64,000 nt of DNA from Streptomyces coeruleorubidus (lineage in GTDB: Bacteria; Actinomycetota; Actinomycetes; Streptomycetales; Streptomycetaceae): NCBI RefSeq assembly GCF_028885415.1, contig NZ_CP118527.1:7688001-7752000 (forward strand). Direction: 5' to 3'. Below are positions 1 to 64,000 of the stretch, piece after piece. The stretch's first letter is position 1, and each line of letters begins with the position of its first letter. Position numbers and translations under genes: made by a program. The notes beneath the pieces were generated by a model that was given only the letters and a program-made list of their open reading frames with translations, made no database searches and was not told the origin of the DNA.

Positions 1-149
1 CGCCGGGGGCCAGGCCAACCGGGATGCTCCGCCGCCGTCCGAGAAGTGACGGGCGCGCGGTCGCCGCGCCGGCCGGGGCCGCGGTCGGCGCATCGCCGCC
101 GGGCCCTGCCCGGCCGCGGCCTCGCCCCGCGCCGTTCGTTGGCGGGCGG

Positions 150-475
150 CCCGCCGTCTTCGCTCCTGCCGGGTTCCGGCCTGGTCGGGGCCTGTGCTGC
201 CTGCCGGCAGGCGATGCGACGTCACTCACCTTCCGGGCCCTGGCCTGACCGCGGCCCGCCGTCTTCGCTCCTGCCGGGGTCCGGCCTGGCCGGGGCCTGC
301 GCCGCCCGTCGGCAGGCGACGCACCGTCACCCACCTTCCGGATGTCCCGGCCTGGCCGTGGCCCGCGCCGCCCGTCGGCAGGCGACGCACCGTCACCCGC
401 CCTCCGGGTGTCCCGGCCTGGCCGTGGCCCGCGCCGGTCGCCGGCAGGCGGCCGTCGGCGTCACACCTTCCAGGT
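150..475. repeat. Degenerate tandem repeats downstream of and into the NmrA gene
   Basis: Four imperfect copies of a GC-rich block lie at about 201-240, 305-342, 370-408 and 438-475. Each has a CGGCAGGCG core followed by a GTCAC / ACCTTCC stretch. The last copy is the 3' end of the minus-strand oxidoreductase gene, including its stop codon at 461-463, so the other copies look like outward duplications of that gene's end. A longer block (CCCGCCGTCTTCGCTCCTGCCG, split here as two halves of 11) begins near 150 and again near 255, giving a coarse period of about 105 bp and then about 65 bp. No gene was recognised in 1-460. Confidence 0.7.
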
Positions 476-1306
476 CCCGGCCGCCGTCTCCTCCCGTACG
501 AAGTCCGTGAAGTCCCGGGGAGCGCGGCCCAAGACCTCCCGTACGCCGTCCGAGAGGTGTGCGTTGCGGCCGTCGAGGAGGGTGTCGAAGATTTCGGTCA
601 GGGCCGTGACCTCCTGCGGCGGTACGCCGAAGCCGAGCAGCGCCTCGCCGTAGTCCCGTGTCGACACGGCCCGGTAGGTGAGCGGGCGGCCCGTCGCTTC
701 GGCGATCTCCGCGACCGCCTCGCCGAAGGTCAGCAGGCGCGGCCCGGAGAGGGTGAGTGTCCGGCCCACGTACCGGTCGCCCGCCGTCAGCGCGGCCACC
801 ACCACGTCCGCGATGTCCCGCACGTCGAGGAACGGCTCCCGCACTTCGCCGGCCGGGAACACCAGCTCCCCGCGCTCCCGCAACTCCGCCACCAGCGGCC
901 CCTCGCTGAAGTTCTGCGCGAACCACGCGGCCCGTACGACCGTCCAGTCCGCCCCCGAGGCGTGCAGCGCCTCCTCGGTGGGCAGGGCCTGCTCCTCGCC
1001 GCGCCCGGACAGCAGCACCAGCCGCCGCACCCCGAGCCCGACCGCCTCCCGCGCGAGGTCCCCCACCGCCTCGGCGGCGCCCGGCGCGCCGACGTCCGAG
1101 GGGTAGGCGAGGTAGGCCGCGTCGGCGCCGCGCAAGGTGTCCGCCCAGGTCGAGCGGTCCCACCAGTCGAAACCGGTCGACCGCGACGCCGCCCGTACCG
1201 TGAGCCCGGCGGCCTCCGCCGCCCGGGCCACCCGGCTCCCCGTACGGCCCGAGGCACCCGTCACCACAACCGTCATGCCCTGCGTGTTCCGTGTCGTGTT
1301 CGTCAT
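461..1306 (-). CDS. NmrA-family NAD(P)-binding oxidoreductase
   Basis: Encodes about 281 aa. Near the N-terminus is the dinucleotide-binding signature VVTGASGRTG (GxxGxxG), followed by the SRSTGFDW and AYLAYPSD stretches usual in atypical SDR / NmrA-like proteins. These proteins bind NAD(P) and act as quinone or aldehyde reductases or as redox-sensing regulators; the substrate here is unknown. The first Met at 1306 and the Met at 1276, just before the Rossmann strand, are both possible starts, and neither has a strong Shine-Dalgarno. It is divergent from an AraC-type gene starting 81 bp away, a common regulator/target pairing. The C-terminus lies inside the last unit of a degenerate tandem repeat. 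Confidence 0.85.
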   Translation of the reverse strand: MTNTTRNTQGMTVVVTGASGRTGSRVARAAEAAGLTVRAASRSTGFDWWDRSTWADTLRGADAAYLAYPSDVGAPGAAEAVGDLAREAVGLGVRRLVLLSGRGEEQALPTEEALHASGADWTVVRAAWFAQNFSEGPLVAELRERGELVFPAGEVREPFLDVRDIADVVVAALTAGDRYVGRTLTLSGPRLLTFGEAVAEIAEATGRPLTYRAVSTRDYGEALLGFGVPPQEVTALTEIFDTLLDGRNAHLSDGVREVLGRAPRDFTDFVREETAAGTWKV

Positions 1307-1387
1307 GCCGTCGAGTCAACTGCCGTACACCGCCCGGAACCATCGCTGAACGGCTCATTCTCATACGACCGCGTCTACGCTGGCACC

Positions 1388-2323
1388 ATGGACGCACTCG
1401 CCGGGTTGCTGGAGGGCCCCCGCGCGCGGGGCGCGTTCATGACCAGGGCGTGTTTCGACCCGCCGTGGGCGGTGCGCGTGGAGGACCGGGCGCCGCTCAC
1501 CGTGATGCTCGTCGCGCGCGGCGAGGCCTGGGTCCTGCCCGACCGGGGCGAGCGGACACGGCTGCGGGCCGGGGACCTCGCCATCGCCCGCGGCCCGGAC
1601 TCGTACACCTGCGCAGACGACCCGGGTACGCCACCGCAGGCGCTGATCCTGCCGCGTCAGGAGTGCCGCTACCCCGACGGACGTCCCCTCAACGGCTCCA
1701 TGGACCTGGGCGTGCGCACCTGGGGCGACCGGCTCGATGGTGCCACGGTGATGCTGATCGGCACGTACCCAGTGCAGGGCGAGATCAGCGGCCGGCTGCT
1801 GGACGCGCTGCCGCCGCTGCTCACCCTCACGTCCGACGTGTGGGACTGCCCGCTCACGCCGTACGTCTCCGAGGAGATCGTCCGGGACGAGCCGGGCCAG
1901 GAGGTCGTCCTGGACCGTCTGCTGGATCTGCTGGTCATCGCCGCGCTGCGCGCGTGGTTCGCCCGCCCAGAGGCGGAGGCGCCCGCCTGGTACCGGGCCC
2001 TCGCCGATCCGGTCGTCGGCGGCGCCCTGCGCCTGCTCCAGGACGACCCCGCCCACCCGTGGACCATCGCCGCGCTCGCCGCCAAGACCGGGGTGTCCCG
2101 CGCCGCGCTCGCCCGCCGCTTCACCGCCCTGGTCGGCGAGCCCCCGATGACGTACCTCACCGGCTGGCGCCTCGCCCTCGCGGCCGACCGCCTGCGCGAC
2201 TCCGAGGACACGCTCGACGCCGTGGCCCGACGGGTGGGGTACGGCAGCGCGTTCGCCTTGTCGACGGCGTTCAAGCGGGTGTACGGGGTGAGTCCGGTGG
2301 AGTACCGGGGGCGGTCGGCGTAG
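1388..2323 (+). CDS. AraC-family regulator with cupin sensor domain
   Basis: Encodes about 311 aa. The N-terminal part (about 1-190) is a cupin of the AraC-binding type, with [14 protein letters not shown] and a [11 protein letters not shown] turn. The C-terminal part (about 205-305) holds two helix-turn-helix motifs: [19 protein letters not shown], then [20 protein letters not shown] with the AraC-typical GVSPVEYR ending. The frame stays open far upstream, but the sensor domain begins at the ATG at 1388, which is taken as the start. The neighbouring divergent NmrA-like oxidoreductase is the obvious candidate target. In this subfamily the cupin often senses small electrophiles or aromatic compounds; the ligand here is unknown. 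Confidence 0.88.
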
Positions 2324-2432
2324 CGGCCGGGGACGGGGCGCCGCCCTGGCCGACCTGGTCGGCAGCGGTGGCGCAGCCCGGCCCGGGCCGCTCGCGGCAC
2401 GCGTACGCGGCCCGCGGCGTAGCCTGGCCTAC

Positions 2433-3122
2433 GTGTACGTGGAGCGGGCGTCACGGCTGGCGGGAGCGGTCGTGTGGAGCAATGCCCCGGAGCGGGACGG
2501 GGCGGCGCGTGTGCTGCCCGACGGGTGCATGGACCTGCTGTGGCATGAGGGGCGGCTGCTGGTCGCCGGGCCCGATACCCACGCGTTCGTCACCGACGGC
2601 GAGAGCGGCACCTGGGCCGGCGTCCGCTTCTACCCGGGCACTGCCCCGGCCCTGCTGGGCGTACCGGCGCACGAGCTGCGCGACCGTCGCGTCGAGCTCG
2701 CGGACCTGTGGCCGGCCTCGGAGGTACGGCGACTGGCCGCACGGGTGAACGCGGCCTCCGACCCGGCGAGCGGGCTGGAGGACCTCGCCCTGCGGCAGGC
2801 GGCCGGTGCCGATCCGCCGGATCCGCTGCTGCGGCACGTCGTGACCGCTCTCGGCGCGGGCCGCCCTGTCGCCGCGACCGCCGACGAACTCGGTCTCGGC
2901 GCACGCCAGTTGCACCGCCGTTCGCTGACCGCCTTCGGCTACGGACCCAAGACCCTGGCCCGGATCCTGCGGCTGCGCCGCGCCCTCGCGCTGGCCCGGG
3001 ACGGTGTGCCGTTCGCGGACACGGCCGTCCGGGCCGGCTACGCCGACCAGGCCCATCTGGCCCGGGACGTCAGGGAGTTGGCGGGCCTGCCGCTGGGGGA
3101 GCTACTCGCCGGCCGCGGCTAG
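2433..3122 (+). CDS. AraC-family regulator with DUF6597-like N-terminus
   Basis: Encodes about 229 aa from a GTG start at 2433. The N-terminal part contains the [16 protein letters not shown] motif of short AraC-type regulators (DUF6597-like), and the C-terminal third carries the HTH pair ([17 protein letters not shown] and [20 protein letters not shown]). Its 3' end overlaps by 21 bp the convergent VOC gene that follows. With the VOC and SRPBCC genes it makes a recurrent actinobacterial trio, so it may bind the long inverted repeat between them; this is inferred from position only. Confidence 0.82.
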
Positions 3123-3506
3123 CGGAGCGAACAGGTCCACCCCGTTGCCGTCCGGGTCGAGCACGACGGCGTACCGCTGCCCCCAGAAGGCGTCCCAGGG
3201 CTTGAGCTCACCGTGGCACCCGGCGCCCACCAACTCCTCGTACAACGAGTCCACTTCCTCCGGCCCGTCGCAGCGCAGGGCCAGCGAGGTCCGGCCGCCG
3301 CCGGCGGGCGGCTGCCACTCGGGCAGGAAGGAGCGGACCGTCTCCTCGGTGTCGAGCATCAGCCGCAGCCCGCCGGGCAGTCCGGCCTCGGCGTGCGGCT
3401 GGCTCTCGGAGCCTTCGGGGAAGGCGAACCCGAGCCGGCGGTAGAAGGCGACGGAGGCGGCCATGTCGGAGACGACCAGGCCGATGGCATCGAATCGAGC
3501 AGTCAT
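3102..3506 (-). CDS. VOC-superfamily (glyoxalase-like) protein
   Basis: Encodes about 134 aa from the ATG at 3506. The fold is shown by [23 protein letters not shown] at the N-terminus (given as two overlapping motifs [10 protein letters not shown] and AFYRRLGF) and by the [17 protein letters not shown] ending, both typical of single-domain vicinal-oxygen-chelate proteins such as glyoxalase- or bleomycin-resistance-like members. Metal ligands cannot be assigned with certainty and the substrate is unknown. The frame is open further upstream, but the domain begins here, and a longer form would run through the inverted-repeat operator at 3538-3599. It is divergent from the SRPBCC gene. Confidence 0.82.
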
Positions 3507-3537
3507 GGGCCCACCGTAGGCAGGTCCGCGACGCCCG

Positions 3538-3599
3538 GTCTTGAAGGAATCGGACACCGGTCGGCACGGTGACCGATCCGTGTCCGATCCGTTCAAGAC
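3538..3599. promoter_or_regulatory. Long inverted-repeat operator between divergent VOC and SRPBCC genes
   Basis: The left arm GTCTTGAAGGAATCGGACAC (3538-3557) and right arm GTGTCCGATCCGTTCAAGAC (3580-3599) are reverse complements at 18 of 20 positions. An inner CGGTC...GACCG pair extends the symmetry into the 22-bp spacer. The element fills most of the gap between the two divergent starts (3506 and 3631), so a dimeric regulator bound there could control both genes. Confidence 0.75.
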
Positions 3600-3630
3600 G
3601 GCCCCCGGGCAGGCCCGTAACGTCGCCGCC

Positions 3631-4038
3631 ATGACGACCACGACACGACGATCCAGGCACCTCGGCGTCTCGATCGACCGCCCCGCACAGGAGGTCTACG
3701 ACTACGTCTCGAACCCCGCCAACGTCCCCGGCTGGGCTCCCGGACTGGCCCGTTCCATCGAGCTGGTGGACGGCCGGTGGGTGGGGGAGTCGCCCATGGG
3801 ACGGGTCGTGGTGGTCTTCACGCCCGGGAACGACTTCGGCGTGCTCGACCACGACGTCACGCTGCCCTCGGGGCAGACCGTCCACAACCCGATGCGGGTG
3901 ATCGCCGACGGCCCCGGCTGCGAGGTGGTGTTCACCCTGCGCCGGCAGCCCTGGACGAGCGACGAGGAGTTCGGCCGCGACGCGGAGGCGGTGACCGCCG
4001 ACCTCACCGCCCTCAAGCGGCTGATGGAACGCACATGA
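3631..4038 (+). CDS. SRPBCC (START/Bet v1-like) protein
   Basis: Encodes about 135 aa from the ATG at 3631. HLGVSIDRPAQEVYDYVSNP with the following NVPGWAPGL is the classic N-terminus of SRPBCC / polyketide-cyclase-like proteins, and the C-terminal helix (AEAVTADLTALKRLME) is also typical. Such proteins bind hydrophobic ligands in a helix-grip fold; the ligand here is unknown. It lies divergently from the VOC gene across a shared inverted repeat, so the two are probably co-regulated. Confidence 0.8.
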   Translation: MTTTTRRSRHLGVSIDRPAQEVYDYVSNPANVPGWAPGLARSIELVDGRWVGESPMGRVVVVFTPGNDFGVLDHDVTLPSGQTVHNPMRVIADGPGCEVVFTLRRQPWTSDEEFGRDAEAVTADLTALKRLMERT

Positions 4039-4136
4039 GACATCTGCCGGGGCCGGCCGGATAGCAGGTTCCCCGCCTTCGGAACCCGTGGAACAGTGAC
4101 CACTTGTCATTCAACGTTCTGTATCGGAGCCGCGGG

Positions 4137-4715
4137 ATGCCTGCACACCTGAGTCGGCCGAGCGTGCGGCGCCCGGACGGCTCTGCGCTGCCTGGCGCGC
4201 TCATTGCTCTGGTGACTGCCGCGGTGCTCACGGCAAGCGGTTGCAGCGGGAGCGAGAGCAACCCGGACAAAGCGCAGGCGACGAAATCCACTCGCACCGC
4301 CGTCGCGCCGAACGCGGCGGGGAGTTGCCGCCCCGCGGTGAAGCAGCTCTCCCTTCCCTCGTGGGCGCGGAAGGGATTCCCGCGAGAGGTGTCACAGCGG
4401 CACATCATCGGCGACAAGGGCGAAATCGCCGCGGTGCTCTTCGGATACCCGTACCACGCGCCGACAGCCAAGGGCCGGGAAAACAAGATCCTCTGGGTGG
4501 CCAAGGACACCGAGGAGGAGGCCGCCGGCAGAGGGCCTGACGACCGGCTGACCATCAGGGCCGTCCTCGCCGGCACGAACGAAGTGGTGACCCGCTCGGT
4601 CACCGGGGGGCCCGGCTCTTCTCTCATCGACATGCCGAAGCCGGGGTGCTGGACGTTCTCCCTTTCCTGGGCCGGACATTCCGACTCCCTCGACATCGAG
4701 TACCTCGTCGGCTGA
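4137..4715 (+). CDS. Putative secreted lipoprotein
   Basis: Encodes about 192 aa from the ATG at 4137; a TTG 33 bp upstream is less likely. Residues 18-35 form a hydrophobic signal segment ending in LTASGC, a lipobox with the acylated Cys at about residue 36. The mature region starts with a Ser/Thr/Ala-rich linker and then a compact domain of about 120 aa containing VSQRHIIGDKGEIAAVLFGY and a GCWTFSLSW motif near the C-terminus. No enzyme family was recognised. It is probably anchored to the outer face of the membrane. Confidence 0.65.
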   Translation: MPAHLSRPSVRRPDGSALPGALIALVTAAVLTASGCSGSESNPDKAQATKSTRTAVAPNAAGSCRPAVKQLSLPSWARKGFPREVSQRHIIGDKGEIAAVLFGYPYHAPTAKGRENKILWVAKDTEEEAAGRGPDDRLTIRAVLAGTNEVVTRSVTGGPGSSLIDMPKPGCWTFSLSWAGHSDSLDIEYLVG

Positions 4716-4752
4716 GAGCGGGCCGCAGCACCGAGCGCTTTGCGGACACCCC

Positions 4753-5775
4753 CTAAGCCGTCCCGTAGTGGATCGTGCCGTCCTCGTCCATCGTCGGGTG
4801 CATCTTCATGGGCCCGTACTCGTCGACGTCCGACGGTCGCGGGCACTCCGGTCCGTCGGGGCCCATGCGCAGCATGCGTTCGACGCGGCAGATGCGGAAC
4901 ACGCGGTCGTCGAAGCGGAACTCGTCGGCGCGGTCGAGTGCCTTGTACTCCTCGGCGGCGCGCGCGTACCGGGCCTTCTTGGTGTCGTCGTACTGGTACA
5001 GCATGGCCCACATCTCGGACATGCCGCTGTAGAGCAGGCGCCGGGCGTCGTGCGGCGTGGCCATGAGGGCGCCGCAGGGCTGCCAGCCGTAACGGCCGCG
5101 CTCGACCACGCCGAAACCGGTGGGCAGCAGCACGGGATCCGGGTGCGTGGCCACCGCCTTCTCGGAGTCCGCGCGGACGTCGGAGGGGAATCGGGCGCCC
5201 GTGTACGCGAACTCGCGCAGCCTCAGCCGCAGCGCGCCCGCCGCCAGGCCGTCCGGGCGGGCCGGGTCGAGCACGAAGCCGACGTCCGGCGACGTGGTGT
5301 CCTTGGCCCGCCTGTCCCACGACCGTCGTGCCGGCTCCGGGTCGGTGGGGCGCGGCGGCTCCGGTCCGTCGTCGTTGCAGCGGGCGAACTCGTCGCCGCG
5401 CACCACGCGGTAGCGGACCCCGCACGCCTCGACCTCGTTCACCGGCTCGCGCTCCATCACCGCGACGGCCGCCAGCAGTTCACGCCGGACGGCCGGGTCG
5501 TCGGTGCCGTCCTTCGCCGTGAACCACAGGTGTGAGTGCAGCCCGTCCCGGGCCACTTGCGCCATGCCGTCCGTCACCGGCTTCAGCAGCCGCCATTGCG
5601 GCCCCACCGCCGGATCCTGCAAGGCGACCCCGAAGACCGGCCCGCGCAGCGACAGTGCGGGATAGCGCCGCGAGGCGTCCATCGCGTCGGCCTCCCGCAT
5701 CCAGGCGGCGGGGTCGTCACGGCGGACCAACTCCTCCTGGAGAGCGTCGATCTGTTGCTGCCAGTCATCGTTCAT
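4753..5775 (-). CDS. DUF5954 family protein
   Basis: Encodes about 340 aa from the ATG at 5775 (MNDDWQQQ). An upstream open extension adds low-complexity residues and was rejected. The sequence DASRRYPALSLRGPVFGVAL near residue 40 and the later FRFDDRVFRICRVERMLRMG are recognised by memory as DUF5954, a family largely confined to Streptomyces and relatives. It has no signal peptide or membrane segment and no known function. A Trp/Tyr-rich C-terminus ends in DEYGPMKMHPTMDEDGTIHY. Confidence 0.7.
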   Translation of the reverse strand: MNDDWQQQIDALQEELVRRDDPAAWMREADAMDASRRYPALSLRGPVFGVALQDPAVGPQWRLLKPVTDGMAQVARDGLHSHLWFTAKDGTDDPAVRRELLAAVAVMEREPVNEVEACGVRYRVVRGDEFARCNDDGPEPPRPTDPEPARRSWDRRAKDTTSPDVGFVLDPARPDGLAAGALRLRLREFAYTGARFPSDVRADSEKAVATHPDPVLLPTGFGVVERGRYGWQPCGALMATPHDARRLLYSGMSEMWAMLYQYDDTKKARYARAAEEYKALDRADEFRFDDRVFRICRVERMLRMGPDGPECPRPSDVDEYGPMKMHPTMDEDGTIHYGTA

Positions 5776-6089
5776 GCACGCATTGTCGTAGCGGACGGGG
5801 AGCCGAATCAGGCCGGACGAGCCAACAAAGGCTGTTGTTGGGAACGCAAGACGGTGGTCCCGGGCCCACGCGGGTCCCGGTCGTCCCACTCTCCGGCGGG
5901 ACGCCGCCGCCCCGCTCGTGAACCGTCCCTGGGCGGTCCGCGTACGGCGGGAAAGCTCGCTCCGGCCGCCCCCGACCCATGAGGCTGTGCCGTGCCGGTT
6001 GAGACGAGCCGCCCCAGGGGGAACCCACGGGTGACGGCGGTACGGGCGCGCGGCGCGCGTAAGGGGTGCGCGACTGCACGAGCACGCCT
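5776..6089. other. Intergenic gap, no gene recognised
   Basis: About 314 bp between the DUF5954 start and the end of the beta-propeller gene, both on the minus strand. It must hold the DUF5954 promoter, but no convincing -35/-10 pair or stem-loop was found. Confidence 0.5.
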
Positions 6090-7340
6090 TCAGCGCACGC
6101 GCGTGACGAACGCCTGCCGCTCGCTGGAGCCGTCCTCGCCCTGGAGGTCGAGCCGCTCACCGTCGAAGGCCACGACCCGGCCGCGGGCGTCGATGGTCGG
6201 GTGGGCCGCGGGCCGCTGGTTCGCCGTGCCGTCGGGGCGGGCGCTGATCATGGCCACCTGGCCGGTGCGCAGGTCACGCCAGTAGACGACCTGGCGGGGG
6301 CGCTGACCAGGGGCCGATTCGGACACGGCGAAGGCGATCCGGCGGGCGTCGGCGCTCGGCCGGCCGCTGTGCGTGCCGTACTGCGGCTGCGGGCCCAGGA
6401 CGTGCCGCAGCGTTCCCCGCAGCAGATCCCGTACGACGACGCCCGCGGTGTCGTTGGTGCCTCCGGACGGCAGCGTGAGGCACTTCCAGTTGAAGGCGAC
6501 ATGGTGGCCGTCGGCGCTGATCACCGGGGAACCGACCCCGTTCTCCGCCGGGTCTCCCGCGCACTCGGCGTCGGCGCGGGTGCGCTCTCCCGTCCGCCGG
6601 TCGAGGACGTGGACGCCTTCCTCGTCCTCGCCGGGATCGGTCCCCGCGTCCCACAGGTGATAGGCGACGCGGCTGCCGTCGTGGCTCAGCGTGGGGGAGA
6701 CCAGGCGCTGTTCGCCGCTGGGCAGCGGGTGGTCGATCTCCGTGGTGGTGCCGCGCCGGAGGTCACGCACGTAGAGCCGTGACCGGTCGTCGAACCTGTC
6801 CGTCGGCCGGGCCGTGAACGCCACGTACCGCCCATTGCCGCTGACGACCGGCGTCGCCGCCCGGCCGAAGGCGGGGTCGGTGCCCTCGTCGACCTGGGCG
6901 GTGCGGCCTGTCCGGGTGTCGTGGAGGTAGGCCGGGAGCCGCACTTCGCGGGTCGGCGGCCAGGTGTTCGGCGCCAGCGCGGCGAAGGCGACGCGGGAGC
7001 CGTCCGCGCTGATGGACGGCTCCCCGAACTCCTGATCACCCGGAACGTCGCTGACCCAGCGCAGGTCTCCGGTGCGCAGATCCCTCACATAGACGTCGGC
7101 GGCGCTGTCGGTGTCGCCGGGTGCCAGGTTCGTGGCCCACGACAGGAACGCAACGTGCCCGCCGTCGGCACTGACCACGGGGTACGCCGAAGCGCCGTTG
7201 CCCTTGACGCCGTCGGCCGTGACGTCGACGAACTCCGTGCCCGGTCTCGGCTCGGACGCCCCGGCGGGCCCGGCGGGCGCCGCCGTGCACACCGATGCCA
7301 TCGCGGCGACGACAGCCGCTCGTAACGCAGAACGCATCAT
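6090..7340 (-). CDS. Secreted TolB/PD40-type beta-propeller protein
   Basis: Encodes about 416 aa from the tandem ATGs at 7340/7337. A signal peptide (MMRSALRAAVVAAMASVC, then an Ala/Pro/Gly-rich region to about residue 30) precedes at least six repeats of the PD40 type. Examples are VSADGGHVAFLSW, ISADGSRVAFAAL, VSGNGRYVAFTA, LSHDGSRVAYHL, ISADGHHVAFNW and PSADARRIAFAV, each followed by an xVRDLRTG-like strand. The protein should fold as a six- or seven-bladed propeller outside the cell, as a binding or scaffold module; no catalytic domain is attached. The open frame upstream of the signal peptide is not coding in character. Confidence 0.82.
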   Translation of the reverse strand: MMRSALRAAVVAAMASVCTAAPAGPAGASEPRPGTEFVDVTADGVKGNGASAYPVVSADGGHVAFLSWATNLAPGDTDSAADVYVRDLRTGDLRWVSDVPGDQEFGEPSISADGSRVAFAALAPNTWPPTREVRLPAYLHDTRTGRTAQVDEGTDPAFGRAATPVVSGNGRYVAFTARPTDRFDDRSRLYVRDLRRGTTTEIDHPLPSGEQRLVSPTLSHDGSRVAYHLWDAGTDPGEDEEGVHVLDRRTGERTRADAECAGDPAENGVGSPVISADGHHVAFNWKCLTLPSGGTNDTAGVVVRDLLRGTLRHVLGPQPQYGTHSGRPSADARRIAFAVSESAPGQRPRQVVYWRDLRTGQVAMISARPDGTANQRPAAHPTIDARGRVVAFDGERLDLQGEDGSSERQAFVTRVR

Positions 7341-7677
7341 TCCCCCCGGTCGGCAACGCCCCCCGCCCCAGCGGCAAGGGCCCGCACCCATGCAACGGCC
7401 CCACCGGGCACAGGTCAATGCGACCATTTCCGTACAACCCGAAACCGCGATCGACTGTCCGCACCCGCGAGTGCGATGGCCTGCCCGCGCCCGCACCCCC
7501 ACGCCCCGCCACACCGCCGCTCCCACCCTCGCGGCCGCTTCCGCCCGGGGCGCTCCTGCCCCGTGACCGCTCCGGCCTGACGGCCGGTCTCGTCCCGGGC
7601 CCGCCTGACGGCCGGTCCCGCCCCGCTCCCGGTCCCGCCCCGCTCCCGCCTCACCCCGCTCCCACGGCCCCCCGCCG
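7341..7677. other. Intergenic gap with short direct repeats
   Basis: 337 bp downstream of a LacI gene and upstream of the beta-propeller gene, both on the minus strand. GACGGCCGGTC occurs twice near 7580-7615 and a CCCGCTCCCG unit recurs near 7621-7670. No gene or clear terminator stem was recognised. Confidence 0.5.
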
Positions 7678-8721
7678 CTACACCCGCGGCGCCGCCGTGC
7701 TCGACCGTTCCACCAGTCGCGTCGACAACTCCGTTCGCGTGCTCTCCGGGTGGTGGCCGTCCATCAGGCGCAGCAGCGAGCGCAGCGCCGTCGCGGCCAT
7801 CTCCGACAGCGGCTGGCGGACCGTGGTCAGCGCGGGGGAGGCCCAGCGTGCCTCGGGCAGGTCGTCGAAGCCCACCACGCTGACGTCGTCCGGGACCCTC
7901 AACCCCCGCTCGGCCAAGGCCTCGTACACCCCCAGCGCCATCCGGTCCGAGCAGACGAAGACGGCCGTCGGCGGCTCGGGCAGGTCGAGCAGTTCCAGCA
8001 TGCGGCGGCGGGCCTGGCTCTCGTCGAAGCCGGCGTGCCGGACGTACTCGGCGCGGTGCCGGAGCCCGGCCGACGCGAGCGCCGAGCGGTAACCGGCGAC
8101 CCGGGCGCTGCTGCACATCGTGCGCCGGTGACCGGCGATGACGGCGATGCGCTCGTGGCCCAGGGAGAGCAGATGCTCCGTGGCCGTCAGGCCGCCCTGC
8201 CAGTTCGCCGCGCCCACCGACGCCACGCCCTCCGGCGGTTCCTGGACCGGGTCGATCATCACGAACGGGATGCGGTGCTGCTCCAGCCAGGCGTACTGGG
8301 AATCGCTCAGCTCGGCCAGGTTGAACAGGACCCCGGAGGAGCCCCGGGCGACCAGCTTGTCCAGCCAGCCGCGCTCCGGGCGCCCGGCCCGGGTACGGGT
8401 CAGGGCCGCCGACACCACGACCTCGAGGCCCGCGTCGTGCGCCGCCTCCTCCACCCCGTGCAGCACGGCGCCCGACCAGGAGCTCTCCAGTGAGTGCACG
8501 ACCAGGTCGACCAGCCGGGGCGCCTTCGTCGCGTCGAACCGGGGTCTGCGCACATAGCCGAGCCGGTCGAGCGCCTCGGTGACGCGGCGGCGGGTCTCGG
8601 GCGCCACGTCCTCCCGGCCGTTGACCACCTTCGACGCGGTCGGCACCGACACCCCCGCCTCGCGCGCCACGACCGCCAGCGTCGGACCTGCCGCCACGCT
8701 CGCACTCGCCGTACGGACCAT
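7678..8721 (-). CDS. LacI-family transcriptional regulator (xylan-type)
   Basis: Encodes about 347 aa. The N-terminal HTH (TLAVVAREAGVSVPTASKVV) with the minor-groove hinge segment after it is followed by a periplasmic-binding-like sugar sensor containing VLFNLAEL, VGFDDLPEARW and LTTVRQPL. It lies just beyond the GH43 gene that ends the ABC operon on the same strand and is a likely repressor of that operon; the arrangement resembles the Streptomyces bxl xylo-oligosaccharide loci. Its own upstream gap holds palindromes at 8757-8767, 8809-8816 and 8884-8891. The ligand is not shown by the sequence. Confidence 0.9.
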   Translation of the reverse strand: MVRTASASVAAGPTLAVVAREAGVSVPTASKVVNGREDVAPETRRRVTEALDRLGYVRRPRFDATKAPRLVDLVVHSLESSWSGAVLHGVEEAAHDAGLEVVVSAALTRTRAGRPERGWLDKLVARGSSGVLFNLAELSDSQYAWLEQHRIPFVMIDPVQEPPEGVASVGAANWQGGLTATEHLLSLGHERIAVIAGHRRTMCSSARVAGYRSALASAGLRHRAEYVRHAGFDESQARRRMLELLDLPEPPTAVFVCSDRMALGVYEALAERGLRVPDDVSVVGFDDLPEARWASPALTTVRQPLSEMAATALRSLLRLMDGHHPESTRTELSTRLVERSSTAAPRV

Positions 8722-8756
8722 CGGGAACCCACCTCTCCGGCCCGCCCGAGGGCCGT

Positions 8757-8891
8757 GGAAAGTTTCGACCAGCGCTGCTCACCGCGGTCCGGAGTCCGAG
8801 CCGACAGAAAGCGCTTCCTACTCTAGGTGCGGCGCAGGACGGCGGGAAGACAAGTGAATTCACGGGTTCTCGCCGGTCAAAACTTTCGAAA
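8757..8891. promoter_or_regulatory. Cluster of operator-like palindromes upstream of LacI
   Basis: Three elements lie between the LacI start and the GH43 stop. GGAAAGTTTCG at 8757-8767 (reverse complement CGAAACTTTCC) differs at one position from the CGAAACTTTCG inverted repeat described upstream of actinomycete xylanase genes. AAGCGCTT at 8809-8816 sits within GAAAGCGCTTCC. TTTCGAAA lies at 8884-8891. They suggest autoregulation of the LacI gene and a xylan-linked regulon. Confidence 0.55.
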
Positions 8892-8923
8892 CCCCGAACA
8901 ACGCGCTCAGCCGGGGGCGCAGG

Positions 8924-10522
8924 TCAGCCGGAACAGGTCAGCCGGAACCCCCTGAAGTCCGCCGTGAACGCCGCGTCCACGAGGTCCCGGGCGTGGACGC
9001 CCGCCATCGCACCGGTGAACCGCAGCCGGGAACCGTGGTCGTCGGACAGCCGGCTGAAGTCCAGGACCGGGCCGATCGCCGTTCGCGTCCCGTCCCGTAC
9101 GTGCCAGAAGCGCGCCTCGGCTCCCTCGATCGTCACCCCCAGCGTCACGGCCGCCTCCCCCGGCACCTCCACGACGGCGACCTGCCGGACGCCCTCCTCG
9201 TCGCGCTCCACGAGACTGAGCACCGTACGGCCACCCGCTCCGGGTGTGTCCCGCCACTGCTGTCCGCGCTGCGGCTCGCCCTCGGGCTCCGCCCAGGTCA
9301 GGTCCAGGCTGAGATACGCCTCGGGGTTGTACCAGAGCACCAGCCCGGCGGCCTGGGTGAAGGTGACCGGCCGCGCCTCGACGGTGACCTCGGCCTGAGC
9401 GCGGTGCTCGGTGATGCGCTGGGCCAGCAGGCTGCTCGCCCAGCGGGACTCGGGCCCGTGCCGGCCGCGCAGCCGGATCCAGCCGGGCCGGGCCGTCGTG
9501 TCGGCCCAGGACGGGTCCGGCGCCTCGCGCAGGGAGCTCCACGGCCAGGACAAGCCCTCGGCCGGGGCGGCGGGAGGCAGCGGGTGCGGCCGCGTCGGTA
9601 CGTCGACGTCCACCGCCGGGCGCCGGCCGCCCTGCCGCAGCCGGGGCCAGCCCTCCGCGTCCCAGGTGACCGCCTGGATCGCGGTCTCGCGGCCGAGCGG
9701 GCAGCGGCGGCCCTGCGGCGTGTGCAGCGGGCGGGCCGTCAGATGACTGAGCAGCCACTGCCCGTCCGGCGTCTCGACCAGCTCGCCGTGCCCGGCCTTC
9801 TGCAACGGCACGTCCGGGTCGTCGCGGGTGGTCAGCAAGGACCGTTCGTCGAGTTCGTACGGCCCCGTCAGCTCCCGGCTGCGGGCCACCCGCACCCCGT
9901 GCTCCCAGCCCGTGCCGCCCTCCGCGAGGACGAGGTAGTACCAGCCGTCGCGCCGCAGCAGCTTCGGCCCCTCGATCAGCCGGTCGTGCTGGAGCAGCAG
10001 ACGTGTCCGCCCGACGGGGGCGAGCGTGTCCCGGTCCAGCTCCGTGACGACGATCCCGGCGAACCGCTGCCCTCCCGGCCGGTGGTCGTTCTGCAGGTTC
10101 AGCAGCCACAGCCTGCCGTCCTCGTGGAACAGGGCCGGGTCGAAGCCGTGGCTCGCGACCCGGCGCGGCGCGCTCCATTCGCCGCTCACCTCGGTGGCCG
10201 TCGAGACGTACGTGTCCAGGTCGAAGTACGGCGTGCCGACCGAGCGCACGACGGTGTACGTCACCCAGAACCGTTCCCCGTCCCAGCTCAGCGACGGTGC
10301 CCAGATGCCCCCGGAGTCGGGCACTCCGGCCAGCGAGCCGCCGGGCGCCGCGCCCCGGACGTGCCCCGCGTACTCCCAGTGGGCCAGGTCGCGGGAGCGG
10401 TGGACCGGGATCGTCGGGAACCACTCGAAGGAGCTGGTCGCCACGTAGTACCAGTCGCCGACCCGGATCAGGGAGGGGTCGGGGGCGAAGCCGCGCAGGA
10501 CGGGGTTGTGCAGGACGGTCAC
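8924..10522 (-). CDS. GH43 glycosidase, beta-xylosidase type
   Basis: Encodes about 532 aa with no signal peptide, so it is probably cytoplasmic. GFAPDPSLIRVGDWYYVATSS holds the general-base Asp in PDPS, GGIWAPSLSWDGERFW holds the pKa-modulating Asp region, and LIEGPKLLRRDGWYYLVLAE holds the general-acid Glu. The second half (about 320-530) is the beta-sandwich seen in GH43 beta-xylosidases, including the AGLVLWYNPEAYLSLDLTW strands. It likely releases xylose (or arabinose) from imported oligosaccharides. It is last in the operon after two permeases, separated from them by a strong stem-loop at 10548-10589. Confidence 0.88.
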   Translation of the reverse strand: MTVLHNPVLRGFAPDPSLIRVGDWYYVATSSFEWFPTIPVHRSRDLAHWEYAGHVRGAAPGGSLAGVPDSGGIWAPSLSWDGERFWVTYTVVRSVGTPYFDLDTYVSTATEVSGEWSAPRRVASHGFDPALFHEDGRLWLLNLQNDHRPGGQRFAGIVVTELDRDTLAPVGRTRLLLQHDRLIEGPKLLRRDGWYYLVLAEGGTGWEHGVRVARSRELTGPYELDERSLLTTRDDPDVPLQKAGHGELVETPDGQWLLSHLTARPLHTPQGRRCPLGRETAIQAVTWDAEGWPRLRQGGRRPAVDVDVPTRPHPLPPAAPAEGLSWPWSSLREAPDPSWADTTARPGWIRLRGRHGPESRWASSLLAQRITEHRAQAEVTVEARPVTFTQAAGLVLWYNPEAYLSLDLTWAEPEGEPQRGQQWRDTPGAGGRTVLSLVERDEEGVRQVAVVEVPGEAAVTLGVTIEGAEARFWHVRDGTRTAIGPVLDFSRLSDDHGSRLRFTGAMAGVHARDLVDAAFTADFRGFRLTCSG

Positions 10523-10547
10523 GTGAGGGCTCCGGGAGGGGTGGGCA

Positions 10548-10589
10548 CCCGGGGGCCGCGGGGAGTCAGGGTCACCTGCGGCCCCCGGG
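10548..10589. terminator. Intercistronic stem-loop (partial terminator or processing site)
   Basis: A perfect 12-bp stem, CCCGGGGGCCGC (10548-10559) with GCGGCCCCCGGG (10578-10589), encloses an 18-nt loop. It lies between the second permease gene and the GH43 gene, all on the minus strand. Without a following T-run it is more likely to lower expression of the glycosidase relative to the transporter, or to stabilise the transporter mRNA, than to end the operon outright. Confidence 0.7.
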
Positions 10590-10609
10590 AGTCAGGGAGA
10601 GGCGGGGGA

Positions 10610-10643
10610 GATCACTTGAGGGCGCCGATCACTTGAGGGCGCC
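10610..10643. repeat. 17-bp tandem duplication over the permease stop codon
   Basis: GATCACTTGAGGGCGCC occurs twice head to tail, at 10610-10626 and 10627-10643. The second copy contains the stop codon (complement of 10629-10631) and the last codons of the minus-strand permease gene, so the gene's 3' end is duplicated just downstream of it. The unit is not a multiple of three. Confidence 0.9.
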
Positions 10644-11567
10644 GAGCGTCACGCCCGACCGCCAGTAGCGGCGCATCGCGACCATCATGATCGCCATCGG
10701 GATGATGGACAGCAGCGCGCCCGTCAGGACGAGGCTGGTCACGTCGATGCCCGACTCCAGGCGCTTGCCGGTCCAGTTGTACAGGCCCAGGTTGAGCGTC
10801 CAGTTCTCCTCGCCGCGCAGCATGGTCAGGGGGAGGAAGAAGGCGTTCCAGGTGTTGACGAAGGCGAGCAGGAAGACCGTCGCGCCGCCCGTGGTCATCA
10901 TCCGCAGCACGATGCTGAAGAAGATGCGCAGTTCACCGGCGCCGTCGATACGGGCCGCCTCGAGGAGTTCGAACGGGACCGTGGCCTCGGTGTACACCTT
11001 TGCCAGGTACACGCTGAACGGGTTGATCAGGCAGGGGATCAGCATCGCCCACGGCGTGTCCACCAGACCGATCGCCGAGAACAGCAGATACAGCGGCAGG
11101 GTGAGCAGGGCGATCGGGATCAGGAACGAGCCGACCACCGCCGCGAACACCACGCCCCGCCCGGGGAACTCGAAGCGGGCCAGCCCGTAGCCCGTGGCGA
11201 GGGCGATGAGCGTGCCGCCGAGGGAGCCGACCCCCGCGTAGAGGAACGAGTTGGCGGTCCAGCGCAGGAAGATGCCGCCCTCGTACGTGAACACCTGGTG
11301 CAGGTTCTCCCACAGGTGGAAGTCGGAGAACCACAGGCCGTTGCTCTGGTACAGCCCCACCCGGTCCTTGGTCGCGGCGACCAGCAGCCAGTACACCGGG
11401 AACAGGCTGTAGGCGCTGGCCAGGACCAGGCCTACCAGGAGAAAGCGCTGGCCGCCCCGGGAACGAGCGGCCGGGTCCGGGCGGGTGATCCGTCGCACGG
11501 CACCCCCGCGGGGTGGCACGGCAGCCGTTTCCGTGCCGTTTTCCTTGCGGTTTTCTGTCAGCGCCAT
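10629..11567 (-). CDS. Carbohydrate ABC transporter permease (MalG type)
   Basis: Encodes about 312 aa. A Lys/Arg-rich cytoplasmic N-terminus is followed by six hydrophobic segments. The EAA loop is seen as ELLEAARIDGAGELRIFFSI, the docking site for a shared ATPase. Its ATG overlaps the stop of the preceding permease by one base (TGATG), indicating translational coupling. The family is CUT1, which imports di- and oligosaccharides. No ATPase gene is nearby; in Streptomyces such systems commonly use the shared MsiK ATPase, which is assumed here. The last codons lie in a tandem duplication. Confidence 0.9.
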   Translation of the reverse strand: MALTENRKENGTETAAVPPRGGAVRRITRPDPAARSRGGQRFLLVGLVLASAYSLFPVYWLLVAATKDRVGLYQSNGLWFSDFHLWENLHQVFTYEGGIFLRWTANSFLYAGVGSLGGTLIALATGYGLARFEFPGRGVVFAAVVGSFLIPIALLTLPLYLLFSAIGLVDTPWAMLIPCLINPFSVYLAKVYTEATVPFELLEAARIDGAGELRIFFSIVLRMMTTGGATVFLLAFVNTWNAFFLPLTMLRGEENWTLNLGLYNWTGKRLESGIDVTSLVLTGALLSIIPMAIMMVAMRRYWRSGVTLGALK

Positions 11568-12451
11568 CAGTCCGCCGCCCTCGAGGTCAGCCGGTAGAAG
11601 AGGAAGGACGCGACGCCGAGGATCAGCGCGAGCAGCACCGACAGGGCGGCGGCGTAGTGGTAGTTGGCGGCGTTGAACGCCTGGTTGTAGATGATCATGA
11701 TCGGGGTGAAGCTGTCGCTGACCGTCTGCGGGGTCACGTTCCTGAACAGCGCGGGCTCGTTGAAGATCTGCAGCATCTGGATGATCGACAGCAGAGCGGT
11801 CAGGACGAGCGCGCCGCGCACGAACGGGACCTTGATGCTCAGGGCGATCCTCAGCTCCGACGCGCCGTCCAGCCGCGCGGCCTCGAACAGCTCGCGGGGC
11901 ACGCCCTGGAGCGCCGCGTAGATGATCACCATGTTGTAGCCGATGCCGTGCCAGGTCAGCAGGTTGCCGATGGCCGGCCACACCATCGAGGGCGCGAAGA
12001 AGTTCCAGTCGAACCCGAACAGGTCGCCGATGGGGGTCAGGGGGCCCACGTCCGGGCTGTACAGGTTGATCCACACGATGGCCGCGACCACGCCCGGGAT
12101 CATGTACGGGACCAGCAGCAGGATCCGGAACCGGCCGGCCACCTTCGAGGTGACCGCGTCCAGGAAGAGCGCCAGCACCAGGCTGATGAGCAGCATGAAC
12201 GGGATCTGGACACAGGCGAACAGCACCACCCGCAGGATGGAGGTCATGAACGCCGAGTCGCTCAGGCCCTTGCCGTAGTTCTCCAGCCCGACGAACTCCG
12301 TGGTCGCGCCGCCGAGCCCCAGCCCGGACTGCTTCTCCAGGAACAGCGACTGGTAGACGGCGTAGCCGATCGGAAGCAGATAGAGGAAGACGAAGCCGAG
12401 CTGGAAGGGCACCGTGAACGCGGCACCCTTCCAGCGCTGGGAGCGAATCAT
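11567..12451 (-). CDS. Carbohydrate ABC transporter permease (MalF type)
   Basis: Encodes about 294 aa with six membrane segments, the first being VPFQLGFVFLYLLPIGYAVY. The EAA motif is ELFEAARLDGASELRIALSI. It lies between the solute-binding protein gene (10 bp gap) and the second permease gene (1-base overlap), so all three are one operon read on the minus strand. With its partner it forms the membrane channel of a CUT1 importer, probably for xylo- or arabinoxylo-oligosaccharides given the GH43 gene downstream. Confidence 0.9.
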   Translation of the reverse strand: MIRSQRWKGAAFTVPFQLGFVFLYLLPIGYAVYQSLFLEKQSGLGLGGATTEFVGLENYGKGLSDSAFMTSILRVVLFACVQIPFMLLISLVLALFLDAVTSKVAGRFRILLLVPYMIPGVVAAIVWINLYSPDVGPLTPIGDLFGFDWNFFAPSMVWPAIGNLLTWHGIGYNMVIIYAALQGVPRELFEAARLDGASELRIALSIKVPFVRGALVLTALLSIIQMLQIFNEPALFRNVTPQTVSDSFTPIMIIYNQAFNAANYHYAAALSVLLALILGVASFLFYRLTSRAAD

Positions 12452-12461
12452 CAGGTACGCC

Positions 12462-13799
12462 TCAGCCCTTGACGCTGATGCCGCGCTGCTTCAGGTCGTT
12501 GACCGTCCACTCCTGCATGTGCGCGAGGAGGTCGGTGACCTTCTGCTCCTTGCTGACGACCTTGGCCCACTCGTCCTGCATCTCCGTGAACATCGCGGTC
12601 CAGTTCGGGCCGAAGTTCCAGCCGGTCCGGACGGTGCCCAGGCTGTCCGTCACGATCGCCTTGGCCGGCTCGTAGTTCTTGCCGAGCAGCTTCTCGGAGA
12701 TCGCGTCGGAGACGTACGACTCGCTGTCGGCCAGCGCCGGCATCACACCGCTGCCGGTCTCCGGGCTCGCCATGGTCTTGACCGCACCGGTGTCGGTGGA
12801 CATCCACAGCGCCGCCTCGGCGGCCTGCTTCTTGTTCTTGCACTGCTCGCTGACCAGCGTCAGGTTGCCGCTCTGATTGGTGCCGGCCGGCGTCTGGGCG
12901 GCCTCGCCCTGGAAGGTGGGCCAGGGGGCGAGCGCCCAGTCGCCGAAGGACTTGGTGAAGTTCTGCACCATGCCGGACATCTGCCAGGTGGAGATCTGCC
13001 GGGTCGCGGTGCCGCCGTTGTCGTAGTTGCGCTGTACGGCCGCGTAGTCGGCGAAGGAGAGCTTGGAGTTGAGGTCGTTGTCGATGATCTCCTGGATCAC
13101 CTTCGCGGCCTTCAGGCTGCCCTCGTCCTGGAAGTCCACCTTCCAGGAGTCGCCGTCGACGCTGTACCAGTTCGCCCCGGCCTGCATGGCGAGCACCTCC
13201 AGGGTGCTCGGGTCCTCACCGGCGTAGTTGGTGAGCTTGATGTCGTGCTTCTTCAGCACCTTGCCCGCGGCGATGAACTCGTCCCAGGTCTTGGGCGCCT
13301 TCAGGCCGTACTTCTTGAAGAGGTCGGTGCGGTAGATGGTGAAGGCGGGCGCCGAGGCGGTGGGAACGCCGTAGATCTTGCCCTGGACCTGGCCGACCGC
13401 CCAGGCGCCGGGGTTGAACTTGTCCTTGCTGGACTCGACGTACTGGGTGATGTCGGCGAGCGCGCCCTGCGAGACCCAGCTCGTCACGTACTCGCCGGTG
13501 TTCTGCAGCAGGCAGGGCGCGTTGCCGGCCTTGACCGCGTTGGTCAGCTGCTTCTGCATGGTCAGCTGGTCGGTGACCTTGGTGTACTTCAGCTGGACGT
13601 CCTTGTGCGAGGCGTTGAACGCCTTGACGACCGCCTCCTGGCCGTTGGCCCAGCCCCAGAAGGGGAGGGTGACCGGCCCGGACTTCGACGCGGCGTCGTC
13701 GCCCGAGCCGGATCCGCCGCAGGCGGAGAGGAGACCTGTCAGCGCGATACCCGCGACAGCGGCGGAGGCGAACCTTCTCCGGGGGCTGGTGATGTTCAT
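12462..13799 (-). CDS. Sugar ABC transporter substrate-binding lipoprotein
   Basis: Encodes about 445 aa. The signal peptide begins with RRR (residues 7-9) and ends in the lipobox LLSAC with Cys at residue 27, so it is tethered to the outer membrane face. The mature protein has the family-1 extracellular solute-binding pattern (VTLPFWGWANGQEAVVKAF near the start, then KTWDEFIAAGKVLKK). It is the first gene of the minus-strand transporter operon. In oligosaccharide-binding proteins of this group aromatic residues stack on the sugar; several Trp residues occur but specificity cannot be read. Confidence 0.9.
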   Translation of the reverse strand: MNITSPRRRFASAAVAGIALTGLLSACGGSGSGDDAASKSGPVTLPFWGWANGQEAVVKAFNASHKDVQLKYTKVTDQLTMQKQLTNAVKAGNAPCLLQNTGEYVTSWVSQGALADITQYVESSKDKFNPGAWAVGQVQGKIYGVPTASAPAFTIYRTDLFKKYGLKAPKTWDEFIAAGKVLKKHDIKLTNYAGEDPSTLEVLAMQAGANWYSVDGDSWKVDFQDEGSLKAAKVIQEIIDNDLNSKLSFADYAAVQRNYDNGGTATRQISTWQMSGMVQNFTKSFGDWALAPWPTFQGEAAQTPAGTNQSGNLTLVSEQCKNKKQAAEAALWMSTDTGAVKTMASPETGSGVMPALADSESYVSDAISEKLLGKNYEPAKAIVTDSLGTVRTGWNFGPNWTAMFTEMQDEWAKVVSKEQKVTDLLAHMQEWTVNDLKQRGISVKG

Positions 13800-14183
13800 C
13801 TGACCGTGATCCTTCGGAATAGGGCGTTCTCAGAACGAGAGGACGACAGCGGCTCGGTTGTGCTGGCCAGGAACGGCGGCCGGAAACCGTCGGCTCGCGG
13901 TTGCAGGGGGTTCGGCCAAGCGTAAGAAGAAGCTGTAGTAAGCGGTTGCTGGGACCGTAGGCAGCAAGCTCGGCTCTTAGCAAGAGGTGCGCGGCAATTT
14001 GTTACCGCGGATTGTCCGCCGGGTTATCTGCGGACCTGCGCCGGACGGTCACGTGTGGACTGGTATACGCGCAGGTCAATGCGGTGTTCGGACACGCCGG
14101 TCCAGGCCTCGGCGGGCACGCCGACGAAACCTCGAACGGGCCGCAAAGCCGCTGGAAACCGGTTACGTAACGAACTCTGCGCG
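13800..14183. promoter_or_regulatory. Promoter region of the first sugar ABC operon, with AACCGGTT box
   Basis: This 384-bp gap lies upstream of the binding-protein gene. AACCGGTT at 14157-14164 (in AAACCGGTTACG) is a LacI-type operator core close to the end of the next LacI gene. A second imperfect element, GTAAGCGGTTGCTGG, lies near 13938-13952, nearer the start of the operon. No coding sequence was recognised. Confidence 0.5.
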
Positions 14184-15275
14184 TTATCTGCGCTGACTCA
14201 CCGGCGGCCGCACCGAGTTCCGGACCACGACATGCGTGCCCAGCACCAGATGGTCGCCGTCGGCACTCTTGCGGCGCCCCGCGCCGCCCTCACGCCGGTC
14301 GGCCACCGCACGCAGCGCGACGCGACCCATCTCCTCGTACGGCACGTGCACGGTGGTCAGTTGGGGTGTGAGCTGGGACGCGAGCGGGATGTCGTCGTAG
14401 CCGACGATCGAGACGTCCTCGGGCACCTTCAGGCCCGCCGCGCGCAGGGCCTGCATGGCGCCCGCCGCGACCACGTCCGTCCCCGCGAGCACGGCCGTGA
14501 AGTCCGGCGTGTCGTGCAAGGCCACCTCGACGGCCTCGTACCCGTGCTCGTAGTCGTACGGGCCGTGCCGGACCATACCCGGGTCGAACGGCACACCGTA
14601 CGCCTCGAAGGCCCGCTGTGCTCCCCTCAACCGGCCCTGCGCGGTAGTCAGTTCGGCATGCCCCGGCAGAACCAGGACGCGCCGGTGACCGGCCGACAGC
14701 AGGTGGCTGGCCATCGCGTAGGCCCCGCCCTCGTTGTCGTAGTCGACGGTCGTCGCCGGGACGTCGCCCTCTAGCGGGGGCCTGCCCACCAGGACCAGGT
14801 GCGAGCCGGCCGCGTCCAGGGAGCGGGCGAAGCGCGCCATGCGCAGCTGGTACTCGCCGTAGTCGTAGGCCCCGCCGAGCAGTATCACCGCGGCGACGCC
14901 CTGCTGGCGCATGAGGTTCACCAGTGCGAGCTCCCGCTCCGGGTCGTCGCCGGTCGTGCCGACCAGCGAGAGCCAGCCGCGCAGGGTGGCGGCGCCCTCG
15001 ACGCCCTTCGCGACATGCGCGAACGCGGCGCCGGTGATGTTGTTGATGAGGATCGCCACCGTCGGTGTGCCGCCGCCGGCGAGCGAACGGGCATGGGCGT
15101 TGGTGACGTAGTCCAGGTCCCGGACCACCTTCATCACCCTGCGGCGCAGCTCCTCCGAGACCGGGTAGTTGCCGGACAGCACCCGCGAGACGCTGGCCAC
15201 GGAGACGCCGGCTCGCTCCGCGACATCACGAATGGTCGCCCGTCCGGCGTCGCTCGTCGCTTTGCGCTGACTCAC
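14184..15275 (-). CDS. LacI-family transcriptional regulator
   Basis: Encodes about 363 aa from a GTG at 15275 preceded by GGAG eight bases upstream. The HTH (ATIRDVAERAGVSVASVSRV) is followed by the hinge region and a sugar-binding domain with AVILLGGAYDYGEY, SIVGYDDIPLASQL and LTTVHVPYEEMG. It closely resembles the LacI gene at 62577-63635, sharing the DYDNEGGAY and LLxGTHVVVR stretches, so the two are paralogues. Its position between two sugar ABC operons and beside a 2-hydroxyacid dehydrogenase, with AACCGGTT boxes around it, suggests it governs the pectin island. Confidence 0.9.
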   Translation of the reverse strand: MSQRKATSDAGRATIRDVAERAGVSVASVSRVLSGNYPVSEELRRRVMKVVRDLDYVTNAHARSLAGGGTPTVAILINNITGAAFAHVAKGVEGAATLRGWLSLVGTTGDDPERELALVNLMRQQGVAAVILLGGAYDYGEYQLRMARFARSLDAAGSHLVLVGRPPLEGDVPATTVDYDNEGGAYAMASHLLSAGHRRVLVLPGHAELTTAQGRLRGAQRAFEAYGVPFDPGMVRHGPYDYEHGYEAVEVALHDTPDFTAVLAGTDVVAAGAMQALRAAGLKVPEDVSIVGYDDIPLASQLTPQLTTVHVPYEEMGRVALRAVADRREGGAGRRKSADGDHLVLGTHVVVRNSVRPPVSQRR

Positions 15276-15418
15276 CCTTGCGGCTCCTTCACCGTCGTGG
15301 CTCGATCCGGCGCCGGGGCTGTGCCCCCACCCGTGCGGAAACCGTATCCCATCGTTACTCCAGGCTGGACGGCTTGTGGACGGCGGGCCTAAGGGCTGCC
15401 CGCGACGTGACGCGGGCA

Positions 15419-15596
15419 GGGCGTGCCGCCGTGGTGCGGGCTGGGCGCGCTGCCGTGACGCGGGTCGGCGCGCGGCTGTGGTGCGGCCCGGACGCGCCGC
15501 TGCGGCGAGGGCCGACGCGCCGCCGTGACGAGGACCGGACGCGCCGCTGTGACGAACCGGGCGTGCCGCCGTGACGCGGGCCGGGCGCGCCGGCGG
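15419..15596. repeat. GC-rich minisatellite, period 22-24 bp
   Basis: Seven and a half degenerate units run in tandem, starting at about 15419, 15443, 15467, 15490, 15514, 15537, 15559 and 15583. The consensus is close to GGACGCGCCGCCGTGACG with a GGGCC tail. The array fills most of the gap between the hydroxyacid dehydrogenase stop (15622) and the LacI start (15275). The units touch each other without unique spacers, so it is not a CRISPR array. Confidence 0.85.
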
Positions 15597-15621
15597 TCCC
15601 GGCGGCCTGCCCCCCGACCCG

Positions 15622-16635
15622 TCACGCCACCCGCGCGAGATCCGCGTGCCGCACCTCGTGGACCGGCGGCCGGCCCGCCGCCAGGCGCTCCAGTTCCTCG
15701 ACGACGATGCGGCCGAGCCGCTCCAGTTCGTTGCCCAGTGAGCCGGCGATGTGCGGGGTGAGGAACACGTTGGGCAGGTTGTACAGCGGGGAATCGACAG
15801 GCAGCGGCTCCGGGTCCGTGACGTCGAGGACCGCGCTGAGCCGGCCGGAGACCAGTTCGTCGGCGAGCGCCGCGTGGTCGACCAGCGCGCCACGGGCGGT
15901 GTTGATGAGCACGCCGCCGTCCCGCACCAGGGCGAGCCGACCACGGTCGAGCATGTGGTGGGTCTCGGGGATGTCGGGGGCGTGCAGACTCACGATGTCG
16001 CTGTGTCTGAGCAGGTCCTCCAGCGACAGCGACTCGGCACCGAGGGCGGCGGCCTCGGCCGGGATCACGTACGGGTCGTGCAGGAGGACGGTGAGGTCGA
16101 ACGGCCGAAGCAGCTCCAGCAGCCGGCGGCCCACCCGGGACGCGCCGATGACACCGACCCGGCGGCCGAGGTTGCCGGTCGCCGCGGTCTGAGCGGGGCC
16201 CGGGTAGGCGTGCGTGCGGCGGAAGCGCTCGCGGTGGTCGAAGGCGTCCTTGCCCACGAGCAGGATCATCGCGAGCGTGTACTCCGCGACGGGCACGGCG
16301 TTGCCCGTCACCGCGCTGGAGACCTTCACGCCGCGCTCCCACAGGGCGTCCCCGACCAGGGAGCGCACGGAGCCGGCCGCGTGCAGGACGGCGTCCAGCT
16401 TCGGGGCCGCCGCGAGGGCACCGGCGTCCAGATGCGGGCAGCCCCAGCCGGTGATCAGCACCTCGGCACAGGCCAGGGCACCGGCCGCGGCCGGATCGGT
16501 GAAGTCCTGTACGACCAACCCGGGATCGATGTCGGCCGTGCGCCTCAGCCGCTCCATCAGCGGCGGAGGAAAGAGCAGCGGGAGGTGTACCGGGTCCATC
16601 GCGAACACGGCCCGCGGCAGCTGAGGGCTGGGCAT
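15622..16635 (-). CDS. D-isomer-specific 2-hydroxyacid dehydrogenase
   Basis: Encodes about 337 aa. The NAD-binding motif appears as LGRRVGVIGASRVGRRLLEL (about 147-166), with Ala in place of the usual second glycine region. The catalytic Arg lies in LINTARGALVD, Glu in the DVTDPEPLP stretch and His in FLTPHIAGS. Family members interconvert 2-keto and 2-hydroxy acids with NAD(P)H. Within a pectin locus it could act on keto-sugar acids formed after lyase cleavage; this is inferred from context. It precedes the LacI gene on the same strand, 346 bp apart across a minisatellite. Confidence 0.85.
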   Translation of the reverse strand: MPSPQLPRAVFAMDPVHLPLLFPPPLMERLRRTADIDPGLVVQDFTDPAAAGALACAEVLITGWGCPHLDAGALAAAPKLDAVLHAAGSVRSLVGDALWERGVKVSSAVTGNAVPVAEYTLAMILLVGKDAFDHRERFRRTHAYPGPAQTAATGNLGRRVGVIGASRVGRRLLELLRPFDLTVLLHDPYVIPAEAAALGAESLSLEDLLRHSDIVSLHAPDIPETHHMLDRGRLALVRDGGVLINTARGALVDHAALADELVSGRLSAVLDVTDPEPLPVDSPLYNLPNVFLTPHIAGSLGNELERLGRIVVEELERLAAGRPPVHEVRHADLARVA

Positions 16636-17841
16636 GACTCTCCTGGAGCAGAGGAGGAAACGGTTTCAGAAAGCGTCTTCTACCGTAGATCTACCGGGAA
16701 GCAGCGGTCAATCGGCAGGGCCCGGGTGACGGCCGGGCGGCGCCGCTTCTCCGGGCAAAGGGCCCTGTTTTTCCCACGTCGTGACGTGAACGAACAGGCA
16801 GAGGGAGGGTGAAGACGGCGGCGTAGAGGGTGCGTGGCTGTGAGGGGCGGGCCGGAGTCGACACCCCTCGGGGGCGCCAGGAGACGAGCACGTTATGGAA
16901 ATCGATTACTAGTGTTTCAGTGCGCGACGGTGGAGACCGACTGTGCCGCCGTCGACACCTGAGTACCGGATGACCGCTTCGACAACCGGTTCCCAGGCTT
17001 GTTGCCGAGGCGAGCTCCGGGCCGCCCCTGGTCAGGCGGTCCGGTCACCCATCGGCGCCTTGTTCGCGGCGACCGGAAACAGGACTCATCGGCGCTCTGG
17101 CTGATGACACCGAGGTTACACAGTCTTCTCGAAAATACGTCAAGGCTCTTGACTCGCCATCCCGACGGCAAGAAGCTCTGCCGCACGAACAACAACCGGT
17201 TGCTGTCGCAAGCCAGGAAAAGCAAGGAGGTGGTGCGTTCATGCACCCAGATGCCGGTGCTTCCCCGAGCCGCCGCCTGGGCTCGGCGCGATCACGACGC
17301 GGGCCGCAGCCGGAGTCACTTCCCGGCAAGCTTCACGCCCTCTGAACCCGCTCCGCGCGACGGCGCGGACATCCGCTCCTGGCCGCGTACGGCGGCAACA
17401 ACGACCGCCCCACCGGGGCGGCGCCGTACAGGGCCAGGGGCAACCTCCACCGGGACGCGTCCCGCGCACCACGCCCCCAGGGCGGCGGAACCAGGCCCCC
17501 CGCGACGAACAGATGCCTGCCCCCGGAGCCGACCCCGGCGAGACCCGCCCCCGGTCCGGACATCGTCCGCACGGCGACCACCCGAAGCCGCTCTGCGTCC
17601 CCGTGCCTCGGCGTCCTCATAGGGCCGTCCGTGAGGCCGCGTCACGACTGCCCCGTCGGCCTGTCGGCCACTCGGCTGTACCCCGGCACGCTCCCGTGCG
17701 CCTCACCGGGCGAGCCGGCGCCTCACTCCTGCCTTGCCCGGGCGGAGTTCCCCGCAGATCTCCGCATCGGAATTCCCGCCGTACATCGGCCCTCGATCAG
17801 CCTCGCAGCCCCGCTGTCACCTGTATGAAAGGTTCACGACC
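16636..17841. promoter_or_regulatory. Divergent control region with several operator-like boxes
   Basis: A 1.2-kb gap separates the dehydrogenase (minus) from the second sugar ABC operon (plus). GAAACGGTTTC at 16657-16667 lies just upstream of the dehydrogenase and is followed by AGAAAGCGTCTTCT. AACCGGTT is at 16984-16991, and the perfect 10-bp palindrome CAACCGGTTG is at 17193-17202. From about 17240 to 17820 no gene or box was recognised. AAAGG near 17828 may serve as the ribosome site of the binding-protein gene. Confidence 0.6.
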
Positions 17842-19191
17842 ATGTCCGTTCCCGCCAGAAGCGCCCTCGGACGGCGTGACTTCCTCGCCACCACCGCCGG
17901 TGTCACGCTCGCCGCCGCGGCACTGCCCGGATGTGCCGCCTCCGTCGACGACGGCTCCGGCTCCGGCTCCGGCACCAAGAAGGGCGCGTCGACGCTCACC
18001 GTCATGGCCAAGGACGAGGACAAGAAGACCATCCAGGCCGCCGAACAGGTGCTGGGCGTGAAGATCACCTACCTCGCCTTCGACCAGACCAAGCTCAACG
18101 CCATGCTGGCCAGCAAGAACCCGCCGGACGTGGTGCGCGGCTTCGGTGCGCTGGACACGCCGTACTTCGCCGCCCGCGGCCTGATGGCCGACCTGGACCC
18201 CTACTTCGCCGAGAGTTCGGTCCTCAAGATCTCCGACCTCGACCCGGTCAACGACCTCTGGCGCTTCGATGGAGAGAAGCAAGGGGCGGGCCCGCGCTAC
18301 GGCATGACGAAGGATTACTCCCAGGATGGGATGTTTTGGTACCGCACCGACATGTTCGACGCCGCGAAGCTGGACCAACCCAGCGACACCGAGCCGCTCT
18401 CCTACGACGAGTGGCTGGACCTCGGCAAGCGGCTGGTCAAACGCCGGCTCGGCAAGGTGAAGGTGTACGGGCTGAGCGCCGGGGGCACCTTGCCCACGTT
18501 CATGCACCTGACCGCCTCGGCCGGCGGCAAGCTGTTCGCCGATGACCTCGCCTCCGTCGACTTCTCCTCGCCCGAGGCGATGAAGGGACTGAGCTGGTAC
18601 CTGGAGTACGCCAAGGCCAACATCGGCCCGAGCCCCGCCAACCCGAACCCGGACGGCTGGGACGGGCCCACCTACCAGGCCGGGCGGATGGCGATGGCCG
18701 GCGACGGCTACTGGTTCGGCGGGGTGATCGGCGGCGACCCCAAGCTCGCCGATGTGTCACGGTTCGCGCCCGCCCCACAGATGGGCGGCCACCGCATCAG
18801 CCCCACCTTCGGTGCCACCGGCTACTGGATCCCCGAGGGCGCCAAGAACAAGGACGCCGCCTGGAAGTTCTTCGAGTGGTACTTCGCAGGCCAGCCGGCC
18901 AAGGACCGGGCCAGCAGCGGCTGGGGCATCCCGGCCCTGAAGTCGCTGCGCCCGATGATGCCGAAGGCGCAGCCGTTCCAGAAGCAGTCCTACGCCGTCC
19001 AGCAGCAGGAGCTCCCGTACTTCCAGATGATGACCGTCACCCCGTACGCCCAGACGACCGCCCTGGACGCGGTGATCAACAAGGTGCTGCCGGGTGCGGT
19101 CAAGTCCGGGACCTCCGCCGGGAAGGTCGCGGACGCGCTGAACTCGCAGATGAACGACGCGATCGCCGCGGGCAAGGAGCTGGTGGGGTGA
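17842..19191 (+). CDS. Sugar ABC transporter substrate-binding lipoprotein, Tat type
   Basis: Encodes about 449 aa from the ATG at 17842. The N-terminus carries a twin-arginine motif (GRRDFLATTAG, residues 10-20) and a lipobox LPGC with Cys at about 31, so it is exported folded and lipid-anchored. A Gly/Ser linker leads into a family-1 solute-binding domain (TVMAKDEDKKTIQAAEQVLG, later DGMFWYRTDMFD and YQAGRMAMAGDGYWF). Such proteins in the YtcQ/LplA-like branch serve pectin- or rhamnogalacturonan-derived oligosaccharides, which fits the neighbouring lyases. It overlaps the next permease gene by four bases. Confidence 0.88.
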   Translation: MSVPARSALGRRDFLATTAGVTLAAAALPGCAASVDDGSGSGSGTKKGASTLTVMAKDEDKKTIQAAEQVLGVKITYLAFDQTKLNAMLASKNPPDVVRGFGALDTPYFAARGLMADLDPYFAESSVLKISDLDPVNDLWRFDGEKQGAGPRYGMTKDYSQDGMFWYRTDMFDAAKLDQPSDTEPLSYDEWLDLGKRLVKRRLGKVKVYGLSAGGTLPTFMHLTASAGGKLFADDLASVDFSSPEAMKGLSWYLEYAKANIGPSPANPNPDGWDGPTYQAGRMAMAGDGYWFGGVIGGDPKLADVSRFAPAPQMGGHRISPTFGATGYWIPEGAKNKDAAWKFFEWYFAGQPAKDRASSGWGIPALKSLRPMMPKAQPFQKQSYAVQQQELPYFQMMTVTPYAQTTALDAVINKVLPGAVKSGTSAGKVADALNSQMNDAIAAGKELVG

Positions 19192-20213
19192 GTACCGGTC
19201 AGCTCACCGGAGACACCGCCCGGGCCGTGCCGTCCCCGTCCCCGGGGGCGGCCGCCCGCCCGGCACGCAGACGACTGTCCCTCAGCAAGCGCAGGGCATG
19301 GGCGTTCTACGCGTTCACCGGCCCGTGGGTGCTGGGATTCCTGGGGCTGACGGCCTACCCGCTCCTGTACGCGCTGTGGCTGAGCTTCACCAACTCCGAC
19401 GGACTCTCCCGGCGCACCAGCTTCGTCGGTCTGGCGAACTACAAGGAGGTCTTCTCCGACCCGGACACCATGGCCTCCCTCGGCCGGACCGCGCTGTTCA
19501 CCGGCATCACCGTGCCGCTGTCGATCGTGGCCGGGCTGATGCTGGCGGTCCTGGTCAACCAGCCGATCCGCTCCCGTGGCCTGTTCCGCACCCTGCTGTA
19601 CCTGCCCGCGGTCGTACCGCCGGTCGGCGCGGCGCTCACCTTCAAGCTGATCTTCGACCGGGACTCGGGGGCCGCCAACGGCGTCCTGGACGTCCTCAAC
19701 ATCAACGGCGTTCCCTGGCTGATCGACCCCTACGCCCGCTGGGTGCTGATCACCCTGACGATGTGGGGTGTCGGCAACATCATGATCATCTCGCTCGCCG
19801 GGCTCCAGGACATCCCCAAGGAACTTCTGGAAGCGGCGCGGGTCGACGGTGCCAGTTCCTGGCAGTCCTTCACCCGGATCACCCTGCCCCTGCTCTCCCC
19901 GGTGATCTTCTTCCAGGTCGTCACCGGGATCATCGGAGCGCTGCAGAGCTTCGCGCCGCTGCTGATCGCACTCGACCCCACCCCGGCGGGGGTGACGTCC
20001 GTCCCCGAGAGCAACTACTTCTACATGATCAACGTTTTCGCCCAGTACTTCGCCAACGGACGTTACGGCTATGCCTCAGCGATGCTGTGGGTGCTCTTCG
20101 CGTTCATCGTCGTCATCACCTTCCTGGTGTTCAAGGTGAGCAAGGGCGCCGTCTTCTACACGGTGGAAGCGGAGCCGGCGAAGGACAAGCCCCGCACGAT
20201 GGGAGACGCGTAA
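19188..20213 (+). CDS. Carbohydrate ABC transporter permease (MalF type)
   Basis: Encodes about 341 aa from a GTG at 19188 that overlaps the binding-protein stop (GTGA), indicating coupling. A Pro/Arg-rich N-terminus of about 35 aa precedes six membrane spans beginning AFYAFTGPWVLGFLGLTAYP. The EAA motif is ELLEAARVDGASSWQSFTRI. It pairs with the following permease to form a CUT1 oligosaccharide importer. As in the first importer here, no ATPase is encoded and a shared MsiK-type ATPase is assumed. Confidence 0.9.
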   Translation: MSTGQLTGDTARAVPSPSPGAAARPARRRLSLSKRRAWAFYAFTGPWVLGFLGLTAYPLLYALWLSFTNSDGLSRRTSFVGLANYKEVFSDPDTMASLGRTALFTGITVPLSIVAGLMLAVLVNQPIRSRGLFRTLLYLPAVVPPVGAALTFKLIFDRDSGAANGVLDVLNINGVPWLIDPYARWVLITLTMWGVGNIMIISLAGLQDIPKELLEAARVDGASSWQSFTRITLPLLSPVIFFQVVTGIIGALQSFAPLLIALDPTPAGVTSVPESNYFYMINVFAQYFANGRYGYASAMLWVLFAFIVVITFLVFKVSKGAVFYTVEAEPAKDKPRTMGDA

Positions 20214-21034
20214 TGGTGTTCGCCCGGCGCAACGCCGTCTACATGCTCCTTGTGGCACTGCTCGTCCTCTTCCTCAGCCCTTTCGGCTGGCTCGCGATCA
20301 CCGCTCTCAAGGACGCGTCGGAACTGCGGGTCATGCCCATCCACTGGTGGCCGCACCACCCGAACCTGGACAATTTCCGGCAGGCGCTGACCACGTTCGA
20401 CTACCTCGGCTATGCGCGCAACTCCCTGACGATCGCCGGCATCTACGCCGTTCTGGTCACCCTCGCCTCGGCCTGGGCCGGATTCGGCTTCGCCCGGCTG
20501 ACCGCCCCGGGCAAGCGGGTGATCTTCGCGGTGCTGCTGTCGACGATGATGCTGCCGCAGGTCATCACCCTCATCCCGACCTATCTGATGTTCGCCGAGC
20601 TCCACCTGCTGAACACCTATATGCCGTGGGTGCTGTGGGGGCTGTCCGGCGCACCGTTCCTGATCTTCCTGTTCCGGCAGTTCTTCAGCAACATGCCGAA
20701 GGAACTGGAGGAGGCGGCGATCGTCGACGGCTGCGGTACCTTCCGGATCTTCCTGCGGATCTTCCTGCCGCAGTCGTGGCCGGTCATCGCCACCAGCCTG
20801 ATCCTGTCCTTCAGCTGGTCATGGGGCGACTACATCGGCCCCGCGCTGCTGCTGGACGACGCGCACACCACCCTCACGGTCAAGCTCGCCAACGGCTACG
20901 TCAACGCACAGGGCATGCCGATGTCCAACCTCGTCGCCGCAGGCGCCGTGATGTACGTGATCCCGGTGCTCGTGCTCTTCCTGATCATGCAGCGCGGCTT
21001 CGTCTCCGGCATCGCCACCTCCGGACTCAAATGA
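20213..21034 (+). CDS. Carbohydrate ABC transporter permease (MalG type)
   Basis: Encodes about 273 aa; the ATG at 20213 overlaps the preceding TAA by one base. Six hydrophobic spans are visible, from AVYMLLVALLVLFLSPFGWL to the C-terminal VIPVLVLFLIMQRG. The EAA loop is ELEEAAIVDGCGTFRIFLRI. This is the last intact gene of the importer. Immediately downstream the sequence breaks up into remnants of an arabinofuranosidase and an ADP-ribosylglycohydrolase, suggesting the operon once continued with an intracellular glycosidase. Confidence 0.9.
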   Translation: MVFARRNAVYMLLVALLVLFLSPFGWLAITALKDASELRVMPIHWWPHHPNLDNFRQALTTFDYLGYARNSLTIAGIYAVLVTLASAWAGFGFARLTAPGKRVIFAVLLSTMMLPQVITLIPTYLMFAELHLLNTYMPWVLWGLSGAPFLIFLFRQFFSNMPKELEEAAIVDGCGTFRIFLRIFLPQSWPVIATSLILSFSWSWGDYIGPALLLDDAHTTLTVKLANGYVNAQGMPMSNLVAAGAVMYVIPVLVLFLIMQRGFVSGIATSGLK

Positions 21035-21239
21035 GCCGACAGGCAACTGGCACATCGTCAATTTCCTGCGAGCAACCTGAAAAGGCACGACGAACATGAC
21101 CGACGTCCAGGGCACCGACACAACCCGCAGGGTGGGGTGGTGGACCGCCCCGCCCTCACCCCCTAGCTCGGCCGGACCCGGGTGATGGCCATCCTCCGGT
21201 CGGCCGACGCCTCCGGGCTGCCCGCCGCGGCCCGGGCAG

Positions 21240-21596
21240 CTCGCGGCCGGCGGCATCACCTGCCTGGACCTGCTGCGACACGCCGACCGGGTCACCGCGG
21301 CCTCATTGGCACAGCTTGTCAACGTCATCGCGCCGATCCAGGCCGAGCCGGGCGGCCCGGCCTGGTGGCAGACCACCTTCGCCCTGCCGCTGGAGATCGA
21401 CCTGCGTGGGATCGAGGCCCACACCGTGGCGGAGCACCTGGTTCTGGCCGACGCCGACCCGGAGGCACGCAACACCGTGGACCAGCCTGCCGGCGTCGTC
21501 CCGCACCCCGCCACCGGCACCACCGTCACCGACGGCGTCCTGCGGGCCGAACTCGAGCCGCTCTCCTGGAACATGATCCGTCTGGTACGTGCCTGA
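21240..21596 (+). pseudogene. GH51 alpha-L-arabinofuranosidase remnant
   Basis: The conceptual translation LLRHADRVTAASLAQLVNVI followed by APIQAEPGGPAWWQTTF matches the late catalytic-domain segment of GH51 arabinofuranosidases. VAEHLVLADADPEARNTVD and ELEPLSWNMIRL match the C-terminal beta-domain. Between them about 100 residues found in complete GH51 enzymes are missing, yet the frame is kept. There is no start or first two-thirds of the gene. Family recognition is from memory of conserved motifs. It lies directly after the importer operon, where a cytoplasmic glycosidase would be expected. Confidence 0.75.
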
Positions 21597-21699
21597 AGGC
21601 TGCACCGGACGGGCTGGAGCATGCGGATCCGGGCCCGCAAGGCCGCCGAACGTGACGGAGCCGTGGTGGTGGCCGGACGACTCGGGCACCGGGCGGGGC

Positions 21700-22095
21700 A
21701 TCGACGAGCGCCGCAAGGAGGACGGCTGGCTGGCCCGCGTGAGTGACTGTACGCACGCCGCGACCCCGCCCGCGCCTGCCTGATCGGCCTCGCCGACGAC
21801 ATGACGGGCACCCTGGACGTCCCCCAGAACCTCGAGGAAATGGGCGCCGAGACCGCCGCCCGTTCCGCGCCCTTCGGGCTGCTCGTCGGCTGGGAGCCGC
21901 AGCTGGTGACGCAGCTCGCCGTCGAGTGCGCGGCCCAGATCCACGGCCGCCCCGTCGCCTACCTGTCGGCAGGCGCGTACGCCCTGATCGTGCACGGACT
22001 GACCCGCGACGAGAGCCTCGACGCCGCCGTACAGCGCTCGCTCCAGCAGCTCGCCGACTGGCCGGGACAGCAGCCGGTGACCGACGCCCTGCAGT
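21700..22095 (+). pseudogene. ADP-ribosylglycohydrolase-family remnant
   Basis: The translation contains YARRDPARACLIGLADDMTG and, after it, SAPFGLLVGWEPQLVTQLAV and LSAGAYALIVHGL, which match the middle and end of DraG / ADP-ribosylglycohydrolase proteins. DERRKEDGWLARV just upstream is in another frame, so a frameshift lies near 21745. The N-terminus with its metal-binding residues is absent. Function is presumably lost. Together with the GH51 remnant it fills the decayed stretch between the importer operon and the lyase gene. Confidence 0.6.
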
Positions 22096-22162
22096 ACGGA
22101 GACCCGCAGCGAGGTGTACGCCGAAACGGCTGTGACCTGCTAGAACGGGTTGCAGAGGCGAT

Positions 22163-22233
22163 CGGAGGCAGTCAGAGGGAAACGCTCTGGTTCGACCCCG
22201 GTTCGACCTGGGCCGCTCGGAGGCAGTCAGAGG
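22163..22233. repeat. 16-bp direct repeat
   Basis: CGGAGGCAGTCAGAGG occurs at 22163-22178 and again at 22218-22233, 55 bp apart start to start, inside the decayed region between the ADP-ribosylglycohydrolase remnant and the lyase terminator. It may mark a past rearrangement end. Confidence 0.8.
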
Positions 22234-22287
22234 CGAATCCAACCCGGGCTCCCGCAACGACGCCGGCACCCTCCCACCGAACGCACC

Positions 22288-22327
22288 GTCGGCCTTCACC
22301 ACCCACAACCAGGTGATGAAGGCCGAC
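22288..22327. terminator. Stem-loop terminator after the large lyase gene
   Basis: GTCGGCCTTCACCACC (22288-22303) pairs with GGTGATGAAGGCCGAC (22312-22327) at 15 of 16 positions around an 8-nt loop. It lies 61 bp beyond the stop of the minus-strand lyase gene and could also block read-through from the plus-strand importer side. Confidence 0.8.
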
Positions 22328-22387
22328 GTCACGCGCAGGGGCCGGACCATTTGCCGGCAGTGTCCGGTACCGGTCCGGCCCCTTCGT

Positions 22388-25300
22388 TCACCCGGCGGCC
22401 ACGAGTGCCGCCACGGCCGCGGTGATCGCGTCGGTCGCGGCGTCCACCTCGGCCTGCGTCGGGTTGGCACCGGTCTTGCGCAGGGCCAGCCCGGCTTCAC
22501 GGGCCTCGGTCAGGTCCGCCCAGGACCCGGCGGTCCAGTCCGCCTGGGACAGAACGCCGGTCTCCTCCAGCAGGAGGTCGAGTCCGGTGACGTCCACCGG
22601 AACCCGCGTGAACTGGAGCTCGGCCAGGTTCGTGTAGCCGCTCGCCGAGTACAGCCGGAGCGCTTGGTAGCTGACGGGCGCCTCGAGCGGGTACTCGGTC
22701 CAGCCGCTGGAGGCGGGCGTCGAGAGTGTCAGGAACGTCTCCCAGGTCTTGCCTCCGTCGTTGGAGCCTTGGACCTTGAGCCCGTTGGCCCGGTGCGCGT
22801 GTCCGAGGCGCGGTTGGACCTTGACGGTCTCGACGGTCAGGACGCGGCCGTCGTCCGGGAGGACCCGCACCCAGCCTTCGGCCGTCTTGGTGTTGGTGTA
22901 CGTGGATGGGTCGCCGTCGAACAGGGCCCGGCCGTTGGCGGCCGCATCGAGCGAGTCGTCCCAGGACGGGCTGCTGGCCTCCACCCAGGACGGGTCGACC
23001 GGCATGATCGTCGAGGGCGGGTCCTCCAGGAGGTCCCAAGCCTCGAGGAGCCGCTCGGCGAGCGCCTGCTCGTCCGCGCCGTCCTCTTCGGCGGCCGCCT
23101 TGATCGCCTCCACTTCCCGGGTGAACAGGATCCCCGAGGCCCGCGAGTGCAGGGTCAGGTCGACCGCTTCGGCCCGGGCGAGCAGCTTGGCCAGGTCGAG
23201 GTGGACCTCGCCGTAGATCCGCAGCTCGGCGACGCTGATGATGGTGCCGTTGCGGATCCGCAGGTACCGGTAGAAGCCGTCGTCGAGCGAGGAACGGTTC
23301 TGCCAGTCGTGGGTGGTCTCGGACGGCTTGGTCAGCCGCGTCCAATTGACCAGGTCGTTCGATCCCTCGAGCGTCTGGGTCCACATGCGGGACAGACCGT
23401 AGCCGTCCTGGCGCGGCCGCAGCTCTGCCCGGTCGAGCGAGACCGACACGCCGTCGCTGAAGTCCCAGATCAGGTAGTACTCTCCGTCGACGGCGCGCAC
23501 GTCGCTGGCGGTGCCCAGGTCGTCGTCGGTCATCCTCAGCCCGTGGGGGGACTTGTTCGAGTCGGCGTCGCCGTTGAGGTCGACGACCTCGCCGAGGGCG
23601 CCCAGATCGAGGTAGTCGCGCTGGTCGCTCGCCCACAGCTTCGATCCGTCGGTCGTCCCGTAGAACGTGTCGGCGGCCTCGCCATCGGCGGTGGTGTGAT
23701 CGATGCCGACGATGACCGTCCGGCCGCCGGTGACGCCATCGAGCACCGTCGAGGCGGTCCAGGTCTTGCCGTCGTCGCTGACGGCCTTGGCGCTCTGGCC
23801 GGCGATGGTGACCGCGACGTCGCTGATCGGCTCCTTACTGGAGAACGCCACGGCGACCTCATCACCGGTGGTGACGCGGCCGATGGTCGCGTCGTCGGAG
23901 GACAGCGAGGCCTTGGCGATGCCGTTGACCGCTTCGGAGCGTTCGCCGTGGATGTGGAGCTCGGCGATCGAGAAGATGTCGGGGTAGGCCGGGTCGGTCT
24001 TCTCGCCGCGGATGTCAACCTGGACCTTCAGGAACCGGAACTCCTCGCCGACTTGGTCGGCGACGACCGGGATGTGCTCCCAGTCGGACGTGTTCGAGGT
24101 CGCCCGCTCGGTCAGCAGCGTCCATTCGGCGCCGTCGAGCGAGCCGTACACGTTCGCGCCCTGGTACCGGTTGGGGAACAGGTTCCGCGCCCGCATGTCG
24201 AACTGCGATGCGGCGACCCGGTAGTCCGGCCCGAAGTCGAGCGTGAAGAACGTGCCGAGCATGTCGCCGCCGATCGTGGTGTGATCGTCGTCGGCGAGGT
24301 TGCGTACCCCGTTCTTGTCGATCACCGTCGGCGTGACGATGCCGGTGAAGTCCAGCGTCCCGTCCTCCAGGCGCGGGTTGAGCAGCCTGAGCGCGTCGAT
24401 GGCGTCCAGCAGAGAGTCGAAAGCGGCGCGGAACTCCGCGTCGGTGCCTTCGTCGTCGGCGACCCGCTTGACCGCAGCGAGCGCCTCCAGGTACGGCTCG
24501 TAGGTGACGGTGGTGTAGGCGGTGTCCTCGTCGGTGCCGTCGGCGACCGCGTCCTCGATCATGCGGGGCCGGTTCTTGGACACCACGAGCTCGAAGGTGC
24601 GCGCCGTGATGGACTCGCCGTCGTCGGCGACGACCTGGACCGCGTGGCGTCCGCGGTCCTGGGGCGTCGGCGTCCAGGTGACGGTCCCGGTCTCGGCGTC
24701 GAGTGACGCTCCGTCCGGGAGGCCGGCGGCCGAGTAGACGACCGAACCGCCCGCGTCGACCGCGGACAGGTCGAACGCCGCCTCCACGTCCTGCCACCAG
24801 TAGTAGTGGTCCCGGGTCTGCTCGAACCGCGGGGCGGTGAGGTTGTCCTTGGCTGCGAACATGACGGTGTCGAAGTCGACGGTGACGCCCTCGGCGCCGG
24901 TCACGCGGTAGTAATGCACATGGGACCCGGTCGCCGGGTAGGTGATGTACCGCCATTCGCCGTGCGTGTCAGGCAGTTCCACCGTTCCGAGGGTTCTGGG
25001 TCCGGTCTCGTCCGGGTTCAGGCCGGACGGCTCCTCCTTGGAGAGAACATCGAGCGTGGCTTGGCCATTGGTCCGCACCAGCACGCCGACGTCGCGGCCC
25101 GCGGGGTGCATCATCCGGCTGACGGCGCTGGTCGTGCCGTCCGAGTTCGCGTGGGCGCGGGCGAAGGTGGGGCCGTCCTCGGTGACGATCTCGGTGCCGT
25201 CGTCCATCAGCAGGGCGTAGCGGCCGAACGAGAGCTCGGTCTCTTCGACGGGTGTCGGCTCCGTTCCCGCCAGTTCCTCGGGGAAGGCGACCCAGTACTC

Positions 25301-26668
25301 GACGCTCTTGTCGCCGGGGGCCCAGAAGTTCTGGGTGCCGGTCCCGTAGCGGAAGAAAGGGCCGTCCATACGCCGGTGCAGCTCTGCCAGCCAGGGAGCC
25401 TCGGCGTCGACGTCAACGCCTTCTCTGTACTTGTACTGGTGGTACAGCTCCGAGAGTGGATTGAAGACCCGGCCGCGGTACGCCTGGGAGAGCGTGCCTC
25501 CGGACTGTTGTTCGTCGACCCAGGGGATCCAGGCGCCCATCATGAAGCCGTAGAAGGCGTCCGCACCGTGCAGCAGGCGGTTGTCCAGGAAGGAGTAGGC
25601 GCTCACCGCGTCGTCGGCGGTCGAGACGGTGCCGTCGACGGGGTCGATCTTGGTGCCCTGGACGTCGAGGAAGCGGGCCAGGGCGGCGAAGTTGTCGATG
25701 TTGGTCTCGCCGTGGGCCTGGTCGCGGCCCATCTCGCGGACCTGCACGAAGTCTTTGCCGTAGGGGTTGAGCTTGTGGTCCGCCCCGATGAGCGGCATCT
25801 GCGTCGCCATCGCGCCGTTGTCGTAGCCGTCATAGGTGGAGTTCTTGGTGAACCACTCGACGCCCTTTGCGTAGCCTTTGACGTCGTCGGCGTAGATCGC
25901 CGTGGCGATACGCCCGTACAGGCCGAAGTTGTGCTGGTTCATCCACTTCTTGTTGGAGAAGTTGAAGACGTCGACGATCGGGTTCGCGAGGTTGTTGAGG
26001 AGCTTCTTGTCGTCGTCGGCGTCCCAGGTCACGTCATAACCGTCGTGGGTACCAGCGGTGCCGTCGGGGACCGGTTCGGTGGCGCGGATGATCTCGGCGG
26101 CCATCAGGAACTGCGACAGCGGCTTGCCGGTGTGGATGTGCGCGTCGGGAAAGTAGGCGTAGCCGTCGGGGTCCATGTTCGACCAGGTGCGCAGTCCCAT
26201 GATCGCGCCCTTGCGGTACACCTCGTCACCGGTGTTGATCCACAGCAGCGCCTGGGTGAGGACCCCGAAGGAGTCGCGGGTCAGGCGCCCGCGCAGACTC
26301 CCTTCGGTGAAGGTCGACGTGACGGGGACCTCCGGCTTGTCCCTGACCATGTTGTCGACGGTGTAGCCCTTCTTCGCCCACGGCTGGACCTGCGTCATGG
26401 CATCGAAGTAGGAAGCCCAGGGCTCCTGGCCGGAGCGGACCATCTTCTGGGCGTTGCGCAGGTTCTCGGCCGAGAGGCCGACGCCGGGGTGGACGAATCC
26501 GGCGTCGCTGACTGTCTTGTGGATCTTGACCACATGGTCGGTGAGCAGGCTCTCGTAGCCGTCGGCTCGGGCGGGTGTCGCAGCCGCCCCGGCAAGCCCC
26601 ACCGTCAGCGCCAGTGCCGCGCCTATCGCGGTGATCCGCGATCTGGCGCGTTCCATGACTTGTTTCAT
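22388..26668 (-). CDS. Large secreted alginate-lyase-family multidomain polysaccharide lyase
   Basis: Encodes about 1426 aa from the ATG at 26668. A signal peptide (RSRITAIGAALALTVGLAG, cleavage after ATPARADG near 36) leads to an alpha-toroid alginate-lyase-like domain. This contains AYFPDAHIHTGKPLSQFLMA and NQHNFGLYGRIATAIY, and MGRDQAHGETNIDNFAAL near 310, with His/Tyr/Arg candidates for catalysis. Then follow a beta-sandwich region to about 640, a putative Ig domain (AAGLPDGASLDAETGTVTW), three discoidin/F5-8C-like carbohydrate-binding domains (about 790-930, 1050-1170, 1250-1370) and a C-terminal FIVAR-like helical bundle. It is unusually long for the family. It probably cuts a uronic-acid polymer; the exact substrate is unknown. 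An operator-like inverted repeat lies upstream at 27121-27144. Confidence 0.85.
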   Translation of the reverse strand: MKQVMERARSRITAIGAALALTVGLAGAAATPARADGYESLLTDHVVKIHKTVSDAGFVHPGVGLSAENLRNAQKMVRSGQEPWASYFDAMTQVQPWAKKGYTVDNMVRDKPEVPVTSTFTEGSLRGRLTRDSFGVLTQALLWINTGDEVYRKGAIMGLRTWSNMDPDGYAYFPDAHIHTGKPLSQFLMAAEIIRATEPVPDGTAGTHDGYDVTWDADDDKKLLNNLANPIVDVFNFSNKKWMNQHNFGLYGRIATAIYADDVKGYAKGVEWFTKNSTYDGYDNGAMATQMPLIGADHKLNPYGKDFVQVREMGRDQAHGETNIDNFAALARFLDVQGTKIDPVDGTVSTADDAVSAYSFLDNRLLHGADAFYGFMMGAWIPWVDEQQSGGTLSQAYRGRVFNPLSELYHQYKYREGVDVDAEAPWLAELHRRMDGPFFRYGTGTQNFWAPGDKSVEYWVAFPEELAGTEPTPVEETELSFGRYALLMDDGTEIVTEDGPTFARAHANSDGTTSAVSRMMHPAGRDVGVLVRTNGQATLDVLSKEEPSGLNPDETGPRTLGTVELPDTHGEWRYITYPATGSHVHYYRVTGAEGVTVDFDTVMFAAKDNLTAPRFEQTRDHYYWWQDVEAAFDLSAVDAGGSVVYSAAGLPDGASLDAETGTVTWTPTPQDRGRHAVQVVADDGESITARTFELVVSKNRPRMIEDAVADGTDEDTAYTTVTYEPYLEALAAVKRVADDEGTDAEFRAAFDSLLDAIDALRLLNPRLEDGTLDFTGIVTPTVIDKNGVRNLADDDHTTIGGDMLGTFFTLDFGPDYRVAASQFDMRARNLFPNRYQGANVYGSLDGAEWTLLTERATSNTSDWEHIPVVADQVGEEFRFLKVQVDIRGEKTDPAYPDIFSIAELHIHGERSEAVNGIAKASLSSDDATIGRVTTGDEVAVAFSSKEPISDVAVTIAGQSAKAVSDDGKTWTASTVLDGVTGGRTVIVGIDHTTADGEAADTFYGTTDGSKLWASDQRDYLDLGALGEVVDLNGDADSNKSPHGLRMTDDDLGTASDVRAVDGEYYLIWDFSDGVSVSLDRAELRPRQDGYGLSRMWTQTLEGSNDLVNWTRLTKPSETTHDWQNRSSLDDGFYRYLRIRNGTIISVAELRIYGEVHLDLAKLLARAEAVDLTLHSRASGILFTREVEAIKAAAEEDGADEQALAERLLEAWDLLEDPPSTIMPVDPSWVEASSPSWDDSLDAAANGRALFDGDPSTYTNTKTAEGWVRVLPDDGRVLTVETVKVQPRLGHAHRANGLKVQGSNDGGKTWETFLTLSTPASSGWTEYPLEAPVSYQALRLYSASGYTNLAELQFTRVPVDVTGLDLLLEETGVLSQADWTAGSWADLTEAREAGLALRKTGANPTQAEVDAATDAITAAVAALVAAG

Positions 26669-27890
26669 CGCAGAGACCTTTCTGGGGCCGTGCCGCGCCG
26701 GGCGCGGCACGGCATCCGGGGGTGGGTATCGCGTCCGTCAGCCGGTGGCCCTTGCGCCGTGTCCGGCGTCGGGGCCGTCGGCCAGCGGAGTGTGAGGGTC
26801 CGTGGGCGGTGTCGGTGAGCGGGGCGATGTCCGCCTGCGGGGGCGTCACTCACGTCCAGGCGGGCACGAGGGTGGGTACAGGCGCGGTAGTAGTAGTGGG
26901 AGCCGGCAGTGACCCTCCTGGCGAAGGCGTTGTCGTAGGTGCGCAGCGTGATCCCGGCGGTGTCCCGGCCGCGAGTGTGCTTCAGCGGCAGCATGATCAG
27001 TGGCATCCGGACAGCCCTGAGGGACCGCCGGTACCGGCGGGCGCACCGGCCCCGCGTCATACGCGATGACCGCCACTGCGGCCGCTCTCTCCTGCTCGCC
27101 CCTCTCAGGCGTTCTGACCATCCATAGAAACCGTTCTCTATGGAAGCTAAAGCCGACTGCGCGGCGGAACAATATGTCGGGCACGAGAATCTGCTGAAGC
27201 ACCCAACGCTCGAGGAAAAACACGAAATTTCATACCATCAAGGAGCAACGAGCAGTGACCCTCTTGGAGGGAACCGGTTCCCAAAAGCCGTGAAAGAGCG
27301 TCAGGCGCTGTCCCGCAGGGTGGTGCTGAGGTCAGGGCCTGTTGAGCTGCTTCGCGGTTCGCCTGGGGACTTTGTCGTCCGCCAGATGCGCTTGTTGCAT
27401 CTCCTGGATGCGCCGGGTGCGCAGGCGGCGCGTTTTCAGGTGGCCCAGGGAGGGCGCCAGGACGCGATGCGGTCCTCGTAGCCCTGGCGGGTGCACCGCT
27501 TGTGGTGACATTTCCGTGCGGAAGGCCGGCTGCAGGCCGCGGCTCCGAGCCTGCGGGTATGCCGCGCGGGCGGGGTCGGTGACCTCCTTCCGCACGCAGA
27601 GGCCGGTCGTCGCCGCAGAGGCAGCTCTTCGAGCCTCCGAGGCTGTGGCCGCTCCAGGACGCGGCCATAGAAACCGGTTGTGTCGAAAATGAGCCGAACC
27701 CTTGACGCCATCTTCGCTCATGCCGCAGATTTCGGCGTGACGGATCAGCCCGTCGCTCACCTACCCCCTCCGCGGAAGCAGGTGTTCTCCCCGCACGCCC
27801 CGGCAGCCCGCAGAGGTGGCCGCACCCTCGGGCTTTTCCACCTTCGGCCGCAGACGGCCACCCCCGCACACGTTCCGTCAAGGAGTCCCC
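26669..27890. promoter_or_regulatory. Divergent control region of lyase and GH28-like genes
   Basis: This 1.2-kb gap contains three candidate operators. An inverted repeat at 27121-27144 has perfect 8-bp arms TCCATAGA and TCTATGGA around AACCGTTC. The perfect 14-bp palindrome GGGAACCGGTTCCC is at 27269-27282. AACCGGTT is at 27672-27679, preceded again by CCATAGAA. No convincing gene lies here; frames at 27330-27760 resemble nothing recognised. AAGGAG at 27880-27885 is the ribosome site of the GH28-like gene. Confidence 0.65.
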
Positions 27891-29417
27891 ATGACCTCGT
27901 CCCTCTCCCGGCGAACCGCCCTCCAGACCGCTGGCGTCCTTGCTGTCAGCAGCATGGTCGCTGGCGTCGGGGGCACCGCCCAGGCTGCCACTGGAGAAAC
28001 CGGTTCCCCGAGCGATACTGTTGTCATCCACCCGACTCTCCCCGAAGTGCCGGCCAACAACTCCTTCACCGTCAAGGTCCGGCCGGTCGGCGGCAGTTGG
28101 AAGAGACTCGACGTCTACCTGGCCAAGCTGGCGCTGATCGATGCCGTCAGCGGCCAGAACCCGGTCCAGAAGTCCTCCTGGGCAGCCTTCGACTTCTCCG
28201 GCACCGTCGAGGTCGAGGTCACCTACAACCCGGGCGGCGTCGAGAAGGTCCGTATACGCCCGGACTCGTACGGCATCAAGCCCGAGGTGCTCGGCAGCAC
28301 CGCGCGCTTCACCCTGGACCGGCCCCGCAACGTCGTCGTCCAAGTCGACGACAAGATCTTCGACTGCCTGCACCTGTTCGCGAACCCGATCGAGCAGGAC
28401 GTGCCCGCCGAGGGCGACAAGCACGTCATGTACTTCGGGCCCGGTCTGCACACCCCCACCGACGGGGTGCTGAAGGTGCCCAGCAACACCACCGTCTACC
28501 TGGCCCCCGGTGCGGTCCTCGTCGCACACGTGAATATCGAGGGGGTGGAGAACTCCCGGGTGATCGGCCGCGGTGTGATCTACAACTCCAAGTGGGGCGC
28601 GATGTTTGTCCGCAAGTGCGAGAACGTCACGATCGACGGCATCACGATCCTCAACCCCCGGTACGAGAACATCCGGGTCGCCGAGTGCCAGAACCTCACC
28701 ATCAAGAACCTGCGCGCCTTCAGCCGCGAGGGCTGGGGCGACGGCATCCAGCTCTACTGCTCGGAGAACGTCACGATCGACGGCTGCTTCCTGCGCACGT
28801 CCGACGACTGCATCGCCCTCTACACGCACCGCTGGGACTTCTACGGTGACACCCGCAACATCACCGTCAAGAACTGCTCCCTCTGGGCCGACGTGGCCCA
28901 CACGATCAACATGGCCGTGCACGGCAACCCCGACCCCGCCGCGCACGAGATGCTGGAGAACCTGAACTTCGAGAACATCGACATCCTCGACCACCGTGAG
29001 CCGCAGGTGAACGCCCAGGGCTGCATCGCCATCAATGCCGCCGACGGCAACCTCGTCCGGGATGTGAGGTTCGAAAACATCCGCGTGGAGGACTTCCGCT
29101 GGGGCCAGCTCGTCCACATGCGGGTCGTCAACAACCCGAGGTGGAACAAGGCGTCCGGCCGCGGCATCGAGAACGTCTACATCAAGGACCTCAGCTACAA
29201 CGGCAAGAACGCCGACACGTCGATCATCGCCGGGACCGACGCGGAGCGCACCGTCAAGGACGTCACCTTCGAGAACCTCCGCGTCAACGGCAGGGTGATC
29301 CGCGACAGCGGGGACAAGCCGCGCTGGTACCTGGCCTCGGACGGCGTGCCCATGTTCGTCAACGAGCACGTGCAGAACCTCCGCTTCCTCACCACCGCGG
29401 AGGCCGCAGCCCTGTAA
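27891..29417 (+). CDS. Secreted GH28-like right-handed beta-helix glycoside hydrolase
   Basis: Encodes about 508 aa from the ATG at 27891, preceded by AAGGAG. A Tat signal (LSRRTALQTAGVLAVSS) is followed by an N-terminal beta-sandwich and then a pectinase-type beta-helix from about residue 190. Helix rungs include NVTIDGITILNPRYENI and NLTIKNLRAFSREGWGDG. Acidic residues fall at the GH28 catalytic positions (WGDGIQLY, RTSDDCIALY), but the usual Gly-His-Gly motif is not evident. The N-terminal part (YFGPGLH, LYLAPGAVL) recalls GH28/GH49-like proteins. It likely hydrolyses a pectin or uronic-acid backbone outside the cell. AACCGGTT also occurs inside its 5' coding region at 27998-28005. Confidence 0.8.
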   Translation: MTSSLSRRTALQTAGVLAVSSMVAGVGGTAQAATGETGSPSDTVVIHPTLPEVPANNSFTVKVRPVGGSWKRLDVYLAKLALIDAVSGQNPVQKSSWAAFDFSGTVEVEVTYNPGGVEKVRIRPDSYGIKPEVLGSTARFTLDRPRNVVVQVDDKIFDCLHLFANPIEQDVPAEGDKHVMYFGPGLHTPTDGVLKVPSNTTVYLAPGAVLVAHVNIEGVENSRVIGRGVIYNSKWGAMFVRKCENVTIDGITILNPRYENIRVAECQNLTIKNLRAFSREGWGDGIQLYCSENVTIDGCFLRTSDDCIALYTHRWDFYGDTRNITVKNCSLWADVAHTINMAVHGNPDPAAHEMLENLNFENIDILDHREPQVNAQGCIAINAADGNLVRDVRFENIRVEDFRWGQLVHMRVVNNPRWNKASGRGIENVYIKDLSYNGKNADTSIIAGTDAERTVKDVTFENLRVNGRVIRDSGDKPRWYLASDGVPMFVNEHVQNLRFLTTAEAAAL

Positions 29418-29420
29418 CTG

Positions 29421-29463
29421 CCGTCGGCCGGCCCCGGAGTCCTCCCGACGGGGCACCGGGGCC
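29421..29463 (+). terminator. Stem-loop terminator after the GH28-like gene
   Basis: GGCCCCGG (29430-29437) pairs perfectly with CCGGGGCC (29456-29463). An alternative pairing, CCGTCGG with CCGACGG, overlaps it. It begins a few bases after the stop codon at 29415-29417. Confidence 0.65.
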
Positions 29464-29656
29464 GCGCATGCGTCCCTCTCTTGTCGAAGCGCTCCCGGGC
29501 GCCGCACACAGACCAGACGTCTCACTCGGCCCTGCCCGGACTGGCCCAACGGCCAACCCACGGCGCCTATGAGGCCTACGGCTCCCCGCCGCCACCGCAG
29601 CGCGGGCACGGCGACGGCCGTCAAGCGGCACGTCTTCAACTACCTGATCACCGCAG

Positions 29657-29746
29657 GTCCCCGGCACCTACACGGTCACCGTCAAGGCCACCAACACCGC
29701 CGGTACGGCGACCGAGTCCGTCAAGCTCACCGTCCAGAACGCGTAA
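29657..29746 (+). pseudogene. C-terminal remnant of an Ig-like domain
   Basis: The last 29 codons before the TAA at 29744-29746 read VPGTYTVTVKATNTAGTATE and SVKLTVQNA, the final two strands of a bacterial putative-Ig domain. A little upstream VKRHVFNYLITA resembles the first strand of the same domain, but the middle is missing. It is the tail of a vanished secreted enzyme directly ahead of the next alginate-lyase gene, which contains a similar Ig domain. Confidence 0.65.
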
Positions 29747-29760
29747 GCCAGGAGTCATCC

Positions 29761-32700
29761 GTGCAATCCCTCAACCGACGGACGTTCCTCGGCGCCGCGG
29801 GGCTCGCGGGCGTGGCCGTGGGCGGACTGCTGTCCGCCGTCGCCGCGCCCGCCTGGGCCCAGGCCGCCGAGCAGGCGTACGCCTTCACTCACCCCGGGCT
29901 GCTGCACTCCCGCGCCGACCTGGACCGCATGCGGTCCGCGGTCGCCGAAGGGAGCACCCCGATCGCCACCGGATTCGCGGCACTGGCCGCCGACTTCCGC
30001 TCCCAGCACACCTACGCCGTCCGCAACACGGGACAGATCCGCACCTGGGGCCGTGGCCCCACCGACAACACCAGCCAGGCCGTCACCGACGCGGCCGCCG
30101 CCTACCAGAACGCCCTGATGTGGGCGATCACCGGCGACGTGCGCCACGCCGACAAGGCCCGCGACATCCTCGACGTCTGGGCCGCCTCCCTCACCGGCAT
30201 CACCGGCGCAGACGGCCAGCTCGGGGCCGGAATCCAGGGCTTCAAGCTCGTCAACGCCGCCGAGATCCTGCGGCACTCCGGATACGACGGCTGGCCCGAG
30301 GAATCCATCAGCCGCTGCGAGCGCTCCTTCACCGACGTCTGGTACCCGGCCCTGTCCGGCTACTGCCTGTACGCCAACGGCAACTGGGACCTCGCCGCGC
30401 TGCGCACCATCCTCGCCATCGCCGTCTTCTGCGACCACCAGGTGATGTTCGAGGACGCCCTGCGGTTCGCGGCCGCCGGCGCCGGCAACGGCTCCGTGCT
30501 GCACCGCGTCGTCACCGCCGCCGGCCAGGGCCAGGAGTCCGGGCGCGACCAGGCGCACGAGCAGCTCGCCGTCGGCCTGCTCGCGGACGCGGCCGAGGTC
30601 GCCTGGCAGCAGGGCGTGGACCTGTACGGCTTCGCGGAGAGCCGGATCCTCGCCAACTTCGAGTACTTCGCCCGCTACAACCTCGGCGACGACTCGGTTC
30701 CGTTCACGCCCGACCTCGACCGCACCGGCAAGTACGTCAAGACGGCCGTCTCCGACCGGCAGCGCGGGGCGTTCCGGCCGGTGTGGGAGATGGGGTACGC
30801 GCACTACGCGGGCCGCCTCGGCATGTCCTCGCCGTACACCGAGAAGGCCGTCTTCCGGGGCCCGGACGGCACCCGCGTGACCGAGGGCTACCACGAGGAC
30901 CACCCAGGCTGGGGCACCCTCACCTACGCCGGTACGAAGGCCGCCGTGCCGGGCGCGCCGACGGCACCCGCGGGCGTCACGGCGACGGGCGCGGACCGGG
31001 CGATCAACGTGTCCTGGCTGCCGTCCGCCTGGGCGAGTGGCTACACCGTACGCCGGGCGACCAGCCCCGACGGGCCGTACGAGACCGTCGCCTCCGGCGT
31101 CTCGAAGCCGACGTACACCGACCGCGGCGTACGCACCGGCCGCACCTACTACTACACCGTCAGCGCCGCCAACTCCCATGGCAGGAGCGGCGGTTCGGCC
31201 TGGGCATCGGCGACCGCCGGGCTCCCCGAGCCCTGGTCGACCCGGGACGTCGGGGACGTCAAGATCCCCGGCTCGGCCGTCTTCGACGGCGAGCGGTTCG
31301 TGCTGGAGGCGTCCGGCACCGCCGACACCCACCGCCTGGCCTACCTGCCGCTGCGCGGCGACGGCACGGTCACCGCGCGGATCGTGTATCCGCTCAGCTC
31401 CCAGTACTCCAGGATCGGCGTCACGATACGGGCCGGCCTGGACGCGGACGCCGCGCACGCCGCCATGCTGATCCAGGGCCTGCCGCTGCACACCTGGAGC
31501 GGCGTGTGGTCCGTACGGCCCGAGGCGGGGGCCGGGATCAAGGGCACCGGCAGCACGCCCGTGCCGCCGTCCCAGCAGCGGGCGATCACGACCAGTGCCG
31601 GCTTCCCGATCTCCTCCTTCGGCACCCTGCCCGAGTCGGCGACCCCGCTGGAGGCTCCGTACGTCGAAGGTGCGGGCGACGGCTACCGCATGCGCATGCC
31701 GTTCTGGGTCCGCGTGACCCGCCGGGGCGACCGCTGCACCGGCGCCATCTCCCCGGACGGCATCCGCTGGACCGAAGTCGGCTCCAGCGACGTCGAGTTG
31801 GGCGGCACCGCCTACGTCGGTCTCACCCTCACCTCCTGCCTCGGCGTCGACGAGGACTACGCCGAGACCGGCACCGGCGCCTTCGACAACGTCAGCGTCG
31901 TCTCCCGCACTGCCGGCGAGGTCTGGTCCGTGCCCCGCCCGGCCACCGCAGCCGGCGACCTGCGGGCCACCGCCGGCGCCGACGCGGTCGAACTGGCCTG
32001 GACCGACCCGGACCTCTCGGCCCGCTACAAGGTGCTGCGCGCCGCCGCGGCCGACGGCCCCTACGAGACGATCGCAACCGGCATCGGCGCGGTCGGCTTC
32101 GGCACCCGCGTCCGGTACGCCGACGCCACCGGCACACCCGGCACGACGTACCACTACGCCGTCGCCGAGACCAACTGCGCCGGACGCGGCCCCCTGTCGG
32201 AGTCCGCCACGTCGACGATGCCGACGCCGGCCAAGCCACAACTCACTTCAGCCGCCACGGTGTTCGCCAACAAGGGCGTGCCCTTCAAGCACCTCCTGCG
32301 GGCCTCGCACGAACCGATACGGTTCACCGCGGAGGGCCTGCCCGACGGCCTGCGCGTCGACCGGCGCACCGGCCTGATCTCCGGAACACCCACGCAGACG
32401 GGCGAGTTCAAGGTCACCACCAGCGCGGGCAACGCCGCCGGAGACGCAACCGGCACCCTCACCCTCACGGTCGGCACCCCACCGCCCGCGCCCTGGACCT
32501 ACGGCGACCTGGGCGACGTCGTCCTCGACGACCGGGCCTACGGCACCCTCGGCGTGGTCGCCGTCCGCACCCCCGGCAGCACCGCCCACCAGGACGGGAC
32601 CTTCGTGGTACGGGGCGCCGGGACCGACCTCACCGTCAACAACCAGGGCATGATCGGCCAGTTCGTACGACGGCCCGTCACCGGTGACTGCGAGGTCACC

Positions 32701-33090
32701 GCCCGCCTGCTCTCCCGCGCCGGAGCCACCGGCGACCGGGTCGGCCTGCTCATGGCCAAGTCCCTGTCGCCGTTCGACCAGGCGGCCGGGACGATCGTCA
32801 CCGGCGGCACGAACGCCCAGCTGATGCTGCGCCCGACCGTCGCCGGCCGGTCCACCTTCACGGGCAACGCGGCGGTCACCGCCCCCTGCCTGCTGCGGCT
32901 GAAGCGCACCGGGACGCACTTCACCGCATCCGTCTCGTCCGACGACGGCGCCACCTGGACCCCCCTCGCCGAGGGAGACATCCCCGGCTTTGGTGACGCC
33001 CCCTACTACGTGGGCCTCGTGGTCTGCTCCCGCAGCCCCCTGACCCACAGCACCACCGAGTTCGACGAGGTGAGCATCACCCCCATGTAA
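29761..33090 (+). CDS. Secreted alginate-lyase-family protein with Fn3 and concanavalin-like modules
   Basis: Encodes about 1109 aa from the GTG at 29761, after AGGAG. A Tat signal (LNRRTFLGAAGLAGVAVGG) ends near 40 (AWAQAAEQ). The alginate-lyase toroid spans about 45-390: FTHPGLLHSRADLDRMRSAV, SGYCLYANGNWDLAALRTIL, QESGRDQAHEQLAVGLL. It is followed by an Fn3 domain (about 395-490), a concanavalin/DUF1349-like domain (to about 700), a second Fn3, a putative Ig domain (GLPDGLRVDRRTGLISGTP) and a final concanavalin-like domain. These accessory modules probably bind polysaccharide. Substrate is inferred as a uronate polymer. Only 25 bp separate it from the next lyase gene, so the two are probably co-transcribed. 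Confidence 0.85.
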   Translation: MQSLNRRTFLGAAGLAGVAVGGLLSAVAAPAWAQAAEQAYAFTHPGLLHSRADLDRMRSAVAEGSTPIATGFAALAADFRSQHTYAVRNTGQIRTWGRGPTDNTSQAVTDAAAAYQNALMWAITGDVRHADKARDILDVWAASLTGITGADGQLGAGIQGFKLVNAAEILRHSGYDGWPEESISRCERSFTDVWYPALSGYCLYANGNWDLAALRTILAIAVFCDHQVMFEDALRFAAAGAGNGSVLHRVVTAAGQGQESGRDQAHEQLAVGLLADAAEVAWQQGVDLYGFAESRILANFEYFARYNLGDDSVPFTPDLDRTGKYVKTAVSDRQRGAFRPVWEMGYAHYAGRLGMSSPYTEKAVFRGPDGTRVTEGYHEDHPGWGTLTYAGTKAAVPGAPTAPAGVTATGADRAINVSWLPSAWASGYTVRRATSPDGPYETVASGVSKPTYTDRGVRTGRTYYYTVSAANSHGRSGGSAWASATAGLPEPWSTRDVGDVKIPGSAVFDGERFVLEASGTADTHRLAYLPLRGDGTVTARIVYPLSSQYSRIGVTIRAGLDADAAHAAMLIQGLPLHTWSGVWSVRPEAGAGIKGTGSTPVPPSQQRAITTSAGFPISSFGTLPESATPLEAPYVEGAGDGYRMRMPFWVRVTRRGDRCTGAISPDGIRWTEVGSSDVELGGTAYVGLTLTSCLGVDEDYAETGTGAFDNVSVVSRTAGEVWSVPRPATAAGDLRATAGADAVELAWTDPDLSARYKVLRAAAADGPYETIATGIGAVGFGTRVRYADATGTPGTTYHYAVAETNCAGRGPLSESATSTMPTPAKPQLTSAATVFANKGVPFKHLLRASHEPIRFTAEGLPDGLRVDRRTGLISGTPTQTGEFKVTTSAGNAAGDATGTLTLTVGTPPPAPWTYGDLGDVVLDDRAYGTLGVVAVRTPGSTAHQDGTFVVRGAGTDLTVNNQGMIGQFVRRPVTGDCEVTARLLSRAGATGDRVGLLMAKSLSPFDQAAGTIVTGGTNAQLMLRPTVAGRSTFTGNAAVTAPCLLRLKRTGTHFTASVSSDDGATWTPLAEGDIPGFGDAPYYVGLVVCSRSPLTHSTTEFDEVSITPM

Positions 33091-33115
33091 TCCTCCACGG
33101 ATCGGAGAACCCCAC

Positions 33116-34357
33116 ATGAGCCGCACGTCCCCCCACACGCACCACGAGGGCGGCCAGGTGAGCCGCCGCGGTCTGCTCAAGACCGCCGGCGGCCTCACCG
33201 CGGCCCTCGCCCTCGGCGCCACCGCCACCACGGCGGACGCGGCCCCGGCGACCTTCACCCACCCCGGCATGCTGCACAACGCCGGCGACATCAACCGCGC
33301 CAAGGTCAGGGTCGCCGCGGGCACCGACCCCTGGGCCTCCGGCTGGCGCAGGCTGACCGCCAACTCCCACTCGGCGTCCACCTGGACGCCCCGCCCCACC
33401 GCCACGATCATCCGCGGCGGCGACGGCCAGAACTACCCCCAGCTCTACAACGACATCCATGCCGCCTACCAGAACGCGCTTCGCTGGCACGTCGGCGGCA
33501 CCGCCGCGAACGCCGACTGCGCCGTGCGCATCCTCAACGCCTGGTCGTCCACGCTCACCGGCATCACCGGAAACGCCGACCGGTTCCTGGCCGCCGGCCT
33601 CTACGGCTGGCAGTTCGCGAACGTCGCCGAACTCATGCGTGGCTACGCCGGGTTCGACCTCAACCGGTTCAAGACGATGATGCTCAACGTCTTCTACCCG
33701 CTCAACAACCAGTTCCTCACCGGCCACAACGACGCCTGCATCACCAACTACTGGGCCAACTGGGACCTGTGCAACATGGCCTCGATCATGGCCATCGGGA
33801 TCCTGTGCGACGACGGCGCCAAGTACGACCAGGCCGTCAACTACTTCAAGAACGGTGGCGGCAACGGCCAGATCCGGCGCGCGGTGCCGTTCCTGTACCC
33901 GGGCGTCGAGGGCTACGACCTCGGCCAGTGGCAGGAGTCCGGCCGCGACCAGGGCCACACCGTCATGGGCATGGGCCAGATGGGCGCGATCTGCGAGATG
34001 GCCTGGAACCAGGGAGAGGACCTCTACTCGTACGACGGCCGTCGCTTCATGAAGGCCGCCCAGTACGTGGCCAAGTACAACCTGAACATGAACGTGCCCT
34101 TCACCACCTACACCTGGGGCAGCGGCCAGAACTGCGCCCAGCAGTCACAGACCGTGATCGGCTCCGGATCCCGCGGCCAGGTCCGCCCGGTGTGGGCGAT
34201 GCTCCACTACCACTACGGCCGGCGCCTGCTCCTCGACGACAAGTACATCGCCCAGATGTGCTTCTCGGTCGCCCCCGAGGGCGGGGGAGGTGACTACGGC
34301 ACCACCAGCGGCGGCTTCGACCAGCTCGGCTTCGGCACGCTGATGTACGCCAAATAG
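33116..34357 (+). CDS. Secreted single-domain alginate-lyase-family protein
   Basis: Encodes about 413 aa. A long N-region and a Tat motif (VSRRGLLKTAGGLTAALALG) precede cleavage near 43. The mature part is only the alpha-toroid lyase domain: FTHPGMLHNAGDINRAKVRV, IHAAYQNALRWHVGG, TNYWANWDLCNMASIMAIG and QESGRDQGHTVMGMGQMGA. Its framework matches that of the preceding multidomain gene, so the two look like a duplicated pair that differ by added modules. It may act on shorter fragments. The operon ends with the stem-loop at 34372-34424. Confidence 0.85.
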   Translation: MSRTSPHTHHEGGQVSRRGLLKTAGGLTAALALGATATTADAAPATFTHPGMLHNAGDINRAKVRVAAGTDPWASGWRRLTANSHSASTWTPRPTATIIRGGDGQNYPQLYNDIHAAYQNALRWHVGGTAANADCAVRILNAWSSTLTGITGNADRFLAAGLYGWQFANVAELMRGYAGFDLNRFKTMMLNVFYPLNNQFLTGHNDACITNYWANWDLCNMASIMAIGILCDDGAKYDQAVNYFKNGGGNGQIRRAVPFLYPGVEGYDLGQWQESGRDQGHTVMGMGQMGAICEMAWNQGEDLYSYDGRRFMKAAQYVAKYNLNMNVPFTTYTWGSGQNCAQQSQTVIGSGSRGQVRPVWAMLHYHYGRRLLLDDKYIAQMCFSVAPEGGGGDYGTTSGGFDQLGFGTLMYAK

Positions 34358-34371
34358 CGGTCAAGCCGGTT

Positions 34372-34424
34372 CGTGCACCGGAATACCGGTGGGCCATGTG
34401 GTGCTCTGGTAGCACCGGTGCACG
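34372..34424 (+). terminator. Stem-loop after the alginate-lyase pair
   Basis: CGTGCACCGG (34372-34381) pairs perfectly with CCGGTGCACG (34415-34424). A smaller hairpin, GGTGCT/AGCACC, sits inside it. The stem starts 15 bp after the stop of the lyase gene and ends 26 bp before the carboxylesterase start, so it could act as terminator, attenuator, or both. Confidence 0.6.
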
Positions 34425-34449
34425 AGCGCGGCGAAGGGCTGGTGGGCGT

Positions 34450-36057
34450 ATGACGGCAGGCCGGACGGATCCCGTGGTCAGGAGCCCGTACGGGGCCGTA
34501 CGCGGCAGGTACGAGCGGGGAGTCGCGGTCTTCCGCGGCATCCCGTACGCAGCGCCCCCGTTCGGCCCCCGCCGCTTCCGCCCGCCCGTGCCCCTCCCGC
34601 CCTGGGACGGCGTCCACGACGCCGGCGCCTTCGGCCCCACCTCGCCGAAACCTCCGTACTCCGAGGCCTTCGCGCACTACCTGTCCGACCCGGTGGTGCC
34701 GGGCGACGACTGCCTCAACCTCAACATCTGGACCCCGGAGCCCGACCCCGGAGCCCGGCTCCCCGTCCTCGTCTGGCTGCACGGCGGCGCCCTGACCAGG
34801 GGCTCGTCCGCCGTCCCCGTCTACGACGGCCATGCCTTCGCCCGCGACGGCGTGGTGTGCGTCTCCATCAACTACCGACTGGGCGTGGAGGGCTACGGCC
34901 TGTTCCCGGACACACCCCCGAACCCCGGCCTGCGCGACCAGATCGCCGCCCTGGCCTGGGTGCACGAGGCCATCGAGGCCTTCGGCGGCGACCCCGGCCG
35001 CATCACCCTCTTCGGCCAGTCCGCCGGGGCGATCAGCATCGGCGCCCTCATCGCCGCCCCGCAGACCCAGGGACTGGTCCGGCGTGCGGTCCTGCAGAGC
35101 GGGCCGCCCGAGGCGTCCGAGCGGGCCAAGGTACGGCGGATGGTGCGCCGTATGGCCTCCCGGCTGAAGATCCCCGCCACCGCCGAGGCCTTCGCCGCCG
35201 TCGACCGCGATCTGCTGCTGCACACCCAGGCCGAGGTGGGCAAGCTCAGCAGCCCGGTGGTCGGCGGCCCCGCCTTCGGAATCGTCATCGACGGTGACAC
35301 CGTCCCGCGCGACCCCCTGGAGGCCCTCACCGAGGGCGGCGCCGCCCCGGGCGTCGAGCTGATGATGGGCTGGACCCGCGACGAGTACCGGCTGTGGCTG
35401 GTCCCGGGCGGCCTCCTGGACCGCGTCGACCGCCTCGGAGCCGTCGCCTTCGCGGGTGCCATGGCCCGCTGTCGCTGCGGCAGCGAGGTCCCGCGCGGCT
35501 ACCGCGCCCTGCACCCCGAGGCGGGCACGGCGGAAATCGTCGGCCAGCTCGTCACCGACCGCCTGCTGCGCAGCCCCCTGCACCACCTGGCCGACGCCCG
35601 TACGGAACCGTCGTACGTGTACGAGTTCGCCTGGCCCTCGAACCTCCCCGACCTCGGCTCCTGCCACGCGCTGGAGCTCGGCTTCGTCTTCGACACCGGC
35701 CAGGCGCCGGAGTCGCGCAAACTGGCCGGAGAAGGCGCCCCGCAGGAGCTGGCCGACGAGATGCACGCCGCCTGGGTGCGCTTCGCCACGGACGGCGACC
35801 CGGGGTGGGAACGCTGGGACGCCACCCACCCGGTGCGGGTCTTCGGGGACCGCGCACCGGACGCCGAGAACGGCGTGGCCTACACGGCGTACGGCCCCCG
35901 GGACCGCGAACTCGCCCTCTGGGCGACCGACGCCGCCGTCACTCCTGAGGAATCCACACCCGCGTCGGTCCCTGCCGACGGTTCGCCCACACGCAGTACG
36001 GAACTGCGGTCAGCCGTACGGCGGCTCCGTCGCTCCGGCGCACTCCGCCGGCACTGA
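34450..36057 (+). CDS. Type-B carboxylesterase
   Basis: Encodes about 535 aa from the ATG at 34450. The pattern of carboxylesterase/lipase type B is clear: FRGIPYAAPPFGPRRF, EDCLN-like GDDCLNLNIWTPEP, the oxyanion-hole stretch VLVWLHGGALTRGSS and the nucleophile elbow LFGQSAGAISIG, with Gln where Glu is usual before Ser. Later parts include MGWTRDEYRLW. It lacks a signal peptide. In this island it might remove acetyl or methyl esters from imported pectic oligomers, but the family is broad and this is inferred from context. Its 3' end overlaps the convergent GH127 remnant. Confidence 0.85.
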   Translation: MTAGRTDPVVRSPYGAVRGRYERGVAVFRGIPYAAPPFGPRRFRPPVPLPPWDGVHDAGAFGPTSPKPPYSEAFAHYLSDPVVPGDDCLNLNIWTPEPDPGARLPVLVWLHGGALTRGSSAVPVYDGHAFARDGVVCVSINYRLGVEGYGLFPDTPPNPGLRDQIAALAWVHEAIEAFGGDPGRITLFGQSAGAISIGALIAAPQTQGLVRRAVLQSGPPEASERAKVRRMVRRMASRLKIPATAEAFAAVDRDLLLHTQAEVGKLSSPVVGGPAFGIVIDGDTVPRDPLEALTEGGAAPGVELMMGWTRDEYRLWLVPGGLLDRVDRLGAVAFAGAMARCRCGSEVPRGYRALHPEAGTAEIVGQLVTDRLLRSPLHHLADARTEPSYVYEFAWPSNLPDLGSCHALELGFVFDTGQAPESRKLAGEGAPQELADEMHAAWVRFATDGDPGWERWDATHPVRVFGDRAPDAENGVAYTAYGPRDRELALWATDAAVTPEESTPASVPADGSPTRSTELRSAVRRLRRSGALRRH

Positions 36058-36244
36058 CGACGCTCACGCCGCCCAGCAACTCGGGCTCCTCCCGGACCTC
36101 CAGCTTGGCGGGACCCTGGGGGATGCTGACCTCGGCATTCGTCCTGCGCCGGGCAGCCCAGAACCCGTCGGTGATACGGGCGGCGGTGGCGGGGCGCAGG
36201 GTGGTGCGCGCCCCGCGGGTGAGGCGGATGGGGCCGTGGGTCAT
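35939..36244 (-). pseudogene. Internally deleted GH127 (beta-L-arabinofuranosidase) mini-gene
   Basis: A 101-codon open frame starts at the ATG at 36244. Its first half (ARITDGFWAARRRTNAEVSI followed by PQGPAKLE) matches the N-terminus of GH127/DUF1680 enzymes. Its last part (VRLTAVPYCVWANRRQGPTR followed by VWIP) matches their C-terminus. Roughly 500 residues between are missing but the frame is intact. The start overlaps the stop of the upstream DUF397 gene (ATGA) and the end overlaps the carboxylesterase gene on the other strand by 119 bp. The catalytic domain is absent, so hydrolase activity is not expected. Confidence 0.7.
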
Positions 36245-36486
36245 GTTCCGCTGAGTGTGGACAGGAAGGCGGTCCAGGTGGCGGGGGTGAGGGTGAGGTG
36301 GGGGGTGGACGGGGTCTTGCTGTCGCGTATGTGGACGGCGGTGGGGTGGGCGGCTACTTCGACGCATGCGCCGCCCTCACTGCCGCTGTGGCTCGACTTG
36401 TGCCAGTGGTAGGCGACTTCGAGGCACTGGCCGCCCTCGCTGCCGCTGTGGCTCGACTTGAACCACTCAAGTGCGGTGCCGCTCAT
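36241..36486 (-). CDS. DUF397 protein with duplicated first motif
   Basis: Encodes 81 aa. The DUF397 signature KSSHSGSEGG...CxEVA occurs twice, 19 residues apart, followed by a single VHIRDSKTP ... LTLTPATWTAFLSTL ending, so the first half of the domain is duplicated. The ATG overlaps the XRE regulator stop by four bases. In Streptomyces, DUF397 proteins next to XRE/DUF5753 regulators and HATPase proteins form bld/whi-like regulatory modules; the molecular role of DUF397 is unclear, though some are proposed antitoxin-like partners. Confidence 0.85.
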   Translation of the reverse strand: MSGTALEWFKSSHSGSEGGQCLEVAYHWHKSSHSGSEGGACVEVAAHPTAVHIRDSKTPSTPHLTLTPATWTAFLSTLSGT

Positions 36487-37316
36487 GCTTCTCCCAGAAG
36501 ACGGTCCAACAGGTCCCTCGTGTCTTCGGTGTTGAGAGCCTGCGTCCGCAGCATCGCATACTTCTGAGTAAGGATCCCTACCCCGTCGGGGTCCGCGATC
36601 AGCTGGCTTCCACGCTGCGTCTCCATGTACGCGAGCCGCTGGTGCTCGGGGGTTTCCAAGGGAACGAAGGGGCCGTCGAGCCCCGCGTGCGAGGTGCGGC
36701 CGAGCGGCAGGACCTGGAGCGTGATCCCAGGCACGCCCGCATACTCGCGCAGCTTCCGCAACTGCTCGACGTAGACCTCCCGGCCGCCCAAGCGATCCCG
36801 TAGTACTGCCTCCCAGATGACGAAGCTCGTCATGGGCGGCACCTTGCGGTGCAGGATTTGCTGGCGCTCCATGCGCGTCGCGACGAGCTGCTCGATGTGG
36901 TCCTCGTCATAGACCGGCACACGACTGCGGAAGACCGCCCGTGCGTAGCCCTCTGTCTGAAGCTGTCCGGGTACGGCCAAGCTGTCGTAAACGGAAATCG
37001 CGATTGCCTCCCGCTCCCGATCCAGATACTCCTCCGCCCAAAGCGGTACGAGATCCACCTCCGGCATCTCCGACAACGCAGCCACCAACGCCCCTTTGGT
37101 ATCCAGGAGTTGATCCAACTGCTCCGCGAGATCCATCTTCAGCGGCCGTCTGCCCTGCTCGATGGACGCGATCTGCTGCTCGCCGACGACGAAGATCTCC
37201 CCGAGGGACTTCTGCGTATACCCGGCCGCTTCCCGGAAGAGGGCGAGCAGCGTGCCCACCATCCTCATCGCCGAGGCGTTCCTGCGTGACCGTCGTGACC
37301 GTGTCGTGGTGCTCAT
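36483..37316 (-). CDS. XRE-family HTH regulator with DUF5753 domain
   Basis: Encodes about 277 aa from the ATG at 37316 (MSTTTRSRR). A Cro/CI-type HTH lies at about 20-75 (LFREAAGYTQKSLGEIFVVG, then EQQIASIEQGRRP). The DUF5753 region follows (LVPLWAEEYLDREREAIAIS, SLAVPGQLQTEGYARAVF and IWEAVLRDRLGG). The family is expanded in actinomycetes and tied to differentiation and antibiotic control. It is coupled to DUF397 downstream and divergent from the HATPase gene. Confidence 0.88.
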   Translation of the reverse strand: MSTTTRSRRSRRNASAMRMVGTLLALFREAAGYTQKSLGEIFVVGEQQIASIEQGRRPLKMDLAEQLDQLLDTKGALVAALSEMPEVDLVPLWAEEYLDREREAIAISVYDSLAVPGQLQTEGYARAVFRSRVPVYDEDHIEQLVATRMERQQILHRKVPPMTSFVIWEAVLRDRLGGREVYVEQLRKLREYAGVPGITLQVLPLGRTSHAGLDGPFVPLETPEHQRLAYMETQRGSQLIADPDGVGILTQKYAMLRTQALNTEDTRDLLDRLLGEA

Positions 37317-37398
37317 GGCGGCGAACTCCCCACCCGCGCGCGTACTTGCACTGTTGCGCGCACGTACAACATGGCTGTACGAGTGCGCGCTCTGTTCC

Positions 37399-37920
37399 AT
37401 GATGGCCACGGAGTGTGACTGTCGTCCCGTGAATGACGAAACTCCACTCCTGTTCCAACCCCCGTCTCCGCGCCAGCGGTTCTACCGCCGGGAGCGCCAA
37501 TCCGTTCCGGCCGCACGCGCGTTCGCGCACGACGCGCTCATGGACTGGGGCGGGCACGGGCGCGCACAGGACGTGCTGCTCTGTGTGAGCGAACTGGCGA
37601 CGAACGCGCTCGTGCACGGCGTGCCGCCCGGCCGTGGATTCCTGCTGAGGCTGGTGCCGTACGGCGAGGACGGCGGCGTACGGGTCGAGGTGCACGACAG
37701 TGGCGACGGCGTGCCTGTGCTGCCGCGGCAGGACGTCCAGGAGCCCTGTGAGGGCGGGAGGGGCCTGCTGCTGGTGTCGGAGCTGGCGGACAAGTGGGGC
37801 GTGGGGGCGAGGTGTCCCGGCAAGATCGTGTGGTGCGAGTTCGAAGGCCGTGGCCGCGGTGCTGGCGACGGCAAGACCTCCAAGACAACTGGGGTACTGG
37901 TTGGTTGGGGGAGTTACTGA
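37399..37920 (+). CDS. HATPase_c-type anti-sigma-like ATP-binding protein
   Basis: Encodes about 173 aa from the tandem ATGs at 37399/37402. The N-box is visible as VSELATNALVHG, the G1 box as VEVHDSGDGVP and the G2 region as EGGRGLLLVSELADKWG, as in SpoIIAB/RsbW-like kinases common in Streptomyces. It is divergent from the XRE gene of the same module. The last sense codon (TAC) and stop (TGA) are contributed by the inserted IS630 element at 37917; without the insertion the frame would end in TAA at the same point, so the protein only gains a C-terminal Tyr. Confidence 0.85.
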   Translation: MMATECDCRPVNDETPLLFQPPSPRQRFYRRERQSVPAARAFAHDALMDWGGHGRAQDVLLCVSELATNALVHGVPPGRGFLLRLVPYGEDGGVRVEVHDSGDGVPVLPRQDVQEPCEGGRGLLLVSELADKWGVGARCPGKIVWCEFEGRGRGAGDGKTSKTTGVLVGWGSY

Positions 37921-39083
37921 CTTCGGCTCGTCAGGGTGAGCTTTCCTGAAGTGCCTGCTGGGCCTGGGGTAGTGGCTGTATTCCGTGGTGTGTGAGGTAT
38001 GCGGGTGGGGGCGGGCTGACCCCTGCGGGACGTCAGCGCCGGGAGATGGTGCGGATGAAGGCGGCCGAGCTGTTCGAGCAGAAGATCAAGCCGTCCGAGG
38101 TGGCACGGCGCCTGCGGGTGAGCCCGAAGTCGGCTTACCAGTGGCATCAGTTGTGGCGGGACGGCGGCGTGCAGGCGCTGGCCTCCCGCGGCCCGAGTGG
38201 ATCGCGATGCCGGCTGTCCCCGCGCTGTCTGGAGAACCTGGCCGCATACCTTGATGAAGGACCGGCCGCGCACGGATGGGTGGAGGACCAGGTGTGGACC
38301 GCCGCCCGGGCAGCCACGCTGATCGGCAGGAAGTTCCACGTCTCCTACAGCGTTTCGGGAGCCACGAGGCTGATGCACCGGCTCGGCTTCAGCCCGCAGG
38401 TCCGCGCGGCGGGTCGCCGAACGCGACGAGCAGGCCGTGACCCTGTGGAAGGAGGCGACCTGGGCCGAGGTAAAAGGAGCCCGGGCGGCCTGCGGGGGCT
38501 ACATCTGCTTCGAGGACGAGGCAGGCTTCACGCGACAGCCGCCCAAAGGACGCACCTGGGGCCGACGCGGCCACACCCCGCAGGTGACGGTGAGCGGTCG
38601 ACGCTCAGGTCGCCTGTCGGTGGCCGGGCTGATCGCCATGCGGCCCGGCTCCCACACCCGGCTGTGCCACCGCCTGCGCACCCACCCCGCGGGCAAAGGC
38701 AAGCGCCGCAGCATGGGCGAGCGCGACTTCATTGCACTGGTCGACGGCGTCCACCAGCTCGTCAAGGCGCCGATCGTGCTGGTCTGGGACCGGCTCAACA
38801 CCCACGTCTCCCACGCTATGCGTGAGTTGATTGCCGAGCGTGACTGGCTGACGGTTTTCCTGCTGCCCGCCTACTCGCCGGACCTGAACCCCGTCGAGTG
38901 GGTATGGGCGCACGTCAAGCGCAGTCTGGCCAACCTCGCCGTGGTCGCTCTCGACCGGCTCGAAGCCCTCGTACTCAACCGGCTCAAACGCCTCCAGTAC
39001 CGCCCCGAAACCCTCGACGGCTTCATAGCGGGCACCGGCCTGACCCTCGACGACCCAGCCTCACCTTGACGAACCGAAGTCAG
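37917..39083 (+). mobile_element. IS630-family insertion sequence, complete ends
   Basis: The element is about 1167 bp. Its ends are inverted repeats: left CTGACTTCGGCTCGTCAGGG and right, read inward, CTGACTTCGGTTCGTCAAGG. It is flanked by TA at 37915-37916 and 39084-39085, the TA duplication expected for IS630/Tc1-type transposition. Inside is a frame-disrupted DDE transposase. An inverted, nearly identical but truncated copy lies at 41603-41974. Confidence 0.88.
37992..39069 (+). pseudogene. IS630 transposase in two frames
   Basis: The first frame (from 37992) encodes the HTH part: AAELFEQKIKPSEVARRLRV and SPKSAYQWHQLWRDGG. The second frame encodes the DDE domain, with FEDEAGF, LVWDRLNTH and SPDLNPVEWVW giving the three catalytic acidic residues. 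The two parts join near 38402 by a shift of one base forward (plus-one type). No A-rich slippery run is seen there, so mutation is more likely than programmed frameshifting, although many IS630 members use two frames. Confidence 0.75.
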
Positions 39084-41068
39084 TAAGGACGGGGATGTGC
39101 GGCGAGCCAGTCCTGCAGTTCTCGGTGGCGGAACTGATAGGCCACGCCAGAGACCCGCAGCAGGCCGGCCCCGTAGGCCCAGTGCAGGAAGAACCCCAAA
39201 CGCCACGGTAGCCGCCAGCGTGAGCAACACAGGAAGATCAGGTAACGGCGGGACGCCCTGGCTTGGAGCCAAGTACCGCAGATAAGCCCAAGCGCGATCC
39301 CGGACGCGACCCCGGAGGCGTGCCCGGACAGGACCCACAGCACGAGCCCGGGGATCAGGCCGATCATGGGCCCGGTTGCGAGCGCATACAGGAGATCGTT
39401 TCTCACCACGTAGCGGGGGTCGGTTGAAGTGACGTCGCCCAGAGATGCCGTGGAGCCGACCCCGAGCAAAAACAGGAGCCCGAACCCAACCCCGGACGCG
39501 ATCCCGAACACGAACCGTGTTGCGAAACCCAAGCCGATCCCGGAGATGAGTCCCATCATGAGTCCCCACACAAGCATCTCGCGGCGGCGAGCTGGGCTAC
39601 GCGCCCAACTGAGCGTGTTGGGCTCTGCAATGACGGAGCGACTGGCCTGCCATACGGCCACGAGGGTGAACAACACGAAGGCCGTCGAGAGGCTGGCGCC
39701 GTCCGGGAGCTTAGTCAGAGCAACACCCGCAGCCAGGACAACAACGGCTGTGAGGAGAAGGTCGACTGCCCGGACGCGGCGAAGGCCCGCCATCGGCCAT
39801 AGCTGGTGCAGGACGAGGTCGGTGCCGCCGCCGACACGAGGAGGAGCGTCGGCGGCCAGGTACGTGGCGAGGTGGGAGAGCCAGCGGTGGATTTGGTCGG
39901 GACGGTATCTGCCGGAGCGGGTGGGGTGTTGGTGGGCGGCGGCGGGCAGGTACAGACTCAACAGGTGGTCGCGGATCTCGGTGGGGGAGTCCAGGGCGAG
40001 CATGTCGCCGGGTTCACGCAGGTAGGCAAGGGTGTCGGCATCACGTTCCTCGTAGGCGACGGCAGCCAGGTTGAGTCGCCACGGAGTGCTCAGGGCGCGA
40101 GCCAGGGGACCGTCGGGCGCGGTGGTGAGTGTGTCGAGCAAGGGGACCCAGCGGCTGGGGCGGGTGCTGCGGGCGGTCAGATACGCGGCGGCCTGTGCTG
40201 GAGCGACAGGAGCGATTTGGATGCGGGCGGCCTCGCGCATCCGCACGTCAAGCGCGGCCAACTGCTCGTATGGGTCGGTGCGACAGGTGAGGATGACCGG
40301 GGCGCTGCCAGTGGGGGCTTGGTAGGCGTTGAGCTGCTGCAGGGCGCGTGCGGCGCGACGGTGGGCGAGTGGGGTGGCATCGGTGTCCATCTCGTCCAGG
40401 CCGTCCAGGACCGGGAGGATCCGGTGCTGATCGACCAAGGCCGACGCGTCGGCGGCCGTGAGGCCACGGTCGCGGAACTGCCGGTGTATCTGGTCGGTCA
40501 ACCAGTCCTGAAAGGGGCAGTCGGTGTCCCAGCCGGCCAGGGAGAGCCGGACCGGGACGGGGTCCGTTTCGGTGCGGTTGGGGTGGGTCAGGAGGCCCAG
40601 CAGGAGGTCCAGCACAAGGAGAGTCTTGCCGGCGCCCGCGTCGCCGGTAACAACCAGCCGGGCCGGATGCAGCTCTCGGTAGTAGGCAACGATGTCGGTG
40701 AGGCGACCGCTCGGCGCGGCACCGGTGGCGTTGTTGGCCGGCTCCAAGCGGTGGTGGAAAGTCAGATCGATACGGTGTGCACCGGGCCCGATCAGCTGAG
40801 CGCGCTGTCGGGTTTCGGCCGCAGTCACTGCGGCGGCCAGCATGGCCGCCTTGGCGCCGGGGTCTGCTGCCTCTCGTCGGTCGTCGCGGTAGGCGGCCCA
40901 TGCCAGGTAAGCGGCAGGCATGGTGGGGGCCAGGGCGATCATCGTGGCGGACATCCGCGCCACCTGAAAATGCTTGGTCAGCCACAACGCCAGCGCCGCA
41001 GCCGTGACCTGCAAGACGGCATAGATGGCGGCAGCCCGACGCGTCCGCGATCGTGTCATGGCAATCAT
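39080..41068 (-). CDS. Membrane NACHT-domain NTPase
   Basis: Encodes about 662 aa from the ATG at 41068 (or 41059). Two hydrophobic segments (about 12-60) precede a NACHT module: Walker A TGDAGAGKTLL (141-151), Walker B ILPVLDGLDEM (217-227), and sensor-like VILTCRTDPYEQ (258-269). After about residue 435 come five or six more membrane spans, and the protein ends with YQFRHRELQDWLAAH, typical of Streptomyces NACHT proteins. NACHT ATPases include bacterial antiphage sensors (bNACHT/Avs-like), but no nuclease or other effector is seen, and a signalling or developmental role is also possible. The stop (TAC TGA) is supplied by the adjacent IS630 end. Confidence 0.82.
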   Translation of the reverse strand: MIAMTRSRTRRAAAIYAVLQVTAAALALWLTKHFQVARMSATMIALAPTMPAAYLAWAAYRDDRREAADPGAKAAMLAAAVTAAETRQRAQLIGPGAHRIDLTFHHRLEPANNATGAAPSGRLTDIVAYYRELHPARLVVTGDAGAGKTLLVLDLLLGLLTHPNRTETDPVPVRLSLAGWDTDCPFQDWLTDQIHRQFRDRGLTAADASALVDQHRILPVLDGLDEMDTDATPLAHRRAARALQQLNAYQAPTGSAPVILTCRTDPYEQLAALDVRMREAARIQIAPVAPAQAAAYLTARSTRPSRWVPLLDTLTTAPDGPLARALSTPWRLNLAAVAYEERDADTLAYLREPGDMLALDSPTEIRDHLLSLYLPAAAHQHPTRSGRYRPDQIHRWLSHLATYLAADAPPRVGGGTDLVLHQLWPMAGLRRVRAVDLLLTAVVVLAAGVALTKLPDGASLSTAFVLFTLVAVWQASRSVIAEPNTLSWARSPARRREMLVWGLMMGLISGIGLGFATRFVFGIASGVGFGLLFLLGVGSTASLGDVTSTDPRYVVRNDLLYALATGPMIGLIPGLVLWVLSGHASGVASGIALGLICGTWLQARASRRYLIFLCCSRWRLPWRLGFFLHWAYGAGLLRVSGVAYQFRHRELQDWLAAHPRPY

Positions 41069-41602
41069 GCTGGCCAGCCCGCCCCGTCGCAGGAGTCCGT
41101 TTCACCGGTTCGCTGCCGGATTGTGACGAGGCGCTACGGACCGATTTCGGACCAGTGGACTGATGCAGCTGTCTACGGTCGGGCGGCCTGTTGATTGCAC
41201 AAGGTTTCCGTTGGTGGAGGTGGCAGGACGGTTGTGAGCCGCTGGGAGCCCGTGGCCGCTCGCCGGCCACCGCCTTTTGAGGTGCTGAGCCGGCTGGAGG
41301 CCCCACCTCACGATGCAGGACAACAGGTGGCTGTGACGAAGGGGCTTCCCGGTGGGTGCGTGCGTGCGCCGGCTGCATACCGATCAGTCTCATCGAACGC
41401 GCTGTCTGCCCAAAACCGCAGTTCAGTACCTGGCGCAGCCGACCGCTGCTCAGCACGGCGGTGGTGAGTACTGGACTGGCCACCTGTAACGCTCAACGGC
41501 CAACTGAAGTGCTCAGTCACAGCAAGGTGCAGAACGGCCTTGCATCAGGGATGCCCGCGTGTGACGTGCATCTCACTTCGCGTTTGGATCCTGTAGGGCG
41601 GC
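41069..41602. other. Intergenic gap upstream of the NACHT gene
   Basis: About 530 bp between the NACHT start and the truncated IS copy. Its base composition is somewhat lower in GC than the neighbours. No gene, clear promoter or repeat was recognised. The truncated transposase frame continues a short way into it (to 41573). Confidence 0.5.
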
Positions 41603-41974
41603 GTCCTCCACCCATCCGTGCGCGGCCGGTCCTTCATCAAGGTATGCGGCCAGCTTCTCCAGACAGCGCGGGGACAGCCGGCATCGCGATCCACTCGGGC
41701 TGCGGGAGGCCAGCGCCTGCACGCCGCCGTCCCGCCACAACTGATGCCACTGGTAAGCCGACTTCGGGCTCACCCGCAGGCGCCGTGCCACCTCGGACGG
41801 CTTGATCTTCTGCTCGAACAACTCGGCCGCCTTCATCCGCACCATCTCCCGGCGCTGACGTCCCGCAGGGGTCAGCCCGCCCCCACCCGCATACCTCACA
41901 CACCACGGAATACAGCCACTACCCCAGGCCCAGCAGGCACTTCAGGAAAGCTCACCCTGACGAGCCGAAGTCAG
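41603..41974 (-). mobile_element. Truncated inverted copy of the IS630 element
   Basis: This 372-bp segment matches the left third of the IS at 37917-39083 in inverted orientation, including the end sequence GAAGTCAG at 41967-41974 and adjoining TA. The transposase fragment (to GWVED) differs from the full copy at only two residues, SRSPSG for SRGPSG and LEKLA for LENLA, so the copies are recent relatives. Homology stops abruptly at 41603 and the frame runs into unrelated codons ending at 41573. Confidence 0.85.
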
Positions 41975-42130
41975 TAGTACTCCAGCTGTAGATCGTGATC
42001 TTGCTGGTGGTGAGGCTGAGGGCGTCTGGGGTGGCCCGTGAGCGCGTGAGTTGGCCCGTGGGCGTCTGGGGTTGGCCGGTGAGCTCTCGGCCTTGAGAGA
42101 GCAGGTCTGCGGGAGTGGTCGCTGTCTCCG

Positions 42131-42718
42131 TCAGGTACGGGACACGTCGGCCGGGTTGTGGCGCCGGTAGTAGCGGGCGACGCGGGTCCGGTTACCGCAG
42201 CGGGTGGGGGAGCACCAGCGACGGCGGGGGTGTGACGACAGGAACACCATGACGCAGTCGTCGGCCTCGCACTCCTTGAGCCTGCCGATCGCGGGGGCGC
42301 TGAGCAGTTCGGCGGCGGCCTCGGCCAGCAGTGCGGCGAGGCGGGTGCCGAGGGGGCCGGTGCGGCGGGAGATGGCGGTGACCGCGGTGCCGTCCCAGCC
42401 GAGTTCGCGAACAGATGGCGCCGCACGCTGGGCCTCGGTGAGTCCGCGCAGGGCGGACCCGGGGGGTTCGGTTCCGTTCAGCAATGCCCGGACGGCGGCT
42501 TCGGTGTGTGCTCGGACGGCGTGGACGGGGGCGAGGTCGGCCCGTGTCGGTGCGGTGTCCCGGACCTCTCCCTGGACGCGGTCCCCCTCCAGGGCCAGCC
42601 AGTCGGACAACTGTCGCGGGGTGGCGAGCAGATCCACGCGCCCGTCGGCGTCCACCGGGCGGGTGTTGACCAGGTCCAGAGCCAGGACCTCACCGGTCAG
42701 CGGTGCACTGTCAGCCAT
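42131..42718 (-). CDS. CGNR zinc-finger regulator
   Basis: Encodes 195 aa. The N-terminal ABATE-like region includes EVLALDLVNTRPVDADGRVD. The C-terminal CGNR zinc finger is complete: KECEADDCVMVF, then RRRWCSPTRCGNRTRVARYY. The four cysteines should bind zinc and the region is thought to bind DNA. It is divergent from an alpha/beta hydrolase 84 bp away, a frequent regulator/target arrangement in actinomycetes. The 150 bp beyond its 3' end hold short direct repeats (GGGCGTCTGGGGT twice, near 42026 and 42061) but no gene. Confidence 0.85.
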   Translation of the reverse strand: MADSAPLTGEVLALDLVNTRPVDADGRVDLLATPRQLSDWLALEGDRVQGEVRDTAPTRADLAPVHAVRAHTEAAVRALLNGTEPPGSALRGLTEAQRAAPSVRELGWDGTAVTAISRRTGPLGTRLAALLAEAAAELLSAPAIGRLKECEADDCVMVFLSSHPRRRWCSPTRCGNRTRVARYYRRHNPADVSRT

Positions 42719-42740
42719 GCCCTAATGCTACATCGCTCGC

Positions 42741-42770
42741 TTGACACGTTAGTCGGGGCGAGGCTAGGAC
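42741..42770 (+). promoter_or_regulatory. Sigma-70-type promoter of the alpha/beta hydrolase
   Basis: TTGACA at 42741-42746 and TAGGAC at 42765-42770 are 18 bp apart. CTAATGC is repeated at 42722-42728 and 42770-42776, flanking the promoter, and could be the CGNR binding site. AAGGAGG at 42788-42794 follows with correct spacing to the ATG at 42803. Confidence 0.6.
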
Positions 42771-42802
42771 TAATGCATCTTTGCGCCAAGGAGGCATGTG
42801 AC

Positions 42803-43696
42803 ATGACGTCCGCGACACCGCCCCGCATTGCTGTTCCGGCCCGGACCGTCCACCGGTTCGTCGAGGTCGATCAGGTGGAGGTCTTCTACCGGGAGTCCCT
42901 GCCCGAGCGTCCCGACGCCCCGGTGGTGCTGCTCCTGCACGGCTTTCCCTCCGCCTCGCACCAGTTCCGCCGCCTCATCGACACCCTCGGCCGCCACTAC
43001 CGGCTGATCGCCCTCGACTACCCGGGCTTCGGACACACCCGCGCCCCGGACGGGTTCACCTACTCCTTCGAGCGGCTCGCGGATGTCGTCGAGCGCTTCA
43101 CCGAACGCCTGGGCCTAACCCGCTTCGCGATGTACCTTTTCGACTTCGGCGCCCCCGTCGGCTTCCGCCTGGCGCTCCGCCGCCCGGATCGTGTCGCGGG
43201 CCTGATCGTGCAGAACGGCAACGCGTACGCCGAGGGGCTGTCGGAGGCGGCCCGCGAGTTCACCGCCCTCACCCCCGACACACCTGGCGCCGAGCAGGCC
43301 GTCCTTGGCCTGTTCACCCTGGGCGCCACCCGCGCCCAGTACGAGGGCGGCATCGCCGCCCCTGAACTGATCGCCCCCGAGGGCTGGGTGCTCGACCAGC
43401 ACTTTCTCGACCTGCCCGGCCGCAAGCAGGCGCAGCGCGCGCTTGCCTACGACTATAAGAGCAACATCGCCGCCTACCCCGACTGGCAGGCGTGGCTGCG
43501 CAAGCACAGGCCGCCGACTCTGATTACCTGGGGCAGCCGCGACCCGTTCTTCCCCGAACCCGGCGCGCTTGCCTACCTCTCCGACCTGCCGGACGCCGAA
43601 CTCCACCTGTTCGACACCGGTCACTTCGCCCTGGAGGATCACTTGCCCGAAATCGCCCTGCTGATTGCCGACTTCCTCACCCGCACCTGGGCCTGA
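42803..43696 (+). CDS. Alpha/beta hydrolase with Asp nucleophile (epoxide hydrolase/dehalogenase-like)
   Basis: Encodes about 297 aa from the ATG at 42803, eight bases after AAGGAGG. Motifs are VVLLLHGFPSASHQFR (HGxP oxyanion motif), ALDYPGFGHTRAP, the nucleophile elbow MYLFDFGAPVGFR with Asp in place of Ser, LITWGSRDPFFPE and the catalytic His in FDTGHFALEDH. An Asp nucleophile places it with epoxide hydrolases and haloalkane dehalogenases rather than esterases. The substrate is unknown. It is probably controlled by the divergent CGNR protein. Confidence 0.85.
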   Translation: MTSATPPRIAVPARTVHRFVEVDQVEVFYRESLPERPDAPVVLLLHGFPSASHQFRRLIDTLGRHYRLIALDYPGFGHTRAPDGFTYSFERLADVVERFTERLGLTRFAMYLFDFGAPVGFRLALRRPDRVAGLIVQNGNAYAEGLSEAAREFTALTPDTPGAEQAVLGLFTLGATRAQYEGGIAAPELIAPEGWVLDQHFLDLPGRKQAQRALAYDYKSNIAAYPDWQAWLRKHRPPTLITWGSRDPFFPEPGALAYLSDLPDAELHLFDTGHFALEDHLPEIALLIADFLTRTWA

Positions 43697-43870
43697 CCGG
43701 CCCGTTCGCACTCGTCATATCGCCGTGGTCGAGGCATGGGCAGCCGGAGCGACGGCGACCCAGAGGGCTAATCCCGATGCTCAGCCACCCAACTCAAAGC
43801 TCACGGGTGCTCAACCACAGGTGGCGGCCGGTGCGGGGACGGGTGCGGCCACCGTTGATCATCGTGAGTT

Positions 43871-44480
43871 GTGTGGACAAACGATGAGACGGTGCCTCCC
43901 GCCCGGTGGCGGGAGGCGTTCGAGGTGACCATGGGCTGGATCGCGGGCCGGTTCGCTCGGTACGAACCCCGCCTGCGGGCCGGGCGGTTGGTGCTGGGAC
44001 TGCTGTCGGACCTGCCGCGGAAGAACTGCTGGACGATCGCAGAGTGGGCCGGGGAAGCCAGCCCGCGGCATGCAGCCCCTGCTGTGCAGGGCCTCCTGGG
44101 ACGCCGACGCGGTGCGTGACGACGTTCGCGACTACGCACTAGAGCAGCTGCACGACGACCAAGCAGTCCTCGTAGTCGACGAGACCGGCGACCTGAAGAA
44201 GGGCACCCACACCGTCGGGTTCCAGCGCCAATACACCGGAACTGCGGGTCGGATCGAGAATGCCCAGGTCGCCGTCTACCTCGTCTACGCGGGACTGTGC
44301 GGGCACCCGGCGGTGGACCGTGAGTTGTACATCCCTCGCTCCTGGACGTGCGACCCGGATCGCTGCCGGGCCGCAGGGCTGGGCGAGGACACCGCCTTCG
44401 CGACCAAGCCGGAACTGGCCGCCCGTATGATCGGCCGGTTTCTCGGCGCCGGGCACCGCGTGGGCTGGGTCGCAGCGCCA
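43871..44480 (+). pseudogene. IS701-family transposase remnant
   Basis: The first frame reads WREAFEVTMGWIAGRFARYE and LSDLPRKNCWTIAEWAGEAS. After a one-base shift near 44070, a second frame reads RASWDADAVRDDVRDYALEQ, VLVVDETGDLKKGTHTVG and TAGRIENAQVAVYLVYAG. All match IS701-type DDE transposases. The sequence stops at about 44480 (GHRVGWVA), before the rest of the catalytic domain, and runs directly into an MFS transporter fragment. No terminal repeats were found. Confidence 0.8.
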
Positions 44481-44819
44481 AGGTCGTGGGCATCCTCGTG
44501 TCGAGCTGGTCGCTCGCGCTGGTGCTGGACGTGCCGATGGGGTCCTTCGTCGGGCAGTGGGCGGGCTGGCGGTGGACCTTCGGCCTGTTGTCGCCGCTCG
44601 GTGTCCTCGTCCTGGCGGTGATGCTCCGTGTCGGAGGCGGGCCCCGAGCCGTCGGTGGGATGGGCCCGGGCTTTCCTGGCGCCGAGGGTGCCGGCGTACG
44701 TGCTGGCGACCTTCCTGGTGATGCTCGGCTGGTACGGCATGTACACGTTCCTCGGCACCGCCCTGGAGTACCGGTACGGCTCCGGAAGCTCCCTGACCGG
44801 CGTCATGGGCGCGTCCTGA
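44481..44819 (+). pseudogene. MFS transporter remnant
   Basis: The frame from about 44483 reads KVVGILVSSWSLALVLDVPM and FVGQWAGWRWTFGLLSPLGV, the conserved fourth-to-sixth membrane region of drug-efflux-type MFS proteins. A second frame (44628-44819) continues with ARAFLAPRVPAYVLATFLVM and LGWYGMYTFLGTALEYRY. A frameshift separates the two and both ends of the protein are missing. The left edge abuts the IS701 remnant. Confidence 0.7.
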
Positions 44820-44884
44820 CCGTCTCGCTGGCGGGCTGGTGCCCGCGCTGATGGGCGGAAGCCCCAGAGAGGTAGACGGAGCTT

Positions 44885-44905
44885 AAAATAAGTTGCTATT
44901 ATTTT
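44885..44905. promoter_or_regulatory. AT-rich operator-like inverted repeat upstream of DUF418 gene
   Basis: AAAATAA (44885-44891) and TTATTTT (44899-44905) form a perfect inverted repeat with a 7-bp spacer, in a patch strikingly AT-rich for this genome. A -10-like TATTAT at 44897-44902 lies within it, only five bases before the ATG at 44908, so the transcript could be leaderless and the repeat could be a repressor site. Confidence 0.5.
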
Positions 44906-44907
44906 TT

Positions 44908-46122
44908 ATGACCTCCTCTACCGACGCCGCGAACACGATTCCCACGGGCAGCGCTGTGGCCCCCGGTCGGCGTTCGCTGGCTCCCGATCTCGCGCGCGGC
45001 GTGATGCTGCTCGTGATCGCTGTCGTTCACGCGCACATGTACGTTCAGGCAGACGACTACTTACCGCTCGGCTACCCCACCGAGGGCGGATTACTGGACC
45101 GGGCCGTCGCGGGCGTGGTCACCGTCATGGGCGACACTCGCGGATACCCCATGTTCGCCGCCCTGTTCGGGTACGGAGTAGCGCAGATCCACAGACGGCA
45201 ACAGGCTGCGGGGAGGGAGTGGCACGACATCCGCCGTCTGCTGCGACAGCGCGGCCGCTGGCTGGTCGTCTTCGGTGGCTGCCATGCCGTCCTGCTGTAC
45301 TCCGGCGACATACTGGCCGCCTACGGGCTCATCGCGCTCTTGCTCGCCGGGATTCTCAGGTTCAGGGACAGGTCGCTGCTCGTGGCCGCCGGCGTGCTGT
45401 GCCTCATCAGCACGACCTTGTTCTCCCTGATATCGGCGAGCGCTGACATGGACGGCGGGGCCAGCGCGGTGGTCAGCACGACTGAGAATCCTCTCCGGGA
45501 CGCACTCAACCGGGCGACCGGCTGGCCGGGCTCGACGCTGATGCTGGTCTTCATCTCGGTCGGACCGTTCATGCTCGGCGTCTGGGCCGCCCGTCGACGT
45601 GTCCTGGAAGAGCCCGGCCGCCATCAGCGGTTCCTGCGGAACACGGCCGCGATCGGAATCGCCGCCGCCATCGCCGGCGGGCTCCCACTCGCGCTGATCA
45701 CTTCGCTCGTGTGGACCGACCCGTCACAGGCCACGCTCGGGATGGCAGGCGTACTGCACATGGCCGGCGGAGTCGCGGGCGGCTTGGGGTACGCGGCCCT
45801 GATCGGGCTGCTGGCGGTACGTGTCGGCGAGCAGCGCGGTCCGCTCGTGACCGCGCTCAGCGCCTGCGGTCAGCGTTCGATGACCTGCTATCTGCTGCAG
45901 TCGGTCGCCTGGCTCGGTCTGTTCGCGCCCTACACGCTGAATCTCGGCCGGCACCTCGGCGTCGCGGAAACCGTGCTGGTCGGCGTCATCGTCTGGGCGT
46001 GCTCCGTACTGATAGCCGACGTGCTGCGACGCATGAACCGGCGTGGTCCCGCCGAGACAGCGCTCCGCCGGCTCACCTACGGTCCGTCCCGCGAACGTTC
46101 CCCTGCCCAGAAGGCGTCCTGA
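44908..46122 (+). CDS. DUF418 (YeiB-type) membrane protein
   Basis: Encodes about 404 aa from the ATG at 44908. It has about eight hydrophobic spans (for example ARGVMLLVIAVVHAHMYV, TLMLVFISVGPFMLGVWAAR) and the DUF418 C-terminal pattern LSACGQRSMTCYLLQSVAWL. YeiB-like proteins are polytopic inner-membrane proteins of unknown, possibly transport or acyl-transfer, function. No Shine-Dalgarno is visible upstream, which fits a leaderless message. Confidence 0.8.
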   Translation: MTSSTDAANTIPTGSAVAPGRRSLAPDLARGVMLLVIAVVHAHMYVQADDYLPLGYPTEGGLLDRAVAGVVTVMGDTRGYPMFAALFGYGVAQIHRRQQAAGREWHDIRRLLRQRGRWLVVFGGCHAVLLYSGDILAAYGLIALLLAGILRFRDRSLLVAAGVLCLISTTLFSLISASADMDGGASAVVSTTENPLRDALNRATGWPGSTLMLVFISVGPFMLGVWAARRRVLEEPGRHQRFLRNTAAIGIAAAIAGGLPLALITSLVWTDPSQATLGMAGVLHMAGGVAGGLGYAALIGLLAVRVGEQRGPLVTALSACGQRSMTCYLLQSVAWLGLFAPYTLNLGRHLGVAETVLVGVIVWACSVLIADVLRRMNRRGPAETALRRLTYGPSRERSPAQKAS

Positions 46123-46125
46123 CCG

Positions 46126-46530
46126 TCAGCGTGAGGCCGCCCCGCCGTCGAACATGGGGATCACGCGTCGCGTCACGTTCGAGTTGCCCCGTGTGGGGAA
46201 TGCGTGGCCGCCGCTGGAAAGCTCGACGAAGGCGCCCTCGGTGCCGGCGGGCAGGGTGGCGTAGAGGGTGTCGCGCAAGGACGGGGTGACGGTGCCGTCG
46301 TCCCGGGCGCCCATGACCATCGTCGGCACCTGGACGTTGGACAGGTCCGGTGAGAATGAGGCGGGCGCGAACGGGACGGCCGCCTTCAGCGACGGCCGCC
46401 GCTGGGCCGCGCTGATGGCGCCGCCGCCCATGGAGTGACCCATCACTCCGAGCCGCTGGGGATCAACCCGGTCGCGCACCGGGCTGCGCTGGACGAGGTG
46501 GTCCAGTGCGGCGAGGAGCCGGGTATCGCG
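46126..46530 (-). pseudogene. Alpha/beta hydrolase (cutinase/dienelactone-hydrolase-like) remnant
   Basis: The translation TRLLAALDHLVQRSPVRDRV leads into the nucleophile elbow LGVMGHSMGGGAISAA and VQVPTMVMGARDDGTV, which match polyester- or lipase-type hydrolases. The region before the elbow is cut off near 46530, so the oxyanion-hole segment and any signal peptide are missing. The C-terminus is shortened too. GHAFPTRGNSNVTRR holds the likely catalytic His. A shorter functional start at 46479 cannot be excluded but would lack half of the domain. Confidence 0.6.
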
Positions 46531-47154
46531 GTCGCACTCTGTTCCTCCTCGTGCAGGGCGTGTCCGCAGCCCGCCAGGACAGCGGATGAGCCCTGGAGAG
46601 GCGCGTCCATGACAAACGCGGCCCCTGTGCGGGATTCGAGAGGCACGCCATCAGAGGGGTGGATTCGGCGAGTTGCGATACCGGCACGTCGTGCGGCCCG
46701 GGCGTGACAGGTTCTGTCGCGAAGTCGGATAGGTCGTTGAGGTTCTTTCGGTTCTGTTGACAATTGAGGAGGCTACTGAGGCACCCGGCATGCGGCAAGG
46801 CGTCAGCCCGACAGGTTCCCGAGTCTCGCCGTGGGGTGGGAATCAGCGCTGATCAGGTAACGACCGCCCGCTAATCCCCAGTTGAGATCAGTCGACGCGC
46901 CGGCGTGAATCGGTCGCATGCAGGGACGGCCGGCCGGGACCCTGCGTCGGGGAACCGGCTTGATCAAACAGATTGTCACATTCGGTCCGTGCAAAGGTCT
47001 TGCCGCTTCTTGGAAGCCCCTTCTAGCCTCAGTGGGAGCGCTCCCAGTGATCCAAGGCAAGATCCCTCCCGCGTGTACGGCGTAAGTGAATCGTTTCATT
47101 CATGGTGCCGGGACCACGGAACAAGCCCTGCCCACCCACGTGAAGGAGCCGCAC
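46531..47154. promoter_or_regulatory. Upstream region of the rhamnogalacturonan lyase, with CebR-type box
   Basis: The perfect 14-bp palindrome TGGGAGCGCTCCCA lies at 47033-47046, identical to the published CebR operator of Streptomyces cellulose/cello-oligosaccharide genes. A second inverted repeat, TGAATCGTTTCA, is at 47087-47098. GAAGGAG just before the start is the ribosome site. From 46531 to about 46980 no gene was recognised. Confidence 0.75.
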
Positions 47155-49476
47155 ATGTCCGTCCGGAGTCTGCGAAGAACCCGTGGGCCGGTCACGTTGT
47201 TGCTGGCGGTGTTGCTGGCCGCCGTCTCGCTGGTCGCCCTGCCCGTGTCCAGCGCGAGCGCGGCCGTGATCGACACGTCCGCCTACTACCAACTGGTCTC
47301 ACGCCACAGCGGCAAGGCCATCGACATCTCAGGAGGCTCCACCGCCGACGGCGCCGGGGTCGTCCAGCGGACCCCTGAAACCGCTGCCAGCCAGCAATTC
47401 CAGTTCGCCGATTCGGGCAACGGGTACTACCGGATCAAGGCCCGGCACAGTGGCAAGGTGCTCGACGTCGAGGGGTGGTCCACGGCCAACGGCGCGAACG
47501 TGCTGCAGTGGACGGACAACAACGCCGTCAATCAGCAGTTCGGCGTGGTCGACATCGACAGCCAGTATGTGCAGCTGATCAACCGCAACAGCGGCAAGGC
47601 TCTGGAGGTCTGGGAGCAGTCGACGGACGAAGGTGCCCGGATCTCGCAGTACAACGACGTCGACGGCTTCAATCAGCAGTGGCGGCTGGTCAAGGTCGAC
47701 GGCGGCACCAGCCCGGATCCCGACCCGCCGGTCGGTGACGCCCGGCAGATGGAGGACCTGAACCGGGGCCTGGTCTCGGTGCGTTCGGGCTCGAACAATC
47801 TGGTGTCCTGGCGGCTGCTGGGCACCGAGGGCTATGAAACAGCGTTCAACGTGTACCGCAACGGCACGAAGGTGAACGGCTCGCCGGTCACCGACTCCAC
47901 CAACTACGTTGACAGCGGCGCCCCTTCGGATGCCTCGTACACCGTGCGCGCGGTGGTGAACGGCACGGAGCAGCCGGCTTCGGAGCCCTCGCTGCGCTTC
48001 ACCGGCGGCAACTACCTGGATGTGCCGCTGTCTTCGCCCGGTTCGGGTTACACGCCGGTGGAGGCGAGCCCGGGTGACGTGGACGGCGACGGGCAGTACG
48101 AGCTGATCGTCAAGTGGGACCCGAGCAACGCGAAGGACAACTCACAGCCCGGCGTGACCGGCAACGTCTACATCGACGCCTACCGGCTGAACGGCCAGCG
48201 GCTGTGGCGCATCGATCTCGGCCGCAACATCCGGGCCGGGGCGCACTACACGCAGTTCCAGGTGTACGACTACGACGGCGACGGCCGGGCCGAAGTGGCC
48301 ATGAAGACGGCGGACGCCACACGCGACGGGCAGGGCACGGTCATCGGCAACGCGGGCGCCGACCACCGCAACTCCAGCGGCTACATCCTGGCCGGGCCCG
48401 AGTACCTGACCATGTTCAACGGTCTGACCGGCGCCGCGATGGCCACCGTCAACTACGACCCGCCGCGCGGCAACGTCTCCTCCTGGGGCGACAACTACGG
48501 CAACCGCGCGGACCGCTTCCTGGCCGGTACCGCGTACCTGGACGGACAGCGCCCGTCCCTGATCATGGCCCGCGGCTACTACACCCGCGCGGTCATCGCC
48601 GCCTGGGACTTTCGCAACGGGCAGTTCGTCAAGCGATGGACGTTCGACTCCAACGCCTCGGGCAACGGCGCCGCGTACGGCCAGGGCAATCACCAGCTGT
48701 CCGTCGCCGACGTCGATGCCGACGGCCGCCAGGAAATCGTCTACGGCTCCGCGACCATCGACGACAACGGCCGCCTGATGTATGCCACGCGCTTCGGCCA
48801 CGGCGACGCCCTGCACGTCGGCGACTTCGTGCCGGGCCGCACCGGCCTGGAGGTCTTCTCCATCCACGAGGCGAGCAACCAGCCCGGCTCCGACCTCCAC
48901 GACGCCCGCACCGGACAGGTCATCCACCGCACCCCCACCAGTGGCTCCGACGAGGGACCGGGCCGTGGCGTTGCCGGTGACATCTACGCCGGCAACGCGG
49001 GCGCCGAGTTCTGGGGCTCCGGACCGAACATGAGCAACCTGCGCAACTCCTCCGGAGGCAACGTCGGCCGCAACCCGTCCTCGGCGAACTTCCTCGCCTG
49101 GTGGGACGCCGATCCGGTGCGCGAACTGCTGAACGGCACCCAGATCGACAAGTACGGCACCGGCGGCGACACCCGGCTGCTCACCGGCAGCGGCGTGGCC
49201 TCCAGCAACGGCACCAAGTCCACCCCGGTGCTCTCGGGCGACCTCTTCGGCGACTGGCGCGAGGAAGTCATCTGGCGCCACTCCGGCAACAACGCCCTGC
49301 GCATCTACGCCACGTCCACCCCCACGACCACCAAACTGCACACCCTGGCCCACGACGCCCAGTACCGCACCGCCCTGGCCTGGCAGAACACCGCCTACAA
49401 CCAGCCGCCCCACCCCGGCTACTTCCTCGGCGCCGGCATGACCCGCCCGCCGCAGCCCAACGTCTACGTGCGCTGA
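47155..49476 (+). CDS. Secreted rhamnogalacturonan lyase, CBM13-PL11
   Basis: Encodes about 773 aa from the ATG at 47155. A signal peptide (TLLLAVLLAAVSLVALPVSS) is followed by a ricin-B/CBM13 trefoil (about 38-180) with three QxF/W repeats: ASQQFQF, VNQQFGV, FNQQWRL. After a Pro-rich linker comes the PL11 catalytic region: RQMEDLNRGLVSVRSG and a beta-propeller with calcium-binding loops DVDGDGQYE, DYDGDGRAE and DVDADGRQE. PL11 enzymes cleave rhamnogalacturonan-I by beta-elimination, with calcium. The gene is likely controlled by the CebR-type box 109 bp upstream and ends before a perfect bidirectional terminator. Confidence 0.93.
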   Translation: MSVRSLRRTRGPVTLLLAVLLAAVSLVALPVSSASAAVIDTSAYYQLVSRHSGKAIDISGGSTADGAGVVQRTPETAASQQFQFADSGNGYYRIKARHSGKVLDVEGWSTANGANVLQWTDNNAVNQQFGVVDIDSQYVQLINRNSGKALEVWEQSTDEGARISQYNDVDGFNQQWRLVKVDGGTSPDPDPPVGDARQMEDLNRGLVSVRSGSNNLVSWRLLGTEGYETAFNVYRNGTKVNGSPVTDSTNYVDSGAPSDASYTVRAVVNGTEQPASEPSLRFTGGNYLDVPLSSPGSGYTPVEASPGDVDGDGQYELIVKWDPSNAKDNSQPGVTGNVYIDAYRLNGQRLWRIDLGRNIRAGAHYTQFQVYDYDGDGRAEVAMKTADATRDGQGTVIGNAGADHRNSSGYILAGPEYLTMFNGLTGAAMATVNYDPPRGNVSSWGDNYGNRADRFLAGTAYLDGQRPSLIMARGYYTRAVIAAWDFRNGQFVKRWTFDSNASGNGAAYGQGNHQLSVADVDADGRQEIVYGSATIDDNGRLMYATRFGHGDALHVGDFVPGRTGLEVFSIHEASNQPGSDLHDARTGQVIHRTPTSGSDEGPGRGVAGDIYAGNAGAEFWGSGPNMSNLRNSSGGNVGRNPSSANFLAWWDADPVRELLNGTQIDKYGTGGDTRLLTGSGVASSNGTKSTPVLSGDLFGDWREEVIWRHSGNNALRIYATSTPTTTKLHTLAHDAQYRTALAWQNTAYNQPPHPGYFLGAGMTRPPQPNVYVR

Positions 49477-49509
49477 CGGCACCCGCCGGCACACGGGGAA
49501 GGAACAACA

Positions 49510-49547
49510 CTCCAGGTCGGCCGGGACAGCCCCCGGCCGACCTGGAG
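49510..49547. terminator. Bidirectional terminator between convergent genes
   Basis: CTCCAGGTCGGCCGGG (49510-49525) pairs perfectly over 16 bp with CCCGGCCGACCTGGAG (49532-49547), with a 6-nt loop. It separates the plus-strand rhamnogalacturonan lyase from the minus-strand catabolic operon. Confidence 0.9.
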
Positions 49548-49580
49548 GTCCCCGGACCAGCGGAGCCGGAACGGCTTCCG

Positions 49581-50501
49581 TCAGTCCCGGGCGCCGAAGA
49601 CCTGGACGCCCGCTCCCACACCAGCCTCGGAGTAGTCGTGGAAGCCGCGCCCGGACTTCCGGCCGAGCAGACCTGCCTCCACCATGCGCAGCAGCAGGGG
49701 AGGCGGGGCGTGCTGCGGGTCCTTGAAGTCGGCGTACATCGCCTCGGCGATGGCGGTGAGGGTGTCCAGGCCGATCAGGTCGGCCAGGCTCAGCGGGCCC
49801 ATGGGGTGGGCGCAGCCGAGGACCATGCCGGTGTCGATGTCCTCCGCGCAGGCATGGCCGGACTCCAGCATCCGGATCGCGGAGAGCAGGTAGGGCACCA
49901 GCAGGGCGTTCACCACGAACCCGGCCCGGTCCTGGGCACGGATGACCTTCTTGCCCAGCGCCTGCGTGACGAAGTCCTCGGCACGGGCCTGTGCCTGATG
50001 GGCCGTCAGCAGTGAGGGGACGATCTCCACGAGCTCCAGCACCGGCACCGGGTTGAAGAAGTGGACCCCGATCACCTGGTGCGGGCGTGCGGTGGCCATG
50101 CCCAGTTTCATGATGGGGAGGGAGGAGGTGTTCGAGGCGAGCAGCGCGTCCTCGCGGGTGACGACCCGGTCCAGCTCGGCGAACAGCTCGACCTTGACCT
50201 TCTCGTCCTCCGTCGCCGCCTCCACCACCAGGTCCCGGTCGGCCAGTTCCGCCAGGTGCGTGGTGACCCGCACCCGGTCGAGGACGGCGTCGCGTTCCGT
50301 CACGGAGAGCTTGCCGCGCCGTACGCCGCGCTCCAGCGAAGCGGCGATCCGGGACCGGCCGGCCCCGGCCGCGCCGGCGTGCACCTCGTGCACCACCACG
50401 TCCAGCCCGGCCCGGGCGCAGACCTCGGCGATGCCCGCACCCATCAGGCCGCAGCCGACGACCCCGACCCGGCGGATGCCGGGCCCTGGCGCATCGCTCA
50501 C
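49581..50501 (-). CDS. 3-hydroxyacyl-CoA (3-hydroxybutyryl-CoA) dehydrogenase
   Basis: Encodes about 306 aa from a GTG at 50501 that overlaps the preceding gene's stop (GTGA). The NAD-binding motif VGVVGCGLMGAGIAEVCARA is followed by NTSSLPIMKL and VIGVHFFNPVPVLELVEIVP, which carries the catalytic His with Glu nearby, and DRAGFVVNALLVPYL. It oxidises 3-hydroxyacyl-CoA to 3-ketoacyl-CoA. It is the last gene of the operon and supplies a beta-oxidation step after the acyl-CoA dehydrogenase; a separate hydratase and thiolase are not in the window. Confidence 0.9.
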   Translation of the reverse strand: MSDAPGPGIRRVGVVGCGLMGAGIAEVCARAGLDVVVHEVHAGAAGAGRSRIAASLERGVRRGKLSVTERDAVLDRVRVTTHLAELADRDLVVEAATEDEKVKVELFAELDRVVTREDALLASNTSSLPIMKLGMATARPHQVIGVHFFNPVPVLELVEIVPSLLTAHQAQARAEDFVTQALGKKVIRAQDRAGFVVNALLVPYLLSAIRMLESGHACAEDIDTGMVLGCAHPMGPLSLADLIGLDTLTAIAEAMYADFKDPQHAPPPLLLRMVEAGLLGRKSGRGFHDYSEAGVGAGVQVFGARD

Positions 50502-51688
50502 CGGAACGCCGCCTGGCCCGTCAGTGCCTGCCCGATCATCAGGGTGTGCATCTCCACGGTGCCCTCGTAGGTGAGGATCGACTCCAGGTTGTTGGCGTGC
50601 CGGATCACCGGGTACTCCAGCGAGATGCCGTTGGCGCCGAGGATCGTCCGGGCGGTCCGGCAGATCTCCAATGCGGTACGGGTGTTGTTGAGCTTGCCGT
50701 GACTGACCTGCTCGGGGCGAAGTCCGCGGTCGTCCTTGATGCGGCCGAGGTGGAAGGCGAGCAGCGTGCCCTTGGCCAACTCCACCGACATGTCGGTGAG
50801 TTTGGCCTGGGTCAGCTGGAAGGAGCTGATCGGGCGGCCGAACTGGACGCGGTCGCCGGCGTAGGCCAGGGCGGTCCGGAAAGCCGACCGGGCGGCGCCC
50901 ATCGCGCCCCACGCGATGCCGTAGCGCGCCTCGTTGAGGCAGGACAGCGGCCCGCGAAGACCCCGTACCTCCGGCAGCACGGCGGATCCGGGCAGTCGTA
51001 CCGAATCCAGCACGAGCTCGCTGGTCACCGAGGCCCTCAGGGACATCTTGTGCTTGATCGCGGGGGCGGAGAAACCCGGGGTGTCGGTCGGGACGACGAA
51101 GCCGCGCACGCCGTCGTCCGTACGGGCCCAGACGACGGCCACGTCGGCCACCGATCCGTTGGTGATCCACATCTTGCGCCCGTCGAGGACCCAGTCGTCG
51201 CCGTCACGGCGGGCCGCGGTGCGCATGCTGCCCGGGTCGGAGCCGGAGTCGGGCTCGGTGAGTCCGAAGCAGCCGATCGCGGTCCCTGCCGCGAGGCGCG
51301 GCAGCCACTCCTCCTTCTGCTCCTCCGAACCGAAGGCGTGGATCGCGTACATGGCCAGCGAGCCCTGGACCGAGACCAGGGAGCGCAGTCCGGAGTCGGT
51401 CGCCTCCAGTTCCAGGCAGGCGAGACCGTAGTCGACGGCGCTCATGCCCGCGCAGCCGTAGCCCTCCAAGTGCATGCCCAGCAGGCCGAGTTCGCCGAGT
51501 TCCTTGGTCAGGCCACGGATGTCCTCGATCGCGCCCTGCTCGAACCAGTCGGCGATGTGGGGCTCCACGCGCCGGTCGCAGAACGTGCGGACGGCATCGC
51601 GGACGGCGCGTTCGTCCGGGGTCAGCAGGCTGTCGAGTTCGACGAGGTCGAGAGGGTCGGCCGGGCGTGGGGCGTGCTGGGCGTGCAT
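50498..51688 (-). CDS. Acyl-CoA dehydrogenase, glutaryl-CoA dehydrogenase-like
   Basis: Encodes 396 aa. FAD-binding segments are CFGLTEPDSGSDPGSM and VLDGRKMWITNG, and QFGRPISSFQLTQAKLTDMS lies in the C-terminal helical domain. The catalytic Glu lies in ILTYEGTVEMHTLMIG, at the position of the glutaryl-CoA dehydrogenase base. The overall pattern is closest to GcdH. If so, it may dehydrogenate (and possibly decarboxylate) a dicarboxylyl-CoA formed from the cleaved ring; that step is inferred. Confidence 0.88.
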   Translation of the reverse strand: MHAQHAPRPADPLDLVELDSLLTPDERAVRDAVRTFCDRRVEPHIADWFEQGAIEDIRGLTKELGELGLLGMHLEGYGCAGMSAVDYGLACLELEATDSGLRSLVSVQGSLAMYAIHAFGSEEQKEEWLPRLAAGTAIGCFGLTEPDSGSDPGSMRTAARRDGDDWVLDGRKMWITNGSVADVAVVWARTDDGVRGFVVPTDTPGFSAPAIKHKMSLRASVTSELVLDSVRLPGSAVLPEVRGLRGPLSCLNEARYGIAWGAMGAARSAFRTALAYAGDRVQFGRPISSFQLTQAKLTDMSVELAKGTLLAFHLGRIKDDRGLRPEQVSHGKLNNTRTALEICRTARTILGANGISLEYPVIRHANNLESILTYEGTVEMHTLMIGQALTGQAAFR

Positions 51689-51783
51689 CAGGGGTCTCCA
51701 GGGTTCCGAAGGCTACGAGATGAACAGGCCGCCGGTCAGGGGGGTACCGGCGGCCTCCGGCTGGTGGGAGGCCGCCGGGTCGC

Positions 51784-51838
51784 TCACGAGGCGGCGGTCG
51801 GGCTGATGACGGTCACGAGGCGGCGGTCGGGCTGATGA
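51784..51838. repeat. 26-bp direct repeat over the MDR gene stop codon
   Basis: A 26-bp unit beginning TCACGAGGCGGCGGTCGGGC and ending TGATGA occurs at 51784-51809 and 51813-51838, separated by CGG. The second copy is the end of the minus-strand dehydrogenase gene, including its stop (51813-51815), so the gene's 3' end is duplicated downstream. Confidence 0.9.
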
Positions 51839-52931
51839 TGAAGTTGCTGAATCCGCCGTTGCGCCGGGCGAAGCCGCCGATGGCGTCGTTGACCTGTTCC
51901 AGCGGGAAGACCTGGTGCTCCAGCGGTCCGAGGTCCAGCAGACCGGCCTCCACCATGTCCGCCATGGCCTGGCCCTCGCCGGAGGTGAACCAGGCCGATC
52001 CGATCAGCCGCAGCTGCTGGTCCATCATCCGGTGGATGTCGACGGGCAGATCGCCGGCGACCGCGCCGATGTTCACCGCGATGCCCCCGCGTGCCATCGC
52101 CCGCATGCCGGCCAGGAACGTCTCGTGCGGGGCGCCCGGGCCGAGCGCGTCGATGTAGATGTCGGCGCCGTAGCCGTCGGTCTCCTCACGGACCCAGTCG
52201 TCGAGCGGGCCGTCGTCCAGGGCGTGCAGCCGCAGGCGTCCGTCGGCGAGCTTGCCGACCTGGTCGAGCAGGCCCTTGTCGCGACCGGTGCCGTAGACGT
52301 GGGTCAGGCCCATGGCGGGGGCGAGGAGTGCGGCGCCGATGCCGAGGGTGCCGCTGATGCCGTTGACCAGGATCGTCTTGCCCGGGCCGGCCCCGGCCTT
52401 GCGGAGGGCGGAGTACATGGTGCCGAGGTAGCCGAAGCGGGCCGCCGCGTTGAACGACAGCGCGTCCGGCAGCTTCACCAGGGAGTACGCGGGCGCCACC
52501 ATGTACTCGGCGAGGCCGCCCTGGTAGCGGTCCAGCAGGTCCAGGGCCGTCGGTGAAAAGCCGAAATATCCGGCGAAGGCGTAGCTGGCGCAGTTGATCG
52601 AGTCGCCGTTGCGACAGGACCGGCACGAGCCGCAGGAGCGGCCCGGGTTGACGTACACCCGGTCGCCCGGCTTGAACGCCTGGACACCCGGGCCGACGGA
52701 CTCCACCACACCCGCCGGGTCGAGACCGAAGATCGCCGGCAGGGTCGGCAGCGGGCTGTGCGGGAACCAAGTCGTCCACATGTTCAGGATGTTGGCGAGG
52801 TTCGGAACGATGTTGACGGCGTGGACGGCCACGCGGACGTCACCGGGGCCGGGCTCGGGAACGGGCAGTTCCTCGATCCTCATCGGCTCGCCGACGGCGT
52901 GCATCCGCGCGGCTCGCATGGTCGCACTCAT
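51813..52931 (-). CDS. MDR-family zinc-type oxidoreductase lacking catalytic zinc ligands
   Basis: Encodes 372 aa. The N-terminal GroES-like domain includes GDRVYVNPGRSCGSCRSCRN, whose cysteines match the structural-zinc lobe of alcohol dehydrogenases. The usual catalytic-zinc pair (Cys near residue 40 and the GHE motif) is replaced by VNIVPN and GLDPAG. NAD(P) binding is indicated by ILVNGISGTLGIGAALLA. It may therefore act as a zinc-independent quinone- or enoyl-reductase-like enzyme. It lies in the operon after the CoA ligase gene, 98 bp apart, with three 12-bp tandem repeats (52942-52977) and GAGGAG in its leader. Confidence 0.82.
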   Translation of the reverse strand: MSATMRAARMHAVGEPMRIEELPVPEPGPGDVRVAVHAVNIVPNLANILNMWTTWFPHSPLPTLPAIFGLDPAGVVESVGPGVQAFKPGDRVYVNPGRSCGSCRSCRNGDSINCASYAFAGYFGFSPTALDLLDRYQGGLAEYMVAPAYSLVKLPDALSFNAAARFGYLGTMYSALRKAGAGPGKTILVNGISGTLGIGAALLAPAMGLTHVYGTGRDKGLLDQVGKLADGRLRLHALDDGPLDDWVREETDGYGADIYIDALGPGAPHETFLAGMRAMARGGIAVNIGAVAGDLPVDIHRMMDQQLRLIGSAWFTSGEGQAMADMVEAGLLDLGPLEHQVFPLEQVNDAIGGFARRNGGFSNFIISPTAAS

Positions 52932-52941
52932 GGCGTCTCCT

Positions 52942-52977
52942 CGGGTTCGGCTTCGGGTTCGGCTTCGGGTACGGCTG
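52942..52977. repeat. 12-bp tandem triplicate in the MDR gene leader
   Basis: CGGGTTCGGCTT occurs at 52942-52953 and 52954-52965, with a near copy CGGGTACGGCTG at 52966-52977. It lies between the CoA ligase stop (53029) and the MDR start (52931), just upstream of the ribosome site on the minus strand. Confidence 0.8.
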
Positions 52978-53028
52978 GGGGAGACGGCGCCAACGGTGGC
53001 GCGGCCTCTGGGAGTTGTGGAGGGTGGG

Positions 53029-54483
53029 TCAGTTGTCCAGCAGCGTCGTCAGCCGCGCGCGCTGCAGCTTTCCGGTGGCCCCGCGGGGCAGGGCGGGTAC
53101 GACGCACAGCCGCCGGGGCCACTTGTGCCGGGCGAGCCTGCCGTCGAGGTGGGCACGGATGCCGTCCAGGGTGGGGTCGCCGGAGTCGGTGACCAGGAAG
53201 GCGGTCACCAGCTCGCCCCAGACCGGGTCCGGAGCCCCGGAGACCGCGACTTCGACGACACCTGGGAAGTCGGCGAGCGCGTTCTCGACCTCGGCGGGAT
53301 CGACGTTCTCCCCGCCGGTGATGATGGTGTCCTTGAGCCGCCCGACCACCGAGAGCCTGCCCTCCGCGTCGAACAGCCCCCGGTCCCCGGTGTGGAACCA
53401 GCCCTCGCGGTCGGTCACGGCCATTGGCCCGGCAGCCGTCCAGTAGTCGGCGGCCACCGACGGCCCGCGCACCCAGATCTCGCCGGGTGTGTCCGGCGGG
53501 GCGGGCGACCCGGCCGCGTCCACGACCCTCAACTCGACCTGCGGGACGGGTGCTCCGGTGGAGTCGGCCGGCTCGTCGGGCGCGGAGTACGTCACCCCGG
53601 CCGCGGTCTCGGTCAGGCCGTAGGAGTTGACCACGCCGACCCCGCGGGCCCGGAACTGCTCGCGGGTGGCGGTCTGGGCGGGTGAGCCGCCGGACAGGAT
53701 CCACCGCAGGGTGTCCAGGTCCTGGCTGCCGAACCGGGGGTGGCGGGCCAGCAGGGCGGACATGGCCGGTACGGCGAAGGCGCAGGTGACCTTGTGGTCG
53801 CGGACCAGGTCGACGAACAGGTCCGGGTCGAAGCACGGGGCCAGGATCACCGTGCCGCGCCTCGCCCAGGTGTACTGCGGAAGCCCGCCCAGTACGGCGA
53901 CATGCGCCAGCGGGGTGGAGACGAGCGCGGTGTCGTCCGCGCCGAAGGGCAGCCGCGCCAGCCCGCCCACCATGCTCCAGTACAGGTTGTCGTGGGTCAG
54001 TGCGACGCCCTTGGGACGGCCGGAGGTGCCGGACGTGAACGCGATGATCGCGATGTCGGAGCCGACCGGGGTGGCGTGCGCGACCGCCTCGGGTCCCTCG
54101 TCCTCCTCGGGATTCAGGTCCTCCCAGGCCAGACGGAGACCGGAGACCGCGGGAAACGTCTCGTCGGCGACCAGGGCCGTCGGGCCGGTCTCCTCGCACA
54201 CGACGGCGAGTTCGCCCTCGGTCACCTGCGGGTGCAGCGGCACGAGCACCGCCCCCATCCGCGTCACCGCGAACAGCGTGATCAACGCCTCGGGCCGGGG
54301 CGCCCCCTGCATCACCACCCGATCGCCCTTGCGCACCCCGAACTTGTCGAGCCGGGCGACGGTGCGCCGTACCGCGAGGTCGAGTTCGGCGTAGGTCCAG
54401 GTCCGGTCCTCGAAGACGAGGGCGGTTCGGTGGCCGGCCTCGGCCGCGCTGACGGCGAGGTGCGCGCCGAAGGTGCTGGTCAT
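53029..54483 (-). CDS. AMP-forming acyl-CoA / aryl-CoA ligase
   Basis: Encodes 484 aa. ANL-superfamily motifs are IIAFTSGTSGRPKGVALTH (P-loop), NSYGLTETAAGVTY, GWFHTGDRGLFDAEGRLSVV, and the C-terminal catalytic Lys in LPRGATGKLQRARL. It activates a carboxylic acid with ATP and CoA. In this cluster the acid could be the original substrate or a ring-cleavage acid; the acceptor pocket does not tell. The ATG overlaps the upstream reductase stop by four bases. Confidence 0.9.
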   Translation of the reverse strand: MTSTFGAHLAVSAAEAGHRTALVFEDRTWTYAELDLAVRRTVARLDKFGVRKGDRVVMQGAPRPEALITLFAVTRMGAVLVPLHPQVTEGELAVVCEETGPTALVADETFPAVSGLRLAWEDLNPEEDEGPEAVAHATPVGSDIAIIAFTSGTSGRPKGVALTHDNLYWSMVGGLARLPFGADDTALVSTPLAHVAVLGGLPQYTWARRGTVILAPCFDPDLFVDLVRDHKVTCAFAVPAMSALLARHPRFGSQDLDTLRWILSGGSPAQTATREQFRARGVGVVNSYGLTETAAGVTYSAPDEPADSTGAPVPQVELRVVDAAGSPAPPDTPGEIWVRGPSVAADYWTAAGPMAVTDREGWFHTGDRGLFDAEGRLSVVGRLKDTIITGGENVDPAEVENALADFPGVVEVAVSGAPDPVWGELVTAFLVTDSGDPTLDGIRAHLDGRLARHKWPRRLCVVPALPRGATGKLQRARLTTLLDN

Positions 54484-55721
54484 GCTCTCACCTCCGCGGT
54501 GCGTCTGGCGCGGGCGAGCGCGCCGAGGGTCGTCCCCGCCAGGTCGGCGGCCGACACCGGCGCTTTCCCCTCCAGCAGCCGACGGGCGGCCAGGTGCTCG
54601 GCGGGCCAGTTCAGCGTCTCGACAGCCACCAGCCGGTCCGCGCGGAAGGCGTACGCGGCCAGCCGCTCAGGGGATTCGCCCGTCACCAGCAGCACTTCGT
54701 CGGAAGGGGAGCGCAGCCCGGCGATCTGCAACTTGACGTCGCCCTGGTCGCTCCAGAACCACGGCAGGCTCTCGTACACCGCGGGTGACCCCGCGATACG
54801 GCGGCCCACCAACGCCCCCTGGTCGATGGCGTTCTGCACGGACTCCAGCCGCACCAGCCCCTCCGTGTGCGGATGCGGATGCCGGGCGCAGTCGCCGACG
54901 GCGGAGACCCGCGGATCGGTGACCGAGCGCAACTGCTCGTCCACGACCACGCCGTCGGCCACCTCCAGCCCGGCCTCCCGGGCGAGTTCGTCCCTGGGTA
55001 CGGCGCCGATGCCGTAGACCACGAGATCGGCGGGCAGAACGCCCTGCGAGGTGACGACCCGCTCGACCCGTCCCGCACCTTCCAGGGCCTGTACGGCAGC
55101 CCCGGTGAGGACCCGGACACCGGCGCGCTCGTGCCTCTCCCGCAGCCGCGGTTCCAGCTCCGGCGACACGGCCCGGCTCAGCAGCCGGTCGGCCAGTTCC
55201 ACGACGGTCACGCGGGCGCAGCGGGCCAGAGCGACCCGGGACAGCTCCAGCCCGATGAACCCGCCGCCGACGACCACCACGTCCCGGGCCGTCTCCAGCG
55301 CCCGGCCGATCGTCAGGGCGTCGTCGAGGGAGCGCAGGGCATGGACGCCGGACAACTCGGCGCCGGGGGAGGGCAACCGACGGTTGTCCGCGCCCGTCGC
55401 CAGCACCAGGTGGTCGTAGGAGAGACGGGTGCCGGCCCGGGTGAGGACCGTGCGGGCCGCGGTGTCGAGGGCGATCACATCGTCCCCGAGGCGCAGGTCG
55501 ATGTCTCGCTCGCCGTAGAAGGACTCCGGCACCAGTTCGACGCGCAGGCCGTCCGGCTCGGTGTGCGCCTTCTTCGACAACGGCGGCCGCTGGTACGGCA
55601 GATGGGGTTCCGCGGCGAACACGGTGACGGGACCGTCGTAGCCGGATGCGCGCAGCGTCGAGACGACGCTGAACCCGGCCTGTCCGCCGCCGACGACGAC
55701 CACGCCCGCTGGGCTCGTCAT
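54480..55721 (-). CDS. Ferredoxin reductase (FAD/NAD) for the P450 system
   Basis: Encodes about 413 aa from the ATG at 55721. Two Rossmann folds are visible: GVVVVGGGQAGFSVVSTLRA (FAD) and VVVVGGGFIGLELSRVAL (NAD). Others are LPYQRPPLSKK, LVLATGADNR, VSAVGDCARHPH and the reductase C-terminal segment. It resembles putidaredoxin-reductase-type proteins that pass electrons from NAD(P)H to a [2Fe-2S] ferredoxin. Four-base overlaps with the ferredoxin before it and the CoA ligase after it show tight coupling. Confidence 0.9.
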   Translation of the reverse strand: MTSPAGVVVVGGGQAGFSVVSTLRASGYDGPVTVFAAEPHLPYQRPPLSKKAHTEPDGLRVELVPESFYGERDIDLRLGDDVIALDTAARTVLTRAGTRLSYDHLVLATGADNRRLPSPGAELSGVHALRSLDDALTIGRALETARDVVVVGGGFIGLELSRVALARCARVTVVELADRLLSRAVSPELEPRLRERHERAGVRVLTGAAVQALEGAGRVERVVTSQGVLPADLVVYGIGAVPRDELAREAGLEVADGVVVDEQLRSVTDPRVSAVGDCARHPHPHTEGLVRLESVQNAIDQGALVGRRIAGSPAVYESLPWFWSDQGDVKLQIAGLRSPSDEVLLVTGESPERLAAYAFRADRLVAVETLNWPAEHLAARRLLEGKAPVSAADLAGTTLGALARARRTAEVRA

Positions 55722-56041
55722 ACCTGCTCCTCGGGCACGTGGACGACCAGTCCGTCCAGGGCGTCGGAGAGCTGGATCTGGCAGCTGAGCCGGCTGGTGG
55801 GCCGGCGTTCGGCGGCGGTGAAGTCGAGCATCTCGTCCTCGACGTCGCCCGGCGGGCCCACCAGCTCGGACCGGTCCTCGGCGACGTAGACGTGGCAGGT
55901 GGCGCAGGAGGCGTTGCCTCCGCACTCGGCGACGATGCCCTCGACGCCGTTGGCGACGGCCGCCTGCATGAGGACGGTCCCCGACTCGGCGGTGACCTTG
56001 CGTTCGGTCCCGTCGGGCGACCGGAAGATGACGGTGGGCAT
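55718..56041 (-). CDS. [2Fe-2S] ferredoxin, adrenodoxin/putidaredoxin type
   Basis: Encodes 107 aa from the ATG at 56041. Cluster ligands are seen as ECGGNASCATCHVYV (CX5CX2C) and the fourth Cys in RLSCQIQL about 37 residues later, the adrenodoxin-type spacing. EDEMLDFTAAERRPTSRLSC is the usual acidic interaction region. It carries electrons from the reductase to the adjacent cytochrome P450, giving a complete class I system. Confidence 0.92.
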   Translation of the reverse strand: MPTVIFRSPDGTERKVTAESGTVLMQAAVANGVEGIVAECGGNASCATCHVYVAEDRSELVGPPGDVEDEMLDFTAAERRPTSRLSCQIQLSDALDGLVVHVPEEQV

Positions 56042-56064
56042 GAAGTTCTCCCGATGGGGACGGC

Positions 56065-57264
56065 TCAGGGGGCTTGCCAGGTGACGTGCAGCGAGGTGAG
56101 TCCGCGGAACACCCAGCCGTCCATGCGGTCGTCTGCGCCTTCGACGGGGCGCAGTCCCTTCAGACGGCTGAAGACGAGGGGCCAGGCGATCGCGCTGACC
56201 TCGTGGCGCGCTACCCACGCGCCCATGCAGAAGTGCGGTCCGCCGCCGAAGGCGAGATGCGGGCGGTGCGGGCGGTCCAGGTCGAACTCGTCGGCCCGCT
56301 CGAAGACCGACTCGTCGCGGTTGCCGGAGGCGATGACGAGGGCGACGCGGCTGCCGGCGGGCAGAGTGACGCCGGCGATCTCGTGGTCCTCGGTGAGCTG
56401 GCGGGGATACATGCCGATCGGTGAGATCCAGCGGGCGGTCTCCTCGAAGACCCGCTTCCAGCACGCCGGGTCCCTGAGCACCCGCTCCAGCGCCTCGGGG
56501 CGTCGCAGCAGCGCCCACGCGCCGACGCCGAAGACGTCGCGCGGCTCGTTGACGCCTCCGCCGATGATGACCTTGACGTTGTTCTGGATCTCGGCGAGTT
56601 CCACCGGCTCGGCCGCGTGGACCATGGAGGAGATCACCGAGCCGTCGGGCTCGCGGCGCACGGCCTCGGCCGTCTCGGCCACCGCTTCCTCGATGGCCCG
56701 GGTCGCCTGCTCGGCGCGGAGCCAGACGTCGGGGTCGTCGGCGTAGTTGCCGTTGCCGGCCATCATCGCCCGCGACCAGTCGGCGATGTCGTCGGCGCTC
56801 GCGTTGCGCAGGCCCAGCACCAGGGCCAGGTTGGCGGCGGCGAGCGGCTCCGCGAAGTCGGCGATGAGGTCGGCCTCGCCGCGGCCCTCGATGCGGTCGA
56901 GCAGTTCGTGCGCGGTGCGCTCGAAGGCGCCGGCCCACAGGTCGCGGACCTGGCGGGGACGGGTGGGCGGTTCGGCCGCGGCCCGCAGGCGCCGGTGCTC
57001 CGGGTCGTCCTCGCGGAGCAGGTTCGGGCCGACCGTGCGCAGCAGCAGCGACCCCTCCTCGCGGGAGCTGAACACCTCGGGGAGCTTCTCGGCGCGGACG
57101 ATGTCCTCGTACCGGGTCAGCAGATGCCGGCCGACCGACGGGACCCAGGCGAGCGGTGCGGTGCGGCGCAGCTCGGCGTAGCAGGGATACGGGTCGCGGC
57201 GCAGCTCGGCCAGGTCGAGCTCGACGACGGGCGCACCGGGTGCGGCCGTCGTCAGGACGCTCAT
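56065..57264 (-). CDS. Cytochrome P450
   Basis: Encodes about 399 aa from the ATG at 57264, which overlaps the cupin gene stop (ATGA). The haem loop is LAFGGGPHFCMGAWVARHE with the Cys ligand, the ExxR motif is FEETAR, and the I-helix reads VIIGGGVNEPRDVF. The GGxxEPRD version replaces the common AGxxT oxygen-activation motif and occurs in CYP199-like and related aromatic-acid P450s. With the ferredoxin and reductase downstream it forms a self-sufficient monooxygenase set, probably hydroxylating or O-demethylating the cluster's substrate. Confidence 0.92.
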   Translation of the reverse strand: MSVLTTAAPGAPVVELDLAELRRDPYPCYAELRRTAPLAWVPSVGRHLLTRYEDIVRAEKLPEVFSSREEGSLLLRTVGPNLLREDDPEHRRLRAAAEPPTRPRQVRDLWAGAFERTAHELLDRIEGRGEADLIADFAEPLAAANLALVLGLRNASADDIADWSRAMMAGNGNYADDPDVWLRAEQATRAIEEAVAETAEAVRREPDGSVISSMVHAAEPVELAEIQNNVKVIIGGGVNEPRDVFGVGAWALLRRPEALERVLRDPACWKRVFEETARWISPIGMYPRQLTEDHEIAGVTLPAGSRVALVIASGNRDESVFERADEFDLDRPHRPHLAFGGGPHFCMGAWVARHEVSAIAWPLVFSRLKGLRPVEGADDRMDGWVFRGLTSLHVTWQAP

Positions 57265-57791
57265 GATGTGCCGCCCGCGCCGATCAGGACGAAGAACGCC
57301 GTGGCGGGCTCGGTGCCGTTGTTGCGCCAGGCATGGCGGGTGGCGTTCTGCACGACGATGTCGCCGGGCCCCAGGACCGCGGTCTCGCCGCCGTCGAGGT
57401 CCAGGACCAGCTCGCCGGAGAGCACCACGCCGTAGTCCACGGTGGGCGTCGTGTGCATGCCCGGGTTGTCCGGTTCGAAGAGTTCGGCGAGACCGGGGCT
57501 GAACTGCAGCTGCTCGGCCGCCGCGGCGGCCGGGTCCCAGCCGGGGTCGGCGTAGACACTGGCCGGCGGGAAGGTGACGGTCAGCGCGACCGTCTCGCCC
57601 GGCGCGGGCACGAAGGACTCCAGGGATGCCGTCGGATCGGCCGACGGGACGGCGGGGGCCGCCGTGTTCCACACTAGGGAGCGGGCGAAGCCGGGGGTGT
57701 GGACGGACCGACTGGTGCGCGGCGGCTCGCCGTCACTGACGATCACGGGCTTGCCGCTCGGGCTGACACCGGTGACGACTCGACGGACCAT
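57261..57791 (-). CDS. Cupin-domain protein
   Basis: Encodes 176 aa after AAGGGAGA. The cupin core is visible in the second half: MHTTPTVDYGVVLSGELVLD and VLGPGDIVVQNATRHAWRN. His residues in the second motif could bind a metal, but the first motif lacks the usual HxH. It is first in its transcript, under the operator-bearing promoter at 57821-57849. It might be a small dioxygenase or isomerase, or a ligand-binding accessory; the function is unknown. Confidence 0.85.
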   Translation of the reverse strand: MVRRVVTGVSPSGKPVIVSDGEPPRTSRSVHTPGFARSLVWNTAAPAVPSADPTASLESFVPAPGETVALTVTFPPASVYADPGWDPAAAAAEQLQFSPGLAELFEPDNPGMHTTPTVDYGVVLSGELVLDLDGGETAVLGPGDIVVQNATRHAWRNNGTEPATAFFVLIGAGGTS

Positions 57792-57820
57792 GATTCTCTC
57801 CCTTGAGAAACCAACCTACT

Positions 57821-57849
57821 GTTAGATGCTTGACGGTAAAGGGTCTAAC
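57821..57849 (-). promoter_or_regulatory. Operator and promoter of the cupin-P450 operon
   Basis: A 29-bp element has GTTAGA and TCTAAC as outer inverted arms and CTTGACGGTAAAG in the centre. It matches the element at 59944-59972 at 23 of 29 positions. Read on the minus strand it contains TTTACC (-35-like), and TAGGTT (-10-like) follows 16 bp later, leading to the cupin start at 57791. The neighbouring MarR gene is the likely cognate regulator. Confidence 0.72.
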
Positions 57850-57918
57850 TGTTTTCGGCGGTCGTGCTACGGCGGCTCCGAGCACGAGTCGGTGGATGGC
57901 CGGTTTCCCGGGGCCCGG

Positions 57919-58461
57919 TCACTCCGCGGGCGGGGTCTCCTGGTGCACCAGCGTACGCAGCAGATGTACCAGCTCACTGAGCTGGTCGTCACGGAGTACG
58001 CCGGTCCAGGCACGCTCGCGCTGGGTCTGGGCCTCGATGGCCTGCCGCAGCGTCTCACGGCCCTCGGGGGTGAGCTCGACGAACAGCTGGCGGCGGTCGG
58101 ACTCGACGCGCTCGCGGGTGACCAGGCCCCGGCTCTCCAGGGTCGTCAGCGCGCTCGAGATGCTGGCGCGGGTGGATCCGGAGACCCGGCCGATGTCCTG
58201 CTGGCCGAGCGGGCCGTAGATCCACAGGGCGTTCAGGATCCGGAAGCCCGCCCAGGTCAGGCCCAGCGGCCGGTGGACGTGCTTCTCGAAGTCCTTGGTG
58301 AGCCGCGCCTCGAGACGGGTGAGGTCGGTGACCATCTCGATCGCGTCGAGGTCCCGGGGATCGGTCGTGCCCAGCTCACGATGGTGGTGGCGCAGCAACT
58401 CCGAGAACTCCCGGGTCCGGCTCGCGCCGGTGCTCCCCTTCCCGCGCACGGTGTCCGTCAC
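57919..58461 (-). CDS. MarR-family regulator of the catabolic cluster
   Basis: Encodes 180 aa. The winged HTH is clear: LGQQDIGRVSGSTRASISSA then LTTLESRGLVTRERVESDRR, with long helices on either side for dimerisation. MarR proteins usually repress until an aromatic acid or its CoA ester binds. It lies 22 bp after the FAH-family gene on the same strand, so it is part of the CMD-FAH transcript, and it is flanked on both sides by promoters bearing the same operator, suggesting autoregulation. Confidence 0.9.
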   Translation of the reverse strand: MTDTVRGKGSTGASRTREFSELLRHHHRELGTTDPRDLDAIEMVTDLTRLEARLTKDFEKHVHRPLGLTWAGFRILNALWIYGPLGQQDIGRVSGSTRASISSALTTLESRGLVTRERVESDRRQLFVELTPEGRETLRQAIEAQTQRERAWTGVLRDDQLSELVHLLRTLVHQETPPAE

Positions 58462-58483
58462 GGTCTCCCGCCCTTCCCTCTGT

Positions 58484-59332
58484 CTAGCCGGCGACGACCG
58501 GATTGACCATAGTGCCCACGCCCGTGACCTCGGTGCGCAGGATCTTGCCCTCGGTCAGGTACAGCCGCGGGGTGCGGCGGACGCCGCAGCCGGCCGGGGT
58601 GCCGGTGAAGATCAGGTCTCCCGGCTCGAACGTCACCCGCTTCGACAGCCAGGCGATCAGGGCGGGCACGGGGAAGATCAGGTCCGAGGTGCGGCCCCGC
58701 TGCACTTCGAGGTCGTCGACCCAGCCGGCCACCTCGATGTCGTCCGGGTCCTCGAACTCGTCGACGGTCACCAGGTACGGGCCGATCGGGCTGAAGGTGT
58801 CGTACGACTTCGGCAGCGTGAACTGGTTGATCGGCTTGCGCCACTGCTCGCGGCGGTCGCTGATGTCCTGCCCGGCGGTCACTCCCGCGACGTACGACCA
58901 GGCGTCCGCCTCGGAGATGTTCTTGCCGGTCCTCCCCATGATGACGACGAGTTCGGCCTCGTAGTCGACCTTGTCGTACTGCGGCTCGACCACGATGCGG
59001 TCGTAGGGGCCGACGACGGACGAGGCGAACTTCGCGAACACCGACGGCTCGTCCGGCACGGGGAGGTTGGACTCCTCGGCGTGCGCACGGTAGTTGAGGG
59101 CCACCCCGATCGCCTTGTACGGCTTGGCGACGCGGCCCAGGTCGCGCGGGTCGAACGGCTTCCAGTCCGCCTCGTCGGCACGCTCGGCGAGCGCGCGCAG
59201 CTCCTCGTGGAGGGACAGGTCGGACAGGACCTCCAGGCGCGGCTCGATCGCACCCTTGCCGGCGTCCGCGATGTCGAGGGCGCGGTCGCCCTGCACGAGG
59301 ACGGGACGGCCGGCGAGGTTGGCGAGCTTCAT
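58484..59332 (-). CDS. Fumarylacetoacetate-hydrolase-family protein
   Basis: Encodes about 282 aa from the ATG at 59332, overlapping the upstream gene's stop (ATGA). FAH-family motifs are IGVALNYRAHAEES, KVDYEAELVVIMG (metal-binding Glu residues), VAGVTAGQDISDR, the active-site loop FTLPKSYDTFSPIGP and PGDLIFTGTPAGCG. Members hydrolyse, hydrate or decarboxylate ring-cleavage products such as 2-oxo-dienoates. Downstream of an extradiol dioxygenase a hydratase or decarboxylase role is likely. Confidence 0.9.
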   Translation of the reverse strand: MKLANLAGRPVLVQGDRALDIADAGKGAIEPRLEVLSDLSLHEELRALAERADEADWKPFDPRDLGRVAKPYKAIGVALNYRAHAEESNLPVPDEPSVFAKFASSVVGPYDRIVVEPQYDKVDYEAELVVIMGRTGKNISEADAWSYVAGVTAGQDISDRREQWRKPINQFTLPKSYDTFSPIGPYLVTVDEFEDPDDIEVAGWVDDLEVQRGRTSDLIFPVPALIAWLSKRVTFEPGDLIFTGTPAGCGVRRTPRLYLTEGKILRTEVTGVGTMVNPVVAG

Positions 59333-59907
59333 GCGGGCACTTCCTTCTGGTCGGGCTGCGGGAGGGGGAGTGCGAGGTCGCCCTCCGTCCGGACGCCGAG
59401 CGTGTTGATCACGGTGGCGATGGTCAGGTACTGGCCGACGGTGTAGAGGACGTCGATGACCTGCTCGGTGCTCAGGTGCGCGGTCAGCCGGTTCCACAGC
59501 TCGTCGTCGACGCCCTGCCGGTCGACGAGCGAGTCGGTGGCGGTGAGCAGCAGCCGGTCGAGGTCGTCGAGCCCGTCCCAGGTTCCGGCCGCGGCGGCCA
59601 GGATCGTCTCGTCGGTGAGGCCGGCGCGGCGGGCGATGCGGACGTGCTGGTCCCACTCGTACGCGGCCCGCGCCCGGGCGGCGATCCGCAGGATCATCAG
59701 CTCCCGGGACCTCAGCGGCAGGGTGTTCTTGCCCAGCACGTGGTTGCTGAAGACGAGGTAGCGGCGCAGCGCGTCCTCGTGGTGGGCCAGGGTCGCCCAG
59801 ATCGCGTAGATCCGGCCGTCCTGGTCGCGGTACGGCGCCAGCGACGCCAGTGTCTTCTCCTGTAGATCCGCCTCGTCGACGGGCTGCAGGCGGGGCTTCT
59901 CCGGCAT
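59329..59907 (-). CDS. Carboxymuconolactone-decarboxylase-family protein
   Basis: Encodes 192 aa. The core MILRIAARARAAYEWDQHVRIARRAGLTDE is given here as two parts: MILRIAARARAAYEW and DQHVRIARRAGLTDE. These match the CMD/AhpD-like helical fold. The CxxC pair of AhpD is absent, so peroxidase activity is not expected. It is first in the minus transcript, starting under the promoter in 59944-59972, followed by FAH and MarR. It might be a decarboxylase or an isomerase-like helper; the specific reaction is unknown. Confidence 0.85.
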   Translation of the reverse strand: MPEKPRLQPVDEADLQEKTLASLAPYRDQDGRIYAIWATLAHHEDALRRYLVFSNHVLGKNTLPLRSRELMILRIAARARAAYEWDQHVRIARRAGLTDETILAAAAGTWDGLDDLDRLLLTATDSLVDRQGVDDELWNRLTAHLSTEQVIDVLYTVGQYLTIATVINTLGVRTEGDLALPLPQPDQKEVPA

Positions 59908-59943
59908 CGGAGTCCTCCTCGGCTCGATGACGGCAACGTATTC

Positions 59944-59981
59944 GTCAGAGCCTTGACCGTCAAGAGTCTAACAAATATCGT
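59944..59981. promoter_or_regulatory. Divergent promoter with shared 29-bp operator
   Basis: The 29-bp element at 59944-59972 contains the perfect inverted repeat CTTGACCGTCAAG and a TCTAAC end, and matches the element at 57821-57849. Plus strand: TTGACC (59953-59958), 17 bp, TATCGT (59976-59981), only seven bases before the ATG of the dioxygenase gene. Minus strand: TTGACG, 17 bp, TACGTT, towards the CMD gene. A regulator bound here would cover both -35 regions. Confidence 0.75.
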
Positions 59982-59988
59982 CCTCGGC

Positions 59989-60873
59989 ATGACGATCCAG
60001 AGCCTTGGTTACGTAGGGATCGGCGCGCCCGATCCGACAGCGTGGGCGGAGTACGCCCGCACGGTGATCGGCCTCGCGGTCGAACCCGGGGCTGCGTCCG
60101 ACAGCGGCTCCGCCCCGGGCGAGGGGCCCGTGCGCTATCGCCTGCGGATGGACCAGCATCCGTTCCGCATGTGGCTGACGGAGGCGGAGACCGGTGGTGT
60201 GACGGTCATCGGCTGGGAGGTCCGCGACGGGGCGGCGATCGACGCGATGACGGTGCGGCTCAAGGAGGCCGGCGTCGACGTCACGGCGGGCACCGAGGAG
60301 GAGTGCCTGGACCGCCAGGTGGCCCGCATGGTGCACTTCAGCGGCCCGCTCGGTATCCGCACCGAGCTGTTCTGCGGCCGCCGCCTGGCCCCCAGCCAGT
60401 TCGTGTCACCGCTCGGCGTCGACTTCGTGACCGGCGAGCAGGGGCTCGGGCACGTCGTGATGAAGACGCCGCACGTCCAGGAGGCCGTCGACTTCTACTG
60501 CGACGTCCTGGGCTTCCGGCTCAGCGACACCGCCGACTACCCCTGGGGCACCTTCTACTTCCTCGGCTGCAACCCGAGACACCACAGCGTCGCCTTCATC
60601 CGCTCGTACAAGAACGAGGGCACCCACCACATCCTGTGCGAGGTGACCAGTCCGGAGGAGGTCGGCCGCGCCCTCGACCGCACGCGCGAGCACGACGTCG
60701 AACTCATGGCCACGCTCGGCAAGCACGCAAACGACGGAATGTTCTCGTTCTACATGAAGTCGCCCGCCGGTTTCGGCATCGAGATCGGCACGGGCGGCGT
60801 GCAGGTCGACGAGAGCACCTGGGTCAGCCGCACCTACACGGCCGACATCTGGGGTCACCACCCGGTTCCGTAG
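59989..60873 (+). CDS. Type I extradiol (BphC-like) ring-cleavage dioxygenase
   Basis: Encodes about 294 aa from the ATG at 59989. Two VOC domains are present: MTIQSLGYVGIGAPDPTAWA at the start and GLGHVVMKTPHVQEAVDFYC in the middle. The Fe(II) ligands can be placed at His155 (GLGHVVM), His213/214 (GTHHILCEV) and Glu265 (FGIEIGTGG), with Tyr255 (FSFYMKSP) near the site. Such enzymes cleave catechols next to the diol using Fe(II) and O2. It lacks a Shine-Dalgarno and its promoter ends seven bases upstream, so translation may be leaderless. Confidence 0.9.
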   Translation: MTIQSLGYVGIGAPDPTAWAEYARTVIGLAVEPGAASDSGSAPGEGPVRYRLRMDQHPFRMWLTEAETGGVTVIGWEVRDGAAIDAMTVRLKEAGVDVTAGTEEECLDRQVARMVHFSGPLGIRTELFCGRRLAPSQFVSPLGVDFVTGEQGLGHVVMKTPHVQEAVDFYCDVLGFRLSDTADYPWGTFYFLGCNPRHHSVAFIRSYKNEGTHHILCEVTSPEEVGRALDRTREHDVELMATLGKHANDGMFSFYMKSPAGFGIEIGTGGVQVDESTWVSRTYTADIWGHHPVP

Positions 60874-60922
60874 CCCGACTTCGCGTCCCCCGACCCCACT
60901 GAAAGAAAGCGGGCCGTATCCC

Positions 60923-62503
60923 ATGCTTCTCGAAAGCTACCTGCAGGACACCTGGGTCGCGCCATCTGCCGCCGACGCGACGGCAGTTGACGTGCACGAC
61001 GCCGTCACCGGCGAGACGGTCTGCCGCGTCTCCTCCCAAGGCCTGGACCTCGCGGGCGCGTTCGACCACGCGCGCCACGCCGGGGGCCCCACGCTGCGCG
61101 CGCTGACCTTCCACCGGCGGGCCGACATCCTGGACGCGCTCGCCGCGGCCGTCCGCGCTCGCCGTGAGGAGCTGTACGTCCTCTCGACCCGCGCCGGCGC
61201 CACCCTCGACGACGCCCGCTACGACGTCGACGGCGGCATCCGCGTCCTGCGCGACTACGCGATGCGGGCACGCGCCGAACTGCCGGACGCGCCCCACCTC
61301 GTGGAAGGCCCCGCCGAACGCCTCGCCCGGGGCGAGGACTTCCTGGGCGTCCACCTCGTCAGCCCCTCCCCGGGCCTGATGCTCCAGGTGAACGCCTTCA
61401 ACTTCCCGGTGTGGGCGCCGCTGGAGAAGCTCGCCCAGGCCGTGCTGGCGGGCATGCCCAGCGTGGTGAAGCCGGCCACCCCGACCGCGTACCTCACCGA
61501 GCACCTGGTCCGGATCGTCACCGACGCCGGCGCCCTGCCGCCCGGCGCCCTGCAGATGGTCGCCGGTTCGGTGCGCCCGGCACTCGGCCTGCTCGGCGAG
61601 CAGGACGTCCTCTCCTTCACCGGCTCCGCCGCAACGGCTGAAACGCTGCGCACACACCCCAACCTGGTGGCCCGTTCCGTCCGCTTCAACGCCGAGGCCG
61701 ACTCCGTCAACGCCATCGTGCTGGCCCCGGACGTCACCCCGGGGTCCCCGCTGTTCGAGGCGTTCGTGCGCGAGGTGGTGACCGAGATGACCGTCAAGGC
61801 GGGCCAGAAGTGCACCGCGATCCGCCGCGTCCTCGTCCCCCGCGAACACGAGGCCGCAGCGCTCGACGCGATCGCCGCCGAGCTCGCCGGGGTCACCATC
61901 GGGAACCCCGCCGCACAGGGCGTGCGGATGGGGCCGGTCGTCAGCCTCGCCCAGCGCGACGACGTACGGCAGGCGGCGCGGAAGATCGCCCAGTCCGGAC
62001 GCTTCGTGCACGGCGACCCCGAGAAGGTGCGCGTGCTCGACGCCGACTCCGAACGGGGGGCGTTCCTCGACACCCTTCTCGTCTCCGCCGACCCGGACGC
62101 CGCCGCACCTCACGAGGTGGAGCCGTTCGGACCGGCCGCGACCGTGCTGGCGTACCGCGACACGGCCCACGCGACGAACCTGGTGGCGCGCGGCCGGGGC
62201 AGCCTCGCGGCCTCCGTCGTCGGCGACGACCTCGCCTGGACGACCGCCTTCGTCCAAGAGGCGGCCCCCTGGCACGGGCGACTGCACCTGCTGGACTCGA
62301 CGAACATGGCGCAGACCACCGGCCACGGATCGCCGCTTCCCGCCCTGAAGCACGGGGGCCCCGGCCGGGCCGGCGGCGGATCGGAGATGGCAGGCACCCG
62401 TGGAGTCGTGGACCTGATGCAGCGCACGGCACTGCAGGCCTCGCAACGGGTTCTCGACTCGCTGTGGAGCACCCCGTCGTCCTCGCCTGCCGACCACGCC
62501 TGA
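60923..62503 (+). CDS. Aldehyde dehydrogenase, PaaZ/BoxD-like
   Basis: Encodes 526 aa. The pattern is that of the aldehyde-dehydrogenase half of PaaZ: MLQVNAFNFPVWAPLEKLAQ, VVKPATPTAYLTE, SFTGSAATAETL, and the catalytic Cys in TVKAGQKCTAIRRVLVP. The MaoC-type hydratase half of PaaZ is absent, so it is closer to BoxD-type (dehydroadipyl-CoA semialdehyde) dehydrogenases. It follows the extradiol dioxygenase by 49 bp, so it probably oxidises the semialdehyde made by ring cleavage or one derived from it. Confidence 0.88.
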   Translation: MLLESYLQDTWVAPSAADATAVDVHDAVTGETVCRVSSQGLDLAGAFDHARHAGGPTLRALTFHRRADILDALAAAVRARREELYVLSTRAGATLDDARYDVDGGIRVLRDYAMRARAELPDAPHLVEGPAERLARGEDFLGVHLVSPSPGLMLQVNAFNFPVWAPLEKLAQAVLAGMPSVVKPATPTAYLTEHLVRIVTDAGALPPGALQMVAGSVRPALGLLGEQDVLSFTGSAATAETLRTHPNLVARSVRFNAEADSVNAIVLAPDVTPGSPLFEAFVREVVTEMTVKAGQKCTAIRRVLVPREHEAAALDAIAAELAGVTIGNPAAQGVRMGPVVSLAQRDDVRQAARKIAQSGRFVHGDPEKVRVLDADSERGAFLDTLLVSADPDAAAPHEVEPFGPAATVLAYRDTAHATNLVARGRGSLAASVVGDDLAWTTAFVQEAAPWHGRLHLLDSTNMAQTTGHGSPLPALKHGGPGRAGGGSEMAGTRGVVDLMQRTALQASQRVLDSLWSTPSSSPADHA

Positions 62504-62576
62504 CGTCATGCGGGCCGGGCGGGCACGGTCCGAACGACATGACCCCGACCCATTCCGACCTGTGACGCTACCGACT

Positions 62577-63635
62577 TCAGTGGGGCGGGGGCGGCCCCAC
62601 CGAGTCGCGTACCACGACGTGCGTGCCCAGCAGCAGGTGTTCGTCGGGGGCGCCCGGCGTGTGTTCGAGGGCCGTGCGGACGGCGAGGCGGCCGAGTTCC
62701 TCGTAGGGGACGTGGACCGTCGTCAGGGCGGGGTGCAGGTCGCGGGCGAAGGGGATGTCGTCGTAGCCGGCGAGGGAGATGTCGCCGGGGACGGTCAGGC
62801 CCGCCTCGTGCAGGGCGGTGAGGGCGCCCGCCGCGACCATGTCGGTGGCGGCGACGACGGCCGTGAAGTCGAGGTTCTCCTTGAGCGCTTGCTGCATGAG
62901 GCGGTGGCCCGCGTCCCGGGTGAAGTCGCCGTGCAGGAGGAGGGACGGGTCGGGGGTCAGGCCCCGGGCCCGGTGGGCGGCGAGATAGCCGCGTTCGCGG
63001 CCCAGGGCCGTGGTGTGGTCCGTCCGACCGCCGAGGAACAGCACCCGGCGGTGGCCCTGGGCGAGGACGTGGGCGACCAGGGTGTAGGCGCCGCCCTCGT
63101 TGTCGTACTCGATGACCGTCACCGGGGCGCCGGGATCCAGTGGTGGTCTGCCGCACAGGACCAGGCGGGAGCCGGCCGAGGCGAGGGAGTCGGCCATGCG
63201 GTGGGTGCGTTCGCGGTACTCGGGGGTGTCGGCGGTGCCGCCGACCAGGATCACGGCGGTGGCGCGCTGGGCACGCATCATCTCGACGAACTCCAGCTCG
63301 TGCCGGACGTCGCCCTCCGTGCTGCACACCAGGCAGAGGTGGCCGAGGCGGGTCGCCTCCCGTTCGACGCCGTGGGCCATGTGCGCGAACGACGGGCCGG
63401 TGATGTCCTCCAGCACGAACGCGAGCGTGGGCGTGCCGACGCCCGCGATGGCCTTCGCCCGCGCGTCCGCGACGTAGTCCAGCTCGCGGACCGCCCGCAT
63501 GACGCGCCCGCGCGTCGCCGCGCTCACCGGGTACACGCCGCCGAGCACCCGTGACACCGTCGACGCCGAGACCCCCGCGCGGGCCGCCACGTCCCGGATG
63601 GTGCTGCGGTTCGCGTCCCCGCTCTTCCTCGTCAT
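62577..63635 (-). CDS. LacI-family transcriptional regulator, paralogue of the 14.2-kb gene
   Basis: Encodes about 352 aa from the ATG at 63635. The HTH (STIRDVAARAGVSASTVSRV) and sensor motifs (AVILVGGTADTPEY, IEYDNEGGAY, SLAGYDDIPFARDL, LTTVHVPYEELG, LLLGTHVVVRDSVG) align motif for motif with the LacI gene at 14184-15275. Divergence in the sensor middle suggests a different ligand. The AACCGGTT box at 63702-63709, 66 bp upstream, fits autoregulation. It faces away from the aromatic cluster and is probably unrelated to it. Confidence 0.9.
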   Translation of the reverse strand: MTRKSGDANRSTIRDVAARAGVSASTVSRVLGGVYPVSAATRGRVMRAVRELDYVADARAKAIAGVGTPTLAFVLEDITGPSFAHMAHGVEREATRLGHLCLVCSTEGDVRHELEFVEMMRAQRATAVILVGGTADTPEYRERTHRMADSLASAGSRLVLCGRPPLDPGAPVTVIEYDNEGGAYTLVAHVLAQGHRRVLFLGGRTDHTTALGRERGYLAAHRARGLTPDPSLLLHGDFTRDAGHRLMQQALKENLDFTAVVAATDMVAAGALTALHEAGLTVPGDISLAGYDDIPFARDLHPALTTVHVPYEELGRLAVRTALEHTPGAPDEHLLLGTHVVVRDSVGPPPPH

Positions 63636-63701
63636 GACTGCCTCGTCTCTCCCGGGCGCCGGTCCGCACCCACCCCGCGGGAACTGCGGCAACACCATGG
63701 C

Positions 63702-63709
63702 AACCGGTT
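63702..63709. promoter_or_regulatory. AACCGGTT operator upstream of LacI
   Basis: AACCGGTT within GGCAACCGGTTCCC, 66 bp before the LacI start. The same core recurs at 14157, 16984, 17194, 27271, 27672 and 27998. Confidence 0.6.
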
Positions 63710-63931
63710 CCCTGGACGGAGGCTAGCAGCGGGGAGGGCAAGGGAGGAGTGGTGTGCGCGGACCGGTGTCGGAGTTGGGTGACGAGCCATTCCCGGAAGG
63801 TGGGCCCGGCGAGCTTGCGTGCGGGCTGGACGGGAACCCGCCGACCGCCGAGGAGTGCCAGTGACACGGCCACGGGGATCACGGCATGGGACGAGTCACC
63901 CCCGTGTGGAAGGCGTGGCCGGATCGCGACC

Positions 63932-64000
63932 ATGGCCTTCAGCGTTCCCCGCCTGTGGATCGGCTCGACCGAGATCATCGCCCTCGCCGACGGAGAAGGC
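63932..64000 (+). CDS. Start of a possible MBL-fold metallo-hydrolase (cut by window end)
   Basis: The 23 codons from the ATG at 63932 to the window edge read PRLWIGSTEIIALADGEG after a short lead. This resembles the first strands of metallo-beta-lactamase-fold hydrolases, where a short strand pair ends in ALxDGE. There is too little sequence to be sure. The preceding 63720-63930 stretch shows no recognised gene. Confidence 0.35.
   Translation, partial: MAFSVPRLWIGSTEIIALADGEG

What the first reader, a model, noticed from the sequence alone, without database searches (positions are those of the whole stretch)
49581..62503. P450-initiated ring-catabolism cluster with extradiol cleavage and CoA-dependent steps
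A class I P450, its own ferredoxin and reductase, a cupin, CoA ligase, GcdH-like acyl-CoA dehydrogenase, 3-hydroxyacyl-CoA dehydrogenase, an atypical MDR reductase, FAH- and CMD-family proteins, a BphC-like dioxygenase and a BoxD-like aldehyde dehydrogenase are packed together with four-base overlaps and one MarR regulator. Seen: motifs and gene order. Known: each family. Inferred: one pathway that oxidises an aromatic or alicyclic acid, cleaves a catechol-type ring and finishes by beta-oxidation. The combination does not match a classic pathway I can name (no ring-hydroxylating dioxygenase, no hydratase/thiolase nearby), so the substrate may be new.
Basis: partly seen in the sequence, partly recalled or inferred. 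Interest (0 to 1): 0.75.

Follow-up and report, generated by a model that had tools for sequence, protein, structure and literature searches.

The report
Streptomyces gene cluster for eating methoxycoumarins
Thirteen neighbouring Streptomyces genes look like one inducible pathway that strips a methyl group from a plant root coumarin such as scopoletin, opens both of its rings and turns it into ordinary cell fuel, which would explain how some soil bacteria can use an iron-mobilising, antimicrobial root compound as food.

Summary
In detail: 13 genes at 49581-62503 form one cassette, kept in order, with small exceptions, in 15 other genomes of the genus. A 29-bp operator stands before the cupin-P450 operon and in the divergent dioxygenase/CMD promoter; at up to two mismatches it occurs nowhere else in the 9.41-Mb genome. 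One regulon, then. The substrate is probably not an aromatic acid. The 'atypical MDR' plus cupin matches, by family, HcdE-HcdF of Pseudomonas mandelii (HcdE reduces the lactone ring of hydroxycoumarins, esculetin included). Elsewhere the pair sits with counterparts of the whole hcdA-G set, and in another actinobacterial family as cupin-P450-Fdx-FdR-MDR. The P450 resembles O-demethylases; a mycothiol formaldehyde dehydrogenase gene follows the cassette, whole in 8 and in part in 2 of 13 relatives where that stretch is visible. The acyl-CoA dehydrogenase is glutaryl-CoA dehydrogenase-like. Carbon bookkeeping fits scopoletin -> esculetin -> 3-(2,4,5-trihydroxyphenyl)propionate -> CO2 + pyruvate + glutaryl-CoA. 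I read it as a methoxycoumarin (scopoletin-type) catabolic cassette, a new variant of bacterial coumarin degradation. Substrate and step order are inferred; nothing was assayed.

The parts
49581..50501 (-). 3-hydroxybutyryl-CoA dehydrogenase-like HAD; predicted 3-hydroxybutyryl-CoA -> acetoacetyl-CoA
   Evidence: NF005875 481 bits over its 319 cut-off; Pfam 3HCDH
50498..51688 (-). glutaryl-CoA dehydrogenase-like acyl-CoA dehydrogenase
   Evidence: best PDB matches are glutaryl-CoA dehydrogenases incl. human 1siq; motifs SGxRSxxSVQ and YEGT kept
51813..52931 (-). HcdE-like MDR, predicted NADPH-dependent coumarin C3=C4 reductase
   Evidence: catalytic-zinc positions are V/L/D instead of C/H/E, four structural Cys kept; sits with counterparts of hcdA-G in L099 and of hcdA-F in L081
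53029..54483 (-). CoA ligase (on the aryl propionate or on glutarate)
   Evidence: AMP-binding + C-terminal domain; none of the 25 NCBIfam families shown (of 108) reaches its cut-off
54480..55721 (-). ferredoxin--NAD(P) reductase of the P450
   Evidence: Pyr_redox_2 + Reductase_C; ATGA overlap with the ferredoxin
55718..56041 (-). [2Fe-2S] ferredoxin
   Evidence: Fer2; start from sequence
56065..57264 (-). cytochrome P450, predicted aromatic O-demethylase
   Evidence: 43.0% (166 of 386) to 6g71; GcoA and 'aromatic O-demethylase' entries among the next PDB matches
57261..57791 (-). HcdF-like cupin, role uncertain (lactone opening proposed)
57821..57849 (-). operator copy 1, before the cupin-P450 operon
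   Evidence: GTTAGA-n17-TCTAAC near-palindrome
57919..58461 (-). MarR-family regulator
   Evidence: Pfam MarR
58484..59332 (-). FAH-family protein, predicted acylpyruvate hydrolase
   Evidence: FAA_hydrolase 207 bits; 6v77 and 1gtt (HpcE) nearest in PDB
59329..59907 (-). CMD-family protein, predicted beta-keto acid decarboxylase
   Evidence: PF02627 44 bits
59944..59972 (-). operator copy 2, between CMD and the dioxygenase
   Evidence: 0 mismatches to the consensus; TTGACGGTCAA core in 15 of 15 close relatives
59989..60873 (+). two-domain type I extradiol dioxygenase (HsaC/BphC-like)
   Evidence: 2zi8 212 bits; residues aligned with the 1han metal and acid-base positions kept
60923..62503 (+). 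BoxD/PaaZ-like semialdehyde dehydrogenase
   Evidence: over NCBIfam cut-offs for PaaZ (597.1 vs 562.8) and 3,4-dehydroadipyl-CoA semialdehyde dehydrogenase (566.7 vs 444)

Best explanation
The cassette is an inducible catabolic pathway for a 6,7-dioxygenated methoxycoumarin, most likely scopoletin. (1) The P450 with its own ferredoxin and reductase removes the O-methyl group, leaving a catechol (esculetin or its dihydro or ring-opened form) and formaldehyde. (2) The MDR reduces the coumarin C3=C4 bond with NADPH; the lactone opens (by the cupin or spontaneously) to 3-(2,4,5-trihydroxyphenyl)propionate. (3) The extradiol dioxygenase cuts C5-C6; the BoxD-like dehydrogenase oxidises the aldehyde; the beta-keto acid loses CO2 (CMD or FAH); FAH splits the resulting acylpyruvate into pyruvate and glutarate or glutaryl-CoA. 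(4) CoA is added by the ligase, slightly more likely before ring cleavage, since BoxD/PaaZ-type enzymes act on CoA thioesters. (5) The glutaryl-CoA dehydrogenase and the 3-hydroxybutyryl-CoA dehydrogenase feed central metabolism. MarR controls both transcripts from the shared operator. Shown by sequence: families, order, conservation, operator, residue patterns. Inferred: substrate, step order, each reaction, MarR as the operator's ligand.
For: (a) One unit: order in 15 relatives; operator at two places only in the whole genome at up to 2 mismatches. (b) Coumarin: the MDR family, zinc-less in all 21 compared and with a cupin of this family nearby in 13 of the other 20 loci, lies with counterparts of all seven hcd genes in Variovorax L099 and of A-F plus this P450 set in L081. 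Published HcdE reduces 7-hydroxy- and 6,7-dihydroxycoumarin (PMC7913881). (c) O-demethylation: nearest PDB P450s; mycothiol formaldehyde dehydrogenase at the cassette end, whole in 8 and in part in 2 of 13 relatives with that stretch visible (family by HMM in L009 and L018); intact copy elsewhere in the own genome. (d) Glutaryl-CoA: GCDH motifs kept; a third copy besides two others. (e) BoxD-like ALDH and this CoA ligase occur together in window, L051 and L054 and neither in the other 8 stretches (7 loci). (f) The bookkeeping C9 = CO2 + C3 + C5 gives every gene a step.
Against: HcdE's own sequence (MW310254) is not in these collections, so the link is by family and neighbourhood only; HcdB as a small VOC and HcdC as an FAH protein are my readings of sizes in PMC6222606. 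The MDR occurs without this cupin in 7 of 20 other loci, and MDR-cupin pairs without a demethylase in the stretch seen (e.g. L091, L093); P450 relatives occur without MDR-cupin in the stretch seen (L033-L035). GCDH relatives of 47% or more are in only 6 of the 20 other MDR loci. HcdF's role was never shown, and 7-hydroxy-dihydrocoumarin opens spontaneously. HcdE was inactive in vitro on 7-methoxycoumarin. The cupin-side operator has at most 4 mismatches in only 5 of 15 relatives; none is seen in L054. The mycothiol gene is absent beside the window copy and in L015-L017, and in the P450-less L054 its place lies beyond the contig end, so co-loss cannot be judged. No transporter in the cassette. 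No expression or enzyme data.
Confidence: 0.58

Rival explanations
1. A lignin-type methoxyphenol or methoxybenzoate pathway: the P450 demethylates a guaiacol- or vanillate-like compound to a catechol, which is cleaved by the meta route; the MDR and cupin are accessory.
For: GcoA and other aromatic O-demethylases among the nearest solved P450s; formaldehyde dehydrogenase neighbours; syringate/vanillate demethylase-like genes (below the curated cut-offs) near an MDR-cupin pair in L088.
Against: Does not explain why MDR and cupin stand with this P450 in another family in operon order, nor a glutaryl-CoA dehydrogenase in the cassette; the dioxygenase is of the HsaC/BphC type.
Confidence: 0.18
2. 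A coumarin pathway, but with another substrate pattern (for example herniarin or daphnetin-type), or with the P450 as a ring hydroxylase rather than a demethylase.
For: L081 carries both the P450 set and an HcdA-like hydroxylase with a small VOC protein; L016 has an MhpA-like hydroxylase.
Against: No flavin hydroxylase among the window's 13 genes, so the P450 product must already be a catechol; glutarate follows only from a 2,4,5-trihydroxyphenylpropionate cut at C5-C6 (inference); formaldehyde dehydrogenase neighbours.
Confidence: 0.16
3. Degradation of a veratryl-type plant alkaloid such as papaverine, because the closest solved P450, 6g71, is (recalled) Arthrobacter CYP1232A24 of papaverine metabolism.
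For: 43.0% identity to 6g71.
Against: No amine-handling family among the 13 genes; the MDR and cupin are unexplained; the papaverine link is recalled, and no listed paper held the term CYP1232A24 or CYP1232.
Confidence: 0.05

Closest known systems
hcdABC + hcdDEFG 7-hydroxycoumarin pathway, Pseudomonas mandelii 7HK4 (PMC7913881, PMC6222606)
   Same: MDR-type coumarin reductase (HcdE family) with a cupin (HcdF family), extradiol cleavage of a trihydroxyphenylpropionate, then a hydrolase
   Different: Here a P450 module stands in place of the HcdA ipso-hydroxylase, a two-domain HsaC-like dioxygenase in place of HcdB (about 20 kDa as I read the paper), and BoxD-like ALDH, CoA ligase, GCDH and HAD are added; no HcdD or HcdG family among the 13 genes
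XenA-CouC-Mhp simple-coumarin pathway, Pseudomonas sp. NyZ480 (PMC13181038)
   Same: Reduction of the pyrone, then an arylpropionate cleaved by an extradiol enzyme
   Different: XenA is an OYE-family enzyme; mhp genes finish; NyZ480 does not grow on esculetin or scopoletin; the 23 strains with its complete set are all Pseudomonadota
GcoAB/AgcA-type P450 O-demethylases (partly recalled)
   Same: P450 that yields a catechol and formaldehyde
   Different: Here a separate ferredoxin and a separate FAD reductase serve the P450; GcoA scores about 176 bits, 6g71 349.6
box benzoyl-CoA and paa phenylacetyl-CoA pathways
   Same: BoxD/PaaZ-type semialdehyde dehydrogenase, a family whose known members act on CoA thioesters
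   Different: No BoxAB/BoxC or PaaABCE among the 13 genes; the ring is opened by an extradiol dioxygenase

Membership tests
hcd-type coumarin catabolic cluster | MDR of the zinc-less family next to, or in one operon with, a cupin of the matching family | tested here: met
   Families, missing zinc ligands and shared neighbourhoods
hcd-type coumarin catabolic cluster | direct homology to HcdE itself (MW310254) | not testable with these tools
   Sequence not in the held collections; L099, with counterparts of all seven hcd genes, serves as proxy (63.3%)
hcd-type coumarin catabolic cluster | HcdA flavin hydroxylase and small dioxygenase HcdB | tested here: not met
   Absent from the 13 genes; dioxygenase is two-domain, 294 aa
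XenA-CouC-Mhp coumarin pathway | mhpB/mhpC genes in the cluster | tested here: not met
   None among the 13 genes
glutaryl-CoA dehydrogenase | catalytic Glu (YEGT) and substrate-binding Arg (SGxRS) of human GCDH (roles recalled) | tested here: met
   Both kept in the alignment with 1siq
type I two-domain extradiol dioxygenase | 2-His-1-Glu iron site and acid-base His/Tyr (roles recalled) | tested here: met
   Residues align with 1han at these positions
benzoyl-CoA (box) pathway | BoxAB epoxidase and BoxC lyase | tested here: not met
   Not among the 13 genes
aromatic O-demethylase P450 | formaldehyde release from a methoxyarene | not testable with these tools
   Only similarity and formaldehyde dehydrogenase neighbours
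coumarin reductase | NADPH-dependent C3=C4 reduction | not testable with these tools
   Needs an assay

The most novel reading that the evidence does not exclude
As far as my searches reach, this would be the first complete gene set for mineralising scopoletin and esculetin, and the first in an actinomycete: O-demethylation, pyrone reduction, extradiol cleavage and a CoA-dependent finish that yields pyruvate plus glutaryl-CoA, probably with CoA attached before the ring is cut. The same genome holds a second, related locus predicted to take 8-oxygenated (fraxetin-type) coumarins to hydroxypyruvate plus glutaryl-CoA.
Probability: 0.4. Interest if true: 0.85.

Novelty: new variant of a known kind. 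Interest (0 to 1): 0.72.

Why it matters
Scopoletin and its catechol forms are root exudates that mobilise iron, suppress microbes and shape the rhizosphere (PMC12445806, PMC13181038). A fungus turns scopoletin into esculetin by an unknown route, and a well-studied bacterial coumarin degrader does not grow on either. A self-contained cassette with its own operator would give named genes to test: a bacterial scopoletin O-demethylase, a ring-cleavage step for esculetin, and a marker (MDR + cupin + P450) to look for in rhizosphere genomes. In Streptomyces scabiei, glucosidases are known to release scopoletin from scopolin (PMC9426481); in strains with this cassette it could be what happens next.

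Tried and rejected
Chance assembly of unrelated genes: rejected. Scattered or separately regulated transcripts: rejected by the shared operator, with the caveat that the pattern was derived from these two sites. Classic box, paa, hpa and mhp pathways: defining genes absent from the 13. Daphnetin-type substrate: disfavoured because its cleavage products do not give glutarate (inference). Structure of the P450: the model failed (pLDDT 30.9, 11 close homologues), so no fold comparison was made. Cupin fold look: nearest are 3es1 (unknown function) and fungal StrC, which do not settle a function. Paper searches that returned nothing useful or nothing at all. The P450 and alcohol-dehydrogenase superfamilies are large, so superfamily membership alone was not used as evidence of substrate.
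Full report
What is there. The window lies at G000:C1:7688001-7752000 of a 9.41-Mb, one-contig genome. Its ten close named relatives are all Streptomyces; two further hits are distant MAG fragments, 29% and 32%. Five pairs overlap by four bases. A LacI regulator (62577-63698) and a large ORF (47086-49476, family not checked) flank the cassette. In the ten named relatives they give only weak or partial matches (LacI 31% in L016; pieces of the ORF in L013 and L018), so they are not part of it.

Conservation. All ten named relatives (L009-L018) have the same gene order and orientation, except that L012's contig ends after MDR, L011's HAD match covers 166 of 306 residues, and L016 has an MhpA-like hydroxylase between ACAD and HAD. 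In 246 sampled genomes of the genus, 10 (own included) have the P450 at E <= 1e-100. Five are further copies of the cassette (L063-L067); one, G107, has a divergent copy (L051). Among the window and the 15 close loci the highest pairwise identity is 97.4% (L063/L064). ORFs outside the cassette differ among the eight loci listed.

Regulation. A 29-bp near-palindrome GTTAGA-n17-TCTRAC, with a TTGACGGTCAA core in one copy, lies at 59944-59972, between CMD and the dioxygenase, and at 57821-57849, before the cupin-P450 operon. With up to two mismatches it occurs at only these two places in the whole genome, and the reversed control pattern at none. The pattern came from these sites, so the number tests uniqueness, not discovery. 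The CMD/dioxygenase copy has its core in 15 of 15 close relatives; on the full pattern 14 of 15 have at most 2 mismatches and L012 has 4. The cupin-side copy has at most 4 mismatches in 5 of 15 (L011, L016, L017, L063, L064), 5-6 in five, and none within 6 in five. In L051 one weak copy (5 mismatches) lies after MarR; in L054, L081 and L036 none is seen. MarR is the obvious, untested ligand-responsive regulator.

The P450 module. The P450 is closest to 6g71 (349.6 bits; 166 of 386 identical), which I recall as Arthrobacter CYP1232A24. Next come 8u09 (recalled: a syringol O-demethylase) and many GcoA-type entries, some labelled 'aromatic O-demethylase'. After HAD, relatives carry S-(hydroxymethyl)mycothiol dehydrogenase. 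Of the 15 close relatives, L012 and L013 run out of contig. Of the other 13, eight have a full-length match (L009, L010, L018, L063-L067), L014 matches residues 1-184, L011, the nearest to the window, keeps only pieces (residues 16-93) directly after its short HAD, and L015-L017 have none. The window has none either; L009 and L018 were scored by HMM, 692.5 and 684.7 bits against a 512.9 cut-off. The own genome has an intact copy at 9068497-9069573. A divergent cassette in G832 (L054) keeps HAD, CoA ligase, MDR, ACAD, cupin, MarR, FAH, CMD, dioxygenase and ALDH but no P450, ferredoxin or reductase, and that genome has no such P450 at E <= 1e-60. Its contig ends right after HAD, so the mycothiol gene cannot be judged there; the genome has two full-length copies elsewhere.

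The coumarin clue. The MDR lacks catalytic zinc ligands: V, L and D stand where the mycothiol enzyme has C, H and E, in all 21 MDRs compared; the four structural cysteines stay. A cupin of this family is next to the MDR or within a few genes in 13 of the 20 other loci (L036, L051, L054, L081, L085, L088, L091, L093, L094, L096-L099) and is not found in L082-L084, L086, L087, L089 and L092. In P. mandelii 7HK4, hcdDEFG encodes a PF06684-type protein, an alcohol-dehydrogenase-type MDR, a cupin and an FMN reductase; HcdE reduces 7-hydroxycoumarin and, at 1.6-fold lower rate, 6,7-dihydroxycoumarin (PMC7913881: Results, Discussion, legends and accession section read; PF06684 from its reference list). 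hcdABC encodes a flavin hydroxylase (62 kDa), a type I class II dioxygenase and a hydrolase (PMC6222606, passages). That paper gives bands of 62, 31 and 20 kDa for HcdA, HcdB and HcdC in that order but calls HcdC the 31.2-kDa protein; I take HcdB as the 20-kDa one, and HcdC as FAH-like from size only. With that reading, Variovorax L099 holds counterparts of all seven within 8 kb: MhpA-like hydroxylase, MDR, cupin, FMN_red, 172-aa VOC, FAH, PF06684. L081, from another family of the class, holds A-F and has cupin-P450-Fdx-FdR-MDR in one row. In the MDR tree the window groups with L051, L054 and L081 (support 1.0) and, at 0.99, also with L036, L097, L098, L091, L092 and L099; inner nodes are weaker (0.31, 0.73). 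HcdE itself could not be compared. Of the 15 P450 places listed on plasmids, four (H12-H15) have the MDR within 2 kb by coordinates, two of them read (L036, L098); three (H1-H3) were read and lack it; eight were not checked.

Ring opening and finish. The dioxygenase keeps the residues that align with the iron site and acid-base residues of BphC. The ALDH exceeds NCBIfam cut-offs for PaaZ and for 3,4-dehydroadipyl-CoA semialdehyde dehydrogenase. The ACAD is closest to glutaryl-CoA dehydrogenases and keeps the human enzyme's SGxRS and YEGT motifs; the genome has two other copies, 74% and 66% identical. Relatives of the GCDH (47-66% identity) occur in 6 of the 20 other MDR loci (L036, L051, L054, L085, L086, L089); in the other 14 stretches there is none or only distant ones (27-33%: L084, L094, L099). 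Those 14 include the hcd- and mhp-type loci, where succinate is the known or expected product, but also L087 and L096, which otherwise resemble L089. If esculetin is reduced and opened to 3-(2,4,5-trihydroxyphenyl)propionate, cleavage at C5-C6, oxidation, decarboxylation and acylpyruvate hydrolysis give CO2, pyruvate and glutarate (inference). That places each enzyme and fits the missing hydratase and thiolase. BoxD-like ALDH and this CoA ligase occur together in window, L051 and L054 and neither in the eight other stretches tested (seven loci, as L089 and L109 adjoin). Three of those loci (L036, L086, L089) have a CaiB-type CoA transferase; outside that test L092, L094 and L099 have other, 30-39% ligases. 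I therefore lean slightly to CoA loading before ring cleavage in this cassette.

Literature. Pseudomonas NyZ480 transforms scopoletin and esculetin with XenA enzymes but does not grow on them, and 23 of 51,445 genomes have its full set, all Pseudomonadota (PMC13181038: abstract, passages and section 12). A root fungus converts scopoletin to esculetin; 3-(2,4-dihydroxy-5-methoxyphenyl)propanoate was also found, and the authors leave open whether an enzyme does it (PMC12445806: abstract and passages). So reduction may precede demethylation. Streptomyces scabiei glucosidases release scopoletin from scopolin (PMC9426481: passages). My searches for a bacterial scopoletin or esculetin catabolic gene cluster listed none that I recognised beyond these, from titles and abstract starts; most listed papers were not opened, and the library lacks most subscription papers.

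Verdict. One real, co-regulated cassette; coumarin substrate likely (about 0.75); O-demethylation likely (about 0.7); scopoletin-type with glutaryl-CoA finish as a whole about 0.58. It works like the hcd pathway in its first reduction but is not a member of it: HcdA and HcdB counterparts are absent.

Noticed in passing
own genome G000:C1 about 1262800-1283500 (L089, L109): A second coumarin-type locus: MDR (52%), HpaD-like dioxygenase, CMD, FAH, HAD, GCDH (66%), CaiB, plus an enolase paralogue, a 2-hydroxyacid dehydrogenase, an APH-type kinase and LacI. The extra trio would turn hydroxypyruvate into PEP, as expected if an 8-oxygenated (fraxetin-type) coumarin is split to hydroxypyruvate + glutarate. 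Parts of the set recur in L085, L086, L087 and L096.
   Followed up: partly
L088 (G1018) 2170-13416: MDR-cupin pair near two syringate/vanillate O-demethylase-like genes (one short, both below the curated cut-offs) and a LigK-type aldolase over one of its cut-offs: a folate-type demethylase may replace the P450.
   Followed up: partly
L033 and L034 (Rhodococcus plasmids): P450 relatives (52% and 47%) with ferredoxin and reductase in a row with FAH, NTF2-like, CMD and alpha/beta hydrolase genes; a protocatechuate 3,4-dioxygenase is annotated in L033 and a hypothetical protein at that place in L034: a different ring-opening route.
   Followed up: no
L092 and L095 (Rhodococcus opacus plasmids): MDR (64%) with a cysteine hydrolase beside p-hydroxycinnamoyl-CoA hydratase/lyase, maleylacetate reductase and dioxygenase genes: possibly another coumarin route.
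   Followed up: no
own genome G000:C1:641529-642601: A second mycothiol formaldehyde dehydrogenase-like gene matched in two overlapping pieces in different open frames.
   Followed up: no
L051 15579-15938; L011 17299-17531: Only fragments of the mycothiol formaldehyde dehydrogenase gene are left at the end of these two cassettes; L051 also holds a luciferase-like monooxygenase.
   Followed up: no
P0004 and P0024 (cupin relatives): Close cupin relatives (88% and 82%) are named from Streptomyces turgidiscabies (a MAG) and S. caniscabiei, so the cassette may occur in plant-associated species; their contexts were not seen.
   Followed up: no
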